This document shows, in pieces, positions 1 to 64,000 of a stretch of DNA of 64,000 nucleotides. Source of the stretch: Phyllobacterium myrsinacearum (GTDB taxonomy: Bacteria; Pseudomonadota; Alphaproteobacteria; Rhizobiales; Rhizobiaceae). Location of the stretch: contig NZ_PVBT01000002.1 of assembly GCF_002980555.1 (NCBI RefSeq), positions 372,001 to 436,000 of the forward strand, read 5' to 3'. The notes beneath the pieces were generated by a model. The model worked only from the letters and a program-made list of their open reading frames with translations, searched no databases and had not been told where the DNA came from. Numbering within the stretch: the first letter of the stretch is position 1; each line of letters opens with the position of its first letter. The translations under genes were made by a program, and so were the position numbers.

Positions 1-863
1 TGGCGCAAGAAGGCGCGCCGCAGGCGGCGCAGCCTCAGGCCATCCAGCAAAGCCCGGTTGAAACCGCCCCGGCGCCTCAAGCGGCGCCTGCGTCCGTTCC
101 CCAGGCCGCTCCGGCGCCATCTGCACCGGCTGTTGTCACCAAGGCAACCCTCCCGCACAACTTGTCTCCCTGGGGCATGTTCATGGCGGCGGACTGGGTG
201 GTGAAGGGGGTGATGATCGGGCTGGCCTTTGCCTCGCTCGTGACCTGGACCGTCTGGCTGGCCAAGACGCTGGAACTGGCCGGGGCTAGGGTTCGCGCCT
301 ACCGCGCCCTCAACGCCATCGGCAATGCGCGCACCCTGCGTGATGCCGAACAGGCGCTTGAAGGCCGCGGCGGACCGGGAGCCCAACTGGTCAATGCCGC
401 ACGCGAGGAAGTGCGCCTGTCGCAGGAAGCGCAGAGTTATGCGGGTGCCGATGGCTTGAAGGAGCGCGTTTCCTCCCGCCTGTCGCGCATCGAGGCGCAG
501 GCGGGCCGCCGCATGAGCCGGGGCACGGGCGTGCTTGCGACCATCGGCTCAACGGCACCCTTCGTCGGCCTGTTCGGCACGGTATGGGGGATCATGAATT
601 CGTTCATCGGCATTTCGGAGTCGCAGACGACCAATCTTGCCATTGTCGCGCCGGGTATCGCCGAAGCCTTGCTTGCCACAGCCATCGGTCTTGTCGCCGC
701 GATCCCCGCCGTCGTCATCTACAACGTATTTGCCCGGTCCATCACCGGCTATCGCCAGTTGCTGGCAGACGCCTCGGCGGGTGTTGAGCGGCTTGTCAGC
801 CGCGACGTGGATTTCGCCCTGATGCCGCCGGTGCATCAGCCCCGCGCCGCAGCGGCAGAATAA
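1..863 (+). CDS. exbB: TonB-system proton channel protein ExbB (5' end cut by window)
   Basis: Inner-membrane proton-channel subunit that, with ExbD, uses the proton motive force to energise TonB-dependent outer-membrane uptake. The reading frame is open back to base 3, so the gene starts outside the window; the in-frame TTG at 162 is not the true start because the preceding 53 codons form the Ala/Pro/Gln-rich N-terminal extension common in alphaproteobacterial ExbB. Three membrane segments are visible (around [40 protein letters not shown] and [20 protein letters not shown]), with the conserved MotA/TolQ/ExbB signatures [18 protein letters not shown] and [10 protein letters not shown]. exbD starts 12 bases downstream, and tonB follows with a stop/start overlap, so the three form one operon. 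A TolQ identity is unlikely because tonB, not tolA, completes the operon. Confidence 0.93.
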
Positions 864-875
864 GGGTACGGGATC

Positions 876-1325
876 ATGGCCGGCGGTATCAGACACAACG
901 TTTCCGACGACGAATTGCAGGAAAACCACGAAATCAACGTGACGCCGTTCATCGACGTCATGCTGGTTCTCCTGATCATCTTCATGGTGGCTGCGCCGCT
1001 GGCAACAGTCGATATCAATGTCGACCTGCCGGCGTCGACGGCGGCGCCCGCCACGCGGCCAGACCAGCCGCTCTATCTCACGCTGAAGGAAGATCATACG
1101 ATCGCCATCGTCAATGACACGGTGACGAAGGAAACGCTGGGTGCCTTCCTTGACCGGAAGACGCAGGGCGACAAGGAAACGCGCGTGTTCCTGCGTGCCG
1201 ACCGGGCCGTGGACTACGGCGCGCTGATGGACTTGATGAACACGCTGCGTGACAATGGCTATCTCAAGATCGCGCTGGTCGGGCTTGAGAGTGCCCCGTC
1301 GGTGCCCGCTGGAACTGCGCAGTGA
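876..1325 (+). CDS. exbD: TonB-system accessory protein ExbD
   Basis: A 149-residue bitopic membrane protein that works with ExbB to couple proton flow to TonB. A cytoplasmic N-terminus is followed by one transmembrane helix (NVTPFIDVMLVLLIIFMVAA), which carries the conserved Asp of the TPFxDVxLVLLIxFM signature thought to carry protons, and then a periplasmic domain that ends near residue 140. The length is normal for the family. The ATG at 876 lies 12 bases after the exbB stop, and the stop codon shares a base with the ATG of tonB (TGATG), which indicates translational coupling. Confidence 0.95.
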   Translation: MAGGIRHNVSDDELQENHEINVTPFIDVMLVLLIIFMVAAPLATVDINVDLPASTAAPATRPDQPLYLTLKEDHTIAIVNDTVTKETLGAFLDRKTQGDKETRVFLRADRAVDYGALMDLMNTLRDNGYLKIALVGLESAPSVPAGTAQ

Positions 1326-2185
1326 TGTCCGGCGAGCCGATAGCACGCGGGGCGGGACGGTTTCACCTGAACTGGCGTGAAATAGGCTTATGGTCCGCCG
1401 CCGGGATTGTCGTGGCCGGCCTGCATGCAGGGGCGGGGTGGTATGGATATCGTTACCAGCCGGAGGCGGAAGCGGGGGATATTGCCGCGGCCGTGATGAT
1501 CGATATGGAGCCGCTGCCGGCTCCCGTCATCCCGGAAGCCGTTGCCGAACTGCCGCCGGTGGAGCCGGAGAAGATCACGCCGGAGCCTGTCCAGCAGGAA
1601 GCCAAGGCGCCCGAGGTGCAGCCGGAAAAACCGGTCGAACCCGAACCTGAGCCGCAGCCCGTCGAACAGCCCGTTCCTGAAGAGCCGGTGGTCCCGGAGG
1701 AACCGCAGCCGGAAAAAACGGTTGAATTGCCGAAGGCAGACGTACCTTTGCCCATTGTCCGTCCCGAACAGAAAAAGCCGGATGTTCCCAAAAAGGACGT
1801 GCCGAAGAAGATCGTGCGCAAACCGGTCAAGACACCCGTCACGGAAGCGAAGAGCGATACCGTTGTGGAAGCCAGGCAGCAGCCAAGCGTGTCACGGGCT
1901 GACGCGCAACGAGCTACCGAAAAATGGGGTGACAAGGTACGCAACCATATAGCGCGTTATGTGCGTCGGGCCAGCGTAAATGCGCGGGGCAGGACAATCA
2001 GTGTAAGCATCATCGTCGGTCGTAGCGGCGAGATTCTTTCGGCGCGGCTGGTCAACGGATCCGGCTCCGCCGATAGTGACCAGCGTGTTCTGGAGGCGGT
2101 GCGCAATTCGTCGCCGACGCCGTCAGCCCCAGCCGAATTCATGGCTTCAAGGCAACCTTTCACAATACCGGTCCTGATTCAGTGA
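1325..2185 (+). CDS. tonB: Energy transducer TonB
   Basis: Periplasm-spanning protein that passes ExbBD energy to outer-membrane receptors for siderophores, heme or similar ligands. It has 286 residues from the ATG at 1325; a GTG three bases earlier is also possible, but the TGATG overlap with exbD favours the ATG. A transmembrane anchor lies near residues 22-40. Residues about 60-180 are very rich in Pro, Glu and Lys (EPEPEP, QPVEQPVPEEPVVPEEPQPE), the rigid linker typical of TonB. The C-terminal TonB domain covers residues about 200-286 (KVRNHIARYVRR, then VGRSGEILSARLVNGSG). No TonB-dependent receptor gene is visible in the window, so the ligand is not known from context. Confidence 0.93.
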   Translation: MSGEPIARGAGRFHLNWREIGLWSAAGIVVAGLHAGAGWYGYRYQPEAEAGDIAAAVMIDMEPLPAPVIPEAVAELPPVEPEKITPEPVQQEAKAPEVQPEKPVEPEPEPQPVEQPVPEEPVVPEEPQPEKTVELPKADVPLPIVRPEQKKPDVPKKDVPKKIVRKPVKTPVTEAKSDTVVEARQQPSVSRADAQRATEKWGDKVRNHIARYVRRASVNARGRTISVSIIVGRSGEILSARLVNGSGSADSDQRVLEAVRNSSPTPSAPAEFMASRQPFTIPVLIQ

Positions 2186-2204
2186 CTGGACTGCCCAGCG
2201 GTAC

Positions 2205-2642
2205 TTACCCGGTGAACCCTATCTGATGGATGAGCCGGCACAGTGCAGCAATTTCCTTGGATGCCTTCTCCCGGACAATGCGAAGTAGTTTTTCATCTGC
2301 AGTGACAAACAGGCATTGCCGTTGTTTTGCGAGCGCGAGATAAATGCAGTCATAGGCGGGATGGCCAAGCAGAACGGCCAGCCTTGTCGCCTCTTCCAAA
2401 AGCCCGCGCATGCCGATCAGTTCAATGTCCGCCTGTTGCAGCAGCCGGCTGGCCAATTGGGCCTCTTCCAGCGTCAGCTCGTTTCGCTGCACTTTCTTCC
2501 ACAGAATGTTGGCGCATTCAGCGACAATGAGGTCAGGCGCCGCGAAATAATAGCGGCCGCGTAGTCTCAGCGCCTGTTCTGTCCCTTCCTCTTCAATGAC
2601 CCATTTGATGGCGATGCTGGCATCGATAATCAGGGTTTCCAT
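2205..2642 (-). CDS. PIN-domain ribonuclease toxin (VapC/FitB type)
   Basis: A 145-residue PIN-domain protein, the size of VapC/FitB toxins, which are Mg-dependent endoribonucleases. The four acidic residues expected in the active site can be placed: Asp7 (LIIDASIAIKW), Glu42 (IVAECANILW), Asp98 (PAYDCIYLALA) and Asp116 (VTADEKLL). The gene follows the ribbon-helix-helix antitoxin with a one-base stop/start overlap (TGATG on the minus strand), the usual coupling in these modules. The target RNA cannot be read from the sequence. Confidence 0.88.
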   Translation of the reverse strand: METLIIDASIAIKWVIEEEGTEQALRLRGRYYFAAPDLIVAECANILWKKVQRNELTLEEAQLASRLLQQADIELIGMRGLLEEATRLAVLLGHPAYDCIYLALAKQRQCLFVTADEKLLRIVREKASKEIAALCRLIHQIGFTG

Positions 2643-2881
2643 CAGCGCTCGTCGCGTCCTTCACGGAGCAGTTCTTCTGAAGGCGTCTGCTTCCGGTTCA
2701 TTGTCAGTTTGCGCAACTGGGCAGCAAGATCATCAAAGGAAGGCTCAATCTCGGTCGCCAAAGCCTGACGCAAGATTTCGCGATGTTCCGCTTCTGCCGA
2801 GCGGCCATGCCGCGCCGCACGCAGCTTGAGCTTCGTAATCAGGTCATCATCGAGATTTCTGACGTGCAAGTTTCCGGCCAT
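2642..2881 (-). CDS. FitA/VapB-like ribbon-helix-helix antitoxin
   Basis: A 79-residue antitoxin. The N-terminal ribbon-helix-helix (residues 1-40; VRNLDDDLITKLKLRAARHG followed by RSAEAEHREILRQAL) matches the FitA pattern in which the beta strand binds DNA, and the C-terminal part should wrap the toxin. The start at 2881 is chosen because a strong GGAGG lies just upstream (complement of 2886-2891) and because the protein then begins at the usual point before the beta strand; the frame stays open upstream to 2920. It should neutralise the PIN toxin encoded immediately downstream and repress its own promoter. Confidence 0.85.
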   Translation of the reverse strand: MAGNLHVRNLDDDLITKLKLRAARHGRSAEAEHREILRQALATEIEPSFDDLAAQLRKLTMNRKQTPSEELLREGRDER

Positions 2882-2893
2882 GGGTACCTCCAT

Positions 2894-2919
2894 TGATCTC
2901 AATGATAGCAAAGAGATCA
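2894..2919. promoter_or_regulatory. Inverted repeat upstream of the toxin-antitoxin operon
   Basis: Arms TGATCTC (2894-2900) and GAGATCA (2913-2919) are perfect complements separated by 12 bases and sit 13-38 bases upstream of the antitoxin start. Position and symmetry fit the operator for autorepression by a ribbon-helix-helix antitoxin; this is inference. Confidence 0.5.
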
Positions 2920-2942
2920 TGCGAGTTCAACTGGCCCTGCTT

Positions 2943-4535
2943 TTAAGCGCCGGCAATCATTTCCGCCGCCTTCTCCGCAATCATGATCGTGGGCGCATTG
3001 GTATTACCCGATGTGATGGTTGGCATGACGGATGCGTCGGCAATGCGCAATCCCTTTATACCCCGCACGCGCAGCTGCGGATCGACCACCGATTCCTGAT
3101 CGGCGCCCATGCGGCAGGTGCCGACGGGATGAAAGATCGTCGTGCCGATGGCGCCTGCGGCCTCGACCAGTTCCGCTTCGCTCTGATAGTGCGGTCCCGG
3201 CTTGAATTCTTCCGGCCTGTAGCGCTGCAGCGGTTTTTGCGCCACGATGTTGCGGGTGATGCGGATGGAATCCGCTGCAACACGGCGGTCGCTGTCCGTC
3301 GTCAGGTAGTTCGGCCGGATGGCTGGATGCGCGCGGTAATCCGGTGATTTGATGTGAACGGAACCGCGGCTTTCCGGCCGCAGATTGCAGACACTGGCGG
3401 TAAAGGCGGGGAAGGGGTGGACGTTTTCACCGAACTTTTCCAGAGACAGCGGCTGCACGTGATATTGCAGGTTCGCCGTCGCAAAAGACGGATCGGACCG
3501 GGTGAACACCCCCAGCTGACTTGGAGCCATCGACATCGGGCCGGACTGGTTGACGAGATATTCCAGGGCAATCGATGCCTTGCCCAAAAGGCGGTTGGCC
3601 TTTTCGTTGAGTGTCGCAATGCCAGTCACCTTATAGGCGCAGCGCAGTTGCAGATGATCCTGCAGGTTTTCGCCAATGGCCCGCCGTTCAAGAACAGGCG
3701 CAATCCCGGCCTTCTGCAGGACATCGCCGCGCCCGATGCCGGAGAGTTCAAGAATTTGCGGCGAGCCGACAGCGCCTGCCGCAAGGATCACCTCGCGGTG
3801 GCAGCTGACCGTGCGGATGGTTCCCGCCTGTTCAATCTCCACGCCCACGGCTGTCAGATTGTCGATAACGAGCTTGCGGACATGGGCACCCGTCTCGACC
3901 GTCAGGTTCGCCCGCTTCATCGCCGGGCGAAGAAACGCCTTTGCCGTGTTCCAGCGGATGCCGCGTTTCTGGTTGACCTTGAAATAGGAGCTGCCTTCAT
4001 TGTCGCCGCGATTGAAATCGTCGGTGCGCGGGATTCCCGCCGCTTCGGCAGCATCCCTGAACGCATCGAGAATATCCCAGTGCAGACGCGCTTCCTCCAC
4101 GCGCCATTCGCCGCCCGACCCGTGAAACTCATCGCTGCCGAGATAGTAATCTTCCGACTTGCGGAAATAGGGCAGGACGTCGTCCCAGCCCCATCCGGCA
4201 CAACCGTCCTGCCGCCACAGATCGTAGTCGCGCGCCTGCCCGCGCATATAGATCATGCCGTTGATCGACGAGCAGCCCCCAAGCACCTTGCCGCGCGGGT
4301 AGTTGAGAACGCGCCCGTTGAGGCCGGGTTCAGCCTCCGTCGAAAAGCACCAGTCCGTCCGCGGATTGGAGATGCAGTAGAGATAGCCCACCGGAATATG
4401 GATCCAGGGATAGTTGTCCTTGCCGCCGGCCTCAAGCAGGAGAACGGACACGTTCCGGTCCTCCGACAGCCTGTTGGCAAGGGTGCAGCCTGCCGTGCCT
4501 GCGCCGACGATGATGTAGTCATAGCTGGCTGTCAT
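2943..4535 (-). CDS. GMC-family FAD-dependent alcohol/choline dehydrogenase
   Basis: A 530-residue flavoprotein of the glucose-methanol-choline family, which oxidises primary alcohols (choline, aliphatic or polyether alcohols) to aldehydes. The N-terminal ADP-binding motif is IIVGAGTAGCTLANRL (residues about 7-22), the GMC signature region is RGKVLGGCSSINGMIYMRG, and the C-terminal catalytic His and Asn lie in FHPVGTCRMG and TITSGNTNAPTIMIAEKAA. The ATG at 4535 gives the family's usual N-terminus and falls one base after the livM stop; the longer upstream frame lies inside livM. As the last gene of the liv-type operon it probably acts on the imported compound or a product of it. Choline dehydrogenase is a common annotation, but no betB or betI is adjacent, so the substrate is open. 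Confidence 0.85.
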   Translation of the reverse strand: MTASYDYIIVGAGTAGCTLANRLSEDRNVSVLLLEAGGKDNYPWIHIPVGYLYCISNPRTDWCFSTEAEPGLNGRVLNYPRGKVLGGCSSINGMIYMRGQARDYDLWRQDGCAGWGWDDVLPYFRKSEDYYLGSDEFHGSGGEWRVEEARLHWDILDAFRDAAEAAGIPRTDDFNRGDNEGSSYFKVNQKRGIRWNTAKAFLRPAMKRANLTVETGAHVRKLVIDNLTAVGVEIEQAGTIRTVSCHREVILAAGAVGSPQILELSGIGRGDVLQKAGIAPVLERRAIGENLQDHLQLRCAYKVTGIATLNEKANRLLGKASIALEYLVNQSGPMSMAPSQLGVFTRSDPSFATANLQYHVQPLSLEKFGENVHPFPAFTASVCNLRPESRGSVHIKSPDYRAHPAIRPNYLTTDSDRRVAADSIRITRNIVAQKPLQRYRPEEFKPGPHYQSEAELVEAAGAIGTTIFHPVGTCRMGADQESVVDPQLRVRGIKGLRIADASVMPTITSGNTNAPTIMIAEKAAEMIAGA

Positions 4536-4536
4536 G

Positions 4537-5520
4537 TCAGTGCCCGGAGCTGCTTTCGAGTTTCTTGCCGAACCGCGAGGCGTAGAGCTCACCGATAATG
4601 CCGCGGCGGAAGACGAGGACGCAGACCATGAAAATGATGCCGGTGATCACCGTGACCGGAAATTCCGACGTGGCGAGATAGTTTTCCAGCGCCGTGATGA
4701 ATCCCGCTCCGACGATCGGGCCGACCAGTGTGCCGATACCGCCAAGTAGGGTCATGAGCACGACCTCGCCGGACATCTGCCAGCTGACATCCGTCAGCGT
4801 CGCAAACTGAAAGACAATCGCCTTCAAACCGCCGGCAAGGCCGGTGAGGGCGGCTGACATGACGAAGGCGGCAAGCTTGTAGCGGGCAACGGAATAGCCG
4901 AGCGAAATGGCGCGGTTTTCGTTTTCGCGGACGGATTTGAGGATCATGCCGAAGGGCGAATTGATGATGCGCCAGATGATGAAGACACCAATGAGGAACA
5001 CCGCCAGCACGAAGAAATACATGTTGAGCGGATCGTTCAGATCGATGAAGCCGAGGAGCTTGCCGCGTGGCACACCCTGAATGCCGTCCTCGCCCTTGGT
5101 GAAGGAGGCCTGCAGGCAGAAGAAGAAGAACATCTGCGACAGGGCAAGGGTGATCATCGTCGAATAGATACCCTGACGCCGGATGGCAAAGAAACCGATG
5201 ATCAGCCCGAGGATGGTTGCGCCGAAGACGCCGAGCAGAATGCCAAGCTCCGGCGGAAAGCCCCATTCCTTGACGGAATGGGCGGTAAAATAGGCGGCTC
5301 CGCCAAAGAATGCCGCATGGCCGAAAGAGAGTATGCCGGTATAGCCGAGAAGCAGATTGAAGGCGCAGGCGAACAGCCCGAAACACAGCACCTTCATCAA
5401 GAAGACCGGGTAGAAATGGAAGGGTGCAAGAATGAGCGCGGCGACGCCGATAAGGATCAGCAGCATTTCAAGATTGAGAAATTTGCTTTTCCGGCCTGGG
5501 GAAACCGTTGTATCGGTCAT
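4537..5520 (-). CDS. livM: Branched-chain amino acid-type ABC permease LivM
   Basis: A 327-residue inner-membrane permease of the hydrophobic amino acid transporter (HAAT) family. About eight to ten hydrophobic segments are visible, with the LivM signature LLLGYTGILSFGHAAFFGGAAY near residues 60-80 and GGIGTLVGPIVGAGF near the C-terminus. The start at 5520 (MTDTTV) is chosen because the livH stop lies at 5522; the frame is open further upstream, but inside livH. It pairs with LivH to form the membrane channel. HAAT systems also carry amides, urea and aromatic acids, so leucine need not be the ligand. Confidence 0.9.
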   Translation of the reverse strand: MTDTTVSPGRKSKFLNLEMLLILIGVAALILAPFHFYPVFLMKVLCFGLFACAFNLLLGYTGILSFGHAAFFGGAAYFTAHSVKEWGFPPELGILLGVFGATILGLIIGFFAIRRQGIYSTMITLALSQMFFFFCLQASFTKGEDGIQGVPRGKLLGFIDLNDPLNMYFFVLAVFLIGVFIIWRIINSPFGMILKSVRENENRAISLGYSVARYKLAAFVMSAALTGLAGGLKAIVFQFATLTDVSWQMSGEVVLMTLLGGIGTLVGPIVGAGFITALENYLATSEFPVTVITGIIFMVCVLVFRRGIIGELYASRFGKKLESSSGH

Positions 5521-5521
5521 G

Positions 5522-6409
5522 TCAGACCTCCTTTCCGAACAGGCCTGCCGGACGGACAAGCAGAACGATCGCCATGATGACGAAGATCACGATATTGGAG
5601 GCCTCGGGGTAGAATACCTTGGTCAGGCCCTCGAAAATACCGAGCATGTAGCCGGTGAGGATGGCGCCGAGAATGGACCCCATGCCGCCGACAACGACGA
5701 CGGCGAACACGACGATGATCAGGTTCGATCCCATCAGTGGACTGACCTGATAGATGGGGGCGGCCATGATACCCGCAAGCCCGGCAAGCGCGGCACCAAG
5801 GCCATAGGTAAAGGTCAGCAAGATCGGTACGTTGATGCCGAAGGCCCTGACAAGCGTCGGATTTTCCGTCGCGGCGCGCAGATAGGAGCCCAGCCGGGTT
5901 TTCTCGATCAGAAGCCAGGTGGCAAGACAGATGGCAAGCGATGCCAGCACCACCCAGGCGCGGTATTTCGGCAGGATCATGAAGCCGAGATTGTAGCTGC
6001 CGGTGAGAGCGGCGGGCACTGCATAGGGTTGTCCCGCCGCACCGTAGTAGTAGCGGAAGGTCCCTTCGATTACCAGCGCAAGCCCGAAGGTGAAGAGCAG
6101 GCCATAGAGATGATCGAGATTGTAAAGGCGCGAGAGTGCGACGCGTTCAACAATCGCACCGGCGACGCCGACGATGACGGGCGCAAGGATCAAGGCGGGC
6201 CAATAGCCGATGCCGAGCTGGGCAAGCAGGAGATAGCCGATAAAGGCACCCAGCATATATTGCGCCCCATGGGCGAAATTGATCACGCGCAGCAGGCCGA
6301 AAATGATGGCCAGGCCAAGGCTGAGCATGGCGTAGAAGGAACCGTTGATGAGGCCGATCAGCAATTGCCCGAGGAAGGCCTGCAGGGGAACGCCGAAAAT
6401 CATGGTCAT
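5522..6409 (-). CDS. livH: Branched-chain amino acid-type ABC permease LivH
   Basis: A 295-residue HAAT permease with eight or so hydrophobic stretches. The LivH signature is seen as GLINGSFYAMLSLGLAIIFG and FAHGAQYMLGAFIGY near the N-terminus, and VVGGMGSILGAILTGYMLG near the C-terminus. It lies three bases after livF and one base before livM. The first codons read MTM, so either Met could start translation. It forms the heterodimeric channel with LivM. Confidence 0.9.
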   Translation of the reverse strand: MTMIFGVPLQAFLGQLLIGLINGSFYAMLSLGLAIIFGLLRVINFAHGAQYMLGAFIGYLLLAQLGIGYWPALILAPVIVGVAGAIVERVALSRLYNLDHLYGLLFTFGLALVIEGTFRYYYGAAGQPYAVPAALTGSYNLGFMILPKYRAWVVLASLAICLATWLLIEKTRLGSYLRAATENPTLVRAFGINVPILLTFTYGLGAALAGLAGIMAAPIYQVSPLMGSNLIIVVFAVVVVGGMGSILGAILTGYMLGIFEGLTKVFYPEASNIVIFVIMAIVLLVRPAGLFGKEV

Positions 6410-6412
6410 GGG

Positions 6413-7123
6413 TCAGACTCCCAGCGCTTCATTGAGCATGGACATACGCTCCGGCAGGTCCCGGACGTGGAAATTGTCGATGATCTTGCCGTGATCCACC
6501 ACATAGAAGCGGTCGGCGACCTTGCTGGCGAAACGGAAATTCTGCTCGACCAGCAGAATGGTCATGCCGCGCTGCTTCAGTGTCACCAGCACTTCGCCGA
6601 TGCGTTGGACGATGACCGGGGCAAGGCCTTCGGTCGGCTCGTCAAGCAGCAGCAGTTTGACCCCGGTGCGCAGGATACGGGCAATGGCCAGCATCTGCTG
6701 CTCGCCGCCGGAAAGTTTGGTTCCGGGGCTGTTGCGCCTCTCCTTCAGATTGGGAAAGAGATCGTAAATCTCCGCTATCGACATGCCGCCCCTGGCAACG
6801 ATGGGTGGCAGGTTGAGATTTTCATCGACGGAGAGTGTCGCGAAGATGCCGCGCTCTTCCGGCACGAAACCGATGCCGGCATGGGCCGTGCGGTGGAGCG
6901 GCACGCGCATCATATCCCTGCCGTCAAAGACGATGCTGCCGGTGCGCTTGCGGATGATACCCATGATGGAGCGCAGGGTCGTGGTCTTGCCAACGCCGTT
7001 GCGGCCAAGCAGGGTGACGGTTTCACCCTCATGAATATCGAGATTGACGCCATGCAGCGCGTGGCCTTCGCCATACCAGGCATGAAGATCGCGCACGGCG
7101 AGGAGGGGCTTCGGATCACTCAT
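6413..7123 (-). CDS. livF: Branched-chain amino acid-type ABC ATPase LivF
   Basis: A 236-residue ATPase of the HAAT importer. Walker A is GRNGVGKTT (near residue 40), the ABC signature is LSGGEQQMLAIARIL and Walker B is LLLLDEPTEGLAP, a typical LivF wording. The start at 7123 (MSDPKPLLAVRDLHAWYG) matches the family and overlaps the end of livG by eight bases; the upstream extension of the frame lies within livG and is not LivF-like. Confidence 0.92.
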   Translation of the reverse strand: MSDPKPLLAVRDLHAWYGEGHALHGVNLDIHEGETVTLLGRNGVGKTTTLRSIMGIIRKRTGSIVFDGRDMMRVPLHRTAHAGIGFVPEERGIFATLSVDENLNLPPIVARGGMSIAEIYDLFPNLKERRNSPGTKLSGGEQQMLAIARILRTGVKLLLLDEPTEGLAPVIVQRIGEVLVTLKQRGMTILLVEQNFRFASKVADRFYVVDHGKIIDNFHVRDLPERMSMLNEALGV

Positions 7124-7937
7124 GTTCGGTCCCCATATAGGCAACACGCACCCGTTCATCCTGGCTGACCGTCTGGTAATCGCCGGAGATGAGAATTTCG
7201 CCGCGCTGCAGGACGGTAACCTGGTCGCAAAGGTCGGCAACGACCTTCAGATTGTGTTCGACCATCAGGATTGCCCGGTCGCGGGCCACCTCGCGAATGA
7301 TCTCGGCAACGATATGCACGTCTTCGTGGCCCATGCCCGCCATGGGTTCATCCAGAAGCAGGACCTTGGGATCGAGCGCCAGCGTCGTGGCAATCTCCAG
7401 CACGCGCTTGCGGCCATAGGAGAGATCAGCGGCCAGTTTGTTGTGGGCGTCATGCAATCCAACGGCGGTAATCAGTTCCATGGCCCGGTCATTCAGCCGG
7501 TTGAGCGCGCTGGTCGGCAGCCAGAATTGCGTCGACAGCCCGGCGGGGCGTTGCAGGGCCACGCGCACATTGTCGAGAACGGTGAGATGCGGAAAAACCG
7601 CGGAAATCTGGAACGAGCGAACCAGCCCCATACGGGCGACTTTCGCCGGATCGATTCTGGTGATGTCCTGATCGAGCAGGGTGATCGTGCCGCTCGATGG
7701 CTGAAGAAACTTGGTCAGGAGATTGAAAACCGTGGTTTTTCCCGCGCCGTTGGGGCCGATCAATGCGTGGACTTTGGCGTGATGGATATCCAGATCCACA
7801 TTATTGACGGCGATGAAGCCGCCAAAATCCCGGCGCAGACCGCGGGCGGAGAGAACCACCCGGGATTCGGCGTTGCCGGCACTGCCGGGGGAGGCATGAC
7901 CTCCCCCGAATGCCGTACTGCTCAAGGAAGCTGTCAT
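7116..7937 (-). CDS. livG: Branched-chain amino acid-type ABC ATPase LivG
   Basis: A 273-residue ATPase that partners LivF. Walker A is GPNGAGKTT, the signature region is LSYGRKRVLEIATTLALDP (the degenerate LSYG form characteristic of LivG), and Walker B is VLLLDEPMAGMG. The first about 25 residues (Ser/Gly/Ala-rich) precede the conserved domain, so a later start is possible, though none is clearly better. It starts five bases after the binding-protein gene ends. Confidence 0.92.
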   Translation of the reverse strand: MTASLSSTAFGGGHASPGSAGNAESRVVLSARGLRRDFGGFIAVNNVDLDIHHAKVHALIGPNGAGKTTVFNLLTKFLQPSSGTITLLDQDITRIDPAKVARMGLVRSFQISAVFPHLTVLDNVRVALQRPAGLSTQFWLPTSALNRLNDRAMELITAVGLHDAHNKLAADLSYGRKRVLEIATTLALDPKVLLLDEPMAGMGHEDVHIVAEIIREVARDRAILMVEHNLKVVADLCDQVTVLQRGEILISGDYQTVSQDERVRVAYMGTEHE

Positions 7938-7942
7938 CCGGA

Positions 7943-9148
7943 CTACTTGGCCAGATCGCAGCCGCTTTCGGCTGGCTTCATATAGGCTTCATCGCCCGGA
8001 ACGGTGGCCAGAACCTTGTAATAGTCCCATGGTTCCTTGCTTTCCGATGGCTTCTTGACTTCCATCAGATAGACATCGCTGATCAGGCGGCCATTGGCAC
8101 CGACCTTGGCGCCGCGCCCGAAGACGTCATCGACGGGCATTTCATGCATGGCAGCGGCAACTTTTTCGGTATCGTCGGTGCCAGCCTTCTGAATGGCTTT
8201 CAGATACTGCAGCACACCGGAATAGGTCGCGGCCTGGATCATGTTGGGCATGCGGCCGGTGCGCTTGAAGAATTTGCGGCCGAATTCGCGGGACTGGTCG
8301 TCGCGATCCCAGTAGAAGCTTTCCGTCAGGGTCAGGCCCTGGGCGGCTTCAAGGCCGAGGCCGTGCACTTCCGCCAGGGTGAAGAGCAGGGCCGCCAGAC
8401 GCTGGCCGCCCGATACGATGCCAAATTCCGCCGCCTGCTTGATGGCATTGGCCGTGTCGAGGCCCGCATTGGCCAGACCGATCACCTTGGCGCCGGACGA
8501 CTGCGCCTGCAAGAGGAAGGAGGAATAGTCGGCTGTTGCCAGCGGATGCCGCACGGAGCCGACCACTTTACCGCCCTTCGACGTTACATATTTGGTTGTC
8601 TGTTCTTCCAGGGAGTAGCCGAAGGCATAGTCGGCGGTCAGGAAGAACCACGTGTCGCCGCCCTGCTTGACCAGCGCGCCGCCGGTGCCGACGGCGAGAG
8701 CGTGGGTGTCATAGGCCCAATGGAAGCCGTAGGGCGAGCATTGTTTGCCGGTCAGTTCGGCCGTGGCCGCGCCGGTGACGAGATCGATCTTCTTCTTTTC
8801 CTTGGAGATACCCTGCACGGCAAGCGCGACGGACGACGTGGTCAATTCCATGATCGCATCGACCTGCTCCGTATCATACCACTGGCGGGCGATATTGGAG
8901 GCAATGTCCGGCTTGTTCTGATGGTCGGCGGTGATGACCTCGATGGGTGCATCGAGAACCTTGCCGCCAAAATCTTCGGCGGCCATCTTCGCCGCTTCGA
9001 ACGACCACTTTCCGCCGAAATCCGCATAGACACCCGATTGATCGTTCAGGATGCCGATCTTGACCTTGCCGTCGGAAATGCCTGCGCTTGCGGCAGGCAT
9101 AACGGTTGCAGCCATGAGGGCAGCGGTTGCAATTGCCAGTAATTTCAT
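7943..9148 (-). CDS. Periplasmic LivK-type substrate-binding protein
   Basis: A 401-residue binding protein of the Leu/Ile/Val (peripla_BP_6) family. It has a Sec signal peptide (MKLLAIATAALMAATVMPAASA), then ISDGKVKIGILNDQSGVYADFGGK, the usual first strand and ligand-loop region. It is the first gene of the operon livK-livG-livF-livH-livM-GMC dehydrogenase. The RBS region reads GGGAGGAGAACAG before the ATG. The protein resembles the ABC-type amide/urea/aromatic-acid binding subgroup as much as true LivK, so the ligand is unassigned; the dehydrogenase at the operon end suggests an alcohol or a compound converted to one. Confidence 0.88.
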   Translation of the reverse strand: MKLLAIATAALMAATVMPAASAGISDGKVKIGILNDQSGVYADFGGKWSFEAAKMAAEDFGGKVLDAPIEVITADHQNKPDIASNIARQWYDTEQVDAIMELTTSSVALAVQGISKEKKKIDLVTGAATAELTGKQCSPYGFHWAYDTHALAVGTGGALVKQGGDTWFFLTADYAFGYSLEEQTTKYVTSKGGKVVGSVRHPLATADYSSFLLQAQSSGAKVIGLANAGLDTANAIKQAAEFGIVSGGQRLAALLFTLAEVHGLGLEAAQGLTLTESFYWDRDDQSREFGRKFFKRTGRMPNMIQAATYSGVLQYLKAIQKAGTDDTEKVAAAMHEMPVDDVFGRGAKVGANGRLISDVYLMEVKKPSESKEPWDYYKVLATVPGDEAYMKPAESGCDLAK

Positions 9149-9381
9149 TCTGTTCTCCTCCCAAGGAAATGCCGCTCACAGGATCATCGCATGATGGACC
9201 GTCGCGGACTTGATCGTCTCGGCTGAAAATGACCCAAAGCCATGACGCAGAGATGTCTGCGCCCAATCGGTTCGGTTTCCTCCTCAATCCGGTCAGCCAT
9301 TCCTCTCTGCCGGATAATTCTTGCCCCTATGATTGTCCCGTTTCTTGTTGCAGGCAACCACTCGTTGAAAAAACTGTAGCA

Positions 9382-9437
9382 TTGACAAATAAGTACACAA
9401 ACACCTATTTTCGCACATAATAAGTACAAATATGTAC
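9382..9437 (+). promoter_or_regulatory. Promoter/operator region between the liv-type operon and its LysR gene
   Basis: The 291-base divergent intergenic region (9149-9439) holds a consensus TTGACA at 9382-9387 followed after 17-18 bases by CTATTT/TATTTT (9405-9411), a plausible promoter for the LysR gene. AATAAGTACA occurs twice, at 9388 and 9419, and GTAC-N6-GTAC (9424-9437) forms a small palindrome next to the LysR start. These repeats are candidates for the regulator's binding sites; this is inferred from position. Confidence 0.5.
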
Positions 9438-9439
9438 AT

Positions 9440-10363
9440 ATGGGGTGCGGCTTGCGGCAATATACATGGGACGATCTGCAATATTTCCTGGCGGTGGCAC
9501 GCACCGGTCAGCTGACCACGGCGGCGCGCCGTCTGCGCACCAATCATGTCACGGTCTCCCGGCGGATCGACCGGCTGGAAGAGGCGCTTTCGGCGCGTCT
9601 TTTCGAGCGCAATCCGCGCGGATACATCCTGACCGCACTCGGCGAGAAACTGATTGAATCGGCTGAAATCATGGAACGCGAAGCCGAGCGCTTTCAGAAT
9701 GAAGCTTCCGGCGGAACAGTCTCGCTCAGCGGTGTCGTGCGCCTCAGCATCCTGGAGGGGATAGCCAATTTCTTTCTGGCAAACCGCCTGCCTGTCATGG
9801 CGCAGTCCTATCCCAGCCTTTCCGTGGAAATGGTGACGATCCAGCAGATTGTCTCGCTGTCGCGCCGCGAGGCGGATTTGTCGATCACGCTGAATCCGAC
9901 GCGCACGGGCCCTTATCATCAGCAAAAACTGATGCCCTACCGCTTGTTCATCTACGGGGCGAAAGACTATCTCGCCCGGCATCCGGCGATCCGGCAGCGT
10001 TCCGATCTCTCCGGTCACCGGTTCATCGGCTATATCGAGGATATGATTTTCACGCCGGGGCTCGATTATATGCGCGAGATTCTTCCCGGTCTGCGGCCCG
10101 CCTATCAAAGCTCAAGCATTTTTGCCCAGTTGAGCGCTGCCCGCTCGGGTTTCGGGCTTTGCATCCTGCCCTACTTCATTGCCTACAATTATCCGGAACT
10201 GGTGCCGGTGCTGCCAAAGGAAATGCACCTCAATCGCGATTACTGGCTGATCTGCCATGAGGATATCGTCAACACGCCGCGCATCCGCGTGCTCAGCGAT
10301 TTCATCCGCTCGGAGGTTGGCAGCCAGACGGCGATTTTCGGCGGCTATCCCCTGCTCGACTGA
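9440..10363 (+). CDS. LysR-family regulator of the adjacent liv-type operon
   Basis: A 307-residue LysR-type transcriptional regulator. The N-terminal winged HTH spans residues about 10-65 (LQYFLAVARTGQLTTAARRL, then VSRRIDRLEEALSARLFERN), followed by the linker helix and a periplasmic-binding-like effector domain. No clear Shine-Dalgarno precedes the ATG at 9440, while a TTG at 9452 has GGGGTG upstream and would give MRQYTWDDLQYF, so the exact start is uncertain. It is divergent from the liv/GMC operon, which it probably controls. Its last 19 bases overlap the convergent oxidoreductase gene. Confidence 0.87.
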   Translation: MGCGLRQYTWDDLQYFLAVARTGQLTTAARRLRTNHVTVSRRIDRLEEALSARLFERNPRGYILTALGEKLIESAEIMEREAERFQNEASGGTVSLSGVVRLSILEGIANFFLANRLPVMAQSYPSLSVEMVTIQQIVSLSRREADLSITLNPTRTGPYHQQKLMPYRLFIYGAKDYLARHPAIRQRSDLSGHRFIGYIEDMIFTPGLDYMREILPGLRPAYQSSSIFAQLSAARSGFGLCILPYFIAYNYPELVPVLPKEMHLNRDYWLICHEDIVNTPRIRVLSDFIRSEVGSQTAIFGGYPLLD

Positions 10364-11469
10364 AAGCGGGCGGCCGACAGGCGCGGGGCGATGTTTGCCA
10401 AAGCATCCGGCAGAGATTGCTGGCGGATGAGCATGGCGGCAAACTGCGATAGCGCTGGAGCGGTCTGAATACCGTATCCCCCCTGTCCGGCCAGCCAGAA
10501 GAAGCCGTCGAGTTCCGCATCAAATCCGGCAACGGGCGTGCGGTCCGGCGCAAAAGTCCGCAGACCCGCCCAGCTGCGTTCGACGCGGTTGACTGGCGTA
10601 GTCACGGCCTGTTCATAGCGGTAGAGACCTTCGGCGAGGATCATGTCATCCACATAGGCGTCGTGCGGTTCCACCGGGATTTCGTCGCATGGGGAAACAA
10701 ACAGGCGCCCGCCGTCCGGCTTGAGATACCATGTCTCATTGGCATCATCGAGCACCGGCCAGCTGCGGATGTCGTATCCCTCCGGCGCAGGCAGAACGGC
10801 GACCGAGCGGCGCATGGGCGTGAACCCAAGCGGCCTGCCGCCGAAAAGGCCGGTGATGACATCGGCCCAGGCGCCGGAAGCGTTGACGACTGTGGGGGCA
10901 CGGAATGTCTGGCCGGGTGTCTCGACGAGCCAAAAGCCGTTCACCCGTGTCGCGCCGGTAACCTCGCACGACGTGCGAAGGTCCGCACCAAGGCCTGTCG
11001 CCTTGCGCAGCCAGCCCTGATGCAGGGCATTGACGTCGATGTCCTGTGCCTCGGCCTGATAGCAGGCGGCCTTCATATGATCGCGGTTGAGGATCGGTAT
11101 CATCTTCACAGCCTGATCGGCGCTGATCTCTTCGACATTGACGCCATTCCGGATCAGGTCTTCGCAGTGTGCGACGCCAGTCTCGTCGGCAATGGTGAGG
11201 GCGCCACGGGGTGTCAGCAGCGGTTCGGGAAACAGCTTTACATCGCGCTGCATGAACATGGGCGCGCTGAAATGATTGAGCGCGCGAATGACATCATTGC
11301 CGTAGTTGGGGAGGAATATGGCAACCGAGCGGCCCGTCGAATGGTAGGCCGGCTGGCTCTCCCGTTCGAGTATGATCACCTTGTGCGTATCGGCAAGTTC
11401 AGCGGCAAGTCCGACACCGGCAATGCCGGCGCCGATGATGAGAATGTCGGTATCGGTGATGTCGGTCAT
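10345..11469 (-). CDS. DadA/SoxA-like FAD-dependent amine or amino-acid oxidoreductase
   Basis: A 374-residue flavoprotein of the DAO family (D-amino acid dehydrogenase, sarcosine oxidase and relatives). The FAD-binding Rossmann motif DILIIGAGIAGVGLAAEL lies at residues about 8-25, followed by HSTGRSVAIF, the covalent/active-site loop position of this family. The C-terminal part holds SWAGLRTFAPDRTPVAGF and a second glycine motif (GGYGIQTAPALS). It is the last gene of the Pot-type ABC operon, overlapping the amidase gene by four bases. It likely oxidises the amine or amino acid released by that amidase; the exact substrate is unknown. Confidence 0.8.
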   Translation of the reverse strand: MTDITDTDILIIGAGIAGVGLAAELADTHKVIILERESQPAYHSTGRSVAIFLPNYGNDVIRALNHFSAPMFMQRDVKLFPEPLLTPRGALTIADETGVAHCEDLIRNGVNVEEISADQAVKMIPILNRDHMKAACYQAEAQDIDVNALHQGWLRKATGLGADLRTSCEVTGATRVNGFWLVETPGQTFRAPTVVNASGAWADVITGLFGGRPLGFTPMRRSVAVLPAPEGYDIRSWPVLDDANETWYLKPDGGRLFVSPCDEIPVEPHDAYVDDMILAEGLYRYEQAVTTPVNRVERSWAGLRTFAPDRTPVAGFDAELDGFFWLAGQGGYGIQTAPALSQFAAMLIRQQSLPDALANIAPRLSAARFQSSRG

Positions 11470-12245
11470 ATCCGCGTGAGGTCTTTCAGATAGGGATTGC
11501 CGTCAATGGACGCTGCAAAGGCGTGCCGGTCGATGTCGGCAAAAAACAGCTGTTCATTGGCGTCCGTGCAGGCAGCGATCAGGCTGCCATCCGGCGCGGC
11601 TATACGGGAGAGGCCCGCAAAGGTAAAGCGCTCATCGCTGCCCGCGTGATTGACGTAAGCAACGAATATCTGGTTTTCGAAAGCCCGCACCTGAATCATG
11701 TGCGCGGCGATGAAGTCTCCGGATGGGCCTGCGGGAAGCGCCGTCGGCACAAGGATCATCTGCGCCCCGGCCTGCGCCAGGCGGCGGACGTTCTCAGGGA
11801 ACTCAACATCGTAGCAGATCAGCATGCCCAGCTTCAGCCCGGCAAGCTGGACGATACAGCTGGCCGGTTTTGCCGGCGTGAACAACGCCCGTTCATAGTC
11901 GCCATAGAGATGTGATTTTCTGTAAATGGCAGGCCGGGTATCACCGCAGACGAGGGCCGCACTGTTGTAGACATGATCGCCGTCGCGTTCGGCAAAACCC
12001 GCGACGATGGCTATGGCATTGGCCTTGGATATGGACCGCAGCTGGTCGATCTGGCTGCCATTGGCCGGCTCCGCCAGGGCTGTGATCGCCTCACCGGCGC
12101 CGTAACCGGTCAGGGCGAGTTCAGGCGCGACCAGTAGGTCGGCACCGGCTTTGGCGGCAGCTTTTGCGGCGTGCCCGATGCGTGCCAGATTGGCACCCGC
12201 ATCGCCGCAAACGGGCTGCATTTGAAACGCTGCCATCCGCATCAT
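11466..12245 (-). CDS. Nitrilase-superfamily carbon-nitrogen hydrolase (amidase)
   Basis: A 259-residue CN-hydrolase. The Glu-Lys-Cys triad is visible: Glu42 (VAPELALTGY), Lys110 (YRKSHLYGDYE) and Cys144 (LICYDVEFPENVR). Enzymes of this group hydrolyse amides, carbamoyl amines (for example N-carbamoylputrescine) or nitriles. It overlaps the upstream permease gene by four bases (ATGA) and the downstream oxidoreductase by four. Next to a polyamine-type transporter, an amide or carbamoyl derivative of an amine is a reasonable guess for the substrate, but this is not proven by the motifs. Confidence 0.85.
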   Translation of the reverse strand: MMRMAAFQMQPVCGDAGANLARIGHAAKAAAKAGADLLVAPELALTGYGAGEAITALAEPANGSQIDQLRSISKANAIAIVAGFAERDGDHVYNSAALVCGDTRPAIYRKSHLYGDYERALFTPAKPASCIVQLAGLKLGMLICYDVEFPENVRRLAQAGAQMILVPTALPAGPSGDFIAAHMIQVRAFENQIFVAYVNHAGSDERFTFAGLSRIAAPDGSLIAACTDANEQLFFADIDRHAFAASIDGNPYLKDLTRI

Positions 12246-13042
12246 TTGTCATCCGTGGCCATGGCGCCGAGCAGTTTTGGCAGATCGCCGAATTTTGCAA
12301 CCAGCGAGAAGATTATGGCGGCGGTGGCGACGAAGAGAATGGTCACCGACGCCATGGTCGGCGTATAGCCATAGCGCAGCGCATTGAAAATCTTGATGGG
12401 GAGCGTTTCCAGCGTAAAGCCGACGGTCATGTAGGCAACGATATATTCGTTGAGTGACAGCACGAAAGCGAAGGCGTAGCCGGAAACCAGATAGGGCAGG
12501 ATCAGCGGCAGGATGACCGTGCGGAAAATGGTGCGGTCACTCGCGCCCATGGTGGCCGCCGCTTCGACGAAGGAGCGGTCGATGGATGAAAACCCGAGCG
12601 ACAGCGTCACCAGCGGCAGGGTGACGAAGAAGATGGCATGGCCGATCACCGCGGTCCACGGCTGGCCATAGAAACCGGTGGTGGCCCAGAATGTCAGCAA
12701 GCCGAGCGCGGTTATGACCGGCGGCAGCGTGAAGGGCGCAATGCCGAGAACCTGAAAGATGTTGGCCCAGGGAGCAATGCGCCGCCACAGGAACCATGCT
12801 AGCGGCAGCGCAATCAGCACTGCCAATGCCGCTGACGTGGTGGCGAGGATGACCGAGGCAATAAGGGCACTGCGCCATTCCGGGTTGAGGAAGATTTCAC
12901 CATACCAGCCCAGCGAAAAACCTTGCGGCGGAAAGGCAAGGGTCTGCTTGGCGTTGACCGACACGCCGGCAACGACGATGAGCGGAAGCGCCAGGAACAG
13001 GCCGATGGCAAAGAAGTAGAAGCGTCTGAGGGCGGTGATCAT
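12242..13042 (-). CDS. Spermidine/putrescine-type ABC permease (PotC-like)
   Basis: A 266-residue inner-membrane permease with six hydrophobic segments. The cytoplasmic EAA loop is seen at FVEAAATMGASDRTIFRTVILPLI (about residues 155-180), the contact site for the ATPase. Similar to the PotC/YdcV family. It overlaps the PotB-like gene by four bases on one side and the amidase on the other. Confidence 0.87.
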   Translation of the reverse strand: MITALRRFYFFAIGLFLALPLIVVAGVSVNAKQTLAFPPQGFSLGWYGEIFLNPEWRSALIASVILATTSAALAVLIALPLAWFLWRRIAPWANIFQVLGIAPFTLPPVITALGLLTFWATTGFYGQPWTAVIGHAIFFVTLPLVTLSLGFSSIDRSFVEAAATMGASDRTIFRTVILPLILPYLVSGYAFAFVLSLNEYIVAYMTVGFTLETLPIKIFNALRYGYTPTMASVTILFVATAAIIFSLVAKFGDLPKLLGAMATDDK

Positions 13043-13889
13043 GCCTTTTCTCCCTTGCGCCCGATCAGCAATGTCAGGGCCACCAGACCCAGTGTCACAA
13101 GCACCAGGAACACGGCCATCGCCGCCGCAAACGGCATGTTGGACTGGTAGATCGCCTGATCGGTGATGAGAACGGAGAGCGTCCAGTGCTGCGGCCTGCC
13201 GAGAATCTGCGGCAGGAGGTAGGAGCCCAGCGCGAAGATGAACACCATGATCAGCGTCGCCATGATCGTGTTGCGCAGGGCTGGCACAAGCACGTTGAAG
13301 AAGGCGCGCACCGGCGACGAACCCAATGTCCGCGCCGCCTCCATCAGGGTGGGATCAAGCCGGACAAGGGCGGGGTAAAGGACAAGCACTGTATAGGGAA
13401 GCGCCTGATAGACCATGCCCGTCAGCACAGCGCCGAAGCTCGGCGACAGAGCGACGGCCTGTTTCATCAGGCCGAGCTGGACGAGGATGTTGGTGATCCC
13501 GGCCGTGCGCGAAAACAGGGTGGACCAGGCAAAGCCGATGATGACTTCCGACAGCGACAATACGGAGAGCAGGGCCACGAGCCAGATCACCTGCAACCGG
13601 CGCGGCAGCTTGGACAGGAGATAGGTGAAGGGCAGCGCAAGGACGACGCAGCAGACGGCAACGGTGACCGCCAGCATCAGCGAGAAGCCGAGAACGCCGC
13701 CGAAGAAGGCGCTGAGAAAGCGCTCGTAATTGGAGAAGACGAAGGCAGGCGTATAGAAGCCGCCCTGCTGGCGCTGGAAAAAGCTTACGGCAATCATGGT
13801 GCCGAACGGCACCACGAAAAACACGAGCAGCATGCCCGCGGGGAAAAACAATGGCCCGTAATCGGCGATGGATTGGGGAGCTTCGCGCT

Positions 13890-13893
<4 letters not shown>
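13039..13893 (-). CDS. Spermidine/putrescine-type ABC permease (PotB-like)
   Basis: A 284-residue permease with six hydrophobic segments and an EAA loop LMEAARTLGSSPVRAFFNVLVP at about residues 185-206. It matches the PotB/YdcU family in length and plan. Start and stop overlap the neighbouring ATPase and PotC-like genes by four bases each, so the three products are made in step and assemble as one importer. Confidence 0.87.
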
Positions 13894-14927
<1,034 letters not shown>

Positions 14928-14954
14928 CGAGCCCTCGTTTCGTTTATCGTCGTT

Positions 14955-14988
14955 AAAAAGAAACCCGGTTCGCAATAGGCCGGGTTTC
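14955..14988 (-). terminator. Rho-independent terminator/attenuator inside the Pot-type operon
   Basis: On the minus strand GAAACCCGG pairs with CCGGGTTTC (9-bp stem, 11-base loop) and is followed directly by TTTTT (A-run at 14955-14959 on the plus strand). It lies in the 90-base gap between the binding-protein gene and the ATPase gene, so it would let most transcripts stop after the binding protein and keep that protein in excess over the membrane complex. Confidence 0.75.
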
Positions 14989-15017
14989 ACATTCATACAA
15001 TCCGGCAGCAGACCCTA

Positions 15018-16106
15018 TCAGCCAACGATCAATTCGGTCCACTTCTGGTTGAGGAAGTCGGCTTTGCTCGTCAAAAGATCATAGCGCGGCAGGATCGGTT
15101 CGATATCCGATGACACGGCGGCGAATTCCTTTTCATTCAGATCGAGCAGCTCGCGCTTGACCGTCGGCGCCGTCCCCACTTTGCGGGACAAGGTCGCCTG
15201 GATGGCTGGCTGGCACATGTAATTGATGAAGATATGCGCTTCCTCTGCCTTTTTCGACGCCCGCGACAAAGCCCAGCAGCCGGAATCCTGGATGCCGCCT
15301 TCCTTCGGGAAGGTGGACCGGACCGGATGGCCTTCGGATGCTGCCAGGCCGGTAACATCGTGATAATACTGGCCCATCGGGATTTCGCCGGATTTCAGCG
15401 CCTGCTCGAACTGGGCTTCGTCGCGGTACCACAGCCGGACATTCGGCTTCACCTCGGCGAGCTTGTCGAAGACTTTCAGGATACCTTCCTCCGTGTCGAG
15501 GGCGTTGGTGCCACCGAAGAAGGTCTTTGCCGTCACTTCCAGCAGGAATGAGTTGGAAACGAGGGCGAGCAGGCCGAGTTTGTCGGTGTTTGCCGGATCC
15601 CAGAACGCCTGCCAGGACGTCGGTGCTTCCTTGTAGACATCGGTGTTGGTCACGAGCGTGATGTACCACGCCACCGCGCCGATACCGGCGATGCGCCCAT
15701 CGGGATATTTGTTGATGAAGCGGTCGAGCAGGTTCGTCGCATTCGGCAGTTTTGCCGTATCAAGCGGCGTCCAGAGTTCCGTCGACTGGCCCTTGATCAT
15801 GGCGACCTGCGACATCATCGAGATATCGGCGGGAGCGGCACCGGCCTTGGCGGCCTGTTCAAGCTGGACCAGCCAGGCTTCGCCCGTCGGTTCTGCCACG
15901 GATTCCACTGCAATGCCGGTTGCCTTGGTGAACTCGGGGAAAATGTTCTTGTCGAACGAATTCTTGAAATAGCCGCCATAGACGCCGATTTTCAGGGACT
16001 TGTCCTGCGCGCGCAGCACGGTCGGCATGGCAAGCATTGCGGTGCCCAAAGCTCCGGCCGCCAGCACGGTGCGCCGGTTGACGGCTGTTTTGATCATTGT
16101 ATCCAT
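15018..16106 (-). CDS. Periplasmic polyamine-type substrate-binding protein (PotD-like, Tat signal)
   Basis: A 362-residue binding protein of the PotD/SBP_bac_8 family. The N-terminus carries a twin-arginine signal (NRRTVLAAGALGTAMLAMPT, residues about 10-29) with cleavage expected after VLRAQ. The mature part starts KSLKIGVYGGYFKNSFDKNI. It is the first gene of an operon of six (binding protein, ATPase, two permeases, amidase, FAD oxidoreductase). An RBS-like GGAGATCGG lies a few bases before the ATG. The SBP family also takes opines, thiamine and amino-acid derivatives, so polyamine specificity is not certain. Confidence 0.87.
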   Translation of the reverse strand: MDTMIKTAVNRRTVLAAGALGTAMLAMPTVLRAQDKSLKIGVYGGYFKNSFDKNIFPEFTKATGIAVESVAEPTGEAWLVQLEQAAKAGAAPADISMMSQVAMIKGQSTELWTPLDTAKLPNATNLLDRFINKYPDGRIAGIGAVAWYITLVTNTDVYKEAPTSWQAFWDPANTDKLGLLALVSNSFLLEVTAKTFFGGTNALDTEEGILKVFDKLAEVKPNVRLWYRDEAQFEQALKSGEIPMGQYYHDVTGLAASEGHPVRSTFPKEGGIQDSGCWALSRASKKAEEAHIFINYMCQPAIQATLSRKVGTAPTVKRELLDLNEKEFAAVSSDIEPILPRYDLLTSKADFLNQKWTELIVG

Positions 16107-16175
16107 AGTCCGATCTCCTTCTTGTTGGCCAGTTTCTGGCTGATTCCCACTCTTTTTACCAATGCCGCACGCGCC

Positions 16176-16823
16176 CTACCGCTGTGCGGTACGCAATTCC
16201 AGTTTCTTAGTGTACCGCGTCAGCGGGTAGCACAGAACAAAATAGATCAGTGCCACCAGCCCATAGACGGTGAAAGGTTCAAATGTCGCATTGTTGATGG
16301 CGTTCGAGGTTCTGACCAGTTCCTCAAACCCGATGATCGAGGTCAGCGCGGTGCTCTTGATCAGCTGCACGAGAAAACCGACCGTCGGTGCCCGGGTTAT
16401 GGCAAAGGCCTGCGGCAGGATGATCAGCCGCAACTGCGCGATATAATGCAGGCCAAGGCTGCTGCCGGCGTCCCATTGTCCGTTGGGCAGCGATTGCACG
16501 CCGCCCCGCCAGATTTCGGCGAGAAAGGCGCTCGCGCAAAGTGTCAGCCCCAGCACCGCGGCCGTCCAGGCTTCGATGCGGAAGCCGAGCAGCGGCAGGC
16601 CGAAGAACAGCAGAAACAGCTGCATCAGCAGCGGGGTTCCCTGAAACAGGCCGATATAATATTGCGCGCTGCGCCGCAGCCAGCTGCGTTTCGAGATGCG
16701 TGCCAGAAGGATAGCCACACCAACGATGGCACCACCGGCAAACGCGACGATGGAAAGCAATACGGTCCAGCGGGCTGCCAGCAGCAGATTGCGCGCTATG
16801 TCCCAGAAGGTGAATTCGATCAT
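16176..16823 (-). CDS. Polar amino acid-type ABC permease (HisM/GltK-like)
   Basis: A 215-residue permease of the HAAA family. The signature GAIVGVAILLARIS and FQGTPLLMQLFLLFFGLPLLG lies at residues about 30-75, and the EAA loop region is LRLIILPQAFAITRAPTVGF. It overlaps the next permease gene by four bases. With its partner it should form a heterodimeric channel for the binding protein encoded upstream, but no ATPase gene is adjacent. Confidence 0.88.
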   Translation of the reverse strand: MIEFTFWDIARNLLLAARWTVLLSIVAFAGGAIVGVAILLARISKRSWLRRSAQYYIGLFQGTPLLMQLFLLFFGLPLLGFRIEAWTAAVLGLTLCASAFLAEIWRGGVQSLPNGQWDAGSSLGLHYIAQLRLIILPQAFAITRAPTVGFLVQLIKSTALTSIIGFEELVRTSNAINNATFEPFTVYGLVALIYFVLCYPLTRYTKKLELRTAQR

Positions 16824-17488
16824 GCCATGCCTCCGGCAATCGACCGGCGCCCTGCCGCATAGAGCAGCCGGCGCAGGGCGATACTGAGCCCGAGATAGAC
16901 CAAGGTCACGATGAAATAAGTTTCGAAAGCGCGGAAGGTGCGCGCCTGAAGCATGTCTGCCTCGTAGGTCAGTTCGCGCACGGCGATCTGCGAAACCACG
17001 GCGGATTCCAGCATCATGATAACGATCTGGCTGGTCAGGGCAGGGAAGATGACTTTCAACGCCTGAGGCAGCACGATCTTGATGAAGATGATCCTCGGGC
17101 GAAGGCCAAGCGCCTTTGCCGCTTCGGTCTGTCCTTTGTGAACGGCATCCAGTCCCGCGCCCACGATTTCCGTGCTGTAGGCGGCCATGTTCAGGGTCAT
17201 GGCGAGGATCGCTGCCGCGACGGGGTCAAGGCGGATGCCGAGGCGCGGCAACCCGAAAAAGATGAAGAACAGCTGCACCAGAAACGGCGTATTGCGGATC
17301 AGCTCGACGTATCCGGCAACCAGCTTGCGCAGGATCGCATGGCGGCTGCGGCGCCCGATGGCGCCGAAGATGCTGAGCAATGTGCCGGCGACTGAGGTCA
17401 CGACGATCAGAAAGACCGTCATGGCCGCACCGCTGGCAATCATGCCGAGCGCATCGTTCAACCAGCCGAAATCGAGCGCATAGCCCAC
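16820..17488 (-). CDS. Polar amino acid-type ABC permease (HisQ/GltJ-like)
   Basis: A 222-residue permease of the same family. It shows the paired motif VELIRNTPFLVQLFFIFFGL (residues about 61-80) and an EAA loop at EAAKALGLRPRIIFIKIVLP. It begins three bases after the binding-protein gene and overlaps the second permease gene by four bases. The order agmatinase, binding protein, permease, permease suggests a dedicated importer for a guanidino or amino compound. Confidence 0.88.
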   Translation of the reverse strand: MGYALDFGWLNDALGMIASGAAMTVFLIVVTSVAGTLLSIFGAIGRRSRHAILRKLVAGYVELIRNTPFLVQLFFIFFGLPRLGIRLDPVAAAILAMTLNMAAYSTEIVGAGLDAVHKGQTEAAKALGLRPRIIFIKIVLPQALKVIFPALTSQIVIMMLESAVVSQIAVRELTYEADMLQARTFRAFETYFIVTLVYLGLSIALRRLLYAAGRRSIAGGMA

Positions 17489-17491
17489 AGG

Positions 17492-18301
17492 TCAATCCTT
17501 GAGATTGGCAGGATTGAGCGGTGTCTTCAGCCAGGCCTCGGAACTCTTGTTGAGCGAGCCGTCCGCCAGCATCTTCGCGACGGCATCGTTGACGGCCTGC
17601 TTGAGACGGTCCTCTTTCTTGTTCAGGGCGATATGCGAGGGAGACGTCAGAAGCTGGAATTTCTGTTCCGGCGCAAGGGCTTCCTGCCGCGCGAGCACCT
17701 GCGCGCCCACATCGTTGCCCACAACCATGAGCTGCGTCTGGCCGGAGATGAAGGCCTGGATGACGGCGTTGTAGTTGTCGAAGCGCTTCACGTCGGCCGA
17801 AGCCGGTGCCGCCGCGGTCAGGGATGTGTCTTCCAGCGTGCCGCGATTGACGGCAATGCTCTTTCCGGCGAGATCGTCCTTGTTCTTGATATCAAGCGCC
17901 TTCGGCCCGATCACCGCGATATAATAGGGCGCGTAAGGAGCGGCGAAATCGAGGACCTGTTCGCGCTCCTTGCTGTAGCCCACGCTCATCAGCAGATCGA
18001 CGCGATGTTCCGTGAGGTAGGGGATACGGTTCTGGCCGGTGACGCTGACGGTCTTGAGCTTGACCTTCAATGCGTCGGCAAGAGCCTGGGCTACGTCGAT
18101 GTCATAACCCTTCAGGGTCATGTCGGCGCTCGCCGATGAAAAGGGCGGAAAGTCGGCGAAGACACCGACATTGAGAACGCCGGCTTTCGTGATGTCGTCG
18201 ATGGCATCGGCGCGTGCGGCCGTTGCGGTCATGGCGATGGTTGCGCCACCCAAAAGCAGAAGCGCGGCAAAGGATGATTTGAGCGTGGTCTTGAATGTCA
18301 T
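17492..18301 (-). CDS. Periplasmic polar amino acid-type binding protein (SBP_bac_3)
   Basis: A 269-residue family-3 solute-binding protein. The start at 18301 (MTFKTTLKSSFAALLLLGG) gives a clear Sec signal peptide ending around ATAARADA; a longer upstream frame would remove it from the N-terminus. GGGGACTGCC just upstream may act as the RBS. The mature protein begins IDDITKAGVLNVGVFADFPPF, the usual first lobe with its ligand loop, and a DLLMSVGYSKEREQVLDFAAP region. It likely binds arginine-, agmatine- or guanidino-type ligands given the ureohydrolase gene upstream. Confidence 0.87.
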   Translation of the reverse strand: MTFKTTLKSSFAALLLLGGATIAMTATAARADAIDDITKAGVLNVGVFADFPPFSSASADMTLKGYDIDVAQALADALKVKLKTVSVTGQNRIPYLTEHRVDLLMSVGYSKEREQVLDFAAPYAPYYIAVIGPKALDIKNKDDLAGKSIAVNRGTLEDTSLTAAAPASADVKRFDNYNAVIQAFISGQTQLMVVGNDVGAQVLARQEALAPEQKFQLLTSPSHIALNKKEDRLKQAVNDAVAKMLADGSLNKSSEAWLKTPLNPANLKD

Positions 18302-18327
18302 GGCAGTCCCCTTCTTGTTCTTATGTG

Positions 18328-18355
18328 ACGGTGCGGAATGCTGTCGCCGCACCGT
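18328..18355 (-). other. Intercistronic hairpin between ureohydrolase and binding-protein genes
   Basis: ACGGTGCGG (18328-18336) and CCGCACCGT (18347-18355) form a perfect 9-bp stem with a 10-base loop in the 80-base gap. No T-run follows, so it is more likely an mRNA-stability or partial-termination element than a strong terminator. Confidence 0.45.
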
Positions 18356-18381
18356 TTGTCAGGCCGATTTATTGATGTGTG

Positions 18382-19446
18382 TCAGGCGCGATTTCCTGCA
18401 ACGAACGGGCTGAACACCATCAGGCTCAGGATTTCGAACAACACCTGTGCCCCGGCATGGGCGGTGTTGGTGGTCGCGTCATATTGCGGCGCTACTTCCA
18501 CCACGTCGCCGCCCACCAGGTTGATGCCCTTGAGGCCGCGGATCAGCTCCAGCACTTCGCGGGTGGTCAGGCCGCCCACCTCGGGGGTGCCGGTGCCCGG
18601 CGCAAAGCTCGGATCGACGCTGTCGATGTCGAACGACAGATAGGTCGGGCCGTCGCCGACGATCTTGCGCGCCTTCTCGATGATGGCTGGTATGCCAAGG
18701 CCGGTGACCTCTTCCGCGTGGATGACGGTCATGCCGGATTCGTAGGAGAACTCCCACAGATATTCCGCCGAGCCGCGAATGCCGATCTGAACCGTGCGGG
18801 TTGGATCAAGCACCCCGTCGAGCACGGCATTGCGGAACGGCCCGCCGTGATGGAACTTCGTCTGGTCGAAGGCGCCGCCGGTATCGCAATGGGCGTCGAT
18901 GTGAATCATGCCGACCGGACGCTTCTTGCCGACGGCCTTGAGAATGGGATGGCTGATCGAATGATCGCCGCCGACGGCAAGCGGCACCACGCCGGCGTCG
19001 ACGATCTGGTTAAACCGGCGCTCGATATCGTCATGGCTCTGCTCCAGCCGGTAGCGGCTGGCGAAGGGCACGTCGCCGATATCGGCAACGCGCAGGTCAA
19101 AGACAGGCGCACAACCGAGCACATGGTTGTATGGCCCGATGCGTTCGATGGTGCGCACGGCGCGCGGACCGAAGCGCGACCCGGGACGGTTGGTGACGCC
19201 AAGGTCCATCGGAACGCCGACAATGGCCACCTGCAGATTGCCGAAATCCGGCGCCGTTGCATCGACCGGCATATAGGGCGCGGTGAGGAACGTTGGAATG
19301 CCCGCATAGGGTGCAAGCCGCGTGCCGCTCTTGGAGAAAATCTTGTCCGCAACCTTGCGGAAGGTTGGATCGAACAGCTCGCCGCCATGGCTTTCGCCAT
19401 ATTTGGCCCGCAGATCGCTCAGCTTCTTCTCATCCCATGATGTCAT
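18382..19446 (-). CDS. Agmatinase/guanidino-acid ureohydrolase (arginase superfamily)
   Basis: A 354-residue Mn-dependent ureohydrolase that removes urea from a guanidino compound. The metal-binding motifs are all present: GGDHSISHP, IHIDAHCDTGG and SFDIDSVDPSFAPGTGTPE. The start at 19446 (MTSWDEKKLSDLRAKYG) is chosen; the frame continues far upstream, but that part runs through the divergent promoter and the LysR gene. Agmatinase (SpeB), guanidinobutyrase (GbuA), guanidinopropionase and guanidine hydrolase share these motifs, so the substrate is open. It is the first gene of an operon with a polar amino-acid ABC system and faces a LysR gene. Confidence 0.87.
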   Translation of the reverse strand: MTSWDEKKLSDLRAKYGESHGGELFDPTFRKVADKIFSKSGTRLAPYAGIPTFLTAPYMPVDATAPDFGNLQVAIVGVPMDLGVTNRPGSRFGPRAVRTIERIGPYNHVLGCAPVFDLRVADIGDVPFASRYRLEQSHDDIERRFNQIVDAGVVPLAVGGDHSISHPILKAVGKKRPVGMIHIDAHCDTGGAFDQTKFHHGGPFRNAVLDGVLDPTRTVQIGIRGSAEYLWEFSYESGMTVIHAEEVTGLGIPAIIEKARKIVGDGPTYLSFDIDSVDPSFAPGTGTPEVGGLTTREVLELIRGLKGINLVGGDVVEVAPQYDATTNTAHAGAQVLFEILSLMVFSPFVAGNRA

Positions 19447-19616
19447 GACATTATCCCGTTCTCTGAAAGCTCGGGGGAAACGCGGGAGGGATTGCCCATG
19501 CGAGGGTTGTCCGATGTGATCCGCTTCTGTCAGTTCCCCTGGGCTTTTCGCCTTTGTTCCCGGCATTATCGATGCAAAGGCGATGGAAAAGCAATTGACA
19601 TTGTTGTAGGGATTAG

Positions 19617-19633
19617 TGTGAGAAAATCTCACA
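19617..19633. promoter_or_regulatory. Perfect palindrome between agmatinase and GcvA-like LysR genes
   Basis: TGTGAGA-AAA-TCTCACA is a perfect inverted repeat with 7-base arms, 37 bases before the LysR start and about 170 before the agmatinase start, with a TTGACA at 19595-19600 just upstream. It contains T-N11-A spacing, as in LysR boxes, and is the best candidate operator for the divergent regulator; inferred. Confidence 0.6.
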
Positions 19634-19669
19634 TGACAAACCTGAATTTGGTGTCTATTGGAGTCTCCC

Positions 19670-20716
19670 ATGACGCTTGGCCGGTTGCCTCCATTGAATC
19701 CCCTGCGCGCCTTCGAAGCGACGGCGCGGCATGGTTCCGTGACCGCAGCTGCCCGGGAACTCAATGTGACCCACGGTGCCATCAGCCACCAGATCAAGGC
19801 ATTGGAAGCAACGCTCGATGTCCGCCTGTTCGAGCGCGGTGCGCAGCGGCTGAAACTGACGGCGCAGGGGGCACTGCTGCTGCCGACCATTTCCAAGGCA
19901 TTCGAGGATATTGCCACGGCAACTGCCCTGATGAAACGCCCCACGACCAAGGGCGAATTGACGGTGACGTGCGTGCCGGCGCTTCTGTCGCTCTGGCTCA
20001 TTCCCCGCATGAATCAGTTCACCGAACAATATCCCGATATCCGGCTGACACTTATTGCCACCAATGAGGCGCATCATCTCCAGTCGCCTGATGTGGATGT
20101 CTGCGTGCTCTACGGCGATGGCAAATGGTCGGACTGCTGGTCGCGTTTGTGGAGCACGCTGAAGCTTTTTCCGGTGGCCAGCCCGACGCTGCTCAACAGC
20201 CGCCCGCTGCGCTCGGTCCGCGACCTGCGCAACCATGTTCTCCTGCATGGCGATGACGGACGCGAATGGAATACATGGCTGGCCGCAGCCGACGCCACGG
20301 ATCTTGCGCGCGGTGCCCAGCATTTCATGAGCGATGCGCGGCTTTCAACGGAGGCTGCGCTTTACGGGCAGGGCGTTTCGCTTGGCGATACAATCACGGC
20401 GAGCAACCTGATCGCCAAGGGCGAACTCATCGTTCCCTTCGATCTGACCGTGCCTGCCAATGATGCATTCCACGTCGCCTGCCGCAACGAGGTGCGCAAT
20501 GCGCCCATCGTCAAGGTTTTCATCGACTGGTTCTTCGCATCGCTGGAAACCGACACCATCACGGAACCGCAGACCTCGGCCCGCCGGATCATCCGGCGGC
20601 GCAACGGCAAGATCAGTGCGCCCGAGCGCGTGGCGGCACCGCCATCCATTCCCACAACACGAGCCAAAAGGCCGGACCGCACGCAGAAGCGGCGTGCCAA
20701 GGCCGATATCCGATAG
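19670..20716 (+). CDS. GcvA-like LysR-family transcriptional regulator
   Basis: A 348-residue LysR regulator. The opening LGRLPPLNPLRAFEATARHG is the hallmark of the GcvA/AmpR-like subgroup, and the HTH follows at SVTAAARELNVTHGAISHQI. The effector domain runs to about residue 300. The last about 45 residues are unusually basic (RRIIRRRNGK, KRPDRTQKRRAKADIR) and have no counterpart in typical GcvA-like proteins. The start at 19670 has GGAG seven bases upstream. It is divergent from the ureohydrolase/ABC operon and only 11 bases upstream of the aminotransferase gene, so it probably controls both. Confidence 0.87.
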   Translation: MTLGRLPPLNPLRAFEATARHGSVTAAARELNVTHGAISHQIKALEATLDVRLFERGAQRLKLTAQGALLLPTISKAFEDIATATALMKRPTTKGELTVTCVPALLSLWLIPRMNQFTEQYPDIRLTLIATNEAHHLQSPDVDVCVLYGDGKWSDCWSRLWSTLKLFPVASPTLLNSRPLRSVRDLRNHVLLHGDDGREWNTWLAAADATDLARGAQHFMSDARLSTEAALYGQGVSLGDTITASNLIAKGELIVPFDLTVPANDAFHVACRNEVRNAPIVKVFIDWFFASLETDTITEPQTSARRIIRRRNGKISAPERVAAPPSIPTTRAKRPDRTQKRRAKADIR

Positions 20717-20727
20717 GACGATCATCC

Positions 20728-21903
20728 ATGACTGCTGCAGTGCTGAACCCGCTTGTCACCCGCCTGTCTCCCCCGCCCATTCCGGCCGTGCAGGCCTGGG
20801 GCAGGGCCTATGCGGGCGGGCATGGCCCTTTGATCGACCTGTCGCAGGCCGTTCCCGGCTATCCGCCGCATCCGGACATGCTGCGGTGGCTGGGCGAAGC
20901 GGCGTCTTCGGTTGCCTATGCCAATTACGGGCCGATCGAGGGCGAGACGGTGCTTCGCGATGCCTATGGCGCGCATGTGTCGGCGCTTTATGGCGCCGGC
21001 ATCAGCGGCCGGAACGTCCACATCACATCGGGCTGCAACCAGGCCTTCATCTGCGCGGCCATGGTCGTGGCCGCCGCGGGCGAAACGGTGCTTGTCACCG
21101 ATCCCTTCTATTTCAACCATGAAACCACGCTGTCGATGCTTGGCATCAGGACAGGCTTTGTCGCCTGCGGTGCCGAAGATGGTTTTGTGCCGACTGTGCA
21201 GGCGGTGGAAGAGGCGCTGGTGCCGGGCGTGCGTGCGCTGGCGCTGGTCACCCCGAACAATCCAACCGGCGCGGTCTATTCACCCGACCGGCTCCGCGCA
21301 ATTTTCGAGGTTTGCAGGAAGCATGGCATCTGGCTCATTCTGGATGAGACCTACCGCGACTTTCTCGCCGATGGCGCGGGCGCACCGCATGGTCTTTTCA
21401 ATGAAAGCGGCTGGGAAGACAACCTCATCCAGCTCTACAGCTTTTCCAAATCCTTCTGCATTCCGGGCCACCGGCTGGGGGCGGTAACGGCGGGTGAAAC
21501 CGTTGTCGCGGAAATTGCCAAGATCATGGACAATCTGCAGATCTGCGCGCCGCGTGCACCGCAGATTGCCGTAGCGCATGCGCTCCCGGCCTTGAGTGAC
21601 TGGCGCGCCGCCAACCGGCTGGAAATCGAAACCCGTGCCCAGGCGCTGCGCGAGACCATGGCCGGTCTCGGCGGCTGGAAGCTCGAGGCCATCGGCGCTT
21701 ACTTCGCGTTTGTCCGCCATCCCTTCCCAAACAAAACCTCGGTCGAAGTGGCCGAGCAATTGGCCAGACAGGCGGGCATACTGGCCATTCCAGGTGAATA
21801 TTTCGGCGCCGGACACACGCAGTTCCTGCGCTTTGCCTTTGCCAATGCCGATGCGGCGACAATCCGCCAGCTGCGCGGCCGCATGATCGATTTCAGCATC
21901 TGA
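20728..21903 (+). CDS. PLP-dependent aminotransferase, class I/II
   Basis: A 391-residue fold-type I aminotransferase. It shows the aspartate-aminotransferase pattern: ANYGPIEGETVLRDAY, PNNPTGAVYSP, LDETYRDF with Asp206 for the PLP ring nitrogen, and the Schiff-base Lys241 in YSFSKSFCIPGHRLG. It follows the LysR gene by 11 bases and precedes a strong hairpin. Given the neighbouring ureohydrolase and amine importers, it may deaminate an amino acid or omega-amino acid from guanidino-compound breakdown, but the donor cannot be told from sequence. Confidence 0.85.
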   Translation: MTAAVLNPLVTRLSPPPIPAVQAWGRAYAGGHGPLIDLSQAVPGYPPHPDMLRWLGEAASSVAYANYGPIEGETVLRDAYGAHVSALYGAGISGRNVHITSGCNQAFICAAMVVAAAGETVLVTDPFYFNHETTLSMLGIRTGFVACGAEDGFVPTVQAVEEALVPGVRALALVTPNNPTGAVYSPDRLRAIFEVCRKHGIWLILDETYRDFLADGAGAPHGLFNESGWEDNLIQLYSFSKSFCIPGHRLGAVTAGETVVAEIAKIMDNLQICAPRAPQIAVAHALPALSDWRAANRLEIETRAQALRETMAGLGGWKLEAIGAYFAFVRHPFPNKTSVEVAEQLARQAGILAIPGEYFGAGHTQFLRFAFANADAATIRQLRGRMIDFSI

Positions 21904-21906
21904 CCA

Positions 21907-21937
21907 CAGGGGCTGGCAACAGCGTTGCCAGCCCCTG
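21907..21937. terminator. Bidirectional terminator-like hairpin between convergent genes
   Basis: CAGGGGCTGGCAAC pairs perfectly with GTTGCCAGCCCCTG (14-bp stem, 3-base loop AGC) in the 39-base gap between the aminotransferase stop and the gamma-glutamyltransferase stop. Only a weak T-stretch follows, but the long GC-rich stem in a convergent gap is typical of a shared terminator. Confidence 0.75.
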
Positions 21938-21942
21938 GCGTT

Positions 21943-23688
21943 TCAGTAGCCTTTTGCTTCGCCTGAGCTGGCACGGCTGTCGATGGCGCCGTTGTAGCGC
22001 GCGCCGCCACCCCTTTCGATATCCGAAAGACTGGCGCCGCCGACGAGAATACCTGCGGCCTGGCCCCAGATCGACCAGTCCTTGTCGATCTGGACCGTGT
22101 GGCCCATGTCGCTCAACACTTTGCGCGTATCAGCCGAGAGGGCATAGGGCTCCATGTAGACCTTGTCCGGCAGCCACTGATGGTGGATGCGCGGCGCGTC
22201 AATGGCTTCCTGGATGTTCATGCCGTGGTCGATGACGTTGAGGATCGCTTCCAGCGTGATGGTGATGATGCGCGAACCGCCGGGGCTGCCGATGACCATG
22301 AACGGCTTGCCGTCCTTTGAAATGATCGTCGGGCTCATCGAGGAGAGCGGCGTCTTCTTCGGCGCGATGGCGTTGGCTTCGCCCTGCACCAGCCCGTACA
22401 GATTGGGAACGCCGGGCTTGGAGGTGAAGTCATCCATCTCGTTGTTGAGAAGCACGCCGGTTCCGGGAGCAACCACACCAGCACCGAAAGAGCCGTTCAA
22501 CGTATAGGTGACGGCAACGGCATTGCCTTCATCATCGATGATGGAATAGTGGGTGGTTTCGTGGCTTTCGCCGAGGCCTTTCGGCATCAGTTCTTTCGAT
22601 ACACCGGCCTTGAATGGGCTGATCTTCTCGCGAATTTCCTTGGCATAGGCCTTGTCGAGCAATTTCGACACCGGATTGTCGACGAAATCCGGGTCGCCAA
22701 GTGCTGAGTTACGGTCGACATAGGCGTAGCGCATGGCCTCGACCATCGCATGTACGGTTTCGGCGGAGCCGTAGCCGAGATAGGACAGCGGATAACCTTC
22801 GAGCACATTGAGGATTTCGCAGATGATCACGCCGCCGGAGCTGGGCGGCGGTGACGACACGATGTCATAGCCACGGTAATTGCATTTCACCGGCTCCAGT
22901 TCGCGTACTTTGTATTGTTCGAAATCCTGCTTGGCGAGAATGCCGCCCTTGTCCTGGCTTGCCTTGACGATCGCATCAGCGGTCGCGCCTTTGTAGAATG
23001 AGTCCGTGCCTTTATCAGAAATGCCGGAAAGTGTTGCAGCAAGATCGGTCTGAACCAGCGTCTCGCCAACCGCATAGGGTTTGCCGTCAGGTTTCAGAAA
23101 GATGGCCGCAGCGGCCGGATCCTTGGCAAGCCGCTTGTTGCCGGCCTTGAACGAATTGATATCGCCCTGAACCAGCTCGAAACCGTCCCGCGCAAGACGG
23201 ATCGCCGGTCCCAGCAATTCCTCGCGTTTCTTGGTGCCATACTTCTCACGCGCCAGTTCGAATCCTGCAACGCTTCCCGGCACGCCAACCGCCAGATATC
23301 CGTCGAGGCTTAGACCTTTGACGATATTGCTCTTGTCATCGAGATACATGGTTTTGGTAGACGCCAGCGGAGCGCGCTCGCGAAAATCGAGAAAGGTCGT
23401 CTTACCGTCCTTGAGGCGAATGGTCATGAACCCGCCGCCGCCCACATTGCCGGCCGTGGGATAGACAACGGCGAGGGCGTAACCAACGGCCACGGCGGCA
23501 TCCACGGCATTGCCGCCATTCTTCAAGACGTCGACGCCGACCTGCGACGCCAGATGCTGGGCTGATACGACCATGCCATGTTCGGCTTTCGCCGGTTCAG
23601 GCGATGCTGCAAAGGCTGTGGTGATGGGGATTGTGCTCAAAGCGAGCGAAACGGTGAAAGACACCACCGTTGTGAAACGGGTCTGCAT
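21943..23688 (-). CDS. ggt: Periplasmic gamma-glutamyltransferase
   Basis: A 581-residue Ntn-hydrolase that cleaves gamma-glutamyl amides such as glutathione and is autoprocessed into two subunits. The start at 23688 (MQTRFTTVVSFTVSLALSTI) gives a Sec signal peptide ending near TTAFA; an upstream frame to 23775 would bury it. The autocleavage site and nucleophilic Thr lie in SHETTHYSIIDDEGNAVAVT, matching the TTHYS motif of Escherichia coli Ggt, and the donor-site motif PPPSSGG and the NNEMDDF loop are present. It is divergent from soxR and shares its intergenic SoxR box. Acting in the periplasm, it would release Glu and Cys-Gly from glutathione. Confidence 0.93.
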   Translation of the reverse strand: MQTRFTTVVSFTVSLALSTIPITTAFAASPEPAKAEHGMVVSAQHLASQVGVDVLKNGGNAVDAAVAVGYALAVVYPTAGNVGGGGFMTIRLKDGKTTFLDFRERAPLASTKTMYLDDKSNIVKGLSLDGYLAVGVPGSVAGFELAREKYGTKKREELLGPAIRLARDGFELVQGDINSFKAGNKRLAKDPAAAAIFLKPDGKPYAVGETLVQTDLAATLSGISDKGTDSFYKGATADAIVKASQDKGGILAKQDFEQYKVRELEPVKCNYRGYDIVSSPPPSSGGVIICEILNVLEGYPLSYLGYGSAETVHAMVEAMRYAYVDRNSALGDPDFVDNPVSKLLDKAYAKEIREKISPFKAGVSKELMPKGLGESHETTHYSIIDDEGNAVAVTYTLNGSFGAGVVAPGTGVLLNNEMDDFTSKPGVPNLYGLVQGEANAIAPKKTPLSSMSPTIISKDGKPFMVIGSPGGSRIITITLEAILNVIDHGMNIQEAIDAPRIHHQWLPDKVYMEPYALSADTRKVLSDMGHTVQIDKDWSIWGQAAGILVGGASLSDIERGGGARYNGAIDSRASSGEAKGY

Positions 23689-23805
23689 ACTCTTCCTCCT
23701 GCTGGCAATCATGGAATGGCTAGAGGAGCCTCTCTCGCGCGCCATGTCCAGCTGGAAAAGCAACTTACCCAACAAATTTACAACGCAGGACTGGTTCGCT
23801 ATAAA

Positions 23806-23823
23806 CCTGAAGTAATATTGAGG
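23806..23823. promoter_or_regulatory. SoxR-box operator between ggt and soxR
   Basis: CCTGAAGTAATATTGAGG is an 18-bp imperfect palindrome extended by AA/TT flanks, closely resembling the E. coli soxS box (CCTCAAGTTAACTTGAGG). It begins 15 bases before soxR. Read toward ggt, the box lies between TCAACC and TATAGC with an 18-base spacer, which resembles the over-long promoter spacing that activated SoxR corrects. Confidence 0.75.
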
Positions 23824-23837
23824 TTGAGGTGTGAGTC

Positions 23838-24308
23838 ATGACGATCAAACCGGGTGAGCGGCACAGGCAATTGACCGTGGGCGAAGTGGCGGCGCGCAGC
23901 GGCGTGGCGGTCTCGACGCTGCATTTCTACGAGAGCAAGGGCCTTATCCACAGCGAACGCAACCGTGGCAACCAGCGCCGCTACTCGCGCGAGGTCCTGC
24001 GGCGCGTTGCCATCATCAAGGTGGCGCAGCGGACGGGCATACCGCTGGCATCGATTGCCGATGCCCTGTCGACCCTGCCGCAGGAACGGGCACCGACCTC
24101 CGCGGACTGGCGGCGATTGTCGGCGGGCTGGAAAGCGGATCTTGATGACCGGATCAACAAACTGATCGGCTTGCGCGATCAGCTGAACTGCTGCATCGGC
24201 TGCGGCTGCCTGTCGATGCAGGAATGCCCCTTGCGCAATCCCTGGGATGAACTGTCGGAGCAGGGGCCGGGGCCGCGATTGCTCGATCCATCACCGGCGA
24301 TCGACTGA
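23838..24308 (+). CDS. soxR: Redox-sensing regulator SoxR (MerR family)
   Basis: A 156-residue [2Fe-2S] sensor of redox-cycling drugs and superoxide. The MerR-type winged HTH covers residues about 11-80 ([26 protein letters not shown]). A dimer helix is followed by the iron-sulfur cysteines Cys119, Cys122, Cys124 and Cys130 ([12 protein letters not shown]), the same spacing and numbering as E. coli SoxR. No soxS is nearby, as expected outside enteric bacteria, where SoxR acts directly on its targets. A SoxR box lies immediately upstream. Confidence 0.96.
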
Positions 24309-24321
24309 ATTCCGGGCCAGG

Positions 24322-24347
24322 CCCCTCTGCCGCACCGGGCAGAGGGG
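24322..24347. terminator. Hairpin between convergent soxR and Gfo/Idh/MocA genes
   Basis: CCCCTCTGCC and GGCAGAGGGG form a perfect 10-bp stem with a 6-base loop in the 60-base gap between two convergent stops. No T-run follows in either direction, so the terminator role is inferred from position and stem strength. Confidence 0.55.
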
Positions 24348-24368
24348 GGGGGAACAGCCTTGGGAGGC

Positions 24369-25508
24369 TTATTTCTTCTTCAAAAGGGATTTGGCTTCCT
24401 TGATCCCAAGTGCTTCGGGGCGTGTGCAGCTGGTCTTGATGTCGATGAATTTCTTTTCCTCGCCGGAGCGCAGGATTGAAACCATGACATCGACGCCGTG
24501 CAGCGCGCGGTCGATGGAGCAGCGAATGTCGCGTCCTTCGAGAATCGCTGCGGCCATGTCGGCCAGTCCGGCCGTACGGTAATTGGCCATCATGCCGACG
24601 GAATGCTTCTGGTTGGGAATGCCGAAGGGATGCGCCCAGCTCTTCAGCGATTTCGCCTTCTTGCCGGGTTTGGCCAATTTGACATCGCCGCCGAAGAAAT
24701 TCGGATCGGGCAGGAACAGCGAACCATCGGTGCCGTAAAGCTCCATGTTCGGATGATGGTGCGCCCAGACATCCCAGCTTGCCGACAGGGTGATGGACGC
24801 GCCGCTGGCAAATTCAAGCAGAGCCTGAATGGTCGTCGGTGTCGTCACCTCGATGGTTTCGCCCCGGCGCGGTTCGCTGGTAATGGTGCGCGTGGGGGTC
24901 GCCATCGAGGTCAGGGCGGCTACCCGCTTCACGGGTCCGATGAGATTGACCAGATTGGCGATGTAGTAGGGGCCGAGGTCGAGAATCGGGCCGCCGCCCG
25001 GACGGAAGAAGAAGTCCGGGTTGGGATGCCAGTGTTCCATGCCGTGGCTCATCACGTGCGCGGTTCCCGATGTGATCGTGCCGATCTGGCCGTCGTCCAC
25101 CGCTTTGCGTGCGAGCTGGTGCGCACCGCCCAGATAAGTGTCCGGCGCACAGCCTGCTTTCAACCCCTTCTTGCTGGCAAGTTTCTGCAACTCAAGGCCG
25201 TCCTTGAGCGACAGGGTGAGCGGCTTCTCCGAATAGAGATGCTTGCCGGCCGAAAGAATTTGCTGCGAGACCGTGAAGTGCGCGTCCGGCACGGTCAGGT
25301 TGACGACGAGGTCGATGTCATCGCTTGCAAGCAGCTTGTCGATGCTGCGTGCGTCGATGCCGAATTCCTTGGCCCGCGCTTCCGCCGTCTTCCTGTTGAG
25401 GTCCGCTACGGCACGGATTTCAATGCCCTTGAACAGGGGTCCCAGTTTCAAATAGGTGGCGGAAATATTGCCGGCACCGATGATGCCAATACCAAGTGTT
25501 TTTGCCAT
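24369..25508 (-). CDS. Gfo/Idh/MocA-family NAD(P)-dependent sugar oxidoreductase
   Basis: A 379-residue dehydrogenase. The N-terminal Rossmann domain begins LGIGIIGAGNISATYLKLGP; the catalytic EKP motif appears as YSEKPLTLSLKDG near residue 95. The C-terminal alpha/beta domain (from about residue 125) holds GGGPILDLGPYYIANLVNLIG, with the conserved D-x-G-x-Y segment. The family oxidises sugars, inositols or glycosides, often at C-3. It closes the sugar ABC operon behind a TIM-barrel isomerase, the usual pairing for carbohydrate oxidation followed by isomerisation. Confidence 0.88.
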   Translation of the reverse strand: MAKTLGIGIIGAGNISATYLKLGPLFKGIEIRAVADLNRKTAEARAKEFGIDARSIDKLLASDDIDLVVNLTVPDAHFTVSQQILSAGKHLYSEKPLTLSLKDGLELQKLASKKGLKAGCAPDTYLGGAHQLARKAVDDGQIGTITSGTAHVMSHGMEHWHPNPDFFFRPGGGPILDLGPYYIANLVNLIGPVKRVAALTSMATPTRTITSEPRRGETIEVTTPTTIQALLEFASGASITLSASWDVWAHHHPNMELYGTDGSLFLPDPNFFGGDVKLAKPGKKAKSLKSWAHPFGIPNQKHSVGMMANYRTAGLADMAAAILEGRDIRCSIDRALHGVDVMVSILRSGEEKKFIDIKTSCTRPEALGIKEAKSLLKKK

Positions 25509-25522
25509 GATGCTGTCTTTCT

Positions 25523-26269
25523 TCAGAAGGCCTTGACCGTCGCGATGGAGCGGCGGGCAAACCGCTCGTCATCCGACGGGTTGTCGTGTTCCATAACGAA
25601 ATACCGCACCGGCGTGGCCTTCAGCGCTGTGAAGAGCGCTTTCCAGTCGACCGTGCCGTAACCGACATCGGCCCAGCCGTCTTCATTGGTGTTTTCGCCA
25701 GCCGGTGCGATGTCCTTGACGTGAACGGCGCTGATACGGGAGCCGTAATCCCCGATCCACTGGAACGGGTCCGCTCCGCCGCGGATGATCCAGGCGATAT
25801 CCGCTTCCCAGGAAATGCTTGGGGCCGCATCAAGGATGTGTTTCTGCGGGATCGAGCCGTCAGCCAGTGCCTTGAACTCGAAATCATGGTTGTGCCAGCC
25901 GAAAATATATCCGGCCTTGCTGTAGGTGGCGTGCGCCGCTTCGAGCCGCCTGCCGAAATCCGACCAGCCGGACGCGTCCGACGGGCGCTGCTCGACAGCC
26001 AGATGCGGGCAGTAGATGGCTTGCATGCCAAGCGTCCCGGCAATATCCAGCACCTTGTTTGGCTCGTTTTCCAGAAGGTCGATGCTGAAATGGCCCGATG
26101 TCATGGCAAGGCCATGGGCATCGAGCGCGGCCCGGGTTGCCGCTGCATCCGTATAGACGCCGCCATAGCCTTCCACCTGCGCATAACCATTCTTCTGCAG
26201 GATCGGAAGAATTCTGTCGAGCGGCGGAAAGTTGCGGGAACTGTAAAGCTGGTAGGAAAAGTCGGTCAC
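25523..26269 (-). CDS. Sugar-phosphate isomerase/epimerase-like TIM-barrel protein
   Basis: A 248-residue AP_endonuc_2 (xylose isomerase-like) TIM barrel. Candidate metal ligands are seen in GWHNHDFEF (His/His/Glu), WEADIAWIIRGG (Glu/Asp) and VHVKDIAPAGE. The family isomerises or epimerises keto-sugars and inosose, or cleaves 3-keto-glycosides. It lies 14 bases upstream of the Gfo/Idh/MocA gene in the operon, so the two probably act in sequence on the imported sugar. Confidence 0.84.
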   Translation of the reverse strand: MTDFSYQLYSSRNFPPLDRILPILQKNGYAQVEGYGGVYTDAAATRAALDAHGLAMTSGHFSIDLLENEPNKVLDIAGTLGMQAIYCPHLAVEQRPSDASGWSDFGRRLEAAHATYSKAGYIFGWHNHDFEFKALADGSIPQKHILDAAPSISWEADIAWIIRGGADPFQWIGDYGSRISAVHVKDIAPAGENTNEDGWADVGYGTVDWKALFTALKATPVRYFVMEHDNPSDDERFARRSIATVKAF

Positions 26270-26290
26270 GGTCAGTACTCCATAGGTTTG

Positions 26291-27388
26291 TCAGATGCGG
26301 TCTTCAGTCTGGGAGTCAAAAAGCGAGGCGAGGGCTGGATCGAAGGTGAGGTGTACGGTTTCACCATTCTGGTAGCGGCGGCCGGAATCGACGCGCACGG
26401 ACACGGCTTTGCCGGCGACTTTCAGCCAGACAAGGCTGTCGGCGCCCATGGGCTCGTCGAGATCGACGGTCGCCTTGCATGAGCGGCCCGCCGGGCCGGG
26501 CTGGTCGCTGAGCGCAATGTGTTCGGGGCGCAGGCCGAAAATGACCGGGCGTCCGGCTTGCAGGGGCTCCTGCGCCGCATAGCTTTCCAGGGAGATGTCG
26601 AGGTCGGCAATGCGGAAGACAGGTTTGCCATCCTTCTCTGCGATCTCACCCTTGAGGAAATTCATCGAGGGTGAGCCGATGAAACTGGCGACGAACAGGT
26701 TGCGGGGCCTGTTGTAGATGGTAAGCGGCTCGTCCAGCTGCTGGATCAAGCCGCCCTTCATGACGGCGATGCGATCCGCAAGGGTCAGGGCCTCGATCTG
26801 GTCGTGGGTGACGTAGATCATCGTATTGGCGAGCTTCTGGTGCAGGCGCTTGATCTCGACGCGCAGCTCCGAGCGCAGCTTGGCATCCAGGTTGGACAAC
26901 GGCTCGTCGAACAGGAATACATCGACGTCGCGCACCAGGGCACGGCCGATGGCGACGCGCTGGCGCTGGCCGCCGGAAAGCGCACCGGGCTTGCGTTGCA
27001 GAAGCGGCCCGATCTGTAGAATATCAGCCGCATTGGCGATCCGCTTGTCGATCTCTGCCTTGGGCAGGCCCGCCACGCGCAGGCCGAAGGAAAGGTTTTT
27101 CTCGACCGTCATCTGCGGATAGAGCGCGTAGGACTGGAACACCATGCCGATGCCGCGATCTTTCGGCTCCTTCCACGTGACGTTCTTGTCCTTGATGAAA
27201 ATCTGCCCGTCCGAGATCTCAAGTAAGCCAGCGATGCAATTGAGCAAGGTCGATTTTCCGCAGCCAGACGGCCCGAGCAGCACGAGAAACTCGCCATCGG
27301 CCACGTCGATGTTGAGGTCCTTGAGCACGCTCACCGAACCGTAGTTGAGTGAGAGATCCTTGATCGAAACGCTGGGGCTTTGCTGCAT
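26291..27388 (-). CDS. Sugar ABC transporter ATPase (UgpC/MalK-like)
   Basis: A 365-residue ATPase of the carbohydrate CUT1 class. Walker A is GPSGCGKST, the signature is LSGGQRQRVAIGRAL and Walker B is VFLFDEPLSNLDAKLR, with a TOBE domain from about residue 285 (IFGLRPEHIALSD). It follows the MalG-like permease by six bases and serves the two permeases and binding protein encoded upstream. Confidence 0.9.
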   Translation of the reverse strand: MQQSPSVSIKDLSLNYGSVSVLKDLNIDVADGEFLVLLGPSGCGKSTLLNCIAGLLEISDGQIFIKDKNVTWKEPKDRGIGMVFQSYALYPQMTVEKNLSFGLRVAGLPKAEIDKRIANAADILQIGPLLQRKPGALSGGQRQRVAIGRALVRDVDVFLFDEPLSNLDAKLRSELRVEIKRLHQKLANTMIYVTHDQIEALTLADRIAVMKGGLIQQLDEPLTIYNRPRNLFVASFIGSPSMNFLKGEIAEKDGKPVFRIADLDISLESYAAQEPLQAGRPVIFGLRPEHIALSDQPGPAGRSCKATVDLDEPMGADSLVWLKVAGKAVSVRVDSGRRYQNGETVHLTFDPALASLFDSQTEDRI

Positions 27389-27394
27389 CGGCGG

Positions 27395-28297
27395 TCATCC
27401 TTTGACGGCGCCAGCGGCAATGCCCCTGACGAAATATTTGCCTGAGAAGAAGTAGACGAGCAGCGGCACCAGACCGGTGAGGATGGTGGCTGCCATGTTG
27501 ACGTTGTATTCCTTGACGCCCTGCGTCGAGTTGACGATGTTGTTGAGCTGCACCGTCATCGGCACGTTTTTCGTGCCGGCGAAGACGACGCCGAAGAGGA
27601 AGTCATTCCAGATGCCGGTAACCTGCAGGATGATTGCCACGACGAAGATCGGCGCGGACATCGGCACCATGATCTGGAAGAAGATGCGCCAGAATCCCGC
27701 CCCGTCGACGCGTGCCGCCTTGAAGAGTTCCGGCGGCAGCGAGGCGAAGTAGTTGCGGAACAGCAGGGTCAGGATCGGCATGCCGAAGATGGTATGGATC
27801 ACGATGACGCCGGTCAGCGTTCCAAAAATGCCGAGGTTGCGGGTGATGATGACAAGCGGGTACAGCATCACCTGATAGGGAATGAAGGCGCCGAACAGGA
27901 GAATGCTGAAAAACACCTCCGAACCCTTGAAGCGCCAGTTGGCAAGCGCATAGCCGTTTATCGAGGCGATGAGGATCGAAGCAATGACGCTCGGTATGGT
28001 GATCTTCACCGAGTTCATGAAACCAACCTTCAGGCCCTCGCAATAAAGGCCGGTACAGGCGCTGTCCCAGGCGGTGCTCCACGACTGGAAGGTGATCTCC
28101 ACGGGCGGCGAGAAGATATTGCCGAGGCGGATTTCCGGCATGCCTTTCAGCGAGGTAACCATCATCACGTAGAGCGGCAGCAGGTAGTAGATCGCCGCCA
28201 CCAGCAGGACGCCGTAAATCATGATCGTCGATGGTGCGAATGTCGTCGTCGGACGCTTGCCGCGTGGTTCGGCTGTGGTTTGGCTTGCCATGGTCAT
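27395..28297 (-). CDS. Sugar ABC permease (MalG-like)
   Basis: A 300-residue CUT1 permease with six hydrophobic segments. The EAA loop is at ELFKAARVDGAGFWRIFFQIMVP (about residues 200-222), and the C-terminus GKYFVRGIAAGAVKG is typical of MalG-like proteins. It opens MTMAS, so either Met may start. It overlaps the MalF-like gene by four bases. Confidence 0.9.
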   Translation of the reverse strand: MTMASQTTAEPRGKRPTTTFAPSTIMIYGVLLVAAIYYLLPLYVMMVTSLKGMPEIRLGNIFSPPVEITFQSWSTAWDSACTGLYCEGLKVGFMNSVKITIPSVIASILIASINGYALANWRFKGSEVFFSILLFGAFIPYQVMLYPLVIITRNLGIFGTLTGVIVIHTIFGMPILTLLFRNYFASLPPELFKAARVDGAGFWRIFFQIMVPMSAPIFVVAIILQVTGIWNDFLFGVVFAGTKNVPMTVQLNNIVNSTQGVKEYNVNMAATILTGLVPLLVYFFSGKYFVRGIAAGAVKG

Positions 28298-29202
28298 TTG
28301 CGTTTGCCCTCGCGGAATTCCATCAAGGCCCAGGGAATGAGGACGATGAGAACAGTGGTCAGCATGATGGTGGAGGCGGCAAGGCCCTGTCCGAGGTTGG
28401 CGCGCCGGAACATGAATTCGTAGACATATTTGGCCGGGACTTCGCTGGCATTGCCGGGACCGCCGTCAGTCAGCGCGACGACGAGGTCATAGACACGCAC
28501 GATACCGGCGGCGATCAGGACAATGGTGGTGATGAAGACCGGGCGCATCATCGGAATGATGATGAAAAGATAGGTCTTCCAGATGGGGATGCCATCGACC
28601 CGCGCGGCCTTCCAGATTTCCTCGTCGATGTTGCGCAGGCCCGCCAGCATCAGCGCCATGACAAGGCCGGTGCCGTGCCAGAGGCCGGCAATGACGATGG
28701 CGTAGATGGCATAGCGCTGGTCATTGAGGATCGAGAAGGTGAAGTTTTCAAAGCCGAGGTCCCGCACCACCCGCTGGATGCCGTAGGTGGGCGTGAGTAT
28801 CCATTGCCAGACCAGGCCCGTGACGATGAACGACAGGGCATAGGGATAGAGAAAGATGGTGCGGAACGTGTTCTCGAAGCGGATTTTCTGGTCCATCAGC
28901 GCCGCGAGAATGAAGCCGATGACCGATGAAAAGAACAGGAGGAACACGCCGAAGATCGCAAGGTTGATGGCGGAGATGTTCCAGCGCGGCGTATTGAACA
29001 GGCGGGTATACTGGTCGAACCCGACGAATGTCAGCTCCGGCAATGCCCGCGATGCCGTGAAGGAATAAACGACGGTCCACAGCGTGCAGCCGATGAAGAC
29101 CACAAGAACGGTTGCGATCATCGGCAGAGCCGCAACCTTGGCATTCAGGTTCTTGAACAATGTATTTGGACGCGCGGTGGAACTCATGGCGTTCTCCGTC
29201 AA
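28294..29202 (-). CDS. Sugar ABC permease (MalF-like)
   Basis: A 302-residue CUT1 permease with six hydrophobic segments. The EAA loop reads EEIWKAARVDGIPIWKTYLF. It resembles the AglF-type alpha-glucoside permeases of rhizobia in length and in its LPELTFVGFDQYTRLF region. An intergenic gap of 60 bases separates it from the binding-protein gene. Confidence 0.89.
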   Translation of the reverse strand: MTENAMSSTARPNTLFKNLNAKVAALPMIATVLVVFIGCTLWTVVYSFTASRALPELTFVGFDQYTRLFNTPRWNISAINLAIFGVFLLFFSSVIGFILAALMDQKIRFENTFRTIFLYPYALSFIVTGLVWQWILTPTYGIQRVVRDLGFENFTFSILNDQRYAIYAIVIAGLWHGTGLVMALMLAGLRNIDEEIWKAARVDGIPIWKTYLFIIIPMMRPVFITTIVLIAAGIVRVYDLVVALTDGGPGNASEVPAKYVYEFMFRRANLGQGLAASTIMLTTVLIVLIPWALMEFREGKRK

Positions 29203-29262
29203 CTCTTCGCCACGGCCGCCCGCCGCTTGCGCGACTGGCGGAAGCGAGGAGGATGGTCGGTT

Positions 29263-30507
29263 CTACTGGGCTTGCTTGATGATATCGACGAAGCGGGCCT
29301 GCGCATCATCGACGGACATGTGGGCGTCGGCGAAGAACTCCTTGGTCAGGTCCTCGATCTGCCCCTTGGTATCGGCAGTCAGATTCTGGTTCAGGGACGG
29401 CAGGATATTCTCCGGCTTTTTCAGGATCTCGATGCCTTTTTTCATGCAGGCATTGGCGGCATCCAGATCGACATCGCCGCGCACCGGCAATGATCCCTTG
29501 GCGAGATTGAAGGCAACCTGCGTTTCCTTCGAAAGCAGAAGGCTCGCCAGCTTGAGCTGCGCCTTGGTCACTTCGGGATTCTGGTTCTTGGGGAAATAGA
29601 AGGCATCCCCGCCCGTATCGAGAATGGCGTTGCCGCCCAGACCCGGCAGGCAGTCATAATCGGTTCCGGCAACCTTTTTCGCCACGCCGAACTCGCCCTG
29701 GGCCCAATCGCCCATGACCTGCGCCCCGGCCTTGCCGGTGATGACGAGCGTGGTCGCCTCGTTCCAGGAGCGGCCGACATAGCCGGGATCGACCAGGCCG
29801 CGGGCCTGCGCAAATGCTTCCCATACAGCCTTCATTTCCGGGCTGGCGGCGGCCTCGGCATTCTTGTCCTGATAGACCTTCAGGAACAGGTCCTTGCCGC
29901 CGAGTGAGGGAAGCATGACGTTGAAAATGCCGTTGACCTGCCAGGCATCGCCGGTGGCAAGCGGGATGATGCCCTTTTCCTTCAGCTTGGGTGCTGCGGC
30001 AACAAATTCCTGCCAGTTTGCCGGAACTGGCAGACCCGCATCCTTGAAGGTATTGGGATTGATCCACATCCATTGCCATGAGTGGATGTTGACCGGCACG
30101 CAGTAAATCTTCCCGTCATATTTACAGGCGTCGAGCAGCTTTGCCGGGCGGATGAAATCGGCCCAGCCTTCTTTGGCGGCAAGATCCGAAAGGTCGGTCA
30201 TCATTCCGGCCTTGACCAGGTCTTCCGCATCGCGGCCGGTGTTGAGCTGGGTCGCGCCCATCGGGTTACCGCCAAGAATGCGGCTGACGATGATCGGGGT
30301 CGCGGTCGAGCCGCTGCCGGCAATCGCGCCATCAACCCATTTGTCACCGCCCTGTTTGTCGAAGGATTCGGCAAGCACCTTGGCCGCAGCTGCCTCGCCG
30401 CCCGATGTCCACCAATGGGTGACCTCCAGATCCACGGCGCCGGCAATGCCGGTTGTCCATAACAATGTGGATGCAGCCAATAAGGCCAGAGATGTCCGGT
30501 AACGCAT
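29263..30507 (-). CDS. Periplasmic sugar-binding protein (SBP_bac_1, CUT1 class)
   Basis: A 414-residue family-1 binding protein. The start at 30507 (MRYRTSLALLAASTLLWTTG) gives a Sec signal peptide with cleavage near IAGAV and has GGGAGGA five bases upstream; the frame's upstream extension overlaps the operator. The mature part starts DLEVTHWWTSGGEAAAAKVL, the usual opening of sugar-binding proteins. It is the first gene of the six-gene sugar operon and is divergent from a LacI regulator. Confidence 0.9.
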   Translation of the reverse strand: MRYRTSLALLAASTLLWTTGIAGAVDLEVTHWWTSGGEAAAAKVLAESFDKQGGDKWVDGAIAGSGSTATPIIVSRILGGNPMGATQLNTGRDAEDLVKAGMMTDLSDLAAKEGWADFIRPAKLLDACKYDGKIYCVPVNIHSWQWMWINPNTFKDAGLPVPANWQEFVAAAPKLKEKGIIPLATGDAWQVNGIFNVMLPSLGGKDLFLKVYQDKNAEAAASPEMKAVWEAFAQARGLVDPGYVGRSWNEATTLVITGKAGAQVMGDWAQGEFGVAKKVAGTDYDCLPGLGGNAILDTGGDAFYFPKNQNPEVTKAQLKLASLLLSKETQVAFNLAKGSLPVRGDVDLDAANACMKKGIEILKKPENILPSLNQNLTADTKGQIEDLTKEFFADAHMSVDDAQARFVDIIKQAQ

Positions 30508-30522
30508 CGTATCCTCCCAAAT

Positions 30523-30536
30523 CTGAAACGTTACAG
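30523..30536. promoter_or_regulatory. LacI-type operator at the sugar operon promoter
   Basis: CTGAAACGTTACAG is a near-perfect palindrome centred on CG (only one pair mismatched), typical of LacI-family operators. It ends 16 bases upstream of the binding-protein ATG, where a bound repressor would block transcription. Confidence 0.7.
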
Positions 30537-30763
30537 GTACGGTAATTGAAAATTTTGAATGAGGCAATCATGCGTCTCTGATTTTTTTCGATCATCAATA
30601 TAATCCACAGGACTCTCCTACGTGTGCAATAAAAACAATCAGTTACGAGGTTAATGTCAAAAATTCCCGCCTACAGCCTATCGACTTTTATGCAAAGCAG
30701 GGCGAGGACCGGTCCGACGGTTGAGCCTGTGGTGCATTGCAACAACTTGGAAATATGAAAAAC

Positions 30764-30777
30764 CTGAAACGATACAG
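30764..30777. promoter_or_regulatory. Second LacI-type operator near the regulator gene
   Basis: CTGAAACGATACAG differs from the other operator by a single base. It lies about 80 bases upstream of the lacI-family gene and 241 bases from the first copy, consistent with autoregulation or DNA looping between both sites. Confidence 0.7.
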
Positions 30778-30857
30778 AAACTGGAGGAAGGTATCTTGAA
30801 GAACGCTCTTGGCGGGTCCATACAGAGAGAATAATTCTGTTAACCGGTTGAAATGGC

Positions 30858-31904
30858 ATGAACGACAAGCAGCATCACCCTGACGACGGGGAAAAAGTGG
30901 CGGCGCTTGCGGACGGCGAGAGGCCGACGCTGAAAACCATTGCGTTCATGGCAGGGCTCGGGGTGACGACTGTTTCGCGCGCGCTCAAGGATGCGCCGGA
31001 GATCGGTCAGGCGACCAAGAACCGCGTGCAGTTGATCGCCAGACAAATCGGCTACCGGCCGAACCGCGCGGGTGTACGCCTGCGGACGGGCAAGACCAAC
31101 GTCATCAGCCTGGTGCTCAATGCGCAGAGCGAGATCATGGGGCTGACCTCCAATCTCGTCTATGGCATTTCCGAAGTCCTGGCCGAAACACCCTACCATC
31201 TCATCGTGACGCCGTACTCGCCAGAGAACGATCCGATGCAGCCCATCCGCTACATCATTGAAACAGGATCGGCGGACGGGATCATCATGTCCCAGACCCA
31301 GCCGACCGATCCGCGCGTGCGCTACCTGACGGATCATCGTTTTCCCTTTGCCACGCACGGACGGACGCGAATGGGTATCGAGCATCCGTTCCACGACTTC
31401 GACAACGAAGCCTATGCCTATGCGGCGGTGAAAAGCCTGGTTGAACGCGGCCGCCGCCGGATTGCCATGGTTGCCGGGCCTGGCCCCGCTCATACCTATT
31501 ACTGGCATCTCGATGACGGGTTCAGGCGGGGCCTGCAGGAAAGCGGGGCGGCGCCCGTCATGCTCGACCATTGGAACGGCAGCATTTCATTGGACGATGT
31601 ACGCAACCGGACGGAAATGTTCATGCGCCAGCCCAATCCTCCGGATGGCATCATCTGCTGCACCGGCGGTCTGACTGTTGCTGTTGTCGCGGGTATCGAG
31701 GCAACGGGCATGAAACTTGGCCGGGACATCGATCTGGTATCGAAGCAGACGACACAGTTCCTGCGATGGTTCCGCCCGGAAATCATTGTGTTCAACGAAG
31801 ACGTGCGGCATGCCGGGCGCGAGCTTGCCCGGGCGGTGCTGCGGCGCATCGAAGGGACGGACCCGACGCAGTTGCAGAGCCTGAGCTACCCGGAGGCCGA
31901 GTAG
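30858..31904 (+). CDS. LacI-family repressor of the sugar operon
   Basis: A 348-residue LacI/GalR regulator. The HTH lies at residues about 24-45 (PTLKTIAFMAGLGVTTVSRA), with the hinge region QIGYRPNRAGVRLRTGKTNV, then a sugar-binding periplasmic-like domain. A 20-residue acidic N-terminal extension precedes the HTH, as in the rhizobial AglR group. It is divergent from the sugar ABC operon, and two matching CTGAAACG-N2-ACAG operators lie in the shared region. Confidence 0.9.
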   Translation: MNDKQHHPDDGEKVAALADGERPTLKTIAFMAGLGVTTVSRALKDAPEIGQATKNRVQLIARQIGYRPNRAGVRLRTGKTNVISLVLNAQSEIMGLTSNLVYGISEVLAETPYHLIVTPYSPENDPMQPIRYIIETGSADGIIMSQTQPTDPRVRYLTDHRFPFATHGRTRMGIEHPFHDFDNEAYAYAAVKSLVERGRRRIAMVAGPGPAHTYYWHLDDGFRRGLQESGAAPVMLDHWNGSISLDDVRNRTEMFMRQPNPPDGIICCTGGLTVAVVAGIEATGMKLGRDIDLVSKQTTQFLRWFRPEIIVFNEDVRHAGRELARAVLRRIEGTDPTQLQSLSYPEAE

Positions 31905-31916
31905 GCGGGTGGTTAG

Positions 31917-32684
31917 CTAGCCGATAAGGCCACCGGCGGTGAAGCCGCCGTCGACCGCCAGCGTCTGGCCCGTCACATAGCTTGAACGGTTTTCGTCGAG
32001 AAGGAAAGCGATCGTGCTGGCGATTTCCTCCGGCTGGCCGTAGCGCCGCTGCGGCACCGTCCTGCTCCAGCCCTCACGTATTTCAGGCGTATGCAGGGCG
32101 GCGGCCATGGGCGTCTCGACCGGGCCGGGGGCAATGGCATTGACGCGGATGTTGTAGGGTGCAAGTTCGACCGCCATCACCTTGGTCAGGTTGATGATCG
32201 CCCCCTTTGATGCGCCGTAGGCCGACCGTCCGATATTGCCGCGCATGCCCGAGATCGAGGCGAGATTGACAATGGCACCGCCGCCGCTTGCCGCCATGAT
32301 GCGCGCACCGGCCTGTGTGACCAGAAATGTGCCGATGACGTTGATCTCGTAGATTTGCCGGAACATGTCCGCCGTGGTGTCGAAAAACGGAGTATCGCGG
32401 CCGATTCCGGCCGAGCAGACAATTCCCCTGATCGAACCGAACTCCGCTTCGGTCCCGGCCATCAATGCTTCAACGGCGTGCTCGTCGGTCACGTCAAGCT
32501 GCGCAAACCGGATACGGCCGGGATAGGCCTTGCCGAGCTCTGCCTTCACCGTTTCCTTCACGTCACGATCTGCCACGACAATCTTCCAGCCGTCGCTGGC
32601 CAGGGCATGGACCGTCGCAAGACCGATCCCCGATGCGCCGCCAGTGACAAGAGCGGTGCGCTCGTCTGTGCCGGATGTCGTCAT
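31917..32684 (-). CDS. Short-chain dehydrogenase/reductase (SDR)
   Basis: A 255-residue classical SDR. The cofactor motif TGGASGIG lies near residue 14, the NAG-type motif is CSAGIG, the catalytic Ser lies in NLASISGMRG and Tyr/Lys in SAYGASKGAII. The start at 32684 is preferred; the longer frame overlaps the PPC-domain gene. As the last gene of the TRAP operon, it probably oxidises or reduces a hydroxy/keto group of the imported acid or its CoA ester. It faces the LacI gene with a 12-base gap between the stops. Confidence 0.86.
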   Translation of the reverse strand: MTTSGTDERTALVTGGASGIGLATVHALASDGWKIVVADRDVKETVKAELGKAYPGRIRFAQLDVTDEHAVEALMAGTEAEFGSIRGIVCSAGIGRDTPFFDTTADMFRQIYEINVIGTFLVTQAGARIMAASGGGAIVNLASISGMRGNIGRSAYGASKGAIINLTKVMAVELAPYNIRVNAIAPGPVETPMAAALHTPEIREGWSRTVPQRRYGQPEEIASTIAFLLDENRSSYVTGQTLAVDGGFTAGGLIG

Positions 32685-32719
32685 GATAGTGGTCCTCTCT
32701 GTTGCGGAAGAAGAGGTGG

Positions 32720-33607
32720 TCAGGCCTCTTCCAGACACAGTTCAAAGGTGATGCAGACGGGATTGTCGCCGCGCTCAAGATCGCCGCGGGTGATGCCGCC
32801 TTTGGTATCGACCATGGTGATCTCTATGCGGGTCCTGCGGGCATCTGCCGAAACAAACCCGCCGGTGATGAAGACTTCCGTTGCAATATCGTCGACGCGG
32901 GTTCCATCGGCATATCGGGCGCCGATGAGGCTGCCGACGCCGCCGCGCAGATGCGCCCCGGCAAAGCCATGCTTGCGGCAGATTGCTTCCAGCGCGCCGG
33001 TGATGTCTTCGTTCGGGCAGACGCGGGCGATGATTGTTCGCGGGCCGGTGTCCTCGGCCGCAGGTTCGCTGACCGGCACGGGATGGAAAATGGTGAATGC
33101 GGTTTCCGCATCCGGCTCCGACACCATGCGGATGGTCTCGACGCCCCAGACCGTGGCGCGGACTGGCTGGCTGACGATTGTCTCATGCGGCAGGATATGA
33201 CCGGCGCAGCGCCTGCCATCCGGTTCGATCCAGGTGGCGTGGCAATGGATGAACGCTGCGCCATCCCGCTCGCCAAAGGTGACATTGCCCCGCTCCATCA
33301 GGGTTTCACCCGCCGGTGAGAAGGTGTCGCTGTACCATGCCGCATGAAGGCCATCGGTCGAGAGTGCCGGCATGAGGTAATGAAAGGGCGCGAAGGCGCC
33401 GCCTTCGATGACAAGCGATGCGGCGCGCAGATTGGCAGTGGCCAGCGGGGTGGCAATGGCCTCGTTGAGGCTGAGACCCGGCTGGAGCTCAAAGCTGAAT
33501 CTACGCCCGGTCCCGGCGAAACTCTCGAACCGCTCCGCCGCCGCCGGGCCGGGTTGTTGCAACTGGCGGTCAGGCACCGACCACCGCCGAACAGCTCTGT
33601 CCGCCAT
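32720..33607 (-). CDS. Double PPC/DUF296-domain protein
   Basis: A protein of about 295 residues with two PPC (DUF296) domains in tandem. Each carries the His-rich pattern of this family: the first has FIHCHATW and CAGHILPHET, and the second has NEDITGALEAICRKHG followed by GAHLRGGVGSLIGA. PPC domains are known from plant AT-hook proteins and from bacterial proteins that may bind a metal; there is no AT-hook here. The ATG at 33607 overlaps the upstream SDR gene by 38 bases, while a GTG at 33577 would overlap by eight, so the start is uncertain. Its place inside a catabolic operon suggests an enzymatic role on the transported acid rather than chromatin binding, but no activity can be assigned. 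Confidence 0.75.
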   Translation of the reverse strand: MADRAVRRWSVPDRQLQQPGPAAAERFESFAGTGRRFSFELQPGLSLNEAIATPLATANLRAASLVIEGGAFAPFHYLMPALSTDGLHAAWYSDTFSPAGETLMERGNVTFGERDGAAFIHCHATWIEPDGRRCAGHILPHETIVSQPVRATVWGVETIRMVSEPDAETAFTIFHPVPVSEPAAEDTGPRTIIARVCPNEDITGALEAICRKHGFAGAHLRGGVGSLIGARYADGTRVDDIATEVFITGGFVSADARRTRIEITMVDTKGGITRGDLERGDNPVCITFELCLEEA

Positions 33608-34373
33608 CGACGGGCAGGCAGACGCCCGTGATGAATTTTGCCTCGTCGGACGCAAGGAAGACGGCGGCATTGGCCACGTCGAACGCGCTGCCCATCTGCC
33701 CCAGCGGAACAAGGCGGTTGCGCGCGGCGACCATCTCTTCATTCGAGGCATAATTGCCGGAAATCTGCTTGTAGATCAGCGGCGTATCGATCATGCCGGG
33801 CATGATGCAATTGGCGCGGATGCCGTGCGCTGCGTATTGCAAGGCAAGCGCCACCGTCGCCTGATTGACTGCACCCTTGGCCGCGTAATAGGCGAAATAG
33901 GGATAGCCGGTCCAGCGAATGGCGGCCAGCGATGAAATATTGACGATCGCACCGGATCTGCGCGCCCTCATATGCGGCAGGACGGCCTTGGCGGTGCGGA
34001 AAACCGAGCCGACATTGATATCAAGCGACATCCGGAATTTTTCGTCATCGAGGTCTTCCGGTCCGCCCGCTGTGGCGACGCCGACATTGTTGTGCAGAAT
34101 GTCGATCCGGCCATGGCGCTTGATCGTGGTCTCCACGGCCGCTGTGACGGACGCGGTGCTGGTGACGTCCGAGGTAACAGCCATGGCGGAAAGGCCCTCC
34201 GCCGCGATAAGTGCTGCCGTTTCCTCGGCGGCTTCCTGTTGCAGGTCGATGCAAATGACGGTTGCACCTTCGCGGGCATAGGCGGCGGCGGCAGCCTTGC
34301 CGTTGCTCCATCCGGGGCCGGACGAGCCCGCCCCGAAAACCATGGCGATTTTATCTTTCAGTCGTTCAGTCAT
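33570..34373 (-). CDS. SDR oxidoreductase with variant cofactor motif
   Basis: A 267-residue SDR. The glycine motif is unusual: MVFGAGSSGPGWSNGKAAAA in place of the normal TGxxxGIG. The NNVG motif (LHNNVGVA), Ser in NISSLAAIR and Tyr/Lys in FAYYAAKGAVN are intact. The ATG at 34373 shares one base with the TRAP gene stop (TAATG), so it is translationally coupled. It probably acts with the second SDR on the TRAP substrate. Confidence 0.85.
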   Translation of the reverse strand: MTERLKDKIAMVFGAGSSGPGWSNGKAAAAAYAREGATVICIDLQQEAAEETAALIAAEGLSAMAVTSDVTSTASVTAAVETTIKRHGRIDILHNNVGVATAGGPEDLDDEKFRMSLDINVGSVFRTAKAVLPHMRARRSGAIVNISSLAAIRWTGYPYFAYYAAKGAVNQATVALALQYAAHGIRANCIMPGMIDTPLIYKQISGNYASNEEMVAARNRLVPLGQMGSAFDVANAAVFLASDEAKFITGVCLPVDGGQSCSAVVGA

Positions 34374-36274
34374 TACAGGAAGCCAATCGAAATCCACGGG
34401 ACGGCAGCCACGAGAATGATGCCGAGAATAAGGGCGGCGAGATAGCCCCAGATGGGCCGCATGCCCTCGTCGGGATTGACCCGGCCAATGGCGCAGGCGG
34501 CGTAATAGCCGACGCCGAAGGGCGGGGCGAAAAGGCCGATACCCATCGAAAGGATCACGACCATGGCGTAGTGCACCTCATGCACGCCGACCTGCCGGGC
34601 AATGGGAAACAGCAGCGGGCCGAAAAGCACGATGGCGGGTATGCCTTCCAGAACGCTGCCGAGAATGATGAACGCGACAATCGAAACGGCAAGGAATGTG
34701 ATGGGGCCGCCGGGCAGGCCCGTCATGGCGGCGGCGAGTTCGCGCGAGAAACCGGACTGCGTCAATGCCCAGGCCATGCCGGTCGCCGCGCCGATGATCA
34801 GCAGGATGGCGCCGGAGAGCGAGGCGGTGTCCACCAGCATGGGTTTCAGCCGTGCCCAGTCGAATTGCCTGTAGATGAAAAGCCCCGCCACGATGGAGTA
34901 GACAATGCCGATGGTCGATACTTCCGTCGCCGTCGCCACACCCTCAACGACGGAAGCTCGGATGATGAAGGGAAGCGCCAGGGCGGGCAGGGCGATGACA
35001 AAAGCCCGACCGATCTGCCGCCCGGTAGCGCGCGTGACATGCGACAGGTCCTCATGGCGGTAGCGGCGCCAGACGACGAAACACAGCATGACGGCCAGGA
35101 CAACGCCGGGTAAGAGGCCGCCGGTGAACAGGGCGGCGATGGACACGCCGGTGACCGAGCCGATGGTGATGAGCACGAGGCTGGGCGGAATGGTTTCCGT
35201 CTGCGCGCCGGTGGCCGAGAGCAGGGCGACCAGATCGCCCGGCTTGGCGCCGCGCGCCTTCATTTCCGGAAACAGCACCGGCGCGACCGCGGCCATATCG
35301 GCGGCCTTGGCGCCCGATATGCCGGAGACGAGGTACATCGCGCCGATCAGCACATAGGAGAGGCCGCCGCGCACATGCCCGAGGAGGCTTGCCAGAAACT
35401 GCACCATGGCACGCGCCATGCCGGTCATTTCGATGAGCACGCCGAGAAACACGAAGAGCGGCACGGCGAGGAGAATGAGGTGCGACATGCCTTCGTCCAT
35501 GCGGCCGATGACCACGATCATCGGCACATTCGTCGTCAGGGCGAGATAGCCGAAGGTGGCAAGGCCGAAGGAAAAGGCAATGGGAACGCCGCTGAGAACG
35601 AGGGCCGCAACGACGCCGACGAAGAAGATCAGCAGATTGATGTTGCCCAGCGGCTTCAAGGAAGGCCCGAGCAGCCAGAAGACAAGTGTCAGCACGCCGA
35701 TAAGGGCAATCGCCGTCACGACATGCCGCAGGTTCGATACCTGAAACAGTTTGATGAGCGCCGAGACGATCATCAATCCGGCGCCAACAGGCAATGCCGC
35801 CGCGCGCCATGCATTGGTTATCTCCAGCGCCGGCGTGGTGATGTAGGTTTCCTCATGCGCGTAGTCATAGGCGGGATAGACGATGAGCAGGAGAAATGCC
35901 ATCGCCCCGACAATGGCGATAACGTCGAAAAACGCCCGGCGCTGCGGGTTCATCATGCCGACCAGCGCCGTCATGCGCATGTGCTCGCCGCGCCGGAATG
36001 CCACCACCGCACCCAGCATGGCGAGCCACAGGAACAGGATCGATGCCAGTTCATCCGACCAGATCAGCGGCTGATGCACGACATAGCGGGCGATGATGCC
36101 CGCAAACAGGATGACCACCTCGGCAACAACGAGGACTGCCACGGGAAACTCGACGAGATGGCCAAGCAGCCGGTCGAGTTTCGACGCGATGGAATGGTCA
36201 TTGCGGGGCGGGGGAGAAAGAATGCTTTCGCCCTCCGCCGCCACGGCGCCTTCGGTCAGTCTGAGCCCTGCCAT
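34373..36274 (-). CDS. TRAP transporter fused small/large permease (DctQM)
   Basis: A 633-residue fusion of the four-helix DctQ subunit (residues about 40-190; includes RYVVHQPLIWSDELASILFLW) and the twelve-helix DctM channel (residues about 210-630; includes GVPIAFSFGLATFGYLALTT, AVPLFVFLGVLIEMTG and GATGMAWALTQ). The start at 36274 follows the DctP stop by 11 bases. TRAP systems import carboxylates (dicarboxylates, sugar acids, hydroxy or aromatic acids) using a sodium gradient. The fused arrangement is less common than separate DctQ and DctM genes. Confidence 0.9.
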   Translation of the reverse strand: MAGLRLTEGAVAAEGESILSPPPRNDHSIASKLDRLLGHLVEFPVAVLVVAEVVILFAGIIARYVVHQPLIWSDELASILFLWLAMLGAVVAFRRGEHMRMTALVGMMNPQRRAFFDVIAIVGAMAFLLLIVYPAYDYAHEETYITTPALEITNAWRAAALPVGAGLMIVSALIKLFQVSNLRHVVTAIALIGVLTLVFWLLGPSLKPLGNINLLIFFVGVVAALVLSGVPIAFSFGLATFGYLALTTNVPMIVVIGRMDEGMSHLILLAVPLFVFLGVLIEMTGMARAMVQFLASLLGHVRGGLSYVLIGAMYLVSGISGAKAADMAAVAPVLFPEMKARGAKPGDLVALLSATGAQTETIPPSLVLITIGSVTGVSIAALFTGGLLPGVVLAVMLCFVVWRRYRHEDLSHVTRATGRQIGRAFVIALPALALPFIIRASVVEGVATATEVSTIGIVYSIVAGLFIYRQFDWARLKPMLVDTASLSGAILLIIGAATGMAWALTQSGFSRELAAAMTGLPGGPITFLAVSIVAFIILGSVLEGIPAIVLFGPLLFPIARQVGVHEVHYAMVVILSMGIGLFAPPFGVGYYAACAIGRVNPDEGMRPIWGYLAALILGIILVAAVPWISIGFL

Positions 36275-36285
36275 CGGGTTCGCCC

Positions 36286-37302
36286 CTATGCCAGCTGGCC
36301 GACGACTTTTTCCAGAAGACCCCAGGCCTCCTCGCCATACTTGCCCTTCCATTCGGAATAGAAGCCTGCCTTGCGCAGGGCATCGCGGAAGGGCACCGGG
36401 TCCGGCGTGTTGAATTCAAGGCCCTTGGTTTTCAGATCGGCCTGCAGGGTTTCGGTGAGCTTGGCCACATCGTCGCGTTCGGCAAGACCGGCGGCATTGA
36501 TGTGCTTGGCAACGACGGTCCTGATATCGTCGGGCAAAGCTTCCCAGGCGCGGCGGTTCGACAGGAACCAGAAACCGTCCCACATATGGCTGGTCAGGGA
36601 ACAGTATTTCTGCACTTCATAGAGTTTGGCCGTCGAAATGATGGCGAGCGGGTTTTCCTGCCCCTCGACAACTTTGGTCTGCAGCGAGGAGTATACCTCG
36701 TTGAAGTTGATGCTGGCGGGCGATGACTGGAAAGCGGTGAACATGGAGGTCCACAACGGGCTGACGGGAACACGGATCTTGAAGTTCTTCAGATCATCCG
36801 GGGCGACGATCGGCTTGGTGCTCGACGTGATGTGGCGGAAGCCGTTGTCCCAGATCTTTTCCATGGCGACCAGATTGGATTTCTCGATCTGCTTGCGCAC
36901 ATGGGCGCCGAGATCGCCATCCATCGCCTTCCAGACGGTGGCGCTGTCAGGGAAGGCAAAGCCGATACCATTGATGGACGCGGCCGGAACGAGGGTCGAC
37001 AGGATCAGGCCGGAAAGCGTGAAGAACTCCACCGCGCCGGAGCGGAGCTGGCTGAGCGTATCCGTATCGGAGCCAAGCTGGCTCGACGGGAAGATCGACA
37101 GCTCGAAGCGTCCGCCGGTCTCCGCCTTGATCTTGTCGGCGGCTTCCTGCGCCCGGATGTTCATCGGGTGGGACACCGGCAGGTTGTTGGCGTACTTATA
37201 GGAAAATTCCGCCGCATGCGCCGGACGGCGCATGATGAAGGGGCTGGCAACAAGGGTTGCCGCGGTGCCGGCCAGGACCTGGCGGCGTGACAGATTGTTC
37301 AT
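36286..37302 (-). CDS. TRAP transporter periplasmic binding protein (DctP, Tat signal)
   Basis: A 338-residue DctP-family binding protein. The start at 37302 has GGGAGGA upstream and gives a twin-arginine signal (NLSRRQVLAGTAATLVASP), with cleavage near AHAAEF. The DctP family region SSQLGSDTDTLSQLRSGAVE and the conserved carboxylate-binding Arg region LKNFKIRVP are present. It is the first gene of the operon dctP-dctQM-SDR-PPC-SDR, divergent from an IclR regulator. Confidence 0.9.
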   Translation of the reverse strand: MNNLSRRQVLAGTAATLVASPFIMRRPAHAAEFSYKYANNLPVSHPMNIRAQEAADKIKAETGGRFELSIFPSSQLGSDTDTLSQLRSGAVEFFTLSGLILSTLVPAASINGIGFAFPDSATVWKAMDGDLGAHVRKQIEKSNLVAMEKIWDNGFRHITSSTKPIVAPDDLKNFKIRVPVSPLWTSMFTAFQSSPASINFNEVYSSLQTKVVEGQENPLAIISTAKLYEVQKYCSLTSHMWDGFWFLSNRRAWEALPDDIRTVVAKHINAAGLAERDDVAKLTETLQADLKTKGLEFNTPDPVPFRDALRKAGFYSEWKGKYGEEAWGLLEKVVGQLA

Positions 37303-37385
37303 GTGATTCCTCCCGAACAGCGTGGCGCATCCCACGGACCTCATTGAACAGATGCAACCTCCATTGCGCCAATTCAAATCACAGG

Positions 37386-37398
37386 TCCATATTGTAGA
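37386..37398. promoter_or_regulatory. IclR-type operator copy upstream of the TRAP operon
   Basis: TCCATATTGTAGA matches 12 of 13 bases of the reverse complement of the palindrome at 37489-37507. It lies about 85 bases upstream of the dctP start, where it could control the TRAP operon. Confidence 0.55.
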
Positions 37399-37488
37399 AT
37401 GCATTTCCTCCTTGAATTGGATAAAACCATAAACAAATACTGGCATCTTGCAATAATTTTTATGCCATAGTTCAATAGATCAATAAAA

Positions 37489-37507
37489 TGATCCACAATA
37501 TGGATCA
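37489..37507. promoter_or_regulatory. IclR-type palindromic operator next to the regulator gene
   Basis: TGATCCACAATATGGATCA has perfect 7-base arms around a 5-base centre and lies 19 bases upstream of the IclR start. Position and symmetry fit IclR autoregulation, and a related copy at 37386 links it to the TRAP operon. Confidence 0.65.
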
Positions 37508-37525
37508 AAATGCGTGTGGGAGAGC

Positions 37526-38395
37526 ATGGAAGAAAAGATGACGGCACCCGCCAGTCTCAACGGATCGCAAAGTGTCGACAGGGCACTCGGACTTCTCAGT
37601 CTTGTCAGCTATTTCGGCGATCAGGGCGGGTCGCTGAGCGAGATTGTCGAGCAGGGCGGCCTCAACAAGCCGACAACACGGCGGCTGCTGCTCGCGCTCA
37701 TCCGCTCGGGGCTGGTCGAACAGGATGCGCAGACCCGGCGTTATTATCTCGGACAGGAAGCCTATGTGCTGGGAACGCTCGCCACCCGCCGATATGGCCT
37801 GTTGCAGATCACGCGCGATAGCCTCAGCATCCTCTCCGCCAAGACGCAGGATACCAGTTTTCTCTCCATCCAGCGCGAGACCTACGCCGTGTGCCTGCAC
37901 CGGGAAGAGGGCACCTATCCCATCCGCACCCATGCGCTGCAGGCGGGCTACCGGCATCCTCTCGGCGTCGGCGGCGGTTCCCTGGCGATCCTTGCAACGA
38001 TGCCGGATGACGAGATCGAAATCATCCTGGCCGCCAACGAGACGGTGCTGCTTGCCGATTACCCCAATCTTCCGCCGTGGCAGATCAGGGAGGATATCGC
38101 GGCAACGCGGGAACAGGGTTTTGCCCTTAATCCGGGACGTATTCTGGCCAATTCCTGGGGCATCGGCGTTGCGATCCATTTTCCCGATGGAAGGGCGGCC
38201 GGGGCGTTGAGCATCGCGGCGATCGACAGCCGCATGCAACCGGCGCGCCAGCAGGAACTGGCGGAACTGATGCGCATCGAGGCGAAAAAGATCGAGGCGC
38301 GGCTGGCCCATCTGCAGCCGCTCAACGACCGGCCGAAACGGGCACCGGCGGCTGGCGGGAAATCCAGAGCAAGACCCGAACGGATGAAAGCATGA
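37526..38395 (+). CDS. IclR-family transcriptional regulator
   Basis: A 289-residue IclR regulator. The winged HTH spans residues about 14-75 (QSVDRALGLLSLVSYFGDQG, then GLNKPTTRRLLLALIRSGLV), followed by the GAF-like effector domain (YPIRTHALQAGYRHPLGVGG). The ATG at 37526 has GGGAG just upstream; a GTG at 37514 and an ATG at 37538 are alternatives. It is divergent from the TRAP operon, and its last four bases overlap the acyl-CoA synthetase gene, so it probably controls both. Confidence 0.88.
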   Translation: MEEKMTAPASLNGSQSVDRALGLLSLVSYFGDQGGSLSEIVEQGGLNKPTTRRLLLALIRSGLVEQDAQTRRYYLGQEAYVLGTLATRRYGLLQITRDSLSILSAKTQDTSFLSIQRETYAVCLHREEGTYPIRTHALQAGYRHPLGVGGGSLAILATMPDDEIEIILAANETVLLADYPNLPPWQIREDIAATREQGFALNPGRILANSWGIGVAIHFPDGRAAGALSIAAIDSRMQPARQQELAELMRIEAKKIEARLAHLQPLNDRPKRAPAAGGKSRARPERMKA

Positions 38396-39999
38396 GCAGC
38401 AAGGATGCGGCCGGGATGACAGCCATGTCGAAACGCGTGATGAACCTGTCGGGTTTCCTGGCGCAGACCGCGCGCCGCCTGCCTGAGGAAACGGGTTTCG
38501 TCTGGGGTGAGAAAAGCTGGAGCTGGAGCGCGCTGCAGCGGCGTGTCGATGCCATGGCTGCGGCACTGCACAGCGAATTCGGTGTCGTCAAGGGTGACCG
38601 CATTCTGATCCAGTCGCAGAACTGCAATCAGATGTTCGAATCGATGTTCGCCTGTTTCCAGCTGGGCGCCGTCTGGGTGCCCGCGAATTTCCGCCAGACG
38701 CCGGATGAGGTCGCCTACCTCGCCAAGGCGAGCGGAGCCAAGGGCATGATCTGCGGCCACCTCTTTCCCGATCATGCCGCGGCAAGCCGGGACATGAATC
38801 CCGGTCTCGCCTTCGTCATTGCCATCGGCAAGGCGGATTTCGGCGACGATTATGATGATATCGTCGCCCGCTTTGACGGCGCCAAGGTTGCCACCGCCTC
38901 CGTCGATCATGACGATCCCTGCTGGTTCTTCTTTACATCGGGCACGACGGGGCGGCCCAAGGCGGCTGTCCTCACCCATGGCCAGATGGCATTCGTCATC
39001 ACCAATCATTTGTGCGATCTGATGCCCGGCACCACGGAAAAAGATGCTTCGCTGGTGGTTGCGCCGCTGTCGCATGGTGCGGGTATTCACCAACTGACCC
39101 AGGTGGCACGGGGGTCGAAGACAATCCTGCTCCCGACGGAGAAGTTTGACGTTGCCGAGGCGTGGCGGCTGGTCGAGACATGGCGCGTGACCAACATGTT
39201 CACGGTGCCGACGATCCTGAAAATGCTGACAGAACACCCGTCCGTGCATGAGCGTGACCATTCATCCCTGCGCTATGTGATCTATGCGGGCGCGCCCATG
39301 TACCGGAGCGACCAGATTCATGCGTTGAAAACGCTTGGGCCGGTGCTCGTGCAGTATTTCGGCCTCGGCGAGGTGACCGGCAACATCACGGTGCTGCCGC
39401 CTGCCTATCATACGACGCAGGATGGTCCCGATGCACGGATCGGCACCTGCGGCTTTGCGCGGACCGGCATGCAGATCGCCATTCAGGACGACACCGGCCA
39501 GGAGGTCAAACCGGGCGAAACCGGCGAGATCTGCGTCATCGGGCCGGCGGTGTTTGCGGGCTATTACGATAACCCCGACGCCAATGCGAAAGCCTTTCGC
39601 GATGGCTGGTTCCGGACCGGCGATCTCGGCCACATGGACGAGGCGGGTTTCGTCTATATCACTGGCCGGGCGTCCGACATGTACATCTCCGGCGGTTCCA
39701 ACGTCTATCCGCGCGAGATCGAGGAAAAGATACTCACCCATCCCGATATCAGCGAGGCGGCGGTGCTGGGCATTCCCGATCCGGTGTGGGGTGAGGTCGG
39801 ACTGGCGGTCTGTGTTGCCCGCTCCGGCAGCGCGCCGGATGGCGAGGCTGTCATGGCGTGGCTGAACGGCAAGATGGCGCGCTATAAACTGCCCAAGCGT
39901 TTCATCTTCTGGCCGGATATGCCCAAATCCGCTTACGGCAAGATCGCCAAGAAGCTCATCAGGGAAGAACTGATCCGGCGGGGTGAGCTGGACAGCTGA
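38392..39999 (+). CDS. AMP-forming acyl-CoA synthetase
   Basis: A 535-residue ANL-superfamily ligase that activates a carboxylic acid to its CoA thioester. P-loop FFFTSGTTGRPKAAVLTHG lies near residue 183; the acyl-binding/AMP region YFGLGEVTG, hinge motif GWFRTGDLGHMDEAGF, and the catalytic Lys in KSAYGKIAKKLI near the C-terminus are all present. The family includes fatty-acid, benzoate/cyclohexane-carboxylate and other acid ligases. The overlap with iclR and the nearby TRAP acid importer make the imported acid the probable substrate. Confidence 0.88.
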   Translation: MSSKDAAGMTAMSKRVMNLSGFLAQTARRLPEETGFVWGEKSWSWSALQRRVDAMAAALHSEFGVVKGDRILIQSQNCNQMFESMFACFQLGAVWVPANFRQTPDEVAYLAKASGAKGMICGHLFPDHAAASRDMNPGLAFVIAIGKADFGDDYDDIVARFDGAKVATASVDHDDPCWFFFTSGTTGRPKAAVLTHGQMAFVITNHLCDLMPGTTEKDASLVVAPLSHGAGIHQLTQVARGSKTILLPTEKFDVAEAWRLVETWRVTNMFTVPTILKMLTEHPSVHERDHSSLRYVIYAGAPMYRSDQIHALKTLGPVLVQYFGLGEVTGNITVLPPAYHTTQDGPDARIGTCGFARTGMQIAIQDDTGQEVKPGETGEICVIGPAVFAGYYDNPDANAKAFRDGWFRTGDLGHMDEAGFVYITGRASDMYISGGSNVYPREIEEKILTHPDISEAAVLGIPDPVWGEVGLAVCVARSGSAPDGEAVMAWLNGKMARYKLPKRFIFWPDMPKSAYGKIAKKLIREELIRRGELDS

Positions 40000-40001
40000 G
40001 T

Positions 40002-40625
40002 TCATTCCAGCATCCGCGCCTTCACCAGATAGCGCATCGGCCCCGGCGTCGCGGCATTGAATGGCCAGCAGGTGGCAAGAACCAGATTCTTGCCGCCTGC
40101 ATTGGTATCGATGCCGGATTGATCCCAGCGAACGACAGAGGTTTCCGTGACCTGATAGGTGAAAACCTTGCCGTCCCGCCGGGTAATGCGGACCGCATCG
40201 CCGATCTGCACGTCCTTCAGAAAGGCAAAATGCGTGTCGCGGTGTGCGGCGTAGACTGCCGTACCGTTTTCGCCGGCTTCGGCGCTGCGGTTGACATGGC
40301 CGGGACCGAAGGCCAGAGCCTGTCCGCTTGCCCCGTGCAGGGCGATGGAGGTTTCGCCAATGCGCGGAAACTCAAGCCGCGCAACCGGCCAGGTATCCGC
40401 CCATGACCAGGGCTTCACAGACTGACCGGTTTCGATGCTCCGGGTGAAGGCGCGGTCGAGAAGTACCTGCGCCACCATGGCTTTCGCGTGAATCCACAGG
40501 CCCTGGCTGAGCAGTATCAGGCCAACCAGAGCCATCACAGCCATTCCTGCCCGGAGGGCAGGGCGGAAAACCGCCCTGCCTTTCCACTCGGAGATGCCGT
40601 GCCGTGTGTTGATCGCGCGCATCAT
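40002..40625 (-). CDS. Class GN (Gram-negative) sortase
   Basis: A 207-residue sortase with an N-terminal membrane anchor (AGMAVMALVGLILLSQGLWI) and the catalytic residues His128 (YAAHRDTHF), Cys186 (LATCWPFNA) and Arg198 (PMRYLV). The WSWADTWPVARLEFPRIG segment is characteristic of proteobacterial class GN sortases. It overlaps by four bases the gene for a protein with a C-terminal LPQTA sorting signal, its expected substrate. It would act on the periplasmic side of the inner membrane. Confidence 0.95.
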   Translation of the reverse strand: MMRAINTRHGISEWKGRAVFRPALRAGMAVMALVGLILLSQGLWIHAKAMVAQVLLDRAFTRSIETGQSVKPWSWADTWPVARLEFPRIGETSIALHGASGQALAFGPGHVNRSAEAGENGTAVYAAHRDTHFAFLKDVQIGDAVRITRRDGKVFTYQVTETSVVRWDQSGIDTNAGGKNLVLATCWPFNAATPGPMRYLVKARMLE

Positions 40626-42886
40626 GCGTTCCCCCTTGTCTTGCGGGTGATGAAGAACAGCCCGGCGCTGGCGAGGAGCAGCATCAAACCGGCGATCATG
40701 CGCAGTTCCGCGTCGGTCGCCGTCTGCGGCAGGGGCAGTTCATCGGCTGGAGCCTGCTGAATAACCGGCTTCTTGCCTGCCGCCAGTTTTGCCAGCTGGA
40801 TGTCCGAGCCGTTGTCGAGGCTGGCCTTGCGCGATGCCTGTTCACCGAACACCTTGTCGAAATCCCAGCCTGCCGGGAGATTGAGCGGGACGTCGGCGCG
40901 GGTCAGCGGCTTGTCCTGCGCCCGTGACGGGGTCTTGTCGACGGCAACCAGACTGGTCAGGCGTGAGACGAGACTGTTTTCAAGGGCGAGTTTCAGGATG
41001 CGCTTGTCGGCTTCGTCACGGCTGATCTTGCCAAGGGTGCTTTCGACTTCCGCGTCGGAAATCTTGCGGCGGGCCCAGAGCTTTGACAGGCCTTCGCCTT
41101 CCGCGGCCTTGGCAACCGGCAGTGTAACCTCCCATGGCTGCGTGCCGATCATGCCCTTGACTGTCAGTGTGCCGGAGAGCGAACCGAGCCTGGCGGCAAT
41201 GACGAGCGGCTCGCCGCGGTAGAGATCAGGCAGGATGGCGGGTGTCACATCGGCATTGCCGGCCGAGAAGGTGGCGCTGAGGTTGGTAATGACAGGGCTT
41301 TCAAGCTTGGCAAAGAGCGAGCGCATGCGCTCATCGACCTGATCCGTCGAGCCGATGGAGGTGAAGGTGCCACGGCCAAGTTCAGCGGCGCGGTTCATCA
41401 GATAGTTGTTGGGAGCCGAGCCGATGCCGACCATGAAGACCCGCGAACGGCCGAGCCTCGCGGCAATGGTATCGAGCAGTTGCTGTTCGTTGCCGATGGC
41501 GCCGTCGGTGAGGAACACGATCTGGCGGACAAAGGACTGATCATTGGGGCGCCGGTCGTTAAGGGCTGCTTCCAGCGGTGCAAGCATTTCCGTGCCGCCG
41601 GATGCTTCGAGGTCACCGACAAACTCGCGGGCGGTGGACACGTTTTCGCGATCGGCGGCAACGGTATCCTGGAACAGCGAGGTCATGGTGTCGTCGAAGC
41701 GGATGACGTTGAAGCGGTCAGCGGGCTTGAGACGGCTCAAGGCATAGTCAAGGCTGGCCTTGGCCTGATTCATCGAGGTGCCGCCCATCGAACCGGAATT
41801 GTCGATGACAAAGACGATTTCGCGCGGGCGCTGTTCCTGCTTCTGTTGGGCAACCGGCGGCGTGACATAGGCGAGCGCATAGTCATGCTTGCCGACCGTT
41901 TCGCGGAACAGGCCGACAGCGGGTGCCTTGGCATTTTGCGGCTTCCAGGTCAGTTCAAAGTCACGGTCGGCGTGGTTGTCGCCTGCCAGCGCGATGACCT
42001 GCGTCTGGGCATCGATGGTTTCGGTGTTGACGGCATGGTGATGGCTCTTCACCTCGCCCAGGGCAAATCCAGCCTGCAGGCGGACCTTGATGCTGACCGG
42101 GTTGACCGGGGCATTGACGCGCGGATCAAGCACGGGCGGTGTGATCTTGCTGCGATCGGCAACCGGATCGGCCGTAGTGCCCCAGCCGGAACCATCGGCC
42201 GCGAGGTCTGCGGTCTGCGTGATCGGTGCAGGATTGTAGCGCGGAGCGACAACCAGCGGTACGCGCAGCGAGAATTCGTCGCCGGACAGGCGCACGGGCT
42301 CCTGATAATCGATCTGGACAACAACCTGCTCGTGCGGGCCGATATTGGCGACGGAATTGGTGAAAAGATTCGGCCGCTGCTGCTCGATCAGGCTGGCTTT
42401 CCGGCCGGATGCCTTCGCTGTTTCATAGATGGCCTTGGCTTCCTTCTTTTCCTTGATATCACCGACGATGACGCGCTTGCCGACAACCATTTTCAGCGCA
42501 TGCACTGCACTGTCTTCCGGCAGCGGATAGGCATAGACCGCCTCGACCCAGCCATTGGACGGGTTGCTGAATATCTGGGTGATGCGGGCGCGTGCCGTCG
42601 GGCCGCTGACGACGATGTCAACATCCGTGGCGACGCGCGGCGCTTCGACGTAGCGGCTGGCTTCCGCGCTTTTCAGCAGAAGCGTGCCGGATTTGACGTC
42701 ATCAAGGGTGACAAGCGGCGATTGGGCGGTTTCGGCATGCGCCGTTACCAGGCTGAAAAAGAATATCGCGAGCGCAATGAATGGCAGACCAACGATGTTG
42801 ATCAACCAGAGTGCCTGGCAGGTACGGCGCAGCCAATGGGGCATGGCTTGGGGAGATTGCTGGGTATGGAAGGTTGCGGTTTTCAT
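40622..42886 (-). CDS. Sortase target protein with VIT and vWA domains and LPQTA tail
   Basis: A 754-residue surface/periplasmic protein of the inter-alpha-trypsin-inhibitor type. It has a long signal/anchor (IVGLPFIALAIFFFSLVTAH, residues 31-50), a VIT domain (about 75-200), and a vWA domain (about 355-530) with the MIDAS Asp362-x-Ser364-x-Ser366 in VIDNSGSMGG. The C-terminus carries a full sorting signal: LPQTA at 719-723, a 20-residue hydrophobic stretch, then a basic RKTRGNA tail. The start at 42886 has AGGAG eight bases upstream. It matches the proteobacterial sortase-target family in plan and in its operon with the class GN sortase. Confidence 0.93.
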   Translation of the reverse strand: MKTATFHTQQSPQAMPHWLRRTCQALWLINIVGLPFIALAIFFFSLVTAHAETAQSPLVTLDDVKSGTLLLKSAEASRYVEAPRVATDVDIVVSGPTARARITQIFSNPSNGWVEAVYAYPLPEDSAVHALKMVVGKRVIVGDIKEKKEAKAIYETAKASGRKASLIEQQRPNLFTNSVANIGPHEQVVVQIDYQEPVRLSGDEFSLRVPLVVAPRYNPAPITQTADLAADGSGWGTTADPVADRSKITPPVLDPRVNAPVNPVSIKVRLQAGFALGEVKSHHHAVNTETIDAQTQVIALAGDNHADRDFELTWKPQNAKAPAVGLFRETVGKHDYALAYVTPPVAQQKQEQRPREIVFVIDNSGSMGGTSMNQAKASLDYALSRLKPADRFNVIRFDDTMTSLFQDTVAADRENVSTAREFVGDLEASGGTEMLAPLEAALNDRRPNDQSFVRQIVFLTDGAIGNEQQLLDTIAARLGRSRVFMVGIGSAPNNYLMNRAAELGRGTFTSIGSTDQVDERMRSLFAKLESPVITNLSATFSAGNADVTPAILPDLYRGEPLVIAARLGSLSGTLTVKGMIGTQPWEVTLPVAKAAEGEGLSKLWARRKISDAEVESTLGKISRDEADKRILKLALENSLVSRLTSLVAVDKTPSRAQDKPLTRADVPLNLPAGWDFDKVFGEQASRKASLDNGSDIQLAKLAAGKKPVIQQAPADELPLPQTATDAELRMIAGLMLLLASAGLFFITRKTRGNA

Positions 42887-43064
42887 CGGGAAAGCTCCTG
42901 TTGGTGCTCCCATCGGGAAGCTTTCCCCATTTCATACACGGGCCTTTTTGCCGCCAGCGTAAGCTTCGGGAATGTTCCGCACGGCCCCGTCACGAGAGGT
43001 CTTGCTCCCGACGGCCTTGTGTGGATATGTGAAGGAATGTACGTGATTTGACGGGAGCGGGGAT

Positions 43065-43844
43065 ATGGCCGGGGACATCGACAGTCAGTTATCGGAGCGG
43101 CAGAACCAGGCCGTCGCCACGAAGATCCGTGAGGAAATGGCGCGGCGCCGGGTTTCGCGGCAGTATCTGGCCGACCAGGCGAAGATCAGCCTGTCCACCC
43201 TGGAAAAGGCGCTTTCCGGCCACCGGCCGTTCACACTGGCAACCACGATCCGGCTTGAAGAGGCACTGGGCATGCGCCTGCGCGCCGCTGATCTGCATGA
43301 TAGCCCGGTTGCGGCAAACAATGGACATGCCAGTGAGGAATTCGGCGCCTATTCCCGTGCGGCTGTGGGATGGATCGAGGGGAGGTACCTGACGTTGCGG
43401 CCGTCCTTTGGCGATCCGAAGGCGATCTTTGCCTATTGCACCGAGATCGGCTGGAACGATGCCGCGTCCAATCTGCGGTTCATCGAAAAGGAACGGCTCG
43501 ATGCGGCCTTTACCCAGCAGGGGACGGTAGCGATCCCGAATCTTTCCGGGCACATCTACCTCGCCACGAACACGTCGGGCCAGCATCGCCTTGTCATCGT
43601 GTCCCGCCCGTCCATTACGGGTGAAATGTACGGCATCCTGACCACATTGCAGGCCGGGCGCGGCGCGCAATTGACACCCGTTGCGGCACCCATAGTGCTG
43701 ATACCGATGGCATCCATGCCGGGCGCGCAGTTCGGGCGCATTACGCCCGATCACGACAGCTACGCGTCTTATCTCGCCTATCTCAAACGCACGGTGGAGG
43801 AGCCGTTTGCCGTGTTCCTCCCCGGGCCTGCCGTTTCCGGTTAG
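43065..43844 (+). CDS. XRE-family HTH regulator, divergent from the sortase operon
   Basis: A 259-residue protein with an N-terminal XRE/Cro-like helix-turn-helix (residues about 17-60; EEMARRRVSRQYLADQAKIS, then LEKALSGHRPF) and a larger C-terminal domain of unknown fold (about 95-255; GWIEGRYLTLRPSFG, then RLVIVSRPSITGEMYG). GGGAGCGGGG just upstream serves as RBS. It is divergent from the sortase/target operon with 178 bases between starts, so it may regulate it. Its stop overlaps the convergent permease gene by four bases. Confidence 0.8.
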   Translation: MAGDIDSQLSERQNQAVATKIREEMARRRVSRQYLADQAKISLSTLEKALSGHRPFTLATTIRLEEALGMRLRAADLHDSPVAANNGHASEEFGAYSRAAVGWIEGRYLTLRPSFGDPKAIFAYCTEIGWNDAASNLRFIEKERLDAAFTQQGTVAIPNLSGHIYLATNTSGQHRLVIVSRPSITGEMYGILTTLQAGRGAQLTPVAAPIVLIPMASMPGAQFGRITPDHDSYASYLAYLKRTVEEPFAVFLPGPAVSG

Positions 43845-44809
43845 GTCCGCATCGACTTGCTGCGCACGTCGAGCCAGACGGCGAAGAGAATGACGATGCC
43901 CTTGAAAATGAGCTGGTAGAAATAGGGGACGGCCAGCATGTTCATGCCATTGTTGATGACGCCGATGATGAGCGCACCGAGAATGGTGCCGACCATGGTG
44001 CCGACGCCGCCGGCAAGGCTGGTGCCGCCAAGCACGACCGCGGCAATCGCATCGAGTTCATAGCCCATGCCAGCATTGGTCTGGGCCGAGGAAAGGCGCG
44101 AGGACAGGAGGATGCCGCTGATGGCTGCCATGACGCCTGAGATCATGAAGATGATGATCTTCAGCCGGTCGACGCGGATGCCCGAATAGATCGCCGCCTC
44201 GCGATTGCCGCCGGCCAGATAGGCGCGGCGGCCGAAGATCGTGCGGGAGAGAACGATGTGGTTGATGGCAAAAAGCGCGATGACGATCCAGATGATGATG
44301 GGAAGGCCAAGCCAGCTTTCGCTGCCGATGGCCAGCCATGTCTCATTCTCGATGGAGGCGGGGGCGCCGTTGGTCGGCAGGCTGACAGCACCGCGATAGA
44401 TGCCCATGGTCGCAACCGTGACAATGAAGGACGGCAGCATGAGTTTTGCCGACAGGACGCCGTTGAGCCCGCCCATGATGGCGCCCGCCGCCAGCGTGAT
44501 CAGCACGGTCGGCGCAAAGCCAAAACCCATGGAGAAAGCCTGCGCGGCAACCATGCCCGCCACGGCGATGATCGAGCCGACCGAAAGATCAATGTCGCCG
44601 AGCAGGATCACATAGGTCATGCCATAGGCGGCCACTGCAATCACAGCCACTTGCTGCATGATGTTCATAAAATTGTTGAAGGCGAGAAACCGCGGGCTGA
44701 TCGAAGAGAAGACCAGGCACAGGATGATCAGCGAGATGACGATGCCACCATATTGCCGGATGAGGGGGGAAGCCAGAAGCGCCTGCTTCGTCTCGGTCGA
44801 ATTGGTCAT
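43841..44809 (-). CDS. Ribose-type ABC permease (RbsC-like)
   Basis: A 322-residue CUT2-class permease with about ten hydrophobic segments. The family motif GDIDLSVGSIIAVAGM lies near residue 75, and GGTSLAGGVGTMVGTILGAL near residue 255. It overlaps the ATPase gene by four bases. The single permease probably forms a homodimer. Confidence 0.9.
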   Translation of the reverse strand: MTNSTETKQALLASPLIRQYGGIVISLIILCLVFSSISPRFLAFNNFMNIMQQVAVIAVAAYGMTYVILLGDIDLSVGSIIAVAGMVAAQAFSMGFGFAPTVLITLAAGAIMGGLNGVLSAKLMLPSFIVTVATMGIYRGAVSLPTNGAPASIENETWLAIGSESWLGLPIIIWIVIALFAINHIVLSRTIFGRRAYLAGGNREAAIYSGIRVDRLKIIIFMISGVMAAISGILLSSRLSSAQTNAGMGYELDAIAAVVLGGTSLAGGVGTMVGTILGALIIGVINNGMNMLAVPYFYQLIFKGIVILFAVWLDVRSKSMRT

Positions 44810-46329
44810 TGGTGTATTCCTGCTGCATAGGTCATAACGGTTTCGGGGCTGAGGCCCTGCGCATCCAGCGTTTTTGCCACGCGTTTGTCGTGCATGATGA
44901 CGAGCCGGTCACTGAGGCCAAGCACTTCGGGCAACTCCGACGATACCATCAGGATCGCGGTCCCGGCGGCTGCAAGCTCGCGGATGATGCGGTAGATCTC
45001 GAATTTCGCACCGACATCGACGCCGCGTGTCGGTTCGTCAAGAATGAGTATCTTGGGCTGCGTCTGCAGCCATTTGGCAATGACGATCTTTTGCTGGTTG
45101 CCGCCGCTGAGCGAACCGGCAGGCGTTTCGATCGACGCGGTCTTGATGGCAAGGCGCAGGACTTCCGTCTTGGCTGCCGCCCGTTCGCGGGCCGGGCGGG
45201 TAAAGCCGAACTGTCCGGCCAGCTGGCCCAGCGCGACCATGTTGATGTTGCGCTCGACGCTGTGCTGCAGCACCAGCCCTTCTTCCTTGCGGTTTTCCGT
45301 CACGAACGCAATGCCGTGCCGTATCGCGTCGGCCGGGGAGCGCAGATGCACGGGATTGCCGTTGAGGCGGATCGTCCCGGCTGGTTGCCCGAAACCGAAC
45401 AAAGCCTTCATCACATCGGAACGTCCGGAGCCGATCAGGCCGAAGAGACCGACGACTTCCCCCGGCCGCACGTCCAGCGAGACATTTTCAAATTTCCCCG
45501 CTTCAGAGAGGTTTTCAACCGCAAGCACGGGAGAGACGGCTGATGAGGGGCGTTCCACGAGACGCGGCGGGTAAATGTCCTTCATCTCCCGCCCGACCAT
45601 CAGGGCAATCAGGCCTTCGATGCTCGTGTTCTGCTTCTCCGTCGTGGCGACAAAGGAGCCGTCGCGGATCACCGTGATATCATCGGAAATCCGCATGATT
45701 TCCTCCATGCGGTGCGAGATATAGATGATGGCCGTTCCCTTGGCCTTCAGGCGTTCGATGATGGTGAAGAGAATTTCCGCTTCGCTGTCGGACAGTGAGG
45801 ATGTCGGCTCGTCCAGGATGACCACGTCGGCGGGACGGCTGAGCCCCTTGGCAATTTCCACCAGCTGGCGCTGGGCGATGGACAGATCGCCAACCTTGGT
45901 GCGCACATTGACGGGCAGGCCGAGGTCCTCAACGATCCGCGCCGCCTGTGCGTTGAGATCGCGCTCCTTGATGAAGCCGAACCGGTTGGGTTCATGCGTC
46001 GCCAGAATGTTTTCGGCGACCGACAGGTTGCGGCAGAGGCTGAGTTCCTGGAACACGATGCTGAGGCCCAGCACCTTTGCTTCGATAGGGTTTTTCGGCG
46101 CATAGGGCTCGCCGCGCAGCGTGATCGATCCCGATGTCGGCTGGAACAGTCCGACGAGAATTTTCATGAGCGTGGATTTGCCGGCACCGTTCTCGCCCAG
46201 CAGCGTATGCACACGCCCGGGCCGCACGGAAAGGTTCATGCGCTTGAGCGCCGTCACGGGACCGAAGGTCTTGGCGATGTCCTTGATTTCAAGCACAGGT
46301 GCGTTGGATGAAACGGCCATGAATGACAA
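44806..46329 (-). CDS. Ribose-type ABC ATPase with two nucleotide-binding domains (RbsA-like)
   Basis: A 507-residue double-domain ATPase. The first domain has Walker A GENGAGKST and Walker B VVILDEPTSSLSD; the second has the degenerate Walker A GLIGSGRSD and signature LSGGNQQKIVIAKWL with Walker B ILILDEPTRGVDVG, as in RbsA/XylG/MglA. The first codons read MSFMAVSSNAP, so the fourth residue could also start. Confidence 0.92.
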   Translation of the reverse strand: MSFMAVSSNAPVLEIKDIAKTFGPVTALKRMNLSVRPGRVHTLLGENGAGKSTLMKILVGLFQPTSGSITLRGEPYAPKNPIEAKVLGLSIVFQELSLCRNLSVAENILATHEPNRFGFIKERDLNAQAARIVEDLGLPVNVRTKVGDLSIAQRQLVEIAKGLSRPADVVILDEPTSSLSDSEAEILFTIIERLKAKGTAIIYISHRMEEIMRISDDITVIRDGSFVATTEKQNTSIEGLIALMVGREMKDIYPPRLVERPSSAVSPVLAVENLSEAGKFENVSLDVRPGEVVGLFGLIGSGRSDVMKALFGFGQPAGTIRLNGNPVHLRSPADAIRHGIAFVTENRKEEGLVLQHSVERNINMVALGQLAGQFGFTRPARERAAAKTEVLRLAIKTASIETPAGSLSGGNQQKIVIAKWLQTQPKILILDEPTRGVDVGAKFEIYRIIRELAAAGTAILMVSSELPEVLGLSDRLVIMHDKRVAKTLDAQGLSPETVMTYAAGIHQ

Positions 46330-46353
46330 TCCTTACCGCAGGTCTTCCTGAAC

Positions 46354-46386
46354 TGCCACCCGCGAGGCGGTCCTGCGCGGGCGGCA
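46354..46386 (-). other. Intercistronic hairpin between rbsB-like and rbsA-like genes
   Basis: On the minus-strand transcript TGCCGCCCGCG pairs with CGCGGGTGGCA (11 bp with one G-U pair that fits only this direction). No T-run follows. It lies in the 84-base gap after the binding-protein gene and may stabilise its mRNA or cause partial termination. Confidence 0.5.
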
Positions 46387-46413
46387 CTGTTGATTGTTGA
46401 CGTTGGCGGGGGG

Positions 46414-47313
46414 TTACTTTTCTTCGCCAGCCTTGGTCACAACGCCCGGGACGATCGGCTGCTTGGCTTCAACGGTCTCGCCCTTGATGACCTTGCCGGC
46501 GGTCGCAACCGCAACCTTGCCCATCTGGTCGGGATATTGCGCGATCACGCCGACCATGACCGGATCGTTCTTGACCGCATTGCGGGCTTCTTCCATGCCG
46601 TCGAAGCCGATGACCTTGACCTGGTCCTGGAGCTTTGCCGACTTGACGGCCGAGGCAGCGGCAAGCGCCGCATCGTCACCGAAGCCGAAGATACCGACGA
46701 CATCGGGGTTCGCCTGCAGGATGTTCTGGGCGGCGGCAAGCGCCTCGGGCCGGGTGATGCCGGTCTGGATGGAGACGATCTTGATATCGGGATGCGAAGC
46801 AATCGCCTTCTTGAAGCCTTCGACGCGATCAACCACGGACTGCACTGTCGGATAGTCGATGACGGCGACGTTGCCCTTGTCGCCGATCTGCTTGGCCATC
46901 AGTTCGCCGGCCTTGACGCCGCCGGTATAGTTGTCGGTGCCGACATGCGAGGTAACTTCAACGCCCTTGGCTGGAACGTCGACGGTGATCACCTTGATGC
47001 CAGCCTTCTGTGCCTTGGCGATGGCGGATTTCACGCCCGTGCTGTCCACGGGCGAAATGATGATGACGCTGACGCCCTTGGTGATGAAATCTTCCACATC
47101 GGCGAGCTGCTTGTTCAGGTCCTGATTGGCAATCGCGATTTCAAGCGGCAGGTTTTCCGCCTTGGCTTCCGCGGTCATTGACGAAGCGAGCGAGATATAG
47201 AACGGATGCTGCTGGGTGAGCAGCGAAGCGCCGATACCTTCGGCAAAGGCGCCGGTGGCCATCAGTGCGGCGGCGCCAGCAAGAAGCAGTTTGGTAAGAT
47301 GGGTACGGATCAT
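46414..47313 (-). CDS. Periplasmic ribose-type sugar-binding protein (RbsB-like)
   Basis: A 299-residue family-4 binding protein. The start at 47313 (MIRTHLTKLLLAGAAALMAT) gives a Sec signal peptide with cleavage near GAFAEG and has GGAGG upstream. The mature part shows QQHPFYISLASSMTAEAKAE, SPVDSTGVKSAIAKAQKAGI and the HVGTDNYTGG motif of this class. It is the first gene of an rbsB-rbsA-rbsC operon with no adjacent kinase, mutarotase or regulator, so the sugar cannot be told. Confidence 0.9.
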   Translation of the reverse strand: MIRTHLTKLLLAGAAALMATGAFAEGIGASLLTQQHPFYISLASSMTAEAKAENLPLEIAIANQDLNKQLADVEDFITKGVSVIIISPVDSTGVKSAIAKAQKAGIKVITVDVPAKGVEVTSHVGTDNYTGGVKAGELMAKQIGDKGNVAVIDYPTVQSVVDRVEGFKKAIASHPDIKIVSIQTGITRPEALAAAQNILQANPDVVGIFGFGDDAALAAASAVKSAKLQDQVKVIGFDGMEEARNAVKNDPVMVGVIAQYPDQMGKVAVATAGKVIKGETVEAKQPIVPGVVTKAGEEK

Positions 47314-47461
47314 TGTTCCCTCCAGAACAGTTGTTTTCTCGAAAGCCGGCAGATGGGCATTGGCGATACACAACCGGATACTGCATGGCTGTTCTGCCGT
47401 GCTTCGTCCGTTGGCGATGGCCGATGCTCCTCCCACCTTTGTCCGCCGCATGGATGTTCAA

Positions 47462-47485
47462 TTTATATTGCTGTGTCAATATAAA
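47462..47485. promoter_or_regulatory. 24-bp perfect inverted repeat upstream of the Rbs-type operon
   Basis: Arms TTTATATTG (47462-47470) and CAATATAAA (47477-47485) are perfect complements with a 6-base spacer CTGTGT. It lies about 150 bases upstream of the binding-protein start and overlaps a minus-strand TTGACA. It is likely the operator of an unlinked repressor. Confidence 0.65.
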
Positions 47486-47539
47486 AATTTGCGCGCGTAA
47501 AGTTTATTGCAGAAAGATGGTCCGCATTCGCCACTGCAT

Positions 47540-48700
47540 TTATTCGTTTGATGATGGCTGCTTGATGTCAGGCCCATCATTTCGCGGGGTGTGATCGCGC
47601 AAGAGATAATGGGACGCAAGGAGCACCGGCTCCAGGATGACCACGCCGAACAGGATGCCCGCAAGCCGGTCGATACCGGGTTCCAGCGCGGCGCTGGTAT
47701 AGGTGTCGGGCACGAGAACGACAAGAAAGGCGAGGACGAACTGCGTTCCGATATAGCTGATGGAGGAGTTGCTGTTTTCGATATGCCGCCCGACGAGAAC
47801 ACCGATGCACACGCCAAGCGTCATGAGCACGGGCGAATGGTGGCTGCCGAGCAGGATGATCGTGGCGATGAGGCCGCCGACGCTGCAGCCGACAAAACGC
47901 AGCACCAGCCGCGATGTGATTGGGTTCAGCACGCTTGCCGCCAGGCTGCTCACCGGAATCATCATCACGGCCATGATGGTAATGCTCGACTGGCTAAGGG
48001 AGGTGATGCCCGTCCACAGCCATATCCATGGGATCAGCCCCAGAGCGACTGCAGCCTGCAGCGCATGCTTTGCGGCGCCTCGGTGCCAGACCACCGAGTG
48101 CCTTATCGCAGTCTGGGCCGGTGTTTCCCGGGATTGCCGCGGCAGCCGGCGTCTTATGGTAAAGGTTGATACCGCGCTGACGAGAATGCAGGCGAGGGTG
48201 CCCGCAAGGATTTCAACAAGGCGCGACTGGGCAAATGGCAGCACCGATTCCGATGGATGTTTCATGCCGTCGATCAGCACCATGCAGAATGTCAGCCCGG
48301 TGAACAGCCAGGCATAGCTGCGTTTTCCGACGAGGGCGAAATAAAGGGTGACGCCGCCGATAATGACGAGCGACAGGCTGAGAAGGAACGGCGTGCCGAT
48401 GACAAGCGGGGCCAGGGCCAGAGCGGCACCCGCACCGGCCGATGTGCCGATGATGCGCAGAATGCCGCGGGTGAGGCTTTCCGATACATGCGAGCGCATC
48501 ACCATATAACCGCTGAATGCCGCCCAACCGACGTTTTTCGCTCCAAGAATGTGTGCGAAGATGATGGCGAGGAGCACGGATATGACGCACTCGAATTCAT
48601 CGACCATCCGCGGTCCGGGCCTTGCCAACGACCGAAGTTCCCGCAGGCTTGCGGTTGCAAAAACAGTAAGGCTGGCTGTGGCTTGCCGCAGATAGTTCAT
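47540..48700 (-). CDS. FUSC-family inner-membrane protein
   Basis: A 386-residue membrane protein of the fusaric-acid-resistance/aromatic-acid-exporter-like FUSC family. Two blocks of transmembrane helices are visible (residues about 35-185 and 215-370), each with the family pattern (NVGWAAFSGYMVMRSHVSES; RLVLRFVGCSVGGLIATIIL). It lacks the periplasmic HlyD-type partner gene usually linked to efflux FUSC proteins, so its transport role is uncertain. The Rbs-type operon's promoter lies just behind its stop. Confidence 0.83.
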   Translation of the reverse strand: MNYLRQATASLTVFATASLRELRSLARPGPRMVDEFECVISVLLAIIFAHILGAKNVGWAAFSGYMVMRSHVSESLTRGILRIIGTSAGAGAALALAPLVIGTPFLLSLSLVIIGGVTLYFALVGKRSYAWLFTGLTFCMVLIDGMKHPSESVLPFAQSRLVEILAGTLACILVSAVSTFTIRRRLPRQSRETPAQTAIRHSVVWHRGAAKHALQAAVALGLIPWIWLWTGITSLSQSSITIMAVMMIPVSSLAASVLNPITSRLVLRFVGCSVGGLIATIILLGSHHSPVLMTLGVCIGVLVGRHIENSNSSISYIGTQFVLAFLVVLVPDTYTSAALEPGIDRLAGILFGVVILEPVLLASHYLLRDHTPRNDGPDIKQPSSNE

Positions 48701-48820
48701 TGTTTGCTTCTACCGGTCTTGCGGCCAGCTGTCGATGTTTCGATTCCCCACGCAAGACGCGGCTTCCGAACCAATGCCGCTCTTGTTACTCTTGCACATC
48801 CTTAACGCTGGAGCATTGCC

Positions 48821-50206
48821 ATGGGCCACTCATTCGACGCGATCATCATTGGGGCGGGGCAAGCGGGTCCATCGCTCGCCGGCCGTTTGACGGCGGCTGG
48901 CATGAGCGTGCTGATCGTCGAGCGCAAACTGTTTGGCGGCACCTGCGTCAACACCGGCTGCATGCCGACGAAGACGATGGTTGCCAGCGCCTACGCGGCG
49001 CACCTTGCCCGGCGCGGGGCTGACTACGGTGTTGTGATAGAACAACCCGTTCGCGTCGACATGAAGCGGGTGCGGCAGAGGGCCGACACTGTCTCGTTCA
49101 ATGCCCGCACGGGCGTCGAGACATGGCTGCGCGGCATGCGCAATTGTACGGTTGCCGAAGGCCATGCCCGGTTTGCCGGCGCGCATACGATTGCTGTCGA
49201 CGGTGTGCTCTTTCAAGCGCCGCGCATTTTCATCAATGTGGGCGGGCGCGCCAATATTCCGGATATGCCGGGTATTCGCGATGTCGATTATCTCACCAAC
49301 ACGACCATGATGCAGCTCGACACCTTGCCCCGGCATCTGGTGGTCATTGGCGGCAGCTATATCGGCCTCGAATTTGCGCAGATGTACCGGCGCTTCGGCG
49401 CGCAGGTTACCGTCGTCGAGAAGGGGGCCCGGCTGGTTGGACGCGAAGACGCCGATGTATCCGAAGCGATAAGGACCATTTTGGAGAATGAAGGCATTGC
49501 CTGCCGTCTCGATGCCAATTGCATCGCGTTCAAGCGGCATGCCGATGGCACGGAAGTTCATCTTGATTGCGATTCCGGTGCGCGCAATGTGGCCGGCTCG
49601 CATGTGCTGCTGGCGATTGGCCGCCGCCCCAATACCGACGATCTCGGTCTGGACAAGGCAGGCATTGAGACGGACGAGCGTGGCTACATCAAGGTCGATG
49701 ACTTCCTGGCGACAACTGCCGAAGGGGTCTGGGCGCTTGGGGACTGCAACGGGCAGGGCGCATTCACCCACACGGCCTATAATGATTATGAAATCGTGGC
49801 GGCGAACCTCCTGGATGGCGAGAGCCGCAAGATCAGTGATCGCGTTCCGGCCTATGCGCTCTATATCGATCCGCCGCTCGGCCGGGCCGGAATGAGCGAA
49901 GCCCAGGCCAGGGCAACGGGCCGCCCGATACTCGTGTCGAAGCGGCCGATGAGCCGGGTCGGCCGGGCTGTCGAGAAGGATGAAACGCAGGGCTTCATGA
50001 AGATCGTTGCCGATGCGCAGACACAGCAGATTCTGGGCGCGGCGATTCTCGGCACCAGCGGTGATGAGGCGATCCACGGGATAATCGATGCGATGAGCGC
50101 CAGGGTGGGTTACCCCGCACTCAAATGGGCGGTGCCTGTCCACCCCACCGTTTCCGAACTGATCCCGACGGTGCTCGGGGATTTGGCGGCTCCCGTGCCG
50201 ACTTGA
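48821..50206 (+). CDS. MerA-like pyridine nucleotide-disulfide oxidoreductase
   Basis: A 461-residue flavoprotein of the lipoamide-dehydrogenase/mercuric-reductase family. FAD motif AIIIGAGQAGPSLAGRL opens the protein, the redox disulfide lies in GGTCVNTGCMPTK (near residue 45), and the NAD(P) motif is VIGGSYIGLEFAQMYRRFG. It ends in HPTVSELIPTVLGDL, with the His of the C-terminal interface. It lacks the N-terminal heavy-metal domain and the C-terminal vicinal cysteines needed for mercury reduction, so true MerA activity is unlikely. GGAG precedes the ATG. It is divergent from the FUSC gene. Confidence 0.86.
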   Translation: MGHSFDAIIIGAGQAGPSLAGRLTAAGMSVLIVERKLFGGTCVNTGCMPTKTMVASAYAAHLARRGADYGVVIEQPVRVDMKRVRQRADTVSFNARTGVETWLRGMRNCTVAEGHARFAGAHTIAVDGVLFQAPRIFINVGGRANIPDMPGIRDVDYLTNTTMMQLDTLPRHLVVIGGSYIGLEFAQMYRRFGAQVTVVEKGARLVGREDADVSEAIRTILENEGIACRLDANCIAFKRHADGTEVHLDCDSGARNVAGSHVLLAIGRRPNTDDLGLDKAGIETDERGYIKVDDFLATTAEGVWALGDCNGQGAFTHTAYNDYEIVAANLLDGESRKISDRVPAYALYIDPPLGRAGMSEAQARATGRPILVSKRPMSRVGRAVEKDETQGFMKIVADAQTQQILGAAILGTSGDEAIHGIIDAMSARVGYPALKWAVPVHPTVSELIPTVLGDLAAPVPT

Positions 50207-50372
50207 CCGGCCCCGCGTCAAAGTGGAGCGACGGCGCAACTTGTTCCGGAGAAAATTAGAGGTTATTGCCTTGTTCAGATATGACGGATAGCCTTTATGC
50301 GTGTTTGCGGTCGATATCCACGCCCTCCAGTGGTTTCGTCCGATACGGAATACAAGGGGAGGAGATGATGTG

Positions 50373-50762
50373 ATGACCACTGCACTCAATACAGCCGATG
50401 AAGCCGCCATTCAGCAGTGCGAAGAGCGCTTGAGGACTGCGATGCTGAACAGCGACGTTGAAGCGCTGGATGCCCTGCTGGCCAACGACCTCATTTTCAT
50501 CGATCATCAGGGGCGCCGGATCGAAAAGGCGCAGGACCTTGAAGCGCATCGCAGCGGTGTCCTCGCGCTCGAACAGATCGACGTCCTCGACAGCATCATC
50601 CGGCCGCTTGGCAACGCAGTGCTGGTTTCATTGCGGGTCCGGTTTACCGGAACTTATTACGGCGAAAAATTTTCTGAAAAACTGGCCTTTACCCGTGTCT
50701 GGAGCCGCACGGCGGATGATTGGGCCGTTACCCTGGCCCATTGCTCCAGAATCACCATGTAG
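50373..50762 (+). CDS. NTF2-like/DUF4440 family protein
   Basis: A 129-residue protein of the NTF2-like superfamily (DUF4440 type), with the usual plan of an N-terminal helix (EAAIQQCEERLRTAMLNSDV), a core LANDLIFIDHQGRRIEKAQD and a C-terminal curved sheet (FTRVWSRTADDWAVTLAHCS). The start at 50373 has GGGGAGGAG upstream; an earlier frame start at 50301 lacks a good RBS. These folds serve as isomerases or binding scaffolds; no function can be named here. Confidence 0.8.
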   Translation: MTTALNTADEAAIQQCEERLRTAMLNSDVEALDALLANDLIFIDHQGRRIEKAQDLEAHRSGVLALEQIDVLDSIIRPLGNAVLVSLRVRFTGTYYGEKFSEKLAFTRVWSRTADDWAVTLAHCSRITM

Positions 50763-50772
50763 GCAAAAGCGT

Positions 50773-50800
50773 GAACTGACCGTGAAACCCCGGTCAGTTC
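50773..50800. terminator. Hairpin between convergent NTF2-like and dipeptidase genes
   Basis: GAACTGACCG and CGGTCAGTTC form a perfect 10-bp stem with an 8-base loop, overlapping the dipeptidase stop. No T-run follows; a bidirectional terminator role is inferred from the convergent position. Confidence 0.55.
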
Positions 50801-51834
50801 GTCCATGTGCGCTCAAGAACGCTTATCCAGTTGCCGTGGCAGATCTTGTTGAGCGCGTCACCGTCATAACCCGCCTGGCGCAGGGCATCGACCAGCAATT
50901 GCAGGTCGCCGGCATCGCGCATAACGGCTGGAATGGTTGTGCCATCGAAGTCAGATCCAAGCGCAACATGATCGATTCCGATGCGATTGACGATGTAATC
51001 GACGTGCCGCACCAGCTCGCTCAATGCCGTGTCGGGATTTTTCACACCGTCCTGGCGCAGGAACAGGACGCCGAAATTCAGGCCGACCAGCCCGCCTGTA
51101 TCGCGGATCGCATCGAGCTGGCGGTCCGTCAGATTGCGGCTGTGCGTGCACAGCGCATGCGCATTGGAATGCGAGGCCACGAGCGGCGCGTCTGATATGG
51201 CCGCAATATTCCAGAAGCCCTTTTCATTCATGTGGGACAGATCAACCATGATCCGCAGTTCATTGCAGGTGCGGATCAGCTGTTTGCCATGGTCGGTCAG
51301 GCCCGGCCCGATATCCGGGGAGCTGGGGAAGCGGAAGGGCACGCCATGGGCAAAGATATTGGTGCGGCTCCACACCGGTCCGAGCGTGCGCAACCCCGCC
51401 TGATGCAGGACGTAGAGCGCATCGAGGTCGGGCCCGATGGCTTCCGCGCCTTCGATATGGAGCACGGAGGCAAATGCCCCGTCTTTCATCGCGTTGCGTA
51501 TATCATCTGCGGTCCGGCAAATACGCAGCCGGTCCTCCGCCTGCCGTTCGATCCGTGTCAGAAGCGCGGCCATGGCCAGGGTGGTATTGAGCGCGCTTTC
51601 CATATCCGGCGTGTTGTAATCGCCATTGGCATTCTTCTGCGGCGATGGCGTCGGAACGTAAATCGCGCACAGTCCTCCTGCCAGCCCGCCCTTTTTGGCG
51701 CGCGGCAGGTCGATATGACCCACATTTTCCCCCTCGATGAAGCGCTTCTCCGGCGACGGTTCGGTCGACATCCAGAGGCGGAGCAGGACATCGTTGTGCC
51801 CGTCGAAAACCGGGACGATTGAATGGCTGGTCAT
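50794..51834 (-). CDS. Membrane-dipeptidase family zinc peptidase (M19)
   Basis: A 346-residue M19 dipeptidase. The binuclear zinc ligands can be placed: His13 and Asp15 (DGHND), Glu128 (HIEGAEAIG), His201 (VDLSHMNEKG) and His222 (VASHSNAHAL), with the LGSDFDG motif near residue 298. M19 enzymes cleave dipeptides and tolerate D-amino acids in the second position. No signal peptide is seen, so it is likely cytoplasmic. It is divergent from a Dpp-type importer and belongs by context to the D-peptide locus. Confidence 0.9.
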   Translation of the reverse strand: MTSHSIVPVFDGHNDVLLRLWMSTEPSPEKRFIEGENVGHIDLPRAKKGGLAGGLCAIYVPTPSPQKNANGDYNTPDMESALNTTLAMAALLTRIERQAEDRLRICRTADDIRNAMKDGAFASVLHIEGAEAIGPDLDALYVLHQAGLRTLGPVWSRTNIFAHGVPFRFPSSPDIGPGLTDHGKQLIRTCNELRIMVDLSHMNEKGFWNIAAISDAPLVASHSNAHALCTHSRNLTDRQLDAIRDTGGLVGLNFGVLFLRQDGVKNPDTALSELVRHVDYIVNRIGIDHVALGSDFDGTTIPAVMRDAGDLQLLVDALRQAGYDGDALNKICHGNWISVLERTWTN

Positions 51835-52154
51835 GGGTCAGGAAACCTTGGTGCGTTTTGCGGTGGCGGGAGCGAGTCCCGAAGCTGTCACCAGCTTTGG
51901 CGCGAATACCCGCAAATGGCAAATGCGTTTTCGGTCGTTCCTCATGCGCGCAACGCATCGTACATATGCACTTGCCGCATGCACGGTGTGCATAGGTACT
52001 GCCAAAATCGGCATTGGCCGCCCGTTCAAACGGCATGATAGAGCCTGCTTAAAAAAATGACACGCAAGAAATTTGGGCGGCGAGCCAGTCAGACGATGTC
52101 TGCGGCGGGGCGGCGTCCGGGAACAAAAGAACCATGAGCAAAGGGGCACGCACC
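51835..52154. promoter_or_regulatory. Divergent control region of dipeptidase and Dpp-type operon, no gene
   Basis: This 320-base region has no credible gene. It contains the perfect palindrome ATGCAC-GGT-GTGCAT (51979-51993), a TGCC-N6-GGCA element (52000-52013), CCGTT-CA-AACGG (52022-52033) and repeated ATGCAC half sites. A weak promoter toward the Dpp-type operon may use TTGGCC (52014) and TGATAG about 16 bases later. Confidence 0.55.
51979..51993. promoter_or_regulatory. LysR-box palindrome at the D-peptide locus promoter
   Basis: ATGCAC-GGT-GTGCAT has perfect 6-base arms and contains T-N11-A (TGCACGGTGTGCA), the LysR-box pattern. A second ATGCAC half site lies about 14 bases to the left. 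The LysR encoded at 58857 is the natural candidate to bind it; inferred. Confidence 0.6.
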
Positions 52155-53753
52155 ATGATCTCAAGACGCAATCTGTTGATTGGCGGCGCAGCGATACCGT
52201 TTCTATCCTATGTCAATCTGACCCAGGCATTTGCCGATACGCCGAAGGACATTCTTGTTGTCGCGCAGCAGATCGACAACATGACAAGCCTCGATCCGCA
52301 TGAAAGCTTTGAGGCGGTCGGCAGCGAGATTGCCGGCAATATCTATCACAAACTGGTGCATCCCAATCTTGAGAATGCCGATCAGGTCGATGGCGGCCTG
52401 GCCGAATCATGGGAAGCCGATGCCGACGGCAAGGTGTTCACGTTCAAGATGCGCGCGGGTGCAAAGTTTGCCAGCGGCGCGCCGGTGACAGCCGAAGACG
52501 CAGCATTTTCCCTGCAGCGCGCCGTCAAGATGAACAAGGGACCTGCGTTCATCATTACGCAGTTCGGCTTTACCGCCGAGAATGTCGAGCAGCAGATCAA
52601 GGCTGTTGACGACAAGACTTTGAAGATCACGCTTGAAAAGCCGGTTTCCCTGTCCTTCCTGCTCTATTGCCTCTCGGCCAATGTCGGCAGCATCGTCGAG
52701 AAGAAGGTGGTTCTGGAAAATGTGGCGGGCGACGATTTCGGCAATGGCTGGCTGCAAAAGAACAGTGCCGGTTCCGGCGAATGGGTGCTCATGGCCTGGA
52801 AGCCCAGCGAAAGCGTCACGCTCAAGGTGAACCCCGAGGGTGCCTACAAGGGCAATATCAAGCGCATCATCCTGCGCCATGTGGTTGATCCGTCCTCCCA
52901 GCTGCTGATGCTGCAGAAGGGCGACGCCGATATCGCGCGCAACCTGACGACCGAGCAGCTGCGCACGCTTCAGGGCGACGAGAATTACACGCTTGTGCAG
53001 AAGGGCGTGGCTTCGCTGGTTCTCATCTCGCTCAACCAGAAGAACCCGAATCTGGCCAAGCCGCAGGTCTGGCAGGCGGTCAAATGGGCGATCGACTACA
53101 AGGGCATCCAGCAGAACATCGTGCCGCTCACCCATAAAATCCATCAGAGCTTCCTGCCCGAGGGCTTTCCCGGTGCCGTGAACGACACGCCTTTCCAGAA
53201 GGATGTCGAGAAGGCCAAGGCGCTCATGGCCGAGGCAGGCCTTGCCGGCGGTTTCGATATCGTCATGGACCATTATTCGGCCCAGCCCTATCCGGATATC
53301 GCGCAGGCGCTTCAGGCGAACCTTGCCGAAATCGGCATCCGCGTTCAGCTGCAGGCGGCCGAGAACCGCCAGGTTCTGACGAAAATGCGCGCCCGTGAAC
53401 ATCAGATGGCGCTGTCCGCCTGGGGTTCGGATTATTTTGACCCGCATGCCAATGCGGATGTGTTCAACATCAATCTCGACAATTCGGATAATGCAAAGAC
53501 CAAGCCGTTCCTCTGGCGCTCGTCCTGGCAGGATGCGGAAATGACCAAAAAGGCCGAGGAAGCCCGCGACGAGAAGGATCCTCAGAAGCGCATCCAGCTC
53601 TACGAAGCCTTGCAGAAGGCGCATATGGAGCACAGCCCCTTTGCCCTGATGCTGCAGACAAAAACCACCGCTGCCTGCCGCAAGGCCGTTTCGGGCATGC
53701 GTCTTGGCACATTGTCTGACTCCCACTCCTATGCAGGGATCGCAAAGGCTTGA
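52155..53753 (+). CDS. Periplasmic peptide-binding protein (DppA/SBP_bac_5)
   Basis: A 532-residue family-5 peptide-binding protein. The start at 52155 (MISRRNLLIGGAAIPFLSYV) has AAGGGG eight bases upstream and yields a Tat-like signal with SRRNLL and cleavage near AFADT; an earlier ATG at 52134 adds seven residues. The mature part starts DILVVAQQIDNMTSLDPHES, as in peptide-binding proteins. It begins the operon of binding protein, two permeases, two ATPases and a D-aminopeptidase. Confidence 0.9.
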   Translation: MISRRNLLIGGAAIPFLSYVNLTQAFADTPKDILVVAQQIDNMTSLDPHESFEAVGSEIAGNIYHKLVHPNLENADQVDGGLAESWEADADGKVFTFKMRAGAKFASGAPVTAEDAAFSLQRAVKMNKGPAFIITQFGFTAENVEQQIKAVDDKTLKITLEKPVSLSFLLYCLSANVGSIVEKKVVLENVAGDDFGNGWLQKNSAGSGEWVLMAWKPSESVTLKVNPEGAYKGNIKRIILRHVVDPSSQLLMLQKGDADIARNLTTEQLRTLQGDENYTLVQKGVASLVLISLNQKNPNLAKPQVWQAVKWAIDYKGIQQNIVPLTHKIHQSFLPEGFPGAVNDTPFQKDVEKAKALMAEAGLAGGFDIVMDHYSAQPYPDIAQALQANLAEIGIRVQLQAAENRQVLTKMRAREHQMALSAWGSDYFDPHANADVFNINLDNSDNAKTKPFLWRSSWQDAEMTKKAEEARDEKDPQKRIQLYEALQKAHMEHSPFALMLQTKTTAACRKAVSGMRLGTLSDSHSYAGIAKA

Positions 53754-54763
53754 ACGCGCGGATAAAAAATCTGTCCAGCCTTCTCGGCAGTGTCTTCCTG
53801 ACACTGCTCGGGCTGACGGTGATCACGTTCATGATCGGCCGCGTCATGCCGGTCGATCCCGTGATCGCCGCCGTTGGCGACAATGCGCCCGAGGCCGTCA
53901 TCGCCCGGGCGCGGATCGAAATGGGACTGGATCAGCCGGTTGTGATCCAGTTTCTCCACTATCTCGCACAGATCGTTCAGGGTGATCTCGGCAAATCCAT
54001 CCTGACCCGCAATCCCGTCGCGACCGATATCGCGCGGTATTTCCCAGCCACGCTGGAACTGGCAACAGCGGCGCTCATTCTTGCCGCGGTGATCGGTATT
54101 CCGCTGGGCGTATGGGCTGCTGTCCGGCAGGGAAGCTATGTCGACCAGACCATCCGCGTCGTCTGCCTCGCCGGCCATTCCGTTCCGGTTTTCGTGCTGG
54201 CGATGATTTCGCTGCTGGTGTTTTACGCGGTGCTCGGCATTGCGCCGGGGCCGGGGCGTCAGGACATCATTTTTCAGGATATGGTGCCGCACGTCACCGG
54301 CATTCTGACAATCGACTCCATCATTGCCGGGGATTGGGATGCGCTTTATGACGCACTCATCCACATGATCCAGCCCGTCTGCATCCTCGCTTATTTCAGC
54401 ATGGCCTACATCACGCGCATGACCCGCGCCTTCATGCTGGATGCGCTCAAGGGCGAGTTCGTCATTACCGCGCGCGCCAAGGGGCTTTCTGCCGCGGCTG
54501 TTGTCTGGAAACATGCCTTTCCAACCGTCGCGGTCCAGCTCGTCACGGTTCTCGCGCTCACCTATGCGGGCTTGCTGGAAGGGGCTGTGGTCACGGAAAC
54601 CGTGTTCAGCTGGCCAGGCCTTGGGCAATATCTGACCATCTCGCTGATGAATGCGGACATGAACCCGGTTGTGGGTGCAACGCTGCTGATCGGCCTGATC
54701 TATGTCGTCCTCAACCTGCTCGCCGATATCTTATACAAACTCTTGGATCCACGCGTCCGATGA
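53750..54763 (+). CDS. Peptide ABC permease (DppB-like), TTG start
   Basis: A 337-residue permease with six hydrophobic segments. Translation appears to start at a TTG that overlaps the preceding TGA (TTGA); the next ATG would remove the first transmembrane helix. The family motifs ARIEMGLDQPVVIQFLHYLA near the N-terminus and RMTRAFMLDALKGEFVITAR with the EAA loop in the middle are present. It pairs with the DppC-like permease. Confidence 0.88.
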   Translation: MNARIKNLSSLLGSVFLTLLGLTVITFMIGRVMPVDPVIAAVGDNAPEAVIARARIEMGLDQPVVIQFLHYLAQIVQGDLGKSILTRNPVATDIARYFPATLELATAALILAAVIGIPLGVWAAVRQGSYVDQTIRVVCLAGHSVPVFVLAMISLLVFYAVLGIAPGPGRQDIIFQDMVPHVTGILTIDSIIAGDWDALYDALIHMIQPVCILAYFSMAYITRMTRAFMLDALKGEFVITARAKGLSAAAVVWKHAFPTVAVQLVTVLALTYAGLLEGAVVTETVFSWPGLGQYLTISLMNADMNPVVGATLLIGLIYVVLNLLADILYKLLDPRVR

Positions 54764-55662
54764 TACAGACATCTTTTCGTAACTGGGCGCTGGATGAAAC
54801 CCCCGCCTCGCGCTCGCAAGCCAATTGGGGACGCCGGTACCGTATCTGGCTGAGCCTGAAGTCCAATCCTCTGGCGATGATCGGCCTCGGCATCATCCTG
54901 CTGTTCGCCCTGCTGTCACTGCTTGCGCCCTTGATCGCGCCTTATGATCCGAGCCTGCAGAACCTCGGCAACAGGCTGGCGCGTCCCTCCGCAGTCCATT
55001 GGTTCGGAACGGACGAACTGGGGCGGGATATTCTGTCGCGCATCCTGTTCGGCGGCCGCGTCACGTTGGGAATGGTGGTATCGGTGGTTGCCGTCGTTGC
55101 GCCTATCGGCCTCGCCGTCGGCTGTGTTGCCGGATATATGGGCGGCGTGGTCGATTCCGTTCTCATGCGGATCACCGACGTGTTTCTGGCATTTCCGCGT
55201 CTTATTCTTGCGCTCGCCTTTGTCGCTGCGCTGAAGCCGGGCGTGGAGAGTGCAATCCTTGCCATCGCCCTGACCGCCTGGCCGCCCTATGCCCGGTTGG
55301 CCCGCGCCGAAACCATGACGATCCGCAACACCGATTATGTCGCTGCGTACCGCCTGACCGGCGCCTCGCGCTGGCGCATCATGCTGCGCCATATTGCGCC
55401 GCTGTGCGTGCCGAGCCTGATCGTGCGCACCACGCTCGATATGAGTTCGATCATCATCACTGCGGCCAGTCTCGGTTTTCTCGGCATGGGCGCGCAGGCG
55501 CCGTCCCCGGAATGGGGCGCGATGATTGCCACGGCCAAACGCTTCATCTTCGAACAGTGGTGGGTTGCGACAATCCCGGGAATGGCGATCTTCATGGTAT
55601 CGCTCGCCTTCAACTTCCTGGGTGATGGCCTGCGCGACGTCCTCGACCCGAAGCAGAATTAG
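54760..55662 (+). CDS. Peptide ABC permease (DppC-like)
   Basis: A 300-residue permease whose ATG overlaps the DppB-like stop (ATGA). The N-terminal cytoplasmic segment is followed by SNPLAMIGLGIILLFALLSL, then FGTDELGRDILSRILFGGRV, the DppC signature, and the EAA loop region AAYRLTGASRWRIMLRHIAP. Six hydrophobic segments fit the family. Confidence 0.89.
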   Translation: MIQTSFRNWALDETPASRSQANWGRRYRIWLSLKSNPLAMIGLGIILLFALLSLLAPLIAPYDPSLQNLGNRLARPSAVHWFGTDELGRDILSRILFGGRVTLGMVVSVVAVVAPIGLAVGCVAGYMGGVVDSVLMRITDVFLAFPRLILALAFVAALKPGVESAILAIALTAWPPYARLARAETMTIRNTDYVAAYRLTGASRWRIMLRHIAPLCVPSLIVRTTLDMSSIIITAASLGFLGMGAQAPSPEWGAMIATAKRFIFEQWWVATIPGMAIFMVSLAFNFLGDGLRDVLDPKQN

Positions 55663-55670
55663 GAAACAGG

Positions 55671-56501
55671 ATGCTGGTCGATATCAAGAACCTTCGTATT
55701 GCCTTTGAAACGCGGACAAGCCGGTTCGAGGCCGTGCGCGGCGTATCCATGCAGCTGGGTACCGAAAAACTCGGCATCGTCGGCGAAAGCGGATCGGGCA
55801 AGTCCCTGACGGCGCGCGCCCTGATGAAGCTTCTGCCGGGCAATGCCAAGATTGAAGCGGATAAGCTTTCATTCGATGGCATCGATATTCTCGGCGCGTC
55901 GGAGCGCGGGATGCGCCAGATCCGCGGGAAGCGCGCCGGATTCATTCTGCAGGACCCGAAATATTCGCTCAACCCGGTGAAAACCATCGGCAGCCAGATT
56001 GCCGAATCATGGCGCACCCACAAGAAGGGCAGCCGGAAACAGGCGGCGGAAGCCGCCATTGAATTGTTGGATCAGGTCATGATCCGCAATCCGCGCAAGG
56101 TGGCGGGTGCCTACCCCAACGAGATTTCGGGCGGCATGGGACAGCGCGTCATGATCGCCATGATGCTGGCACCCGATCCGGAATTGCTGATCGCCGATGA
56201 ACCGACCAGCGCACTCGATGCGACGGTGCAGGCGGAAATCCTGCGTCTCATCGATGATCTCGTATCGCGCCGGGGTATGGGCCTCATCCTGATCAGCCAT
56301 GACCTGCCGCTGGTCTCGCATTTCTGCGACAGGGTTGCCGTCATGTATTCCGGCCGGGTGGTGGAAGAGCTCAAGGCATCCGAACTTGCCAAGGCACAGC
56401 ATCCCTACACGAAGGGCCTGCTGAACTGCATGCCGTCGCTGATGCACCCCAAGGAAAGACTTCCCGTTCTCACTCGCGATGCAGCGTGGCTCAACCCATG
56501 A
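55671..56501 (+). CDS. Peptide ABC ATPase (DppD-like)
   Basis: A 276-residue ATPase. Walker A is GESGSGKSLT, signature ISGGMGQRVMIAMMLA and Walker B LLIADEPTSALDA. It is shorter than usual DppD proteins (about 325-330 residues) and ends soon after the conserved HPYTKGLLNCMPSL, so it lacks most of the usual C-terminal iron-sulfur/oligopeptide-type extension. It overlaps the next ATPase gene by four bases. Confidence 0.89.
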   Translation: MLVDIKNLRIAFETRTSRFEAVRGVSMQLGTEKLGIVGESGSGKSLTARALMKLLPGNAKIEADKLSFDGIDILGASERGMRQIRGKRAGFILQDPKYSLNPVKTIGSQIAESWRTHKKGSRKQAAEAAIELLDQVMIRNPRKVAGAYPNEISGGMGQRVMIAMMLAPDPELLIADEPTSALDATVQAEILRLIDDLVSRRGMGLILISHDLPLVSHFCDRVAVMYSGRVVEELKASELAKAQHPYTKGLLNCMPSLMHPKERLPVLTRDAAWLNP

Positions 56502-57238
56502 TCAAGGTCGATCAACTCAGAATCTCATTCGGCACGCATGAAGTTGTCCGCGGCGTTTCCTTTGATGTTGCCAAGGGCGGCAGCTTCGGCATCGTTGGGG
56601 AAAGCGGATCGGGCAAATCCACGGTTTTGCGCGCGATGGCCGGCCTCAATGAAGACTGGAGCGGGCGCATCGCCTTCGACGGCACGGATGCGCCGCTGAA
56701 GCGTCCGCCGGCCTTTTTCCGTCAGGTGCAGATGGTGTTTCAGGATCCTTTCGGTTCGCTTCACCCGCGCCAGACCATCGACCGGATTCTCAGTGAACTC
56801 CTGCTGGTGCACAAACTGCCGGACGTTGAAAAACGCATCAAGCAGGCACTTTCGGACGTTGCCTTGCCGCAGACCGTGCGCTTTCGCTATCCGCATCAGC
56901 TTTCCGGCGGCCAGCGCCAGCGTGTTGCCATTGCCCGTGCGCTGATTGCCGAACCGCAGGTCCTGCTTTTGGACGAGCCGACCAGCGCGCTTGACGTGTC
57001 GGTGCAGGCGGAGATTCTCAACCTTTTGGCCGATCTCAGGCAGGCGCGGAATTTGACCTATGTCCTCGTCAGCCACAATCTGGCGGTTATTGCACATCTG
57101 TGTCCGCAGCTTGGCGTCATGCTGAACGGCGAGATGGTCGAGCAATTGAGCGCCGACGATCTGCGGGCGGGACGCACGAAACACGCGCATACGTCGGCAC
57201 TTCGCACGTTGAGCATCGATCTCGAAGAACCGGCATAG
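56498..57238 (+). CDS. Peptide ABC ATPase (DppF-like)
   Basis: A 246-residue ATPase that works with the DppD-like subunit. Walker A is GESGSGKST, signature LSGGQRQRVAIARAL, Walker B VLLLDEPTSALDV. The ATG at 56498 overlaps the preceding stop (ATGA); a GTG at 56486 is less likely. It also lacks the long DppF C-terminus. The D-aminopeptidase gene starts 11 bases downstream. Confidence 0.9.
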   Translation: MIKVDQLRISFGTHEVVRGVSFDVAKGGSFGIVGESGSGKSTVLRAMAGLNEDWSGRIAFDGTDAPLKRPPAFFRQVQMVFQDPFGSLHPRQTIDRILSELLLVHKLPDVEKRIKQALSDVALPQTVRFRYPHQLSGGQRQRVAIARALIAEPQVLLLDEPTSALDVSVQAEILNLLADLRQARNLTYVLVSHNLAVIAHLCPQLGVMLNGEMVEQLSADDLRAGRTKHAHTSALRTLSIDLEEPA

Positions 57239-57249
57239 TGGAGGACCGG

Positions 57250-58764
57250 ATGTCTGTCAGTTTGAATTGGGTGGCCGCTGCGGCCTGTGCCGAAACCTGT
57301 GCCGGTCAATGGCCTGCCAGCGAGCCGGGCGGTGCCATCATCGGTTTCGATAGGCAAGGCATCCGCTTCGCCTATGCCGGAGGATTGGAAAGCCTCGCGA
57401 CAGGCACGGCGTTTTCACCGGACAGCGTGGTGCGCTACGCCTCGGTGACCAAGCATGTGTTTTCGGCCATGGTGCTGCAAAACGCTGATCTTGTCGGGCT
57501 GGATGATCGTCTCGGCGATCACCTTCCGGAGCTGCAGCCGCCGCTTGCCGACGTGACTGTCGGCCGTGCCCTCGACATGAGCGGCGGATTGCCGGACGTG
57601 CGCGAATGCCTGACGCTTCTCGGACTGTCCGTTTATACGGAAACGCAAAAACAGCCGCTCCTGGATTTTCTCAACTCATTGACACGGCTGAACTTCGATG
57701 CCGGGACGGACGTTTCGTACTCCAATAGCGGCTATCGCCTGGTCGAGGCGGCTCTTGAACGCAAGGGAAAGACCTTCGACGCTTTTGTCCAGAATGAGAT
57801 TGCCGGTCCGCTCGGTGTCTTCCTCAAGGCACCGGAGGTGTGGAACGATCCGGTTTCCGGTCTCGTGCCGGGCTACTTCAAGGATGGTGAAATGTGGCAG
57901 CTCAGCGCTGCTGGTCTGCATATCTCCGCTTCCGGCAGCCTGACGGGGAGCGGCAACAGCCTTGCCGTGTGGCTGCAGCATTTGCTTGCGGGCGGCGATC
58001 GCCATGCGGGCCTGCTCGCGGCACTTTCCGCTACCCGCTGCATGGCCGATGGCCGCCCATCCGATTACGGGCTTGGTCTGCGCTGGTCGGAACTGGCAGG
58101 GCGCCGTTTCGTCGGCCATGGCGGATCGCACCCCGGTTACAAATCCTATTTTCTTCTCGATGCGGAAGCGGGAACCGGGTTTGTCGTCGTTTCCAATCGC
58201 GACGATACCAATGGTTACAAGATTGCCCTCACCGCGATGGGCGCCCTCACGGGACTGCCGCTGCCGCAGACGAACTGCACCATCCCCGATGGTCTCTACG
58301 TCACGGAAACCGGCCCGTACTGGATTGAAATGGCCGGCGGCATTGCCACTTATCTCGACGCCGAGGACACGCTCTACGATGAAGGCGATGGCTGGTTCTC
58401 ATCGCGATCCGCTTCCTCGCCGATGCGGCTGCGCTGGACGGGCAGCGCTCTGGAAGGCGAGGCGGGTTATGTCGAGCGGCGGTTTTTGCCGGTAAAGCCG
58501 GAGCAGGCATCCGCAGATCTCAACGGCCATTGGGTCGCCGCTCAGTATGGGGCGCGGTTCGATATATACGATGGCATGGTGAGCATGGGGATCGGCCCGA
58601 CGCGCCATGCCATGCCTTTGGTTCCTCTTGGCAATGGCCGTTTCCTCTTCACCCTTACCGATGGGCCCTGGCGCAAGCGCATCTGCCTGCATGATCTTAC
58701 CGGCGGAAAAGTCGAACTGGTCCTCAGCCGCAGCCGCATGATGGAATATACGCTGGCCCGCTGA
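57250..58764 (+). CDS. D-aminopeptidase DAP-like serine peptidase (S12, class C beta-lactamase fold)
   Basis: A 504-residue penicillin-recognising-type hydrolase. The active-site motifs are Ser65-x-x-Lys68 (YASVTKHVF), Tyr157-Ser-Asn159 (VSYSNSGY) and His290-Gly-Gly (VGHGGSHPG). The Ochrobactrum anthropi D-aminopeptidase DAP is described with Ser62, Lys65, Tyr153 and His287 and about 520 residues, so spacing and size match it closely. DAP removes N-terminal D-amino acids, especially D-Ala, from peptides. The two C-terminal beta-barrel domains (about 330-504) fit as well. The ATG at 57250 has GTGGAGG upstream; the upstream frame lies in the ATPase gene. Confidence 0.88.
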   Translation: MSVSLNWVAAAACAETCAGQWPASEPGGAIIGFDRQGIRFAYAGGLESLATGTAFSPDSVVRYASVTKHVFSAMVLQNADLVGLDDRLGDHLPELQPPLADVTVGRALDMSGGLPDVRECLTLLGLSVYTETQKQPLLDFLNSLTRLNFDAGTDVSYSNSGYRLVEAALERKGKTFDAFVQNEIAGPLGVFLKAPEVWNDPVSGLVPGYFKDGEMWQLSAAGLHISASGSLTGSGNSLAVWLQHLLAGGDRHAGLLAALSATRCMADGRPSDYGLGLRWSELAGRRFVGHGGSHPGYKSYFLLDAEAGTGFVVVSNRDDTNGYKIALTAMGALTGLPLPQTNCTIPDGLYVTETGPYWIEMAGGIATYLDAEDTLYDEGDGWFSSRSASSPMRLRWTGSALEGEAGYVERRFLPVKPEQASADLNGHWVAAQYGARFDIYDGMVSMGIGPTRHAMPLVPLGNGRFLFTLTDGPWRKRICLHDLTGGKVELVLSRSRMMEYTLAR

Positions 58765-58804
58765 TTTTGATTTGAAATCCGCATCGCTTTCCGTAATACG
58801 GGAA

Positions 58805-58839
58805 GGCGCCCGCCAACCGCGGGTGCCTTTTTGTTTTTT
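58805..58839 (+). terminator. Rho-independent terminator after the D-aminopeptidase operon
   Basis: GGCGCCCGC pairs with GCGGGTGCC (9-bp stem with one G-U pair, loop CAACC) and is followed by TTTTTGTTTTTT (58828-58839). It ends the Dpp/DAP operon and separates it from the LysR gene 18 bases further on. Confidence 0.93.
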
Positions 58840-58856
58840 AAGCAGGAACCGTCCCA

Positions 58857-59765
58857 TTGGAAATCAAGTGGCTCGAAGACTTTCTCGCGCTGGCGAATAC
58901 GCTGAATTTTTCGAAAGCTGCCGATGAGAGACATGTCACGCAGTCCGCTTTCAGCCGGCGCATCAAGCAGTTGGAAGCCTGGCTCGGAACGACCCTCATT
59001 GACCGGGCGACCTATCCGTCCCGCCTGACCGAAGCGGGAGACAAGTTTGTGCCCGTCGCGCAGGAGGCGTTGAAGACGCTTCATCAGGCCCGGCGCAAGT
59101 TCAAGGTGGATGAGGGCATCGATGCGCACACGATTACCTTCACGGCGCTGCACACCCTGTCATTCACCCTTTTCCCGGAATGGCTGAAGGCGCTGAACAC
59201 CAAGACGGGACCGGTGTTTTCCCGGCTGCGCCCGGACTCCGGCATCATGGAGCAGAACGCCAATTCCCTGGTGGACGGTGAATGCGATTTTCTGTTGACC
59301 TATGCCCACGCGTCGGTGCCGTTGCTGCTCGATCCCCTGGAGTTCGAGTATCAGCTGCTCGGTTCGGAAAATATCATTCCGGTGTCGGTGCCTGGTGCCG
59401 ATGGAGAACCGTTGCATGCGCTGGGCGGCGAGGGGAAACCGGTCGCCTATATCAGCTATGAAAAGGCGTCGTTCTTCGGCCAGCTGATGGCCGACCTCTT
59501 TGCCAGACGGCAGCCGGATTACACGCTTGTGCATGAGGGCAGCATGGCCGTCGGACTGACAGGCATGGCGCTTGCCGGCTGGGGTGTCGCCTGGGCACCG
59601 GAGAGCCTGACGCGTGCCGATCTCGCGCAGGGCGCACTGGTCCGTGCAGCCGATCCAAGCTGGGATATCAACGTTGATATCCGGCTTTACCGTTCCCGGC
59701 AAAACCGGCGGCCCGTCGTGCGCCGCGTGTGGCAGGCCATTGCTGAAATGACCTCGCCGCATTGA
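58857..59765 (+). CDS. LysR-family regulator of the D-peptide locus
   Basis: A 302-residue LysR regulator starting with TTG. The HTH is at residues about 3-60 (WLEDFLALANTLNFSKAADE, then QSAFSRRIKQLEAWLGTTLI), followed by the effector domain. The TTG at 58857 has AGGAACC about nine bases upstream; no ATG gives a complete HTH. It lies between the Dpp/DAP operon (behind a terminator) and the D-amino acid aminotransferase/DmpA genes, so it may control either or both. Confidence 0.85.
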   Translation: MEIKWLEDFLALANTLNFSKAADERHVTQSAFSRRIKQLEAWLGTTLIDRATYPSRLTEAGDKFVPVAQEALKTLHQARRKFKVDEGIDAHTITFTALHTLSFTLFPEWLKALNTKTGPVFSRLRPDSGIMEQNANSLVDGECDFLLTYAHASVPLLLDPLEFEYQLLGSENIIPVSVPGADGEPLHALGGEGKPVAYISYEKASFFGQLMADLFARRQPDYTLVHEGSMAVGLTGMALAGWGVAWAPESLTRADLAQGALVRAADPSWDINVDIRLYRSRQNRRPVVRRVWQAIAEMTSPH

Positions 59766-59771
59766 GGCGGT

Positions 59772-59807
59772 CGGGTCTGCCGCGTCCTGTCGGGATAGGC
59801 AGACCCG
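59772..59807. terminator. Hairpin between convergent LysR and D-aminotransferase genes
   Basis: CGGGTCTGCC (59772-59781) and GGCAGACCCG (59798-59807) form a perfect 10-bp stem around a 16-base loop in the 54-base convergent gap. No T-run follows; a shared terminator role is inferred. Confidence 0.55.
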
Positions 59808-59819
59808 CGGCGCCGTTGG

Positions 59820-60689
59820 TCAGACTGCGGTCTTGCGCGCGTGCTCGATATAGAGTTCGCGCAGGCGCTGCATGACGGGACCGGGCGTGCCATTGCCGAC
59901 GGGCTGGCCGTCGATCGTCGTGACCGCCAGCGCGAAATTGGATGCGCTGCTCATGCCGGCTTCCGTGGCGCTGAGCGCCTCGGCGAGACTGAACGGCCGC
60001 TCATCGATACGCATGCCGGTCTCCTGCGCCAGTTGCAGGAGAGCGAGGCGGGTGCATCCGGGTAGCGTCTTGCTGCTGTTGCCGCGGGTGACGATCGAGC
60101 CTTCCGGTGTCACGATATAGGCCGTCGAGGATGCTCCTTCGGTGACCAGTCCGTCTTCGATCATCCAGGCTTCCTGGCAGCCCGCTTCCTTGGCAATGCG
60201 CTTGGCCAGGACTTGCGGCAACAGGCAGGTGCTCTTGATATCCCGGCGCGCCCAGCGCATGTCGTCGACGGATTTGATGGCGAGCCCCGTGTTCACCGCC
60301 GGCAAATCGATCAGCTTCTTGACTTGGGTGAACATGATGAGGGTCGGTTCGAGATCGTCTGAAAACAGGAAGTCGCGTTCCTCGGCGCCGCGCGTCATCT
60401 GCAGATAGATCAATCCCTCAACCAGCGCATTCCGCTCGATCAGCGTTTTCTGTATCTGCTCGATCTCATCGGGCGTGATCGGCATCCGGATGCCGATCTC
60501 GTTCGTCGACCTTTGCAGCCGCGTGGTGTGGGGCCTGCTATCGATCAGCTTGCCGTCAAGAACGGCGGTGACTTCATAGATCCCATCGCCGAAAAGAAAG
60601 CCGCGGTCGAAAATGGAAATGCGTGCTTCCGCAGCGGGAACGAACGCGCCGTTGACGTAAGCGATGCGGCTGTCGGCCGAATGTTTCAT
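59820..60689 (-). CDS. D-amino acid aminotransferase (class IV, DAAT-like)
   Basis: A 289-residue fold-type IV PLP enzyme. The DAAT-like opening YVNGAFVPAAEARISIFDRG FLFGDGIYEV is seen, the Schiff-base lysine is Lys152 in RDIKSTCLLP (DIKS context as in D-alanine aminotransferase), and IYLQMTRGAEERDF holds the family's RG segment. D-amino acid aminotransferases move the amino group of D-Ala or similar to 2-oxoglutarate. GGAG lies just upstream of the ATG at 60689. It follows dmpA by 40 bases and probably shares its transcript. A branched-chain aminotransferase is possible by fold, but context favours D-amino acids. Confidence 0.85.
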   Translation of the reverse strand: MKHSADSRIAYVNGAFVPAAEARISIFDRGFLFGDGIYEVTAVLDGKLIDSRPHTTRLQRSTNEIGIRMPITPDEIEQIQKTLIERNALVEGLIYLQMTRGAEERDFLFSDDLEPTLIMFTQVKKLIDLPAVNTGLAIKSVDDMRWARRDIKSTCLLPQVLAKRIAKEAGCQEAWMIEDGLVTEGASSTAYIVTPEGSIVTRGNSSKTLPGCTRLALLQLAQETGMRIDERPFSLAEALSATEAGMSSASNFALAVTTIDGQPVGNGTPGPVMQRLRELYIEHARKTAV

Positions 60690-60729
60690 GGGAACTCCTT
60701 GGTGTGAAAAGGGGGATGGGCCGGAGAAT

Positions 60730-61800
60730 TTACCGCCGGGCGAGGCGCTTCAGTGTTTCGAGCGAGATGGCTTCGACCCGGTTGGGGCTTGATGTGCCGG
60801 CGTTGAAACCTTCAGTGGATTGCGCCATGCACAGCGAATTGAGGATGCTTTCTTCCGTTGCTTCGATGGCTGCCTCGAACAGCGGCGACACAAGTTCATT
60901 TGGCAGATCCGGTATTGCCGTGACCTTCTTGCGCTGGTTTTTCGTGCGGCGAACCTCCGCCGCGGTGGAAAAGGCCAGGGCATAGTCGCCGGAACCATTG
61001 CTCAGCGCTGCACCGGTTCGGGCGAGGCCGCCAAAAGCACGCGTGGCCAGGCGCTTCAGATTGCGGTCCGACAGAGGCGCGTCGGTAGCCACGACAATGA
61101 CGATGGAGCCGTCCCGGTCTTCACTTGCCGAGCTGGCATAGGGCGTGCCGTCAATGCGCAGATGTCCGCCGTAATTGGACTGGACGAGAACGCCGACGGT
61201 ATAATCCTTGCCGTCTGTCCTGACGCATCTGGAACTTGTGCCGATGCCGCCCTTCAGGCCGAAAGCCACCGTTCCCGTGCCTGCGCCGACGCTGCCTTCC
61301 GCCACGGGGCCGCCGGTCGCCGCTGCAAGTGCCTCGCCCATCTCCTCGATGCTGGGGCGCGCGCTGCGGATGTCATTGAGACGGGAATCATTGGTTTCGC
61401 CGACCACGGCGTTGATGGAGACCAGCTGGCCATTGTCCGGCTGTGACAGGGTCCAGCGGTTGATGGCTTCGATGGCCCTGCCAGTTGCCAATGTGTTTGT
61501 CAGAAGAACCGGTGTTTCCATCTCGCCCAGTTCTTCGATCTGGGTCGAACCGGCAAATTTTCCGTACCCGTTGAGCACGGCTATCGCCGCCGGTACCTTG
61601 TCCTGGAACAGGTTGCCGCCATGCGGCAGGACCGCGGTGGCACCGGTGCGGATGGTTGCGCCTTCGACAATCGTTGCATGCCCCACACGCACGCCGGCCA
61701 CGTCGGTGATTGCATTGAGCGGACCGGGCGGATAGTGGCCGGGGGCGATGCCGATATCGCGCGCTCTCGCTCGTTGTGTATTGCCGTTGGCCTGTGTCAT
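60730..61800 (-). CDS. dmpA: DmpA-like L-aminopeptidase/D-esterase (P1 family, self-processing)
   Basis: A 356-residue P1-family peptidase. DmpA of Ochrobactrum anthropi cleaves itself before a Ser to make two subunits; here the equivalent site is Gly269-Ser270 in LSNGSGDYALAFST. Other conserved segments are NAITDVAGVRVGH near the N-terminus, VLLTNTLATGRAIEA, and SVGAGTGTVAFGLKGGIG. The enzyme removes L-amino acids from peptides and hydrolyses D-Ala esters and amides. AAGGGAG precedes the ATG. It lies upstream of the D-amino acid aminotransferase gene. Confidence 0.9.
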   Translation of the reverse strand: MTQANGNTQRARARDIGIAPGHYPPGPLNAITDVAGVRVGHATIVEGATIRTGATAVLPHGGNLFQDKVPAAIAVLNGYGKFAGSTQIEELGEMETPVLLTNTLATGRAIEAINRWTLSQPDNGQLVSINAVVGETNDSRLNDIRSARPSIEEMGEALAAATGGPVAEGSVGAGTGTVAFGLKGGIGTSSRCVRTDGKDYTVGVLVQSNYGGHLRIDGTPYASSASEDRDGSIVIVVATDAPLSDRNLKRLATRAFGGLARTGAALSNGSGDYALAFSTAAEVRRTKNQRKKVTAIPDLPNELVSPLFEAAIEATEESILNSLCMAQSTEGFNAGTSSPNRVEAISLETLKRLARR

Positions 61801-61916
61801 GCCATGCGCTCCCTTGTGCAGGTTTCATAGCGTTCTTCCGCATGGGATGGCATCGCAAATGTGGAATAGTTCTATGTCGAATGCGCAATAGGCACAGTAC
61901 GGGCCGGTATTCTGGC

Positions 61917-63152
61917 CTATGGTCTTCCGGTTCGGACGTGGCTGATGTCCAGGATCAAGGCACAGATGCCGAGGACAGCACCGATCGCACAGATAAGACC
62001 CCAGCCGCCCGAAATCCACGCGATGCCGGCAAGTGCCGATCCCATCGCGCCGCCGATGAAGAACTGGCCGACGAAAAGACCGTTCAACCGGCTGCCTGCC
62101 TCGGGCCGCAGCAGGTTGATTTCCCGCCGCCCAAGCGTCTGGTCGCCGGTCACCCCCACATCCAATAGGACGGCGCTGAGGCCGAGCAGCGTGAGCAAGG
62201 TGAAGGGAGACGCCGCATCGGAACAGCCAGCTATGGCAGCCAGACCGAATGCCAGAACGATGAGGATGTGGCAGGCGAGCGTCACCATCATCGTCCAGCC
62301 GCGGTCGCCCATCCGGCCAAAGATCGGGGTCACCACGGCACCTCCGGCACCGGCGAGAGCAAAGAGTGCGATGCCGGCTTGCCCAAGAGCAAAGGGAGGC
62401 AATGCCAGCCGCAGCGCAATTGCCGTCCAGAACAGGCTGAATACCGCCATCGCAAGACTGGCGGACAGTGCGCGGCGGCGCAAGACGGGCTCCTCGCGAA
62501 AGAGACTCCAGAGCGATCCGATCAATTGCGGATAGGTCTGTTGCGATTGCGGTTTGCGCGTGGGAAGGCGATAGGCGAGCACGCTCCCCAGGATGAACAT
62601 GGCCAAGGCGCTCGACCAGTAGAAGGTACGCCAGCCAAGCACATCGGCGAGGGCGCTTGCTATCGGTCTCGACAGCAGGATGCCGATCATCAATCCGCTC
62701 ATGACGTCGCCGATCGCCTTCCCCCTGTGTTCCGGCGATACCATGGCCGCAGCGACCGGAACCAGTATCTGGATCGCCGAACAGGCTGCGCCGAGCACAA
62801 GCAGCGCGATAATCAGGGAAACCGCGCCGGGCGCAAGCGCAGTGCAGACGGCGGCCGCAACGGCAATGGCGAGCATCCGCAGAACCAGCCGGCGATTTTC
62901 CAGCATATCGGCGAGGGGGACGAGCAGGAAGAGCCCGGCTGAATAGCCGATAAGCGTTGCCGTTGAAATGAAACCATTCATCGACGGCGTCAAATGCAAT
63001 TCGGACCCGATGATGCCGACCAGTGTTTGCGACGCAAACAGGTTGGTGACGATGACACCGACCGCGGAGCCGAAGAGGATGGTGAGGGAGGCAGGCAGGG
63101 ACGATTCTGCGCTGTCTGGCGCGCAGTGCGCAGCTTGGATCGAGTGGGACAT
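61917..63152 (-). CDS. MFS transporter
   Basis: A 411-residue major facilitator protein with 12 hydrophobic segments. MFS hallmarks are seen in GLFLLVPLADMLENRRLVLR (loop 2-3 motif A, GxLaD(R/K)) and SPEHRGKAIGDVMSGLMIGI. The substrate cannot be inferred; it may be an exporter of the DHA1 type. It is divergent from a LysR gene and followed at 116 bases by dmpA on the same strand. Confidence 0.86.
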   Translation of the reverse strand: MSHSIQAAHCAPDSAESSLPASLTILFGSAVGVIVTNLFASQTLVGIIGSELHLTPSMNGFISTATLIGYSAGLFLLVPLADMLENRRLVLRMLAIAVAAAVCTALAPGAVSLIIALLVLGAACSAIQILVPVAAAMVSPEHRGKAIGDVMSGLMIGILLSRPIASALADVLGWRTFYWSSALAMFILGSVLAYRLPTRKPQSQQTYPQLIGSLWSLFREEPVLRRRALSASLAMAVFSLFWTAIALRLALPPFALGQAGIALFALAGAGGAVVTPIFGRMGDRGWTMMVTLACHILIVLAFGLAAIAGCSDAASPFTLLTLLGLSAVLLDVGVTGDQTLGRREINLLRPEAGSRLNGLFVGQFFIGGAMGSALAGIAWISGGWGLICAIGAVLGICALILDISHVRTGRP

Positions 63153-63224
63153 TCCAGCTCCATGAATGGGTGTCGATAGTGTTCGACCAGACTTTATGGA
63201 CCGTTCTCGTTATGATACAATTGA

Positions 63225-63238
63225 ATACAAAGTATAAT
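63225..63238. promoter_or_regulatory. ATAC-AAA-GTAT palindrome and TATAAT box at the MFS/LysR promoter
   Basis: ATAC-AAA-GTAT (63225-63235) is a perfect short inverted repeat that overlaps a consensus TATAAT (63233-63238) on the plus strand, 18 bases before the LysR start. It is a candidate LysR binding site overlapping the promoter. Confidence 0.45.
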
Positions 63239-63255
63239 GATTATGCGAGATTCGT

Positions 63256-64000
63256 ATGAACATCCCAGATATTCAGGCCTTTGTTGCGGTGGTTGAAACG
63301 GGGTCCATCGTTGCCGCCTCGACACGGCTGAACCTGACGCAGCCTGCCGTCACACGGCGGGTGCAGAACCTGGAAAGTGCCGTCGGCAAGACACTGCTTG
63401 ACCGGCACTCCAAGCCGCTTAAGCCCACAACGGCGGGGCGATCCGCCTATGAACACGGCCGGCGGGTCCTGCATTCCATCGAGAACATGAAAGCCGAGGT
63501 TTCACCAGAAGGCGAGTTGTCGGGGGAGTTTCGCCTTGGCGTCATGCCCTATCTGTCCAATGCGGCGCTCAGCCTGCCGATTGACCGGCTTCGCGCGGAG
63601 TTTCCGCGGCTGTCACTGAAGGTCGGTTCGGGCTGGTCGCCGCGTCTGATCGAACAGGTGCAGCGCAATGAGATCGACGCTGCCGCCATCTGTCTGGCTG
63701 AAGGCATCAAGCCGCCGGACGATCTTGTCAGCCAGAGTTTCGGTTTGCAGAATGTGCTTCTCGTGGCGGCACCCAGCCTGGGTATCCGGTCTCCGGCGAC
63801 ATTGCTCGATCTATCCCGCCATCCCTGGGTCATGAATGAAAGCGGCTGCGGTTATCGCACCTTCATGCGGGAAACGTTTGATGCTGCCCGCCTGCCATTC
63901 GATATAGCGGTGGAAACCATCAGTTCCGATTTGCGCCTGTCACTGGTGGCACGCGGAATGGGCATTGGCATCATCACGCCGTCGGCGCTGATTGAAAGCC
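63256..64000 (+). CDS. LysR-family regulator (3' end cut by window)
   Basis: The first 248 codons of a LysR regulator, running off the right edge without a stop. The start ATG at 63256 opens NIPDIQAFVAVVETGSIVAA, the HTH follows at STRLNLTQPAVTRRVQNLES, and the effector domain begins near residue 92 (EFRLGVMPYLSNAALSLPID). It is divergent from the MFS gene and probably controls it. Confidence 0.88.
   Translation, partial: MNIPDIQAFVAVVETGSIVAASTRLNLTQPAVTRRVQNLESAVGKTLLDRHSKPLKPTTAGRSAYEHGRRVLHSIENMKAEVSPEGELSGEFRLGVMPYLSNAALSLPIDRLRAEFPRLSLKVGSGWSPRLIEQVQRNEIDAAAICLAEGIKPPDDLVSQSFGLQNVLLVAAPSLGIRSPATLLDLSRHPWVMNESGCGYRTFMRETFDAARLPFDIAVETISSDLRLSLVARGMGIGIITPSALIES

What the first reader, a model, noticed from the sequence alone, without database searches (positions are those of the whole stretch)
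50794..61800. Eleven-kilobase D-amino-acid peptide utilisation locus
Sequence: M19 dipeptidase, a complete Dpp-type importer, a DAP-like D-aminopeptidase (Ser65-x-x-Lys68), a LysR, a DAAT-like aminotransferase (Lys152) and DmpA (cleavage at Gly269-Ser270) lie in one block. Established knowledge: DAP and DmpA were described from Ochrobactrum anthropi for D-Ala peptides and D-Ala esters. Inference: this is a pathway that imports D-Ala-containing peptides, probably peptidoglycan fragments or turnover products, cuts them to D-amino acids and transaminates these. I do not know of a description of all six parts as one regulated system.
Basis: partly seen in the sequence, partly recalled or inferred. 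Interest (0 to 1): 0.78.

Follow-up and report, generated by a model that had tools for sequence, protein, structure and literature searches.

The report
LysR-controlled D-peptide utilisation regulon
A ten-gene block in a Phyllobacterium genome encodes an importer, three kinds of peptidase and a D-amino-acid transaminase that appear to form one switchable pathway, shared by many Rhizobiaceae, for taking up and degrading peptides that probably contain D-amino acids.

Summary
The host is Phyllobacterium, not Ochrobactrum/Brucella. All ten genes lie together in 36 of 81 loci examined (six genera by record title), and the five importer genes are kept or lost as a set. The strongest new evidence is regulatory. 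A palindromic operator (ATGCA-N6-GCAT plus GCATTGG/GGAATTGG) sits in the M19/importer promoter, and a related site upstream of the S58-transaminase operon. The first is in 46 of 46 loci with the LysR gene and in 0 of 18 with M19 but neither LysR nor importer. The second is in 41 of 41 with LysR and S58 and in 0 of 8 with S58 but no LysR. In 16 genomes where the functions are split over two places, both places carry the operator. One LysR regulon joining importer, M19, DAP-like, transaminase and S58 genes is well supported. The enzymes point to D-peptides, but no substrate is shown; D-Ala or peptidoglycan as source is untested. The 'DAP' has the DAP fold but fails the DAP model; the 'DmpA' is an S58 peptidase nearer to Pyrococcus PH0078. 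I found no description of the combination in the one library searched. Real, coherent, a new variant.

The parts
50794..51834 (-). M19 dipeptidase, 346 aa, no signal peptide evident; nearest solved structures 3ly0/3fdg (dipeptidase AC)
   Evidence: Pfam PF01244 352 bits; 3ly0 391 bits; HxD, E, H, H motifs present (that they bind metal is recalled)
51979..52017 (.). Proposed LysR operator in the divergent M19/SBP promoter: ATGCA-N6-GCAT-N6-TG-N2-AAA-N4-GCATTGG
   Evidence: Present in 36 of 36 full loci and in all 46 loci with a cis LysR; only hit in the own genome at up to 3 mismatches, 0 in the reversed control; position
52134..53753 (+). Substrate-binding protein, family 5, with an SRRNLLIG (Tat-like, by eye) signal; start may be 52155 as several orthologues are 532 aa
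   Evidence: PF00496 264 bits; orthologue lengths
53750..54763 (+). Importer permease B
   Evidence: PF00528
54760..55662 (+). Importer permease C; best NCBIfam model is the D,D-dipeptide permease, below its cut-off; 1.1 bits short of the Opp2C nickel-permease cut-off
   Evidence: PF00528, OppC_N; PRK09881 309.5 of 434, NF045474 298.9 of 300
55671..56501 (+). Importer ATPase D
   Evidence: PF00005
56486..57238 (+). Importer ATPase F
   Evidence: PF00005
57250..58764 (+). DAP-fold S12 hydrolase, 504 aa; Ser65-x-x-Lys68, Tyr157-x-Asn159, His290-x-Gly292; two C-terminal beta-rich domains
58857..59765 (+). LysR regulator of the block
   Evidence: HTH_1 and LysR_substrate; co-occurrence with the sites
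59820..60689 (-). D-amino-acid transaminase, catalytic Lys152
   Evidence: NF005209 395 bits, cut-off 320; residues
60730..61800 (-). S58 (DmpA/BapA-type) self-cleaving aminopeptidase, predicted cleavage Gly269-Ser270
   Evidence: PF03576 367 bits; 2drh 271, 1b65 185 bits
61845..61890 (-). Second conserved promoter site, upstream of S58-DAAT (AACTATTCC-N3-TTTG); shares a 16-bp element with the first operator
   Evidence: 41 of 41 loci with LysR and S58, 0 of 8 with S58 but no LysR; similarity; one hit in the own genome, but also one for the reversed control pattern; position

Best explanation
The block is one LysR-controlled regulon for uptake and intracellular breakdown of peptides, most likely short peptides that contain D-amino acids. 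The periplasmic binding protein and the ABC importer bring the peptide in. In the cytoplasm the M19 dipeptidase, the DAP-fold S12 hydrolase and the S58 aminopeptidase cut it in complementary ways, and the transaminase moves the amino group of the freed D-amino acid to a 2-oxo acid. LysR, presumably with a peptide or D-amino-acid ligand, acts at the operator at 51979-52017 (M19 one way, importer-S12-LysR the other) and at the related site at 61845-61890 (S58-DAAT). Shown by computation: gene identity, synteny, co-loss of the sites with LysR, the same operator at both places in split genomes. Inferred: LysR binding, inducer, substrate, order of enzyme steps.
Against: No substrate or expression data. 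24 of 77 loci lack the importer, and those genomes hold no SBP above 44% elsewhere. Independent LysR losses are few: 2 of 2 tree-independent pairs agree for the S58 site, 3-4 of 4 for the M19 site, not significant by sign test. Four Ochrobactrum/Brucella-type genomes keep a LysR-DAAT-S58 locus with operator but have none at M19-S12. Two of 12 importer loci without cis LysR (L043, L090) score below zero with the rigid matrix. In 14 of 25 genomes searched the DAAT nearest to the window's (61-62%) is at a third place, without operator in the six such regions scanned. DAAT lacks the canonical His100 (Phe107). S12 fails the DAP equivalog cut-off. Permease C nearly reaches a nickel-permease cut-off (298.9 of 300). 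The reversed control of the S58-site pattern also gave one hit.
Confidence: 0.7

Rival explanations
1. The regulon is for ordinary (all-L or mixed) dipeptides or beta-peptides, or for another substrate of this importer class, as nutrient; the D-names are family labels and the transaminase accepts other amino donors.
For: SBP, permeases and ATPases reach no NCBIfam equivalog cut-off in the rows shown; the best models of the SBP and of permease B are nickel-transporter ones and permease C comes within 1.1 bits of one. S58 relatives include beta-peptidyl aminopeptidase BapA (3n2w, 188 bits, about as near as DmpA). S12 is only 82 bits against the DAP model. DAAT departs from the canonical motif at two of seven positions. 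A second M19-Dpp cluster without S12, DAAT or S58 exists in the same genome.
Against: DAAT scores over a D-amino-acid transaminase cut-off. DAAT stays with M19 and S12 in three loci that lack importer, LysR and S58 (L066, L075, L102). The whole-length S12 structure match is to a D-aminopeptidase, with other D-specific enzymes (ClbP, R61, D-amino acid amidase) among the next rows.
Confidence: 0.2
2. The block serves peptidoglycan stem-peptide pieces in particular, or cuts D-containing peptide antibiotics, rather than D-peptides in general.
For: D-Ala and D-Glu of peptidoglycan are the commonest bacterial D-amino acids (established knowledge). M19 enzymes accept L-D dipeptides (recalled). ClbP, listed with an N-acyl-D-asparagine analogue, is among the best structural matches.
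Against: None of the ten genes is a muramyl, anhydro-sugar, L,D-carboxypeptidase or amidase family. The S12 protein has no evident signal peptide, unlike secreted antibiotic-cleaving relatives (recalled).
Confidence: 0.25
3. Chance neighbourhood: importer, peptidases and transaminase are independent genes that happen to lie together.
For: Parts are missing in 45 of 81 loci (five of those 81 are contigs under 17 kb).
Against: Same block in six genera, importer lost as a set, promoter sites tied to LysR, and the same operator at both places in split genomes.
Confidence: 0.03

Closest known systems
Pseudomonas aeruginosa dppA1-A5/dppBCDF with PsdR and the metallo-dipeptidase MdpA
   Same: Dpp-type importer beside a dipeptidase gene under a putative dedicated regulator (passages of PMC4206461; that MdpA is M19 is recalled).
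   Different: There the regulator PsdR is XRE-cupin (start of the abstract of PMC10965056), here LysR; no S12, S58 or DAAT is named in the passages I saw.
D-aminopeptidase DAP of Ochrobactrum anthropi (1ei5)
   Different: 19% identity in the structural alignment; 82 bits against a model cut-off of 443.
DmpA (1b65), BapA (3n2w) and PH0078 (2drh), peptidase family S58
   Same: Family and serine context of the self-cleavage site.
   Different: 271 bits to 2drh, 188 to BapA, 185 to DmpA: not a DmpA orthologue; activity of this branch unknown to me.
[quoted passage not shown]
   Same: NF005209 over cut-off; five of seven canonical positions (Table 2 of PMC10003956; alignment to 1daa).
   Different: His100 is Phe107, position 35 is Ala42; TIGR01121 cut-off not reached (220.6 of 277.45).
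D,D-dipeptide importer DdpABCDF
   Same: Best NCBIfam match of permease C is its permease, 309.5 bits.
   Different: Below the cut-off of 434; no D,D-dipeptidase (VanX-like) family among the ten genes.

Membership tests
D-aminopeptidase (NF009622 / DAP) | Catalytic SxxK, YxN and HxG | tested here: met
   S65-K68, Y157-N159, H290-G292, invariant in the 45-row alignment; these are shared by the whole S12 superfamily
D-aminopeptidase (NF009622 / DAP) | Three-domain architecture with two C-terminal beta domains | tested here: met
D-aminopeptidase (NF009622 / DAP) | Curated equivalog score | tested here: not met
   82 bits against 443; 0 of 7 matches in the genome pass it
D-aminopeptidase (NF009622 / DAP) | Release of N-terminal D-amino acids | not testable with these tools
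   needs enzyme assay
Peptidase S58 | Pfam family score and serine of the self-cleavage site | tested here: met
   367 bits, cut-off 23.9; Ser270 in NGSGD aligned with the Ser of 2drh and 1b65; that this Ser is the nucleophile is recalled
DmpA proper | Closest solved relative is DmpA | tested here: not met
   2drh 271, 5tzb 190, 3n2w 188, 1b65 185 bits
D-amino-acid transaminase (NF005209) | Curated score | tested here: met
   395 bits, cut-off 320
D-amino-acid transaminase, canonical carboxylate trap | Y31, R98, H100 (PMC10003956) | tested here: not met
   Y38 and R105 present, His replaced by Phe107 (alignment to 1daa)
Dpp-type ABC importer | SBP family 5, two permeases, two ATPases in one run of genes | tested here: met
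   kept or lost as a set in relatives
DppA / D,D-dipeptide permease equivalogs | Curated scores | tested here: not met
   DppA 112.3 of 1005; D,D-dipeptide permease 309.5 of 434
M19 dipeptidase | Family score, HxD metal motif | tested here: met
   352 bits; FDGHND, HIEG, LSH, ASH motifs (their role as metal ligands is recalled)
PsdR-MdpA-Dpp system | XRE-cupin regulator | tested here: not met
   regulator is LysR
LysR operator | T-N11-A dyad bound by the LysR | tested here: inconclusive
   T-N11-A palindrome present and co-occurs with LysR; binding not testable here

The most novel reading that the evidence does not exclude
A dedicated D-peptide catabolic regulon, with a LysR that senses D-peptides or D-amino acids and a defined two-site operator code, is an old trait of the Rhizobiaceae. 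It gives DAP-like and DmpA-like enzymes, known mainly as biocatalysts, a physiological setting, and it has stayed one functional unit even where a paralogous LysR-DAAT-S58 triad at another place stands in for the block's own.
Probability: 0.5. Interest if true: 0.68.

Novelty: new variant of a known kind. Interest (0 to 1): 0.56.

Why it matters
D-amino-acid peptidases such as DAP and DmpA are known to me mainly as biocatalysts, and the titles and abstract starts listed by my searches gave no account of what they do in the cell (one search listed nothing; one held library). A conserved block with a candidate regulator and mapped sites makes the question testable: one reporter assay with D- and L-peptides would show the inducer. 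It would also give a sensor for D-peptides, a likely source of new D-specific peptidases, and a way to ask how soil and plant-associated bacteria use D-amino acids from dead bacteria.

Tried and rejected
Rejected: true DAP (fails equivalog cut-off); DmpA orthologue; Ochrobactrum/Brucella host; chance neighbourhood. Considered and dropped: a NylB/NylC-type nylon-oligomer pathway (recalled resemblance of S12, S58 and aminotransferase); no chain named NylC is among the 8 matches of the S58 search, and the aminotransferase is class IV. A nickel importer was not pursued beyond noting the model scores.

Tried without yield: the S12 profile across the class found 3 of 385 genomes at E <= 1e-60, the own one included. 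The other, a 208-bit match, showed no such block by eye in its ORF list (no family search made). The first operator script gave an empty matrix because of a wrong spacing, redone. An ORF clustering was blurred by antisense ORFs. Rfam and tRNA scans of the window: nothing. Paper searches found no paper; in 27, 49, 50, 60, 61, 70, 71 and 85 no row listed describes the combination by title and start of abstract, and the lists of 49, 60, 61, 71 and 85 were capped below the number found. All ten searches are of one open-licence library.

Weak points kept in view: matrices were trained on the 36 full loci, so only held-out loci (10 of 10 for the first site, 5 of 5 for the second) are a fair positive test. 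L043 and L090 score below zero with the rigid 44-bp matrix, though they hold the core ATGCA-N6-GCAT with GCATTGG one base out of register by eye. L080, L082, L104 and L111 (short contigs) were dropped before the tree counts (77 rows). The trees are FastTree trees, and the tool warned of long branches among the LysR paralogues. The reversed-pattern control for the S58 site gave one hit.

Corrected then: the importer wording (permease C is 1.1 bits short of a nickel-permease cut-off), the count in relatives, the wording on the third DAAT copy, and the account of typed letters.
Full report
What is there. The window lies on contig C2 of a 5.44-Mb genome. The organism is a Phyllobacterium: the S12 protein is 93% identical to that of P. 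calauticae and 85% to that of P. myrsinacearum, against 67% in Brucella pseudintermedia. Rfam and tRNA scans found nothing in the window.

Conservation. A profile of ten S12 proteins fetched 80 named loci, the best 80 of 200. With the window, 81 loci fall into these patterns (at least 50% identity and coverage): all ten genes 36; M19-importer-S12 only 12 (Brucella/Ochrobactrum, Mesorhizobium soli, Pseudaminobacter, Paenochrobactrum, one unnamed); M19-S12-DAAT-S58 8; M19-S12 6; M19-S12-LysR-DAAT-S58 4; M19-importer-S12-LysR 4 (Pseudochrobactrum or unnamed); S12 alone 3; M19-S12-DAAT 3; and five single cases, three of them short contigs. By record title, full blocks are found in Phyllobacterium, Ensifer/Sinorhizobium, Agrobacterium, Rhizobium, Shinella and Neorhizobium. 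The five importer genes are present or absent together except in one truncated contig (L082) and in L039, where the ATPase of another importer matched at 50%. On the S12 tree (77 rows) the importer changes 7 times, cis LysR 5, DAAT 4, S58 6, M19 3. The S12 protein is not universal: of 120 relatives, the own genome included, 11 have a match at E <= 1e-20, two of these only at 27-40% identity; of 385 genomes of the class 3 at E <= 1e-60, the own one included. Genomes without the importer in the block have no close copy of its SBP elsewhere: best 44% in 24 of 24.

First operator. The M19/SBP intergenic region holds a conserved 44-bp element, in the window CCGC-ATGCACGGTGTGCAT-AGGTACTGCCAAAATCGGCATTGGC (core at 51979-52017). 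It contains the T-N11-A dyad expected of a LysR site. All 36 full loci have it. Of loci not used to build the matrix, all ten with a cis LysR have it (4 Pseudochrobactrum-type, 4 importer-less with LysR, L080, L098), and 0 of 18 loci with M19 but neither LysR nor importer have it. The 12 loci with importer but no cis LysR keep it too: 10 score above zero, and L043 and L090, below zero with the rigid matrix, hold the core with GCATTGG one base out of register. In the own genome it is the only match within three mismatches, with none for the reversed pattern.

Second site. Upstream of S58-DAAT there is another conserved element, in the window TATTGCGCATTCGACATAGAACTATTCCACATTTGCGATGCCATCC (61845-61890, minus strand). 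It is present in 41 of 41 loci with LysR and S58 (5 not used for the matrix) and in 0 of 8 loci with S58 but without LysR. The two elements share a 16-bp stretch, AAAA-cGGAAT in one orientation and ATTCC-TTTT in the other; none of 2000 column shuffles aligned as well. In the own genome the pattern has one match, at this place, but its reversed control also has one. The LysR-less loci are few independent events: 2 of 2 tree-independent pairs agree for this site and 3-4 of 4 for the first, which cannot reach significance by sign test.

A test the genomes provide. In the 12 genomes with importer but no cis LysR, a LysR of 49-51% identity exists elsewhere. It stands divergently beside a transaminase (49-54%) followed, directly or after a few genes, by an S58 peptidase (46-49%). 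I built a matrix only from the M19/SBP sites of those 12 genomes and scanned the second loci. In all 12, in four importer-less Ochrobactrum/Brucella-type genomes and in four Pseudochrobactrum-type genomes (where DAAT-S58 but not LysR is at the second place), so in 20 of 20, the best site of about 18-19 kb lies just upstream of the transaminase. In two regions holding a third-place DAAT copy the best site is not at the DAAT, and with the full-locus matrix all six such regions fetched score below zero (three second loci scanned alongside score 6.6 to 15.7, at the DAAT promoter). In 16 of the 20 (the 12 and the Pseudochrobactrum type) both places carry the operator; in the other four the M19-S12 gap has none. 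LysR, DAAT and S58 of the second loci each form one clade apart from the block's own (99, 98 and 100% local support, FastTree), so the triad is a paralogous set standing in for the absent one, not a simple move. In the two such loci tested a family-3 binding protein and an ABC permease stand between DAAT and S58 (L154, L148), a transporter type for amino acids, which fits a transaminase operon. Against a tidy story, in 14 of 25 genomes searched the DAAT nearest to the window's (61-62%) sits at a third place with no operator.

Mechanism. The parsimonious reading is a substrate-induced peptide utilisation regulon: import, intracellular cutting by three peptidases with different preferences, transamination of the freed D-amino acid. 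Regulation by LysR through the two mapped sites is supported by co-occurrence and by the same operator at separated places; binding, inducer and direction of control are inferred. That the substrate contains D-residues rests on the family of DAAT, the whole-length fold match of S12 to D-aminopeptidase and the retention of DAAT with M19 and S12 where other parts are absent; it is inference. Peptidoglycan as the source is a guess that nothing here tests; importer-less lineages show that the enzymes may also serve peptides that enter by other routes or arise inside.

Comparison with the known. The nearest described arrangement I found is P. aeruginosa dppBCDF with PsdR and the metallo-dipeptidase MdpA (passages of PMC4206461), which shares importer and dipeptidase but has an XRE-cupin regulator (start of the abstract of PMC10965056). 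Searches for the combination (one open-licence library, titles and abstract starts, several lists capped) showed no description. The kind of system, a peptide-utilisation regulon, is known; the make-up, the regulator and the sites are a new variant.

Noticed in passing
L037 (G000:C10:93000-112900), 4142-10442: A second M19 gene (56% to the window's) directly beside a complete Dpp-type importer (39-61%) in the same genome, without S12, DAAT or S58 in 20 kb and without the operator.
   Followed up: partly
L035 (G000:C2:456000-475900), 3793-10423: 29 kb beyond the window's end another S12 protein (open frame 522 aa), nearer to the D-aminopeptidase model (167 bits) than the window's, lies beside another peptide importer: the S12-importer pairing recurs.
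   Followed up: partly
L036 (G000:C5:379000-398900), 9494-10588: A further S58 gene (41% to the window's; best S58 score of the genome); its relation to DmpA was not tested.
   Followed up: no
L154 10932-13779 and L148 10502-12531: In second loci a family-3 binding protein, a permease and (L154) a further ORF read as the ATPase stand between DAAT and S58; perhaps a D-amino-acid importer under the same LysR.
   Followed up: partly
L045 11614-13305 and 12 other loci: A 563-aa gene (adenine-deaminase-like by eye) follows S12 in 13 loci, in those looked at Brucella/Ochrobactrum-type; probably only a neighbour.
   Followed up: no
L055, L066, L085 about 3400-8700: In importer-less Agrobacterium/Rhizobium-type loci the M19 gene stands beside a group that by eye looks like an M24-type peptidase, AcvB and LpiA/MprF; not tested with family models.
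   Followed up: no
L103: Two M19 genes (71% and 69%) stand next to each other beside the importer.
   Followed up: no
window 61917-63152 and 63256-63999: An MFS-like gene (by eye) and a second LysR-like gene follow the block; the first has no counterpart beside the block in P. calauticae, so it is not counted as part of it.
   Followed up: partly
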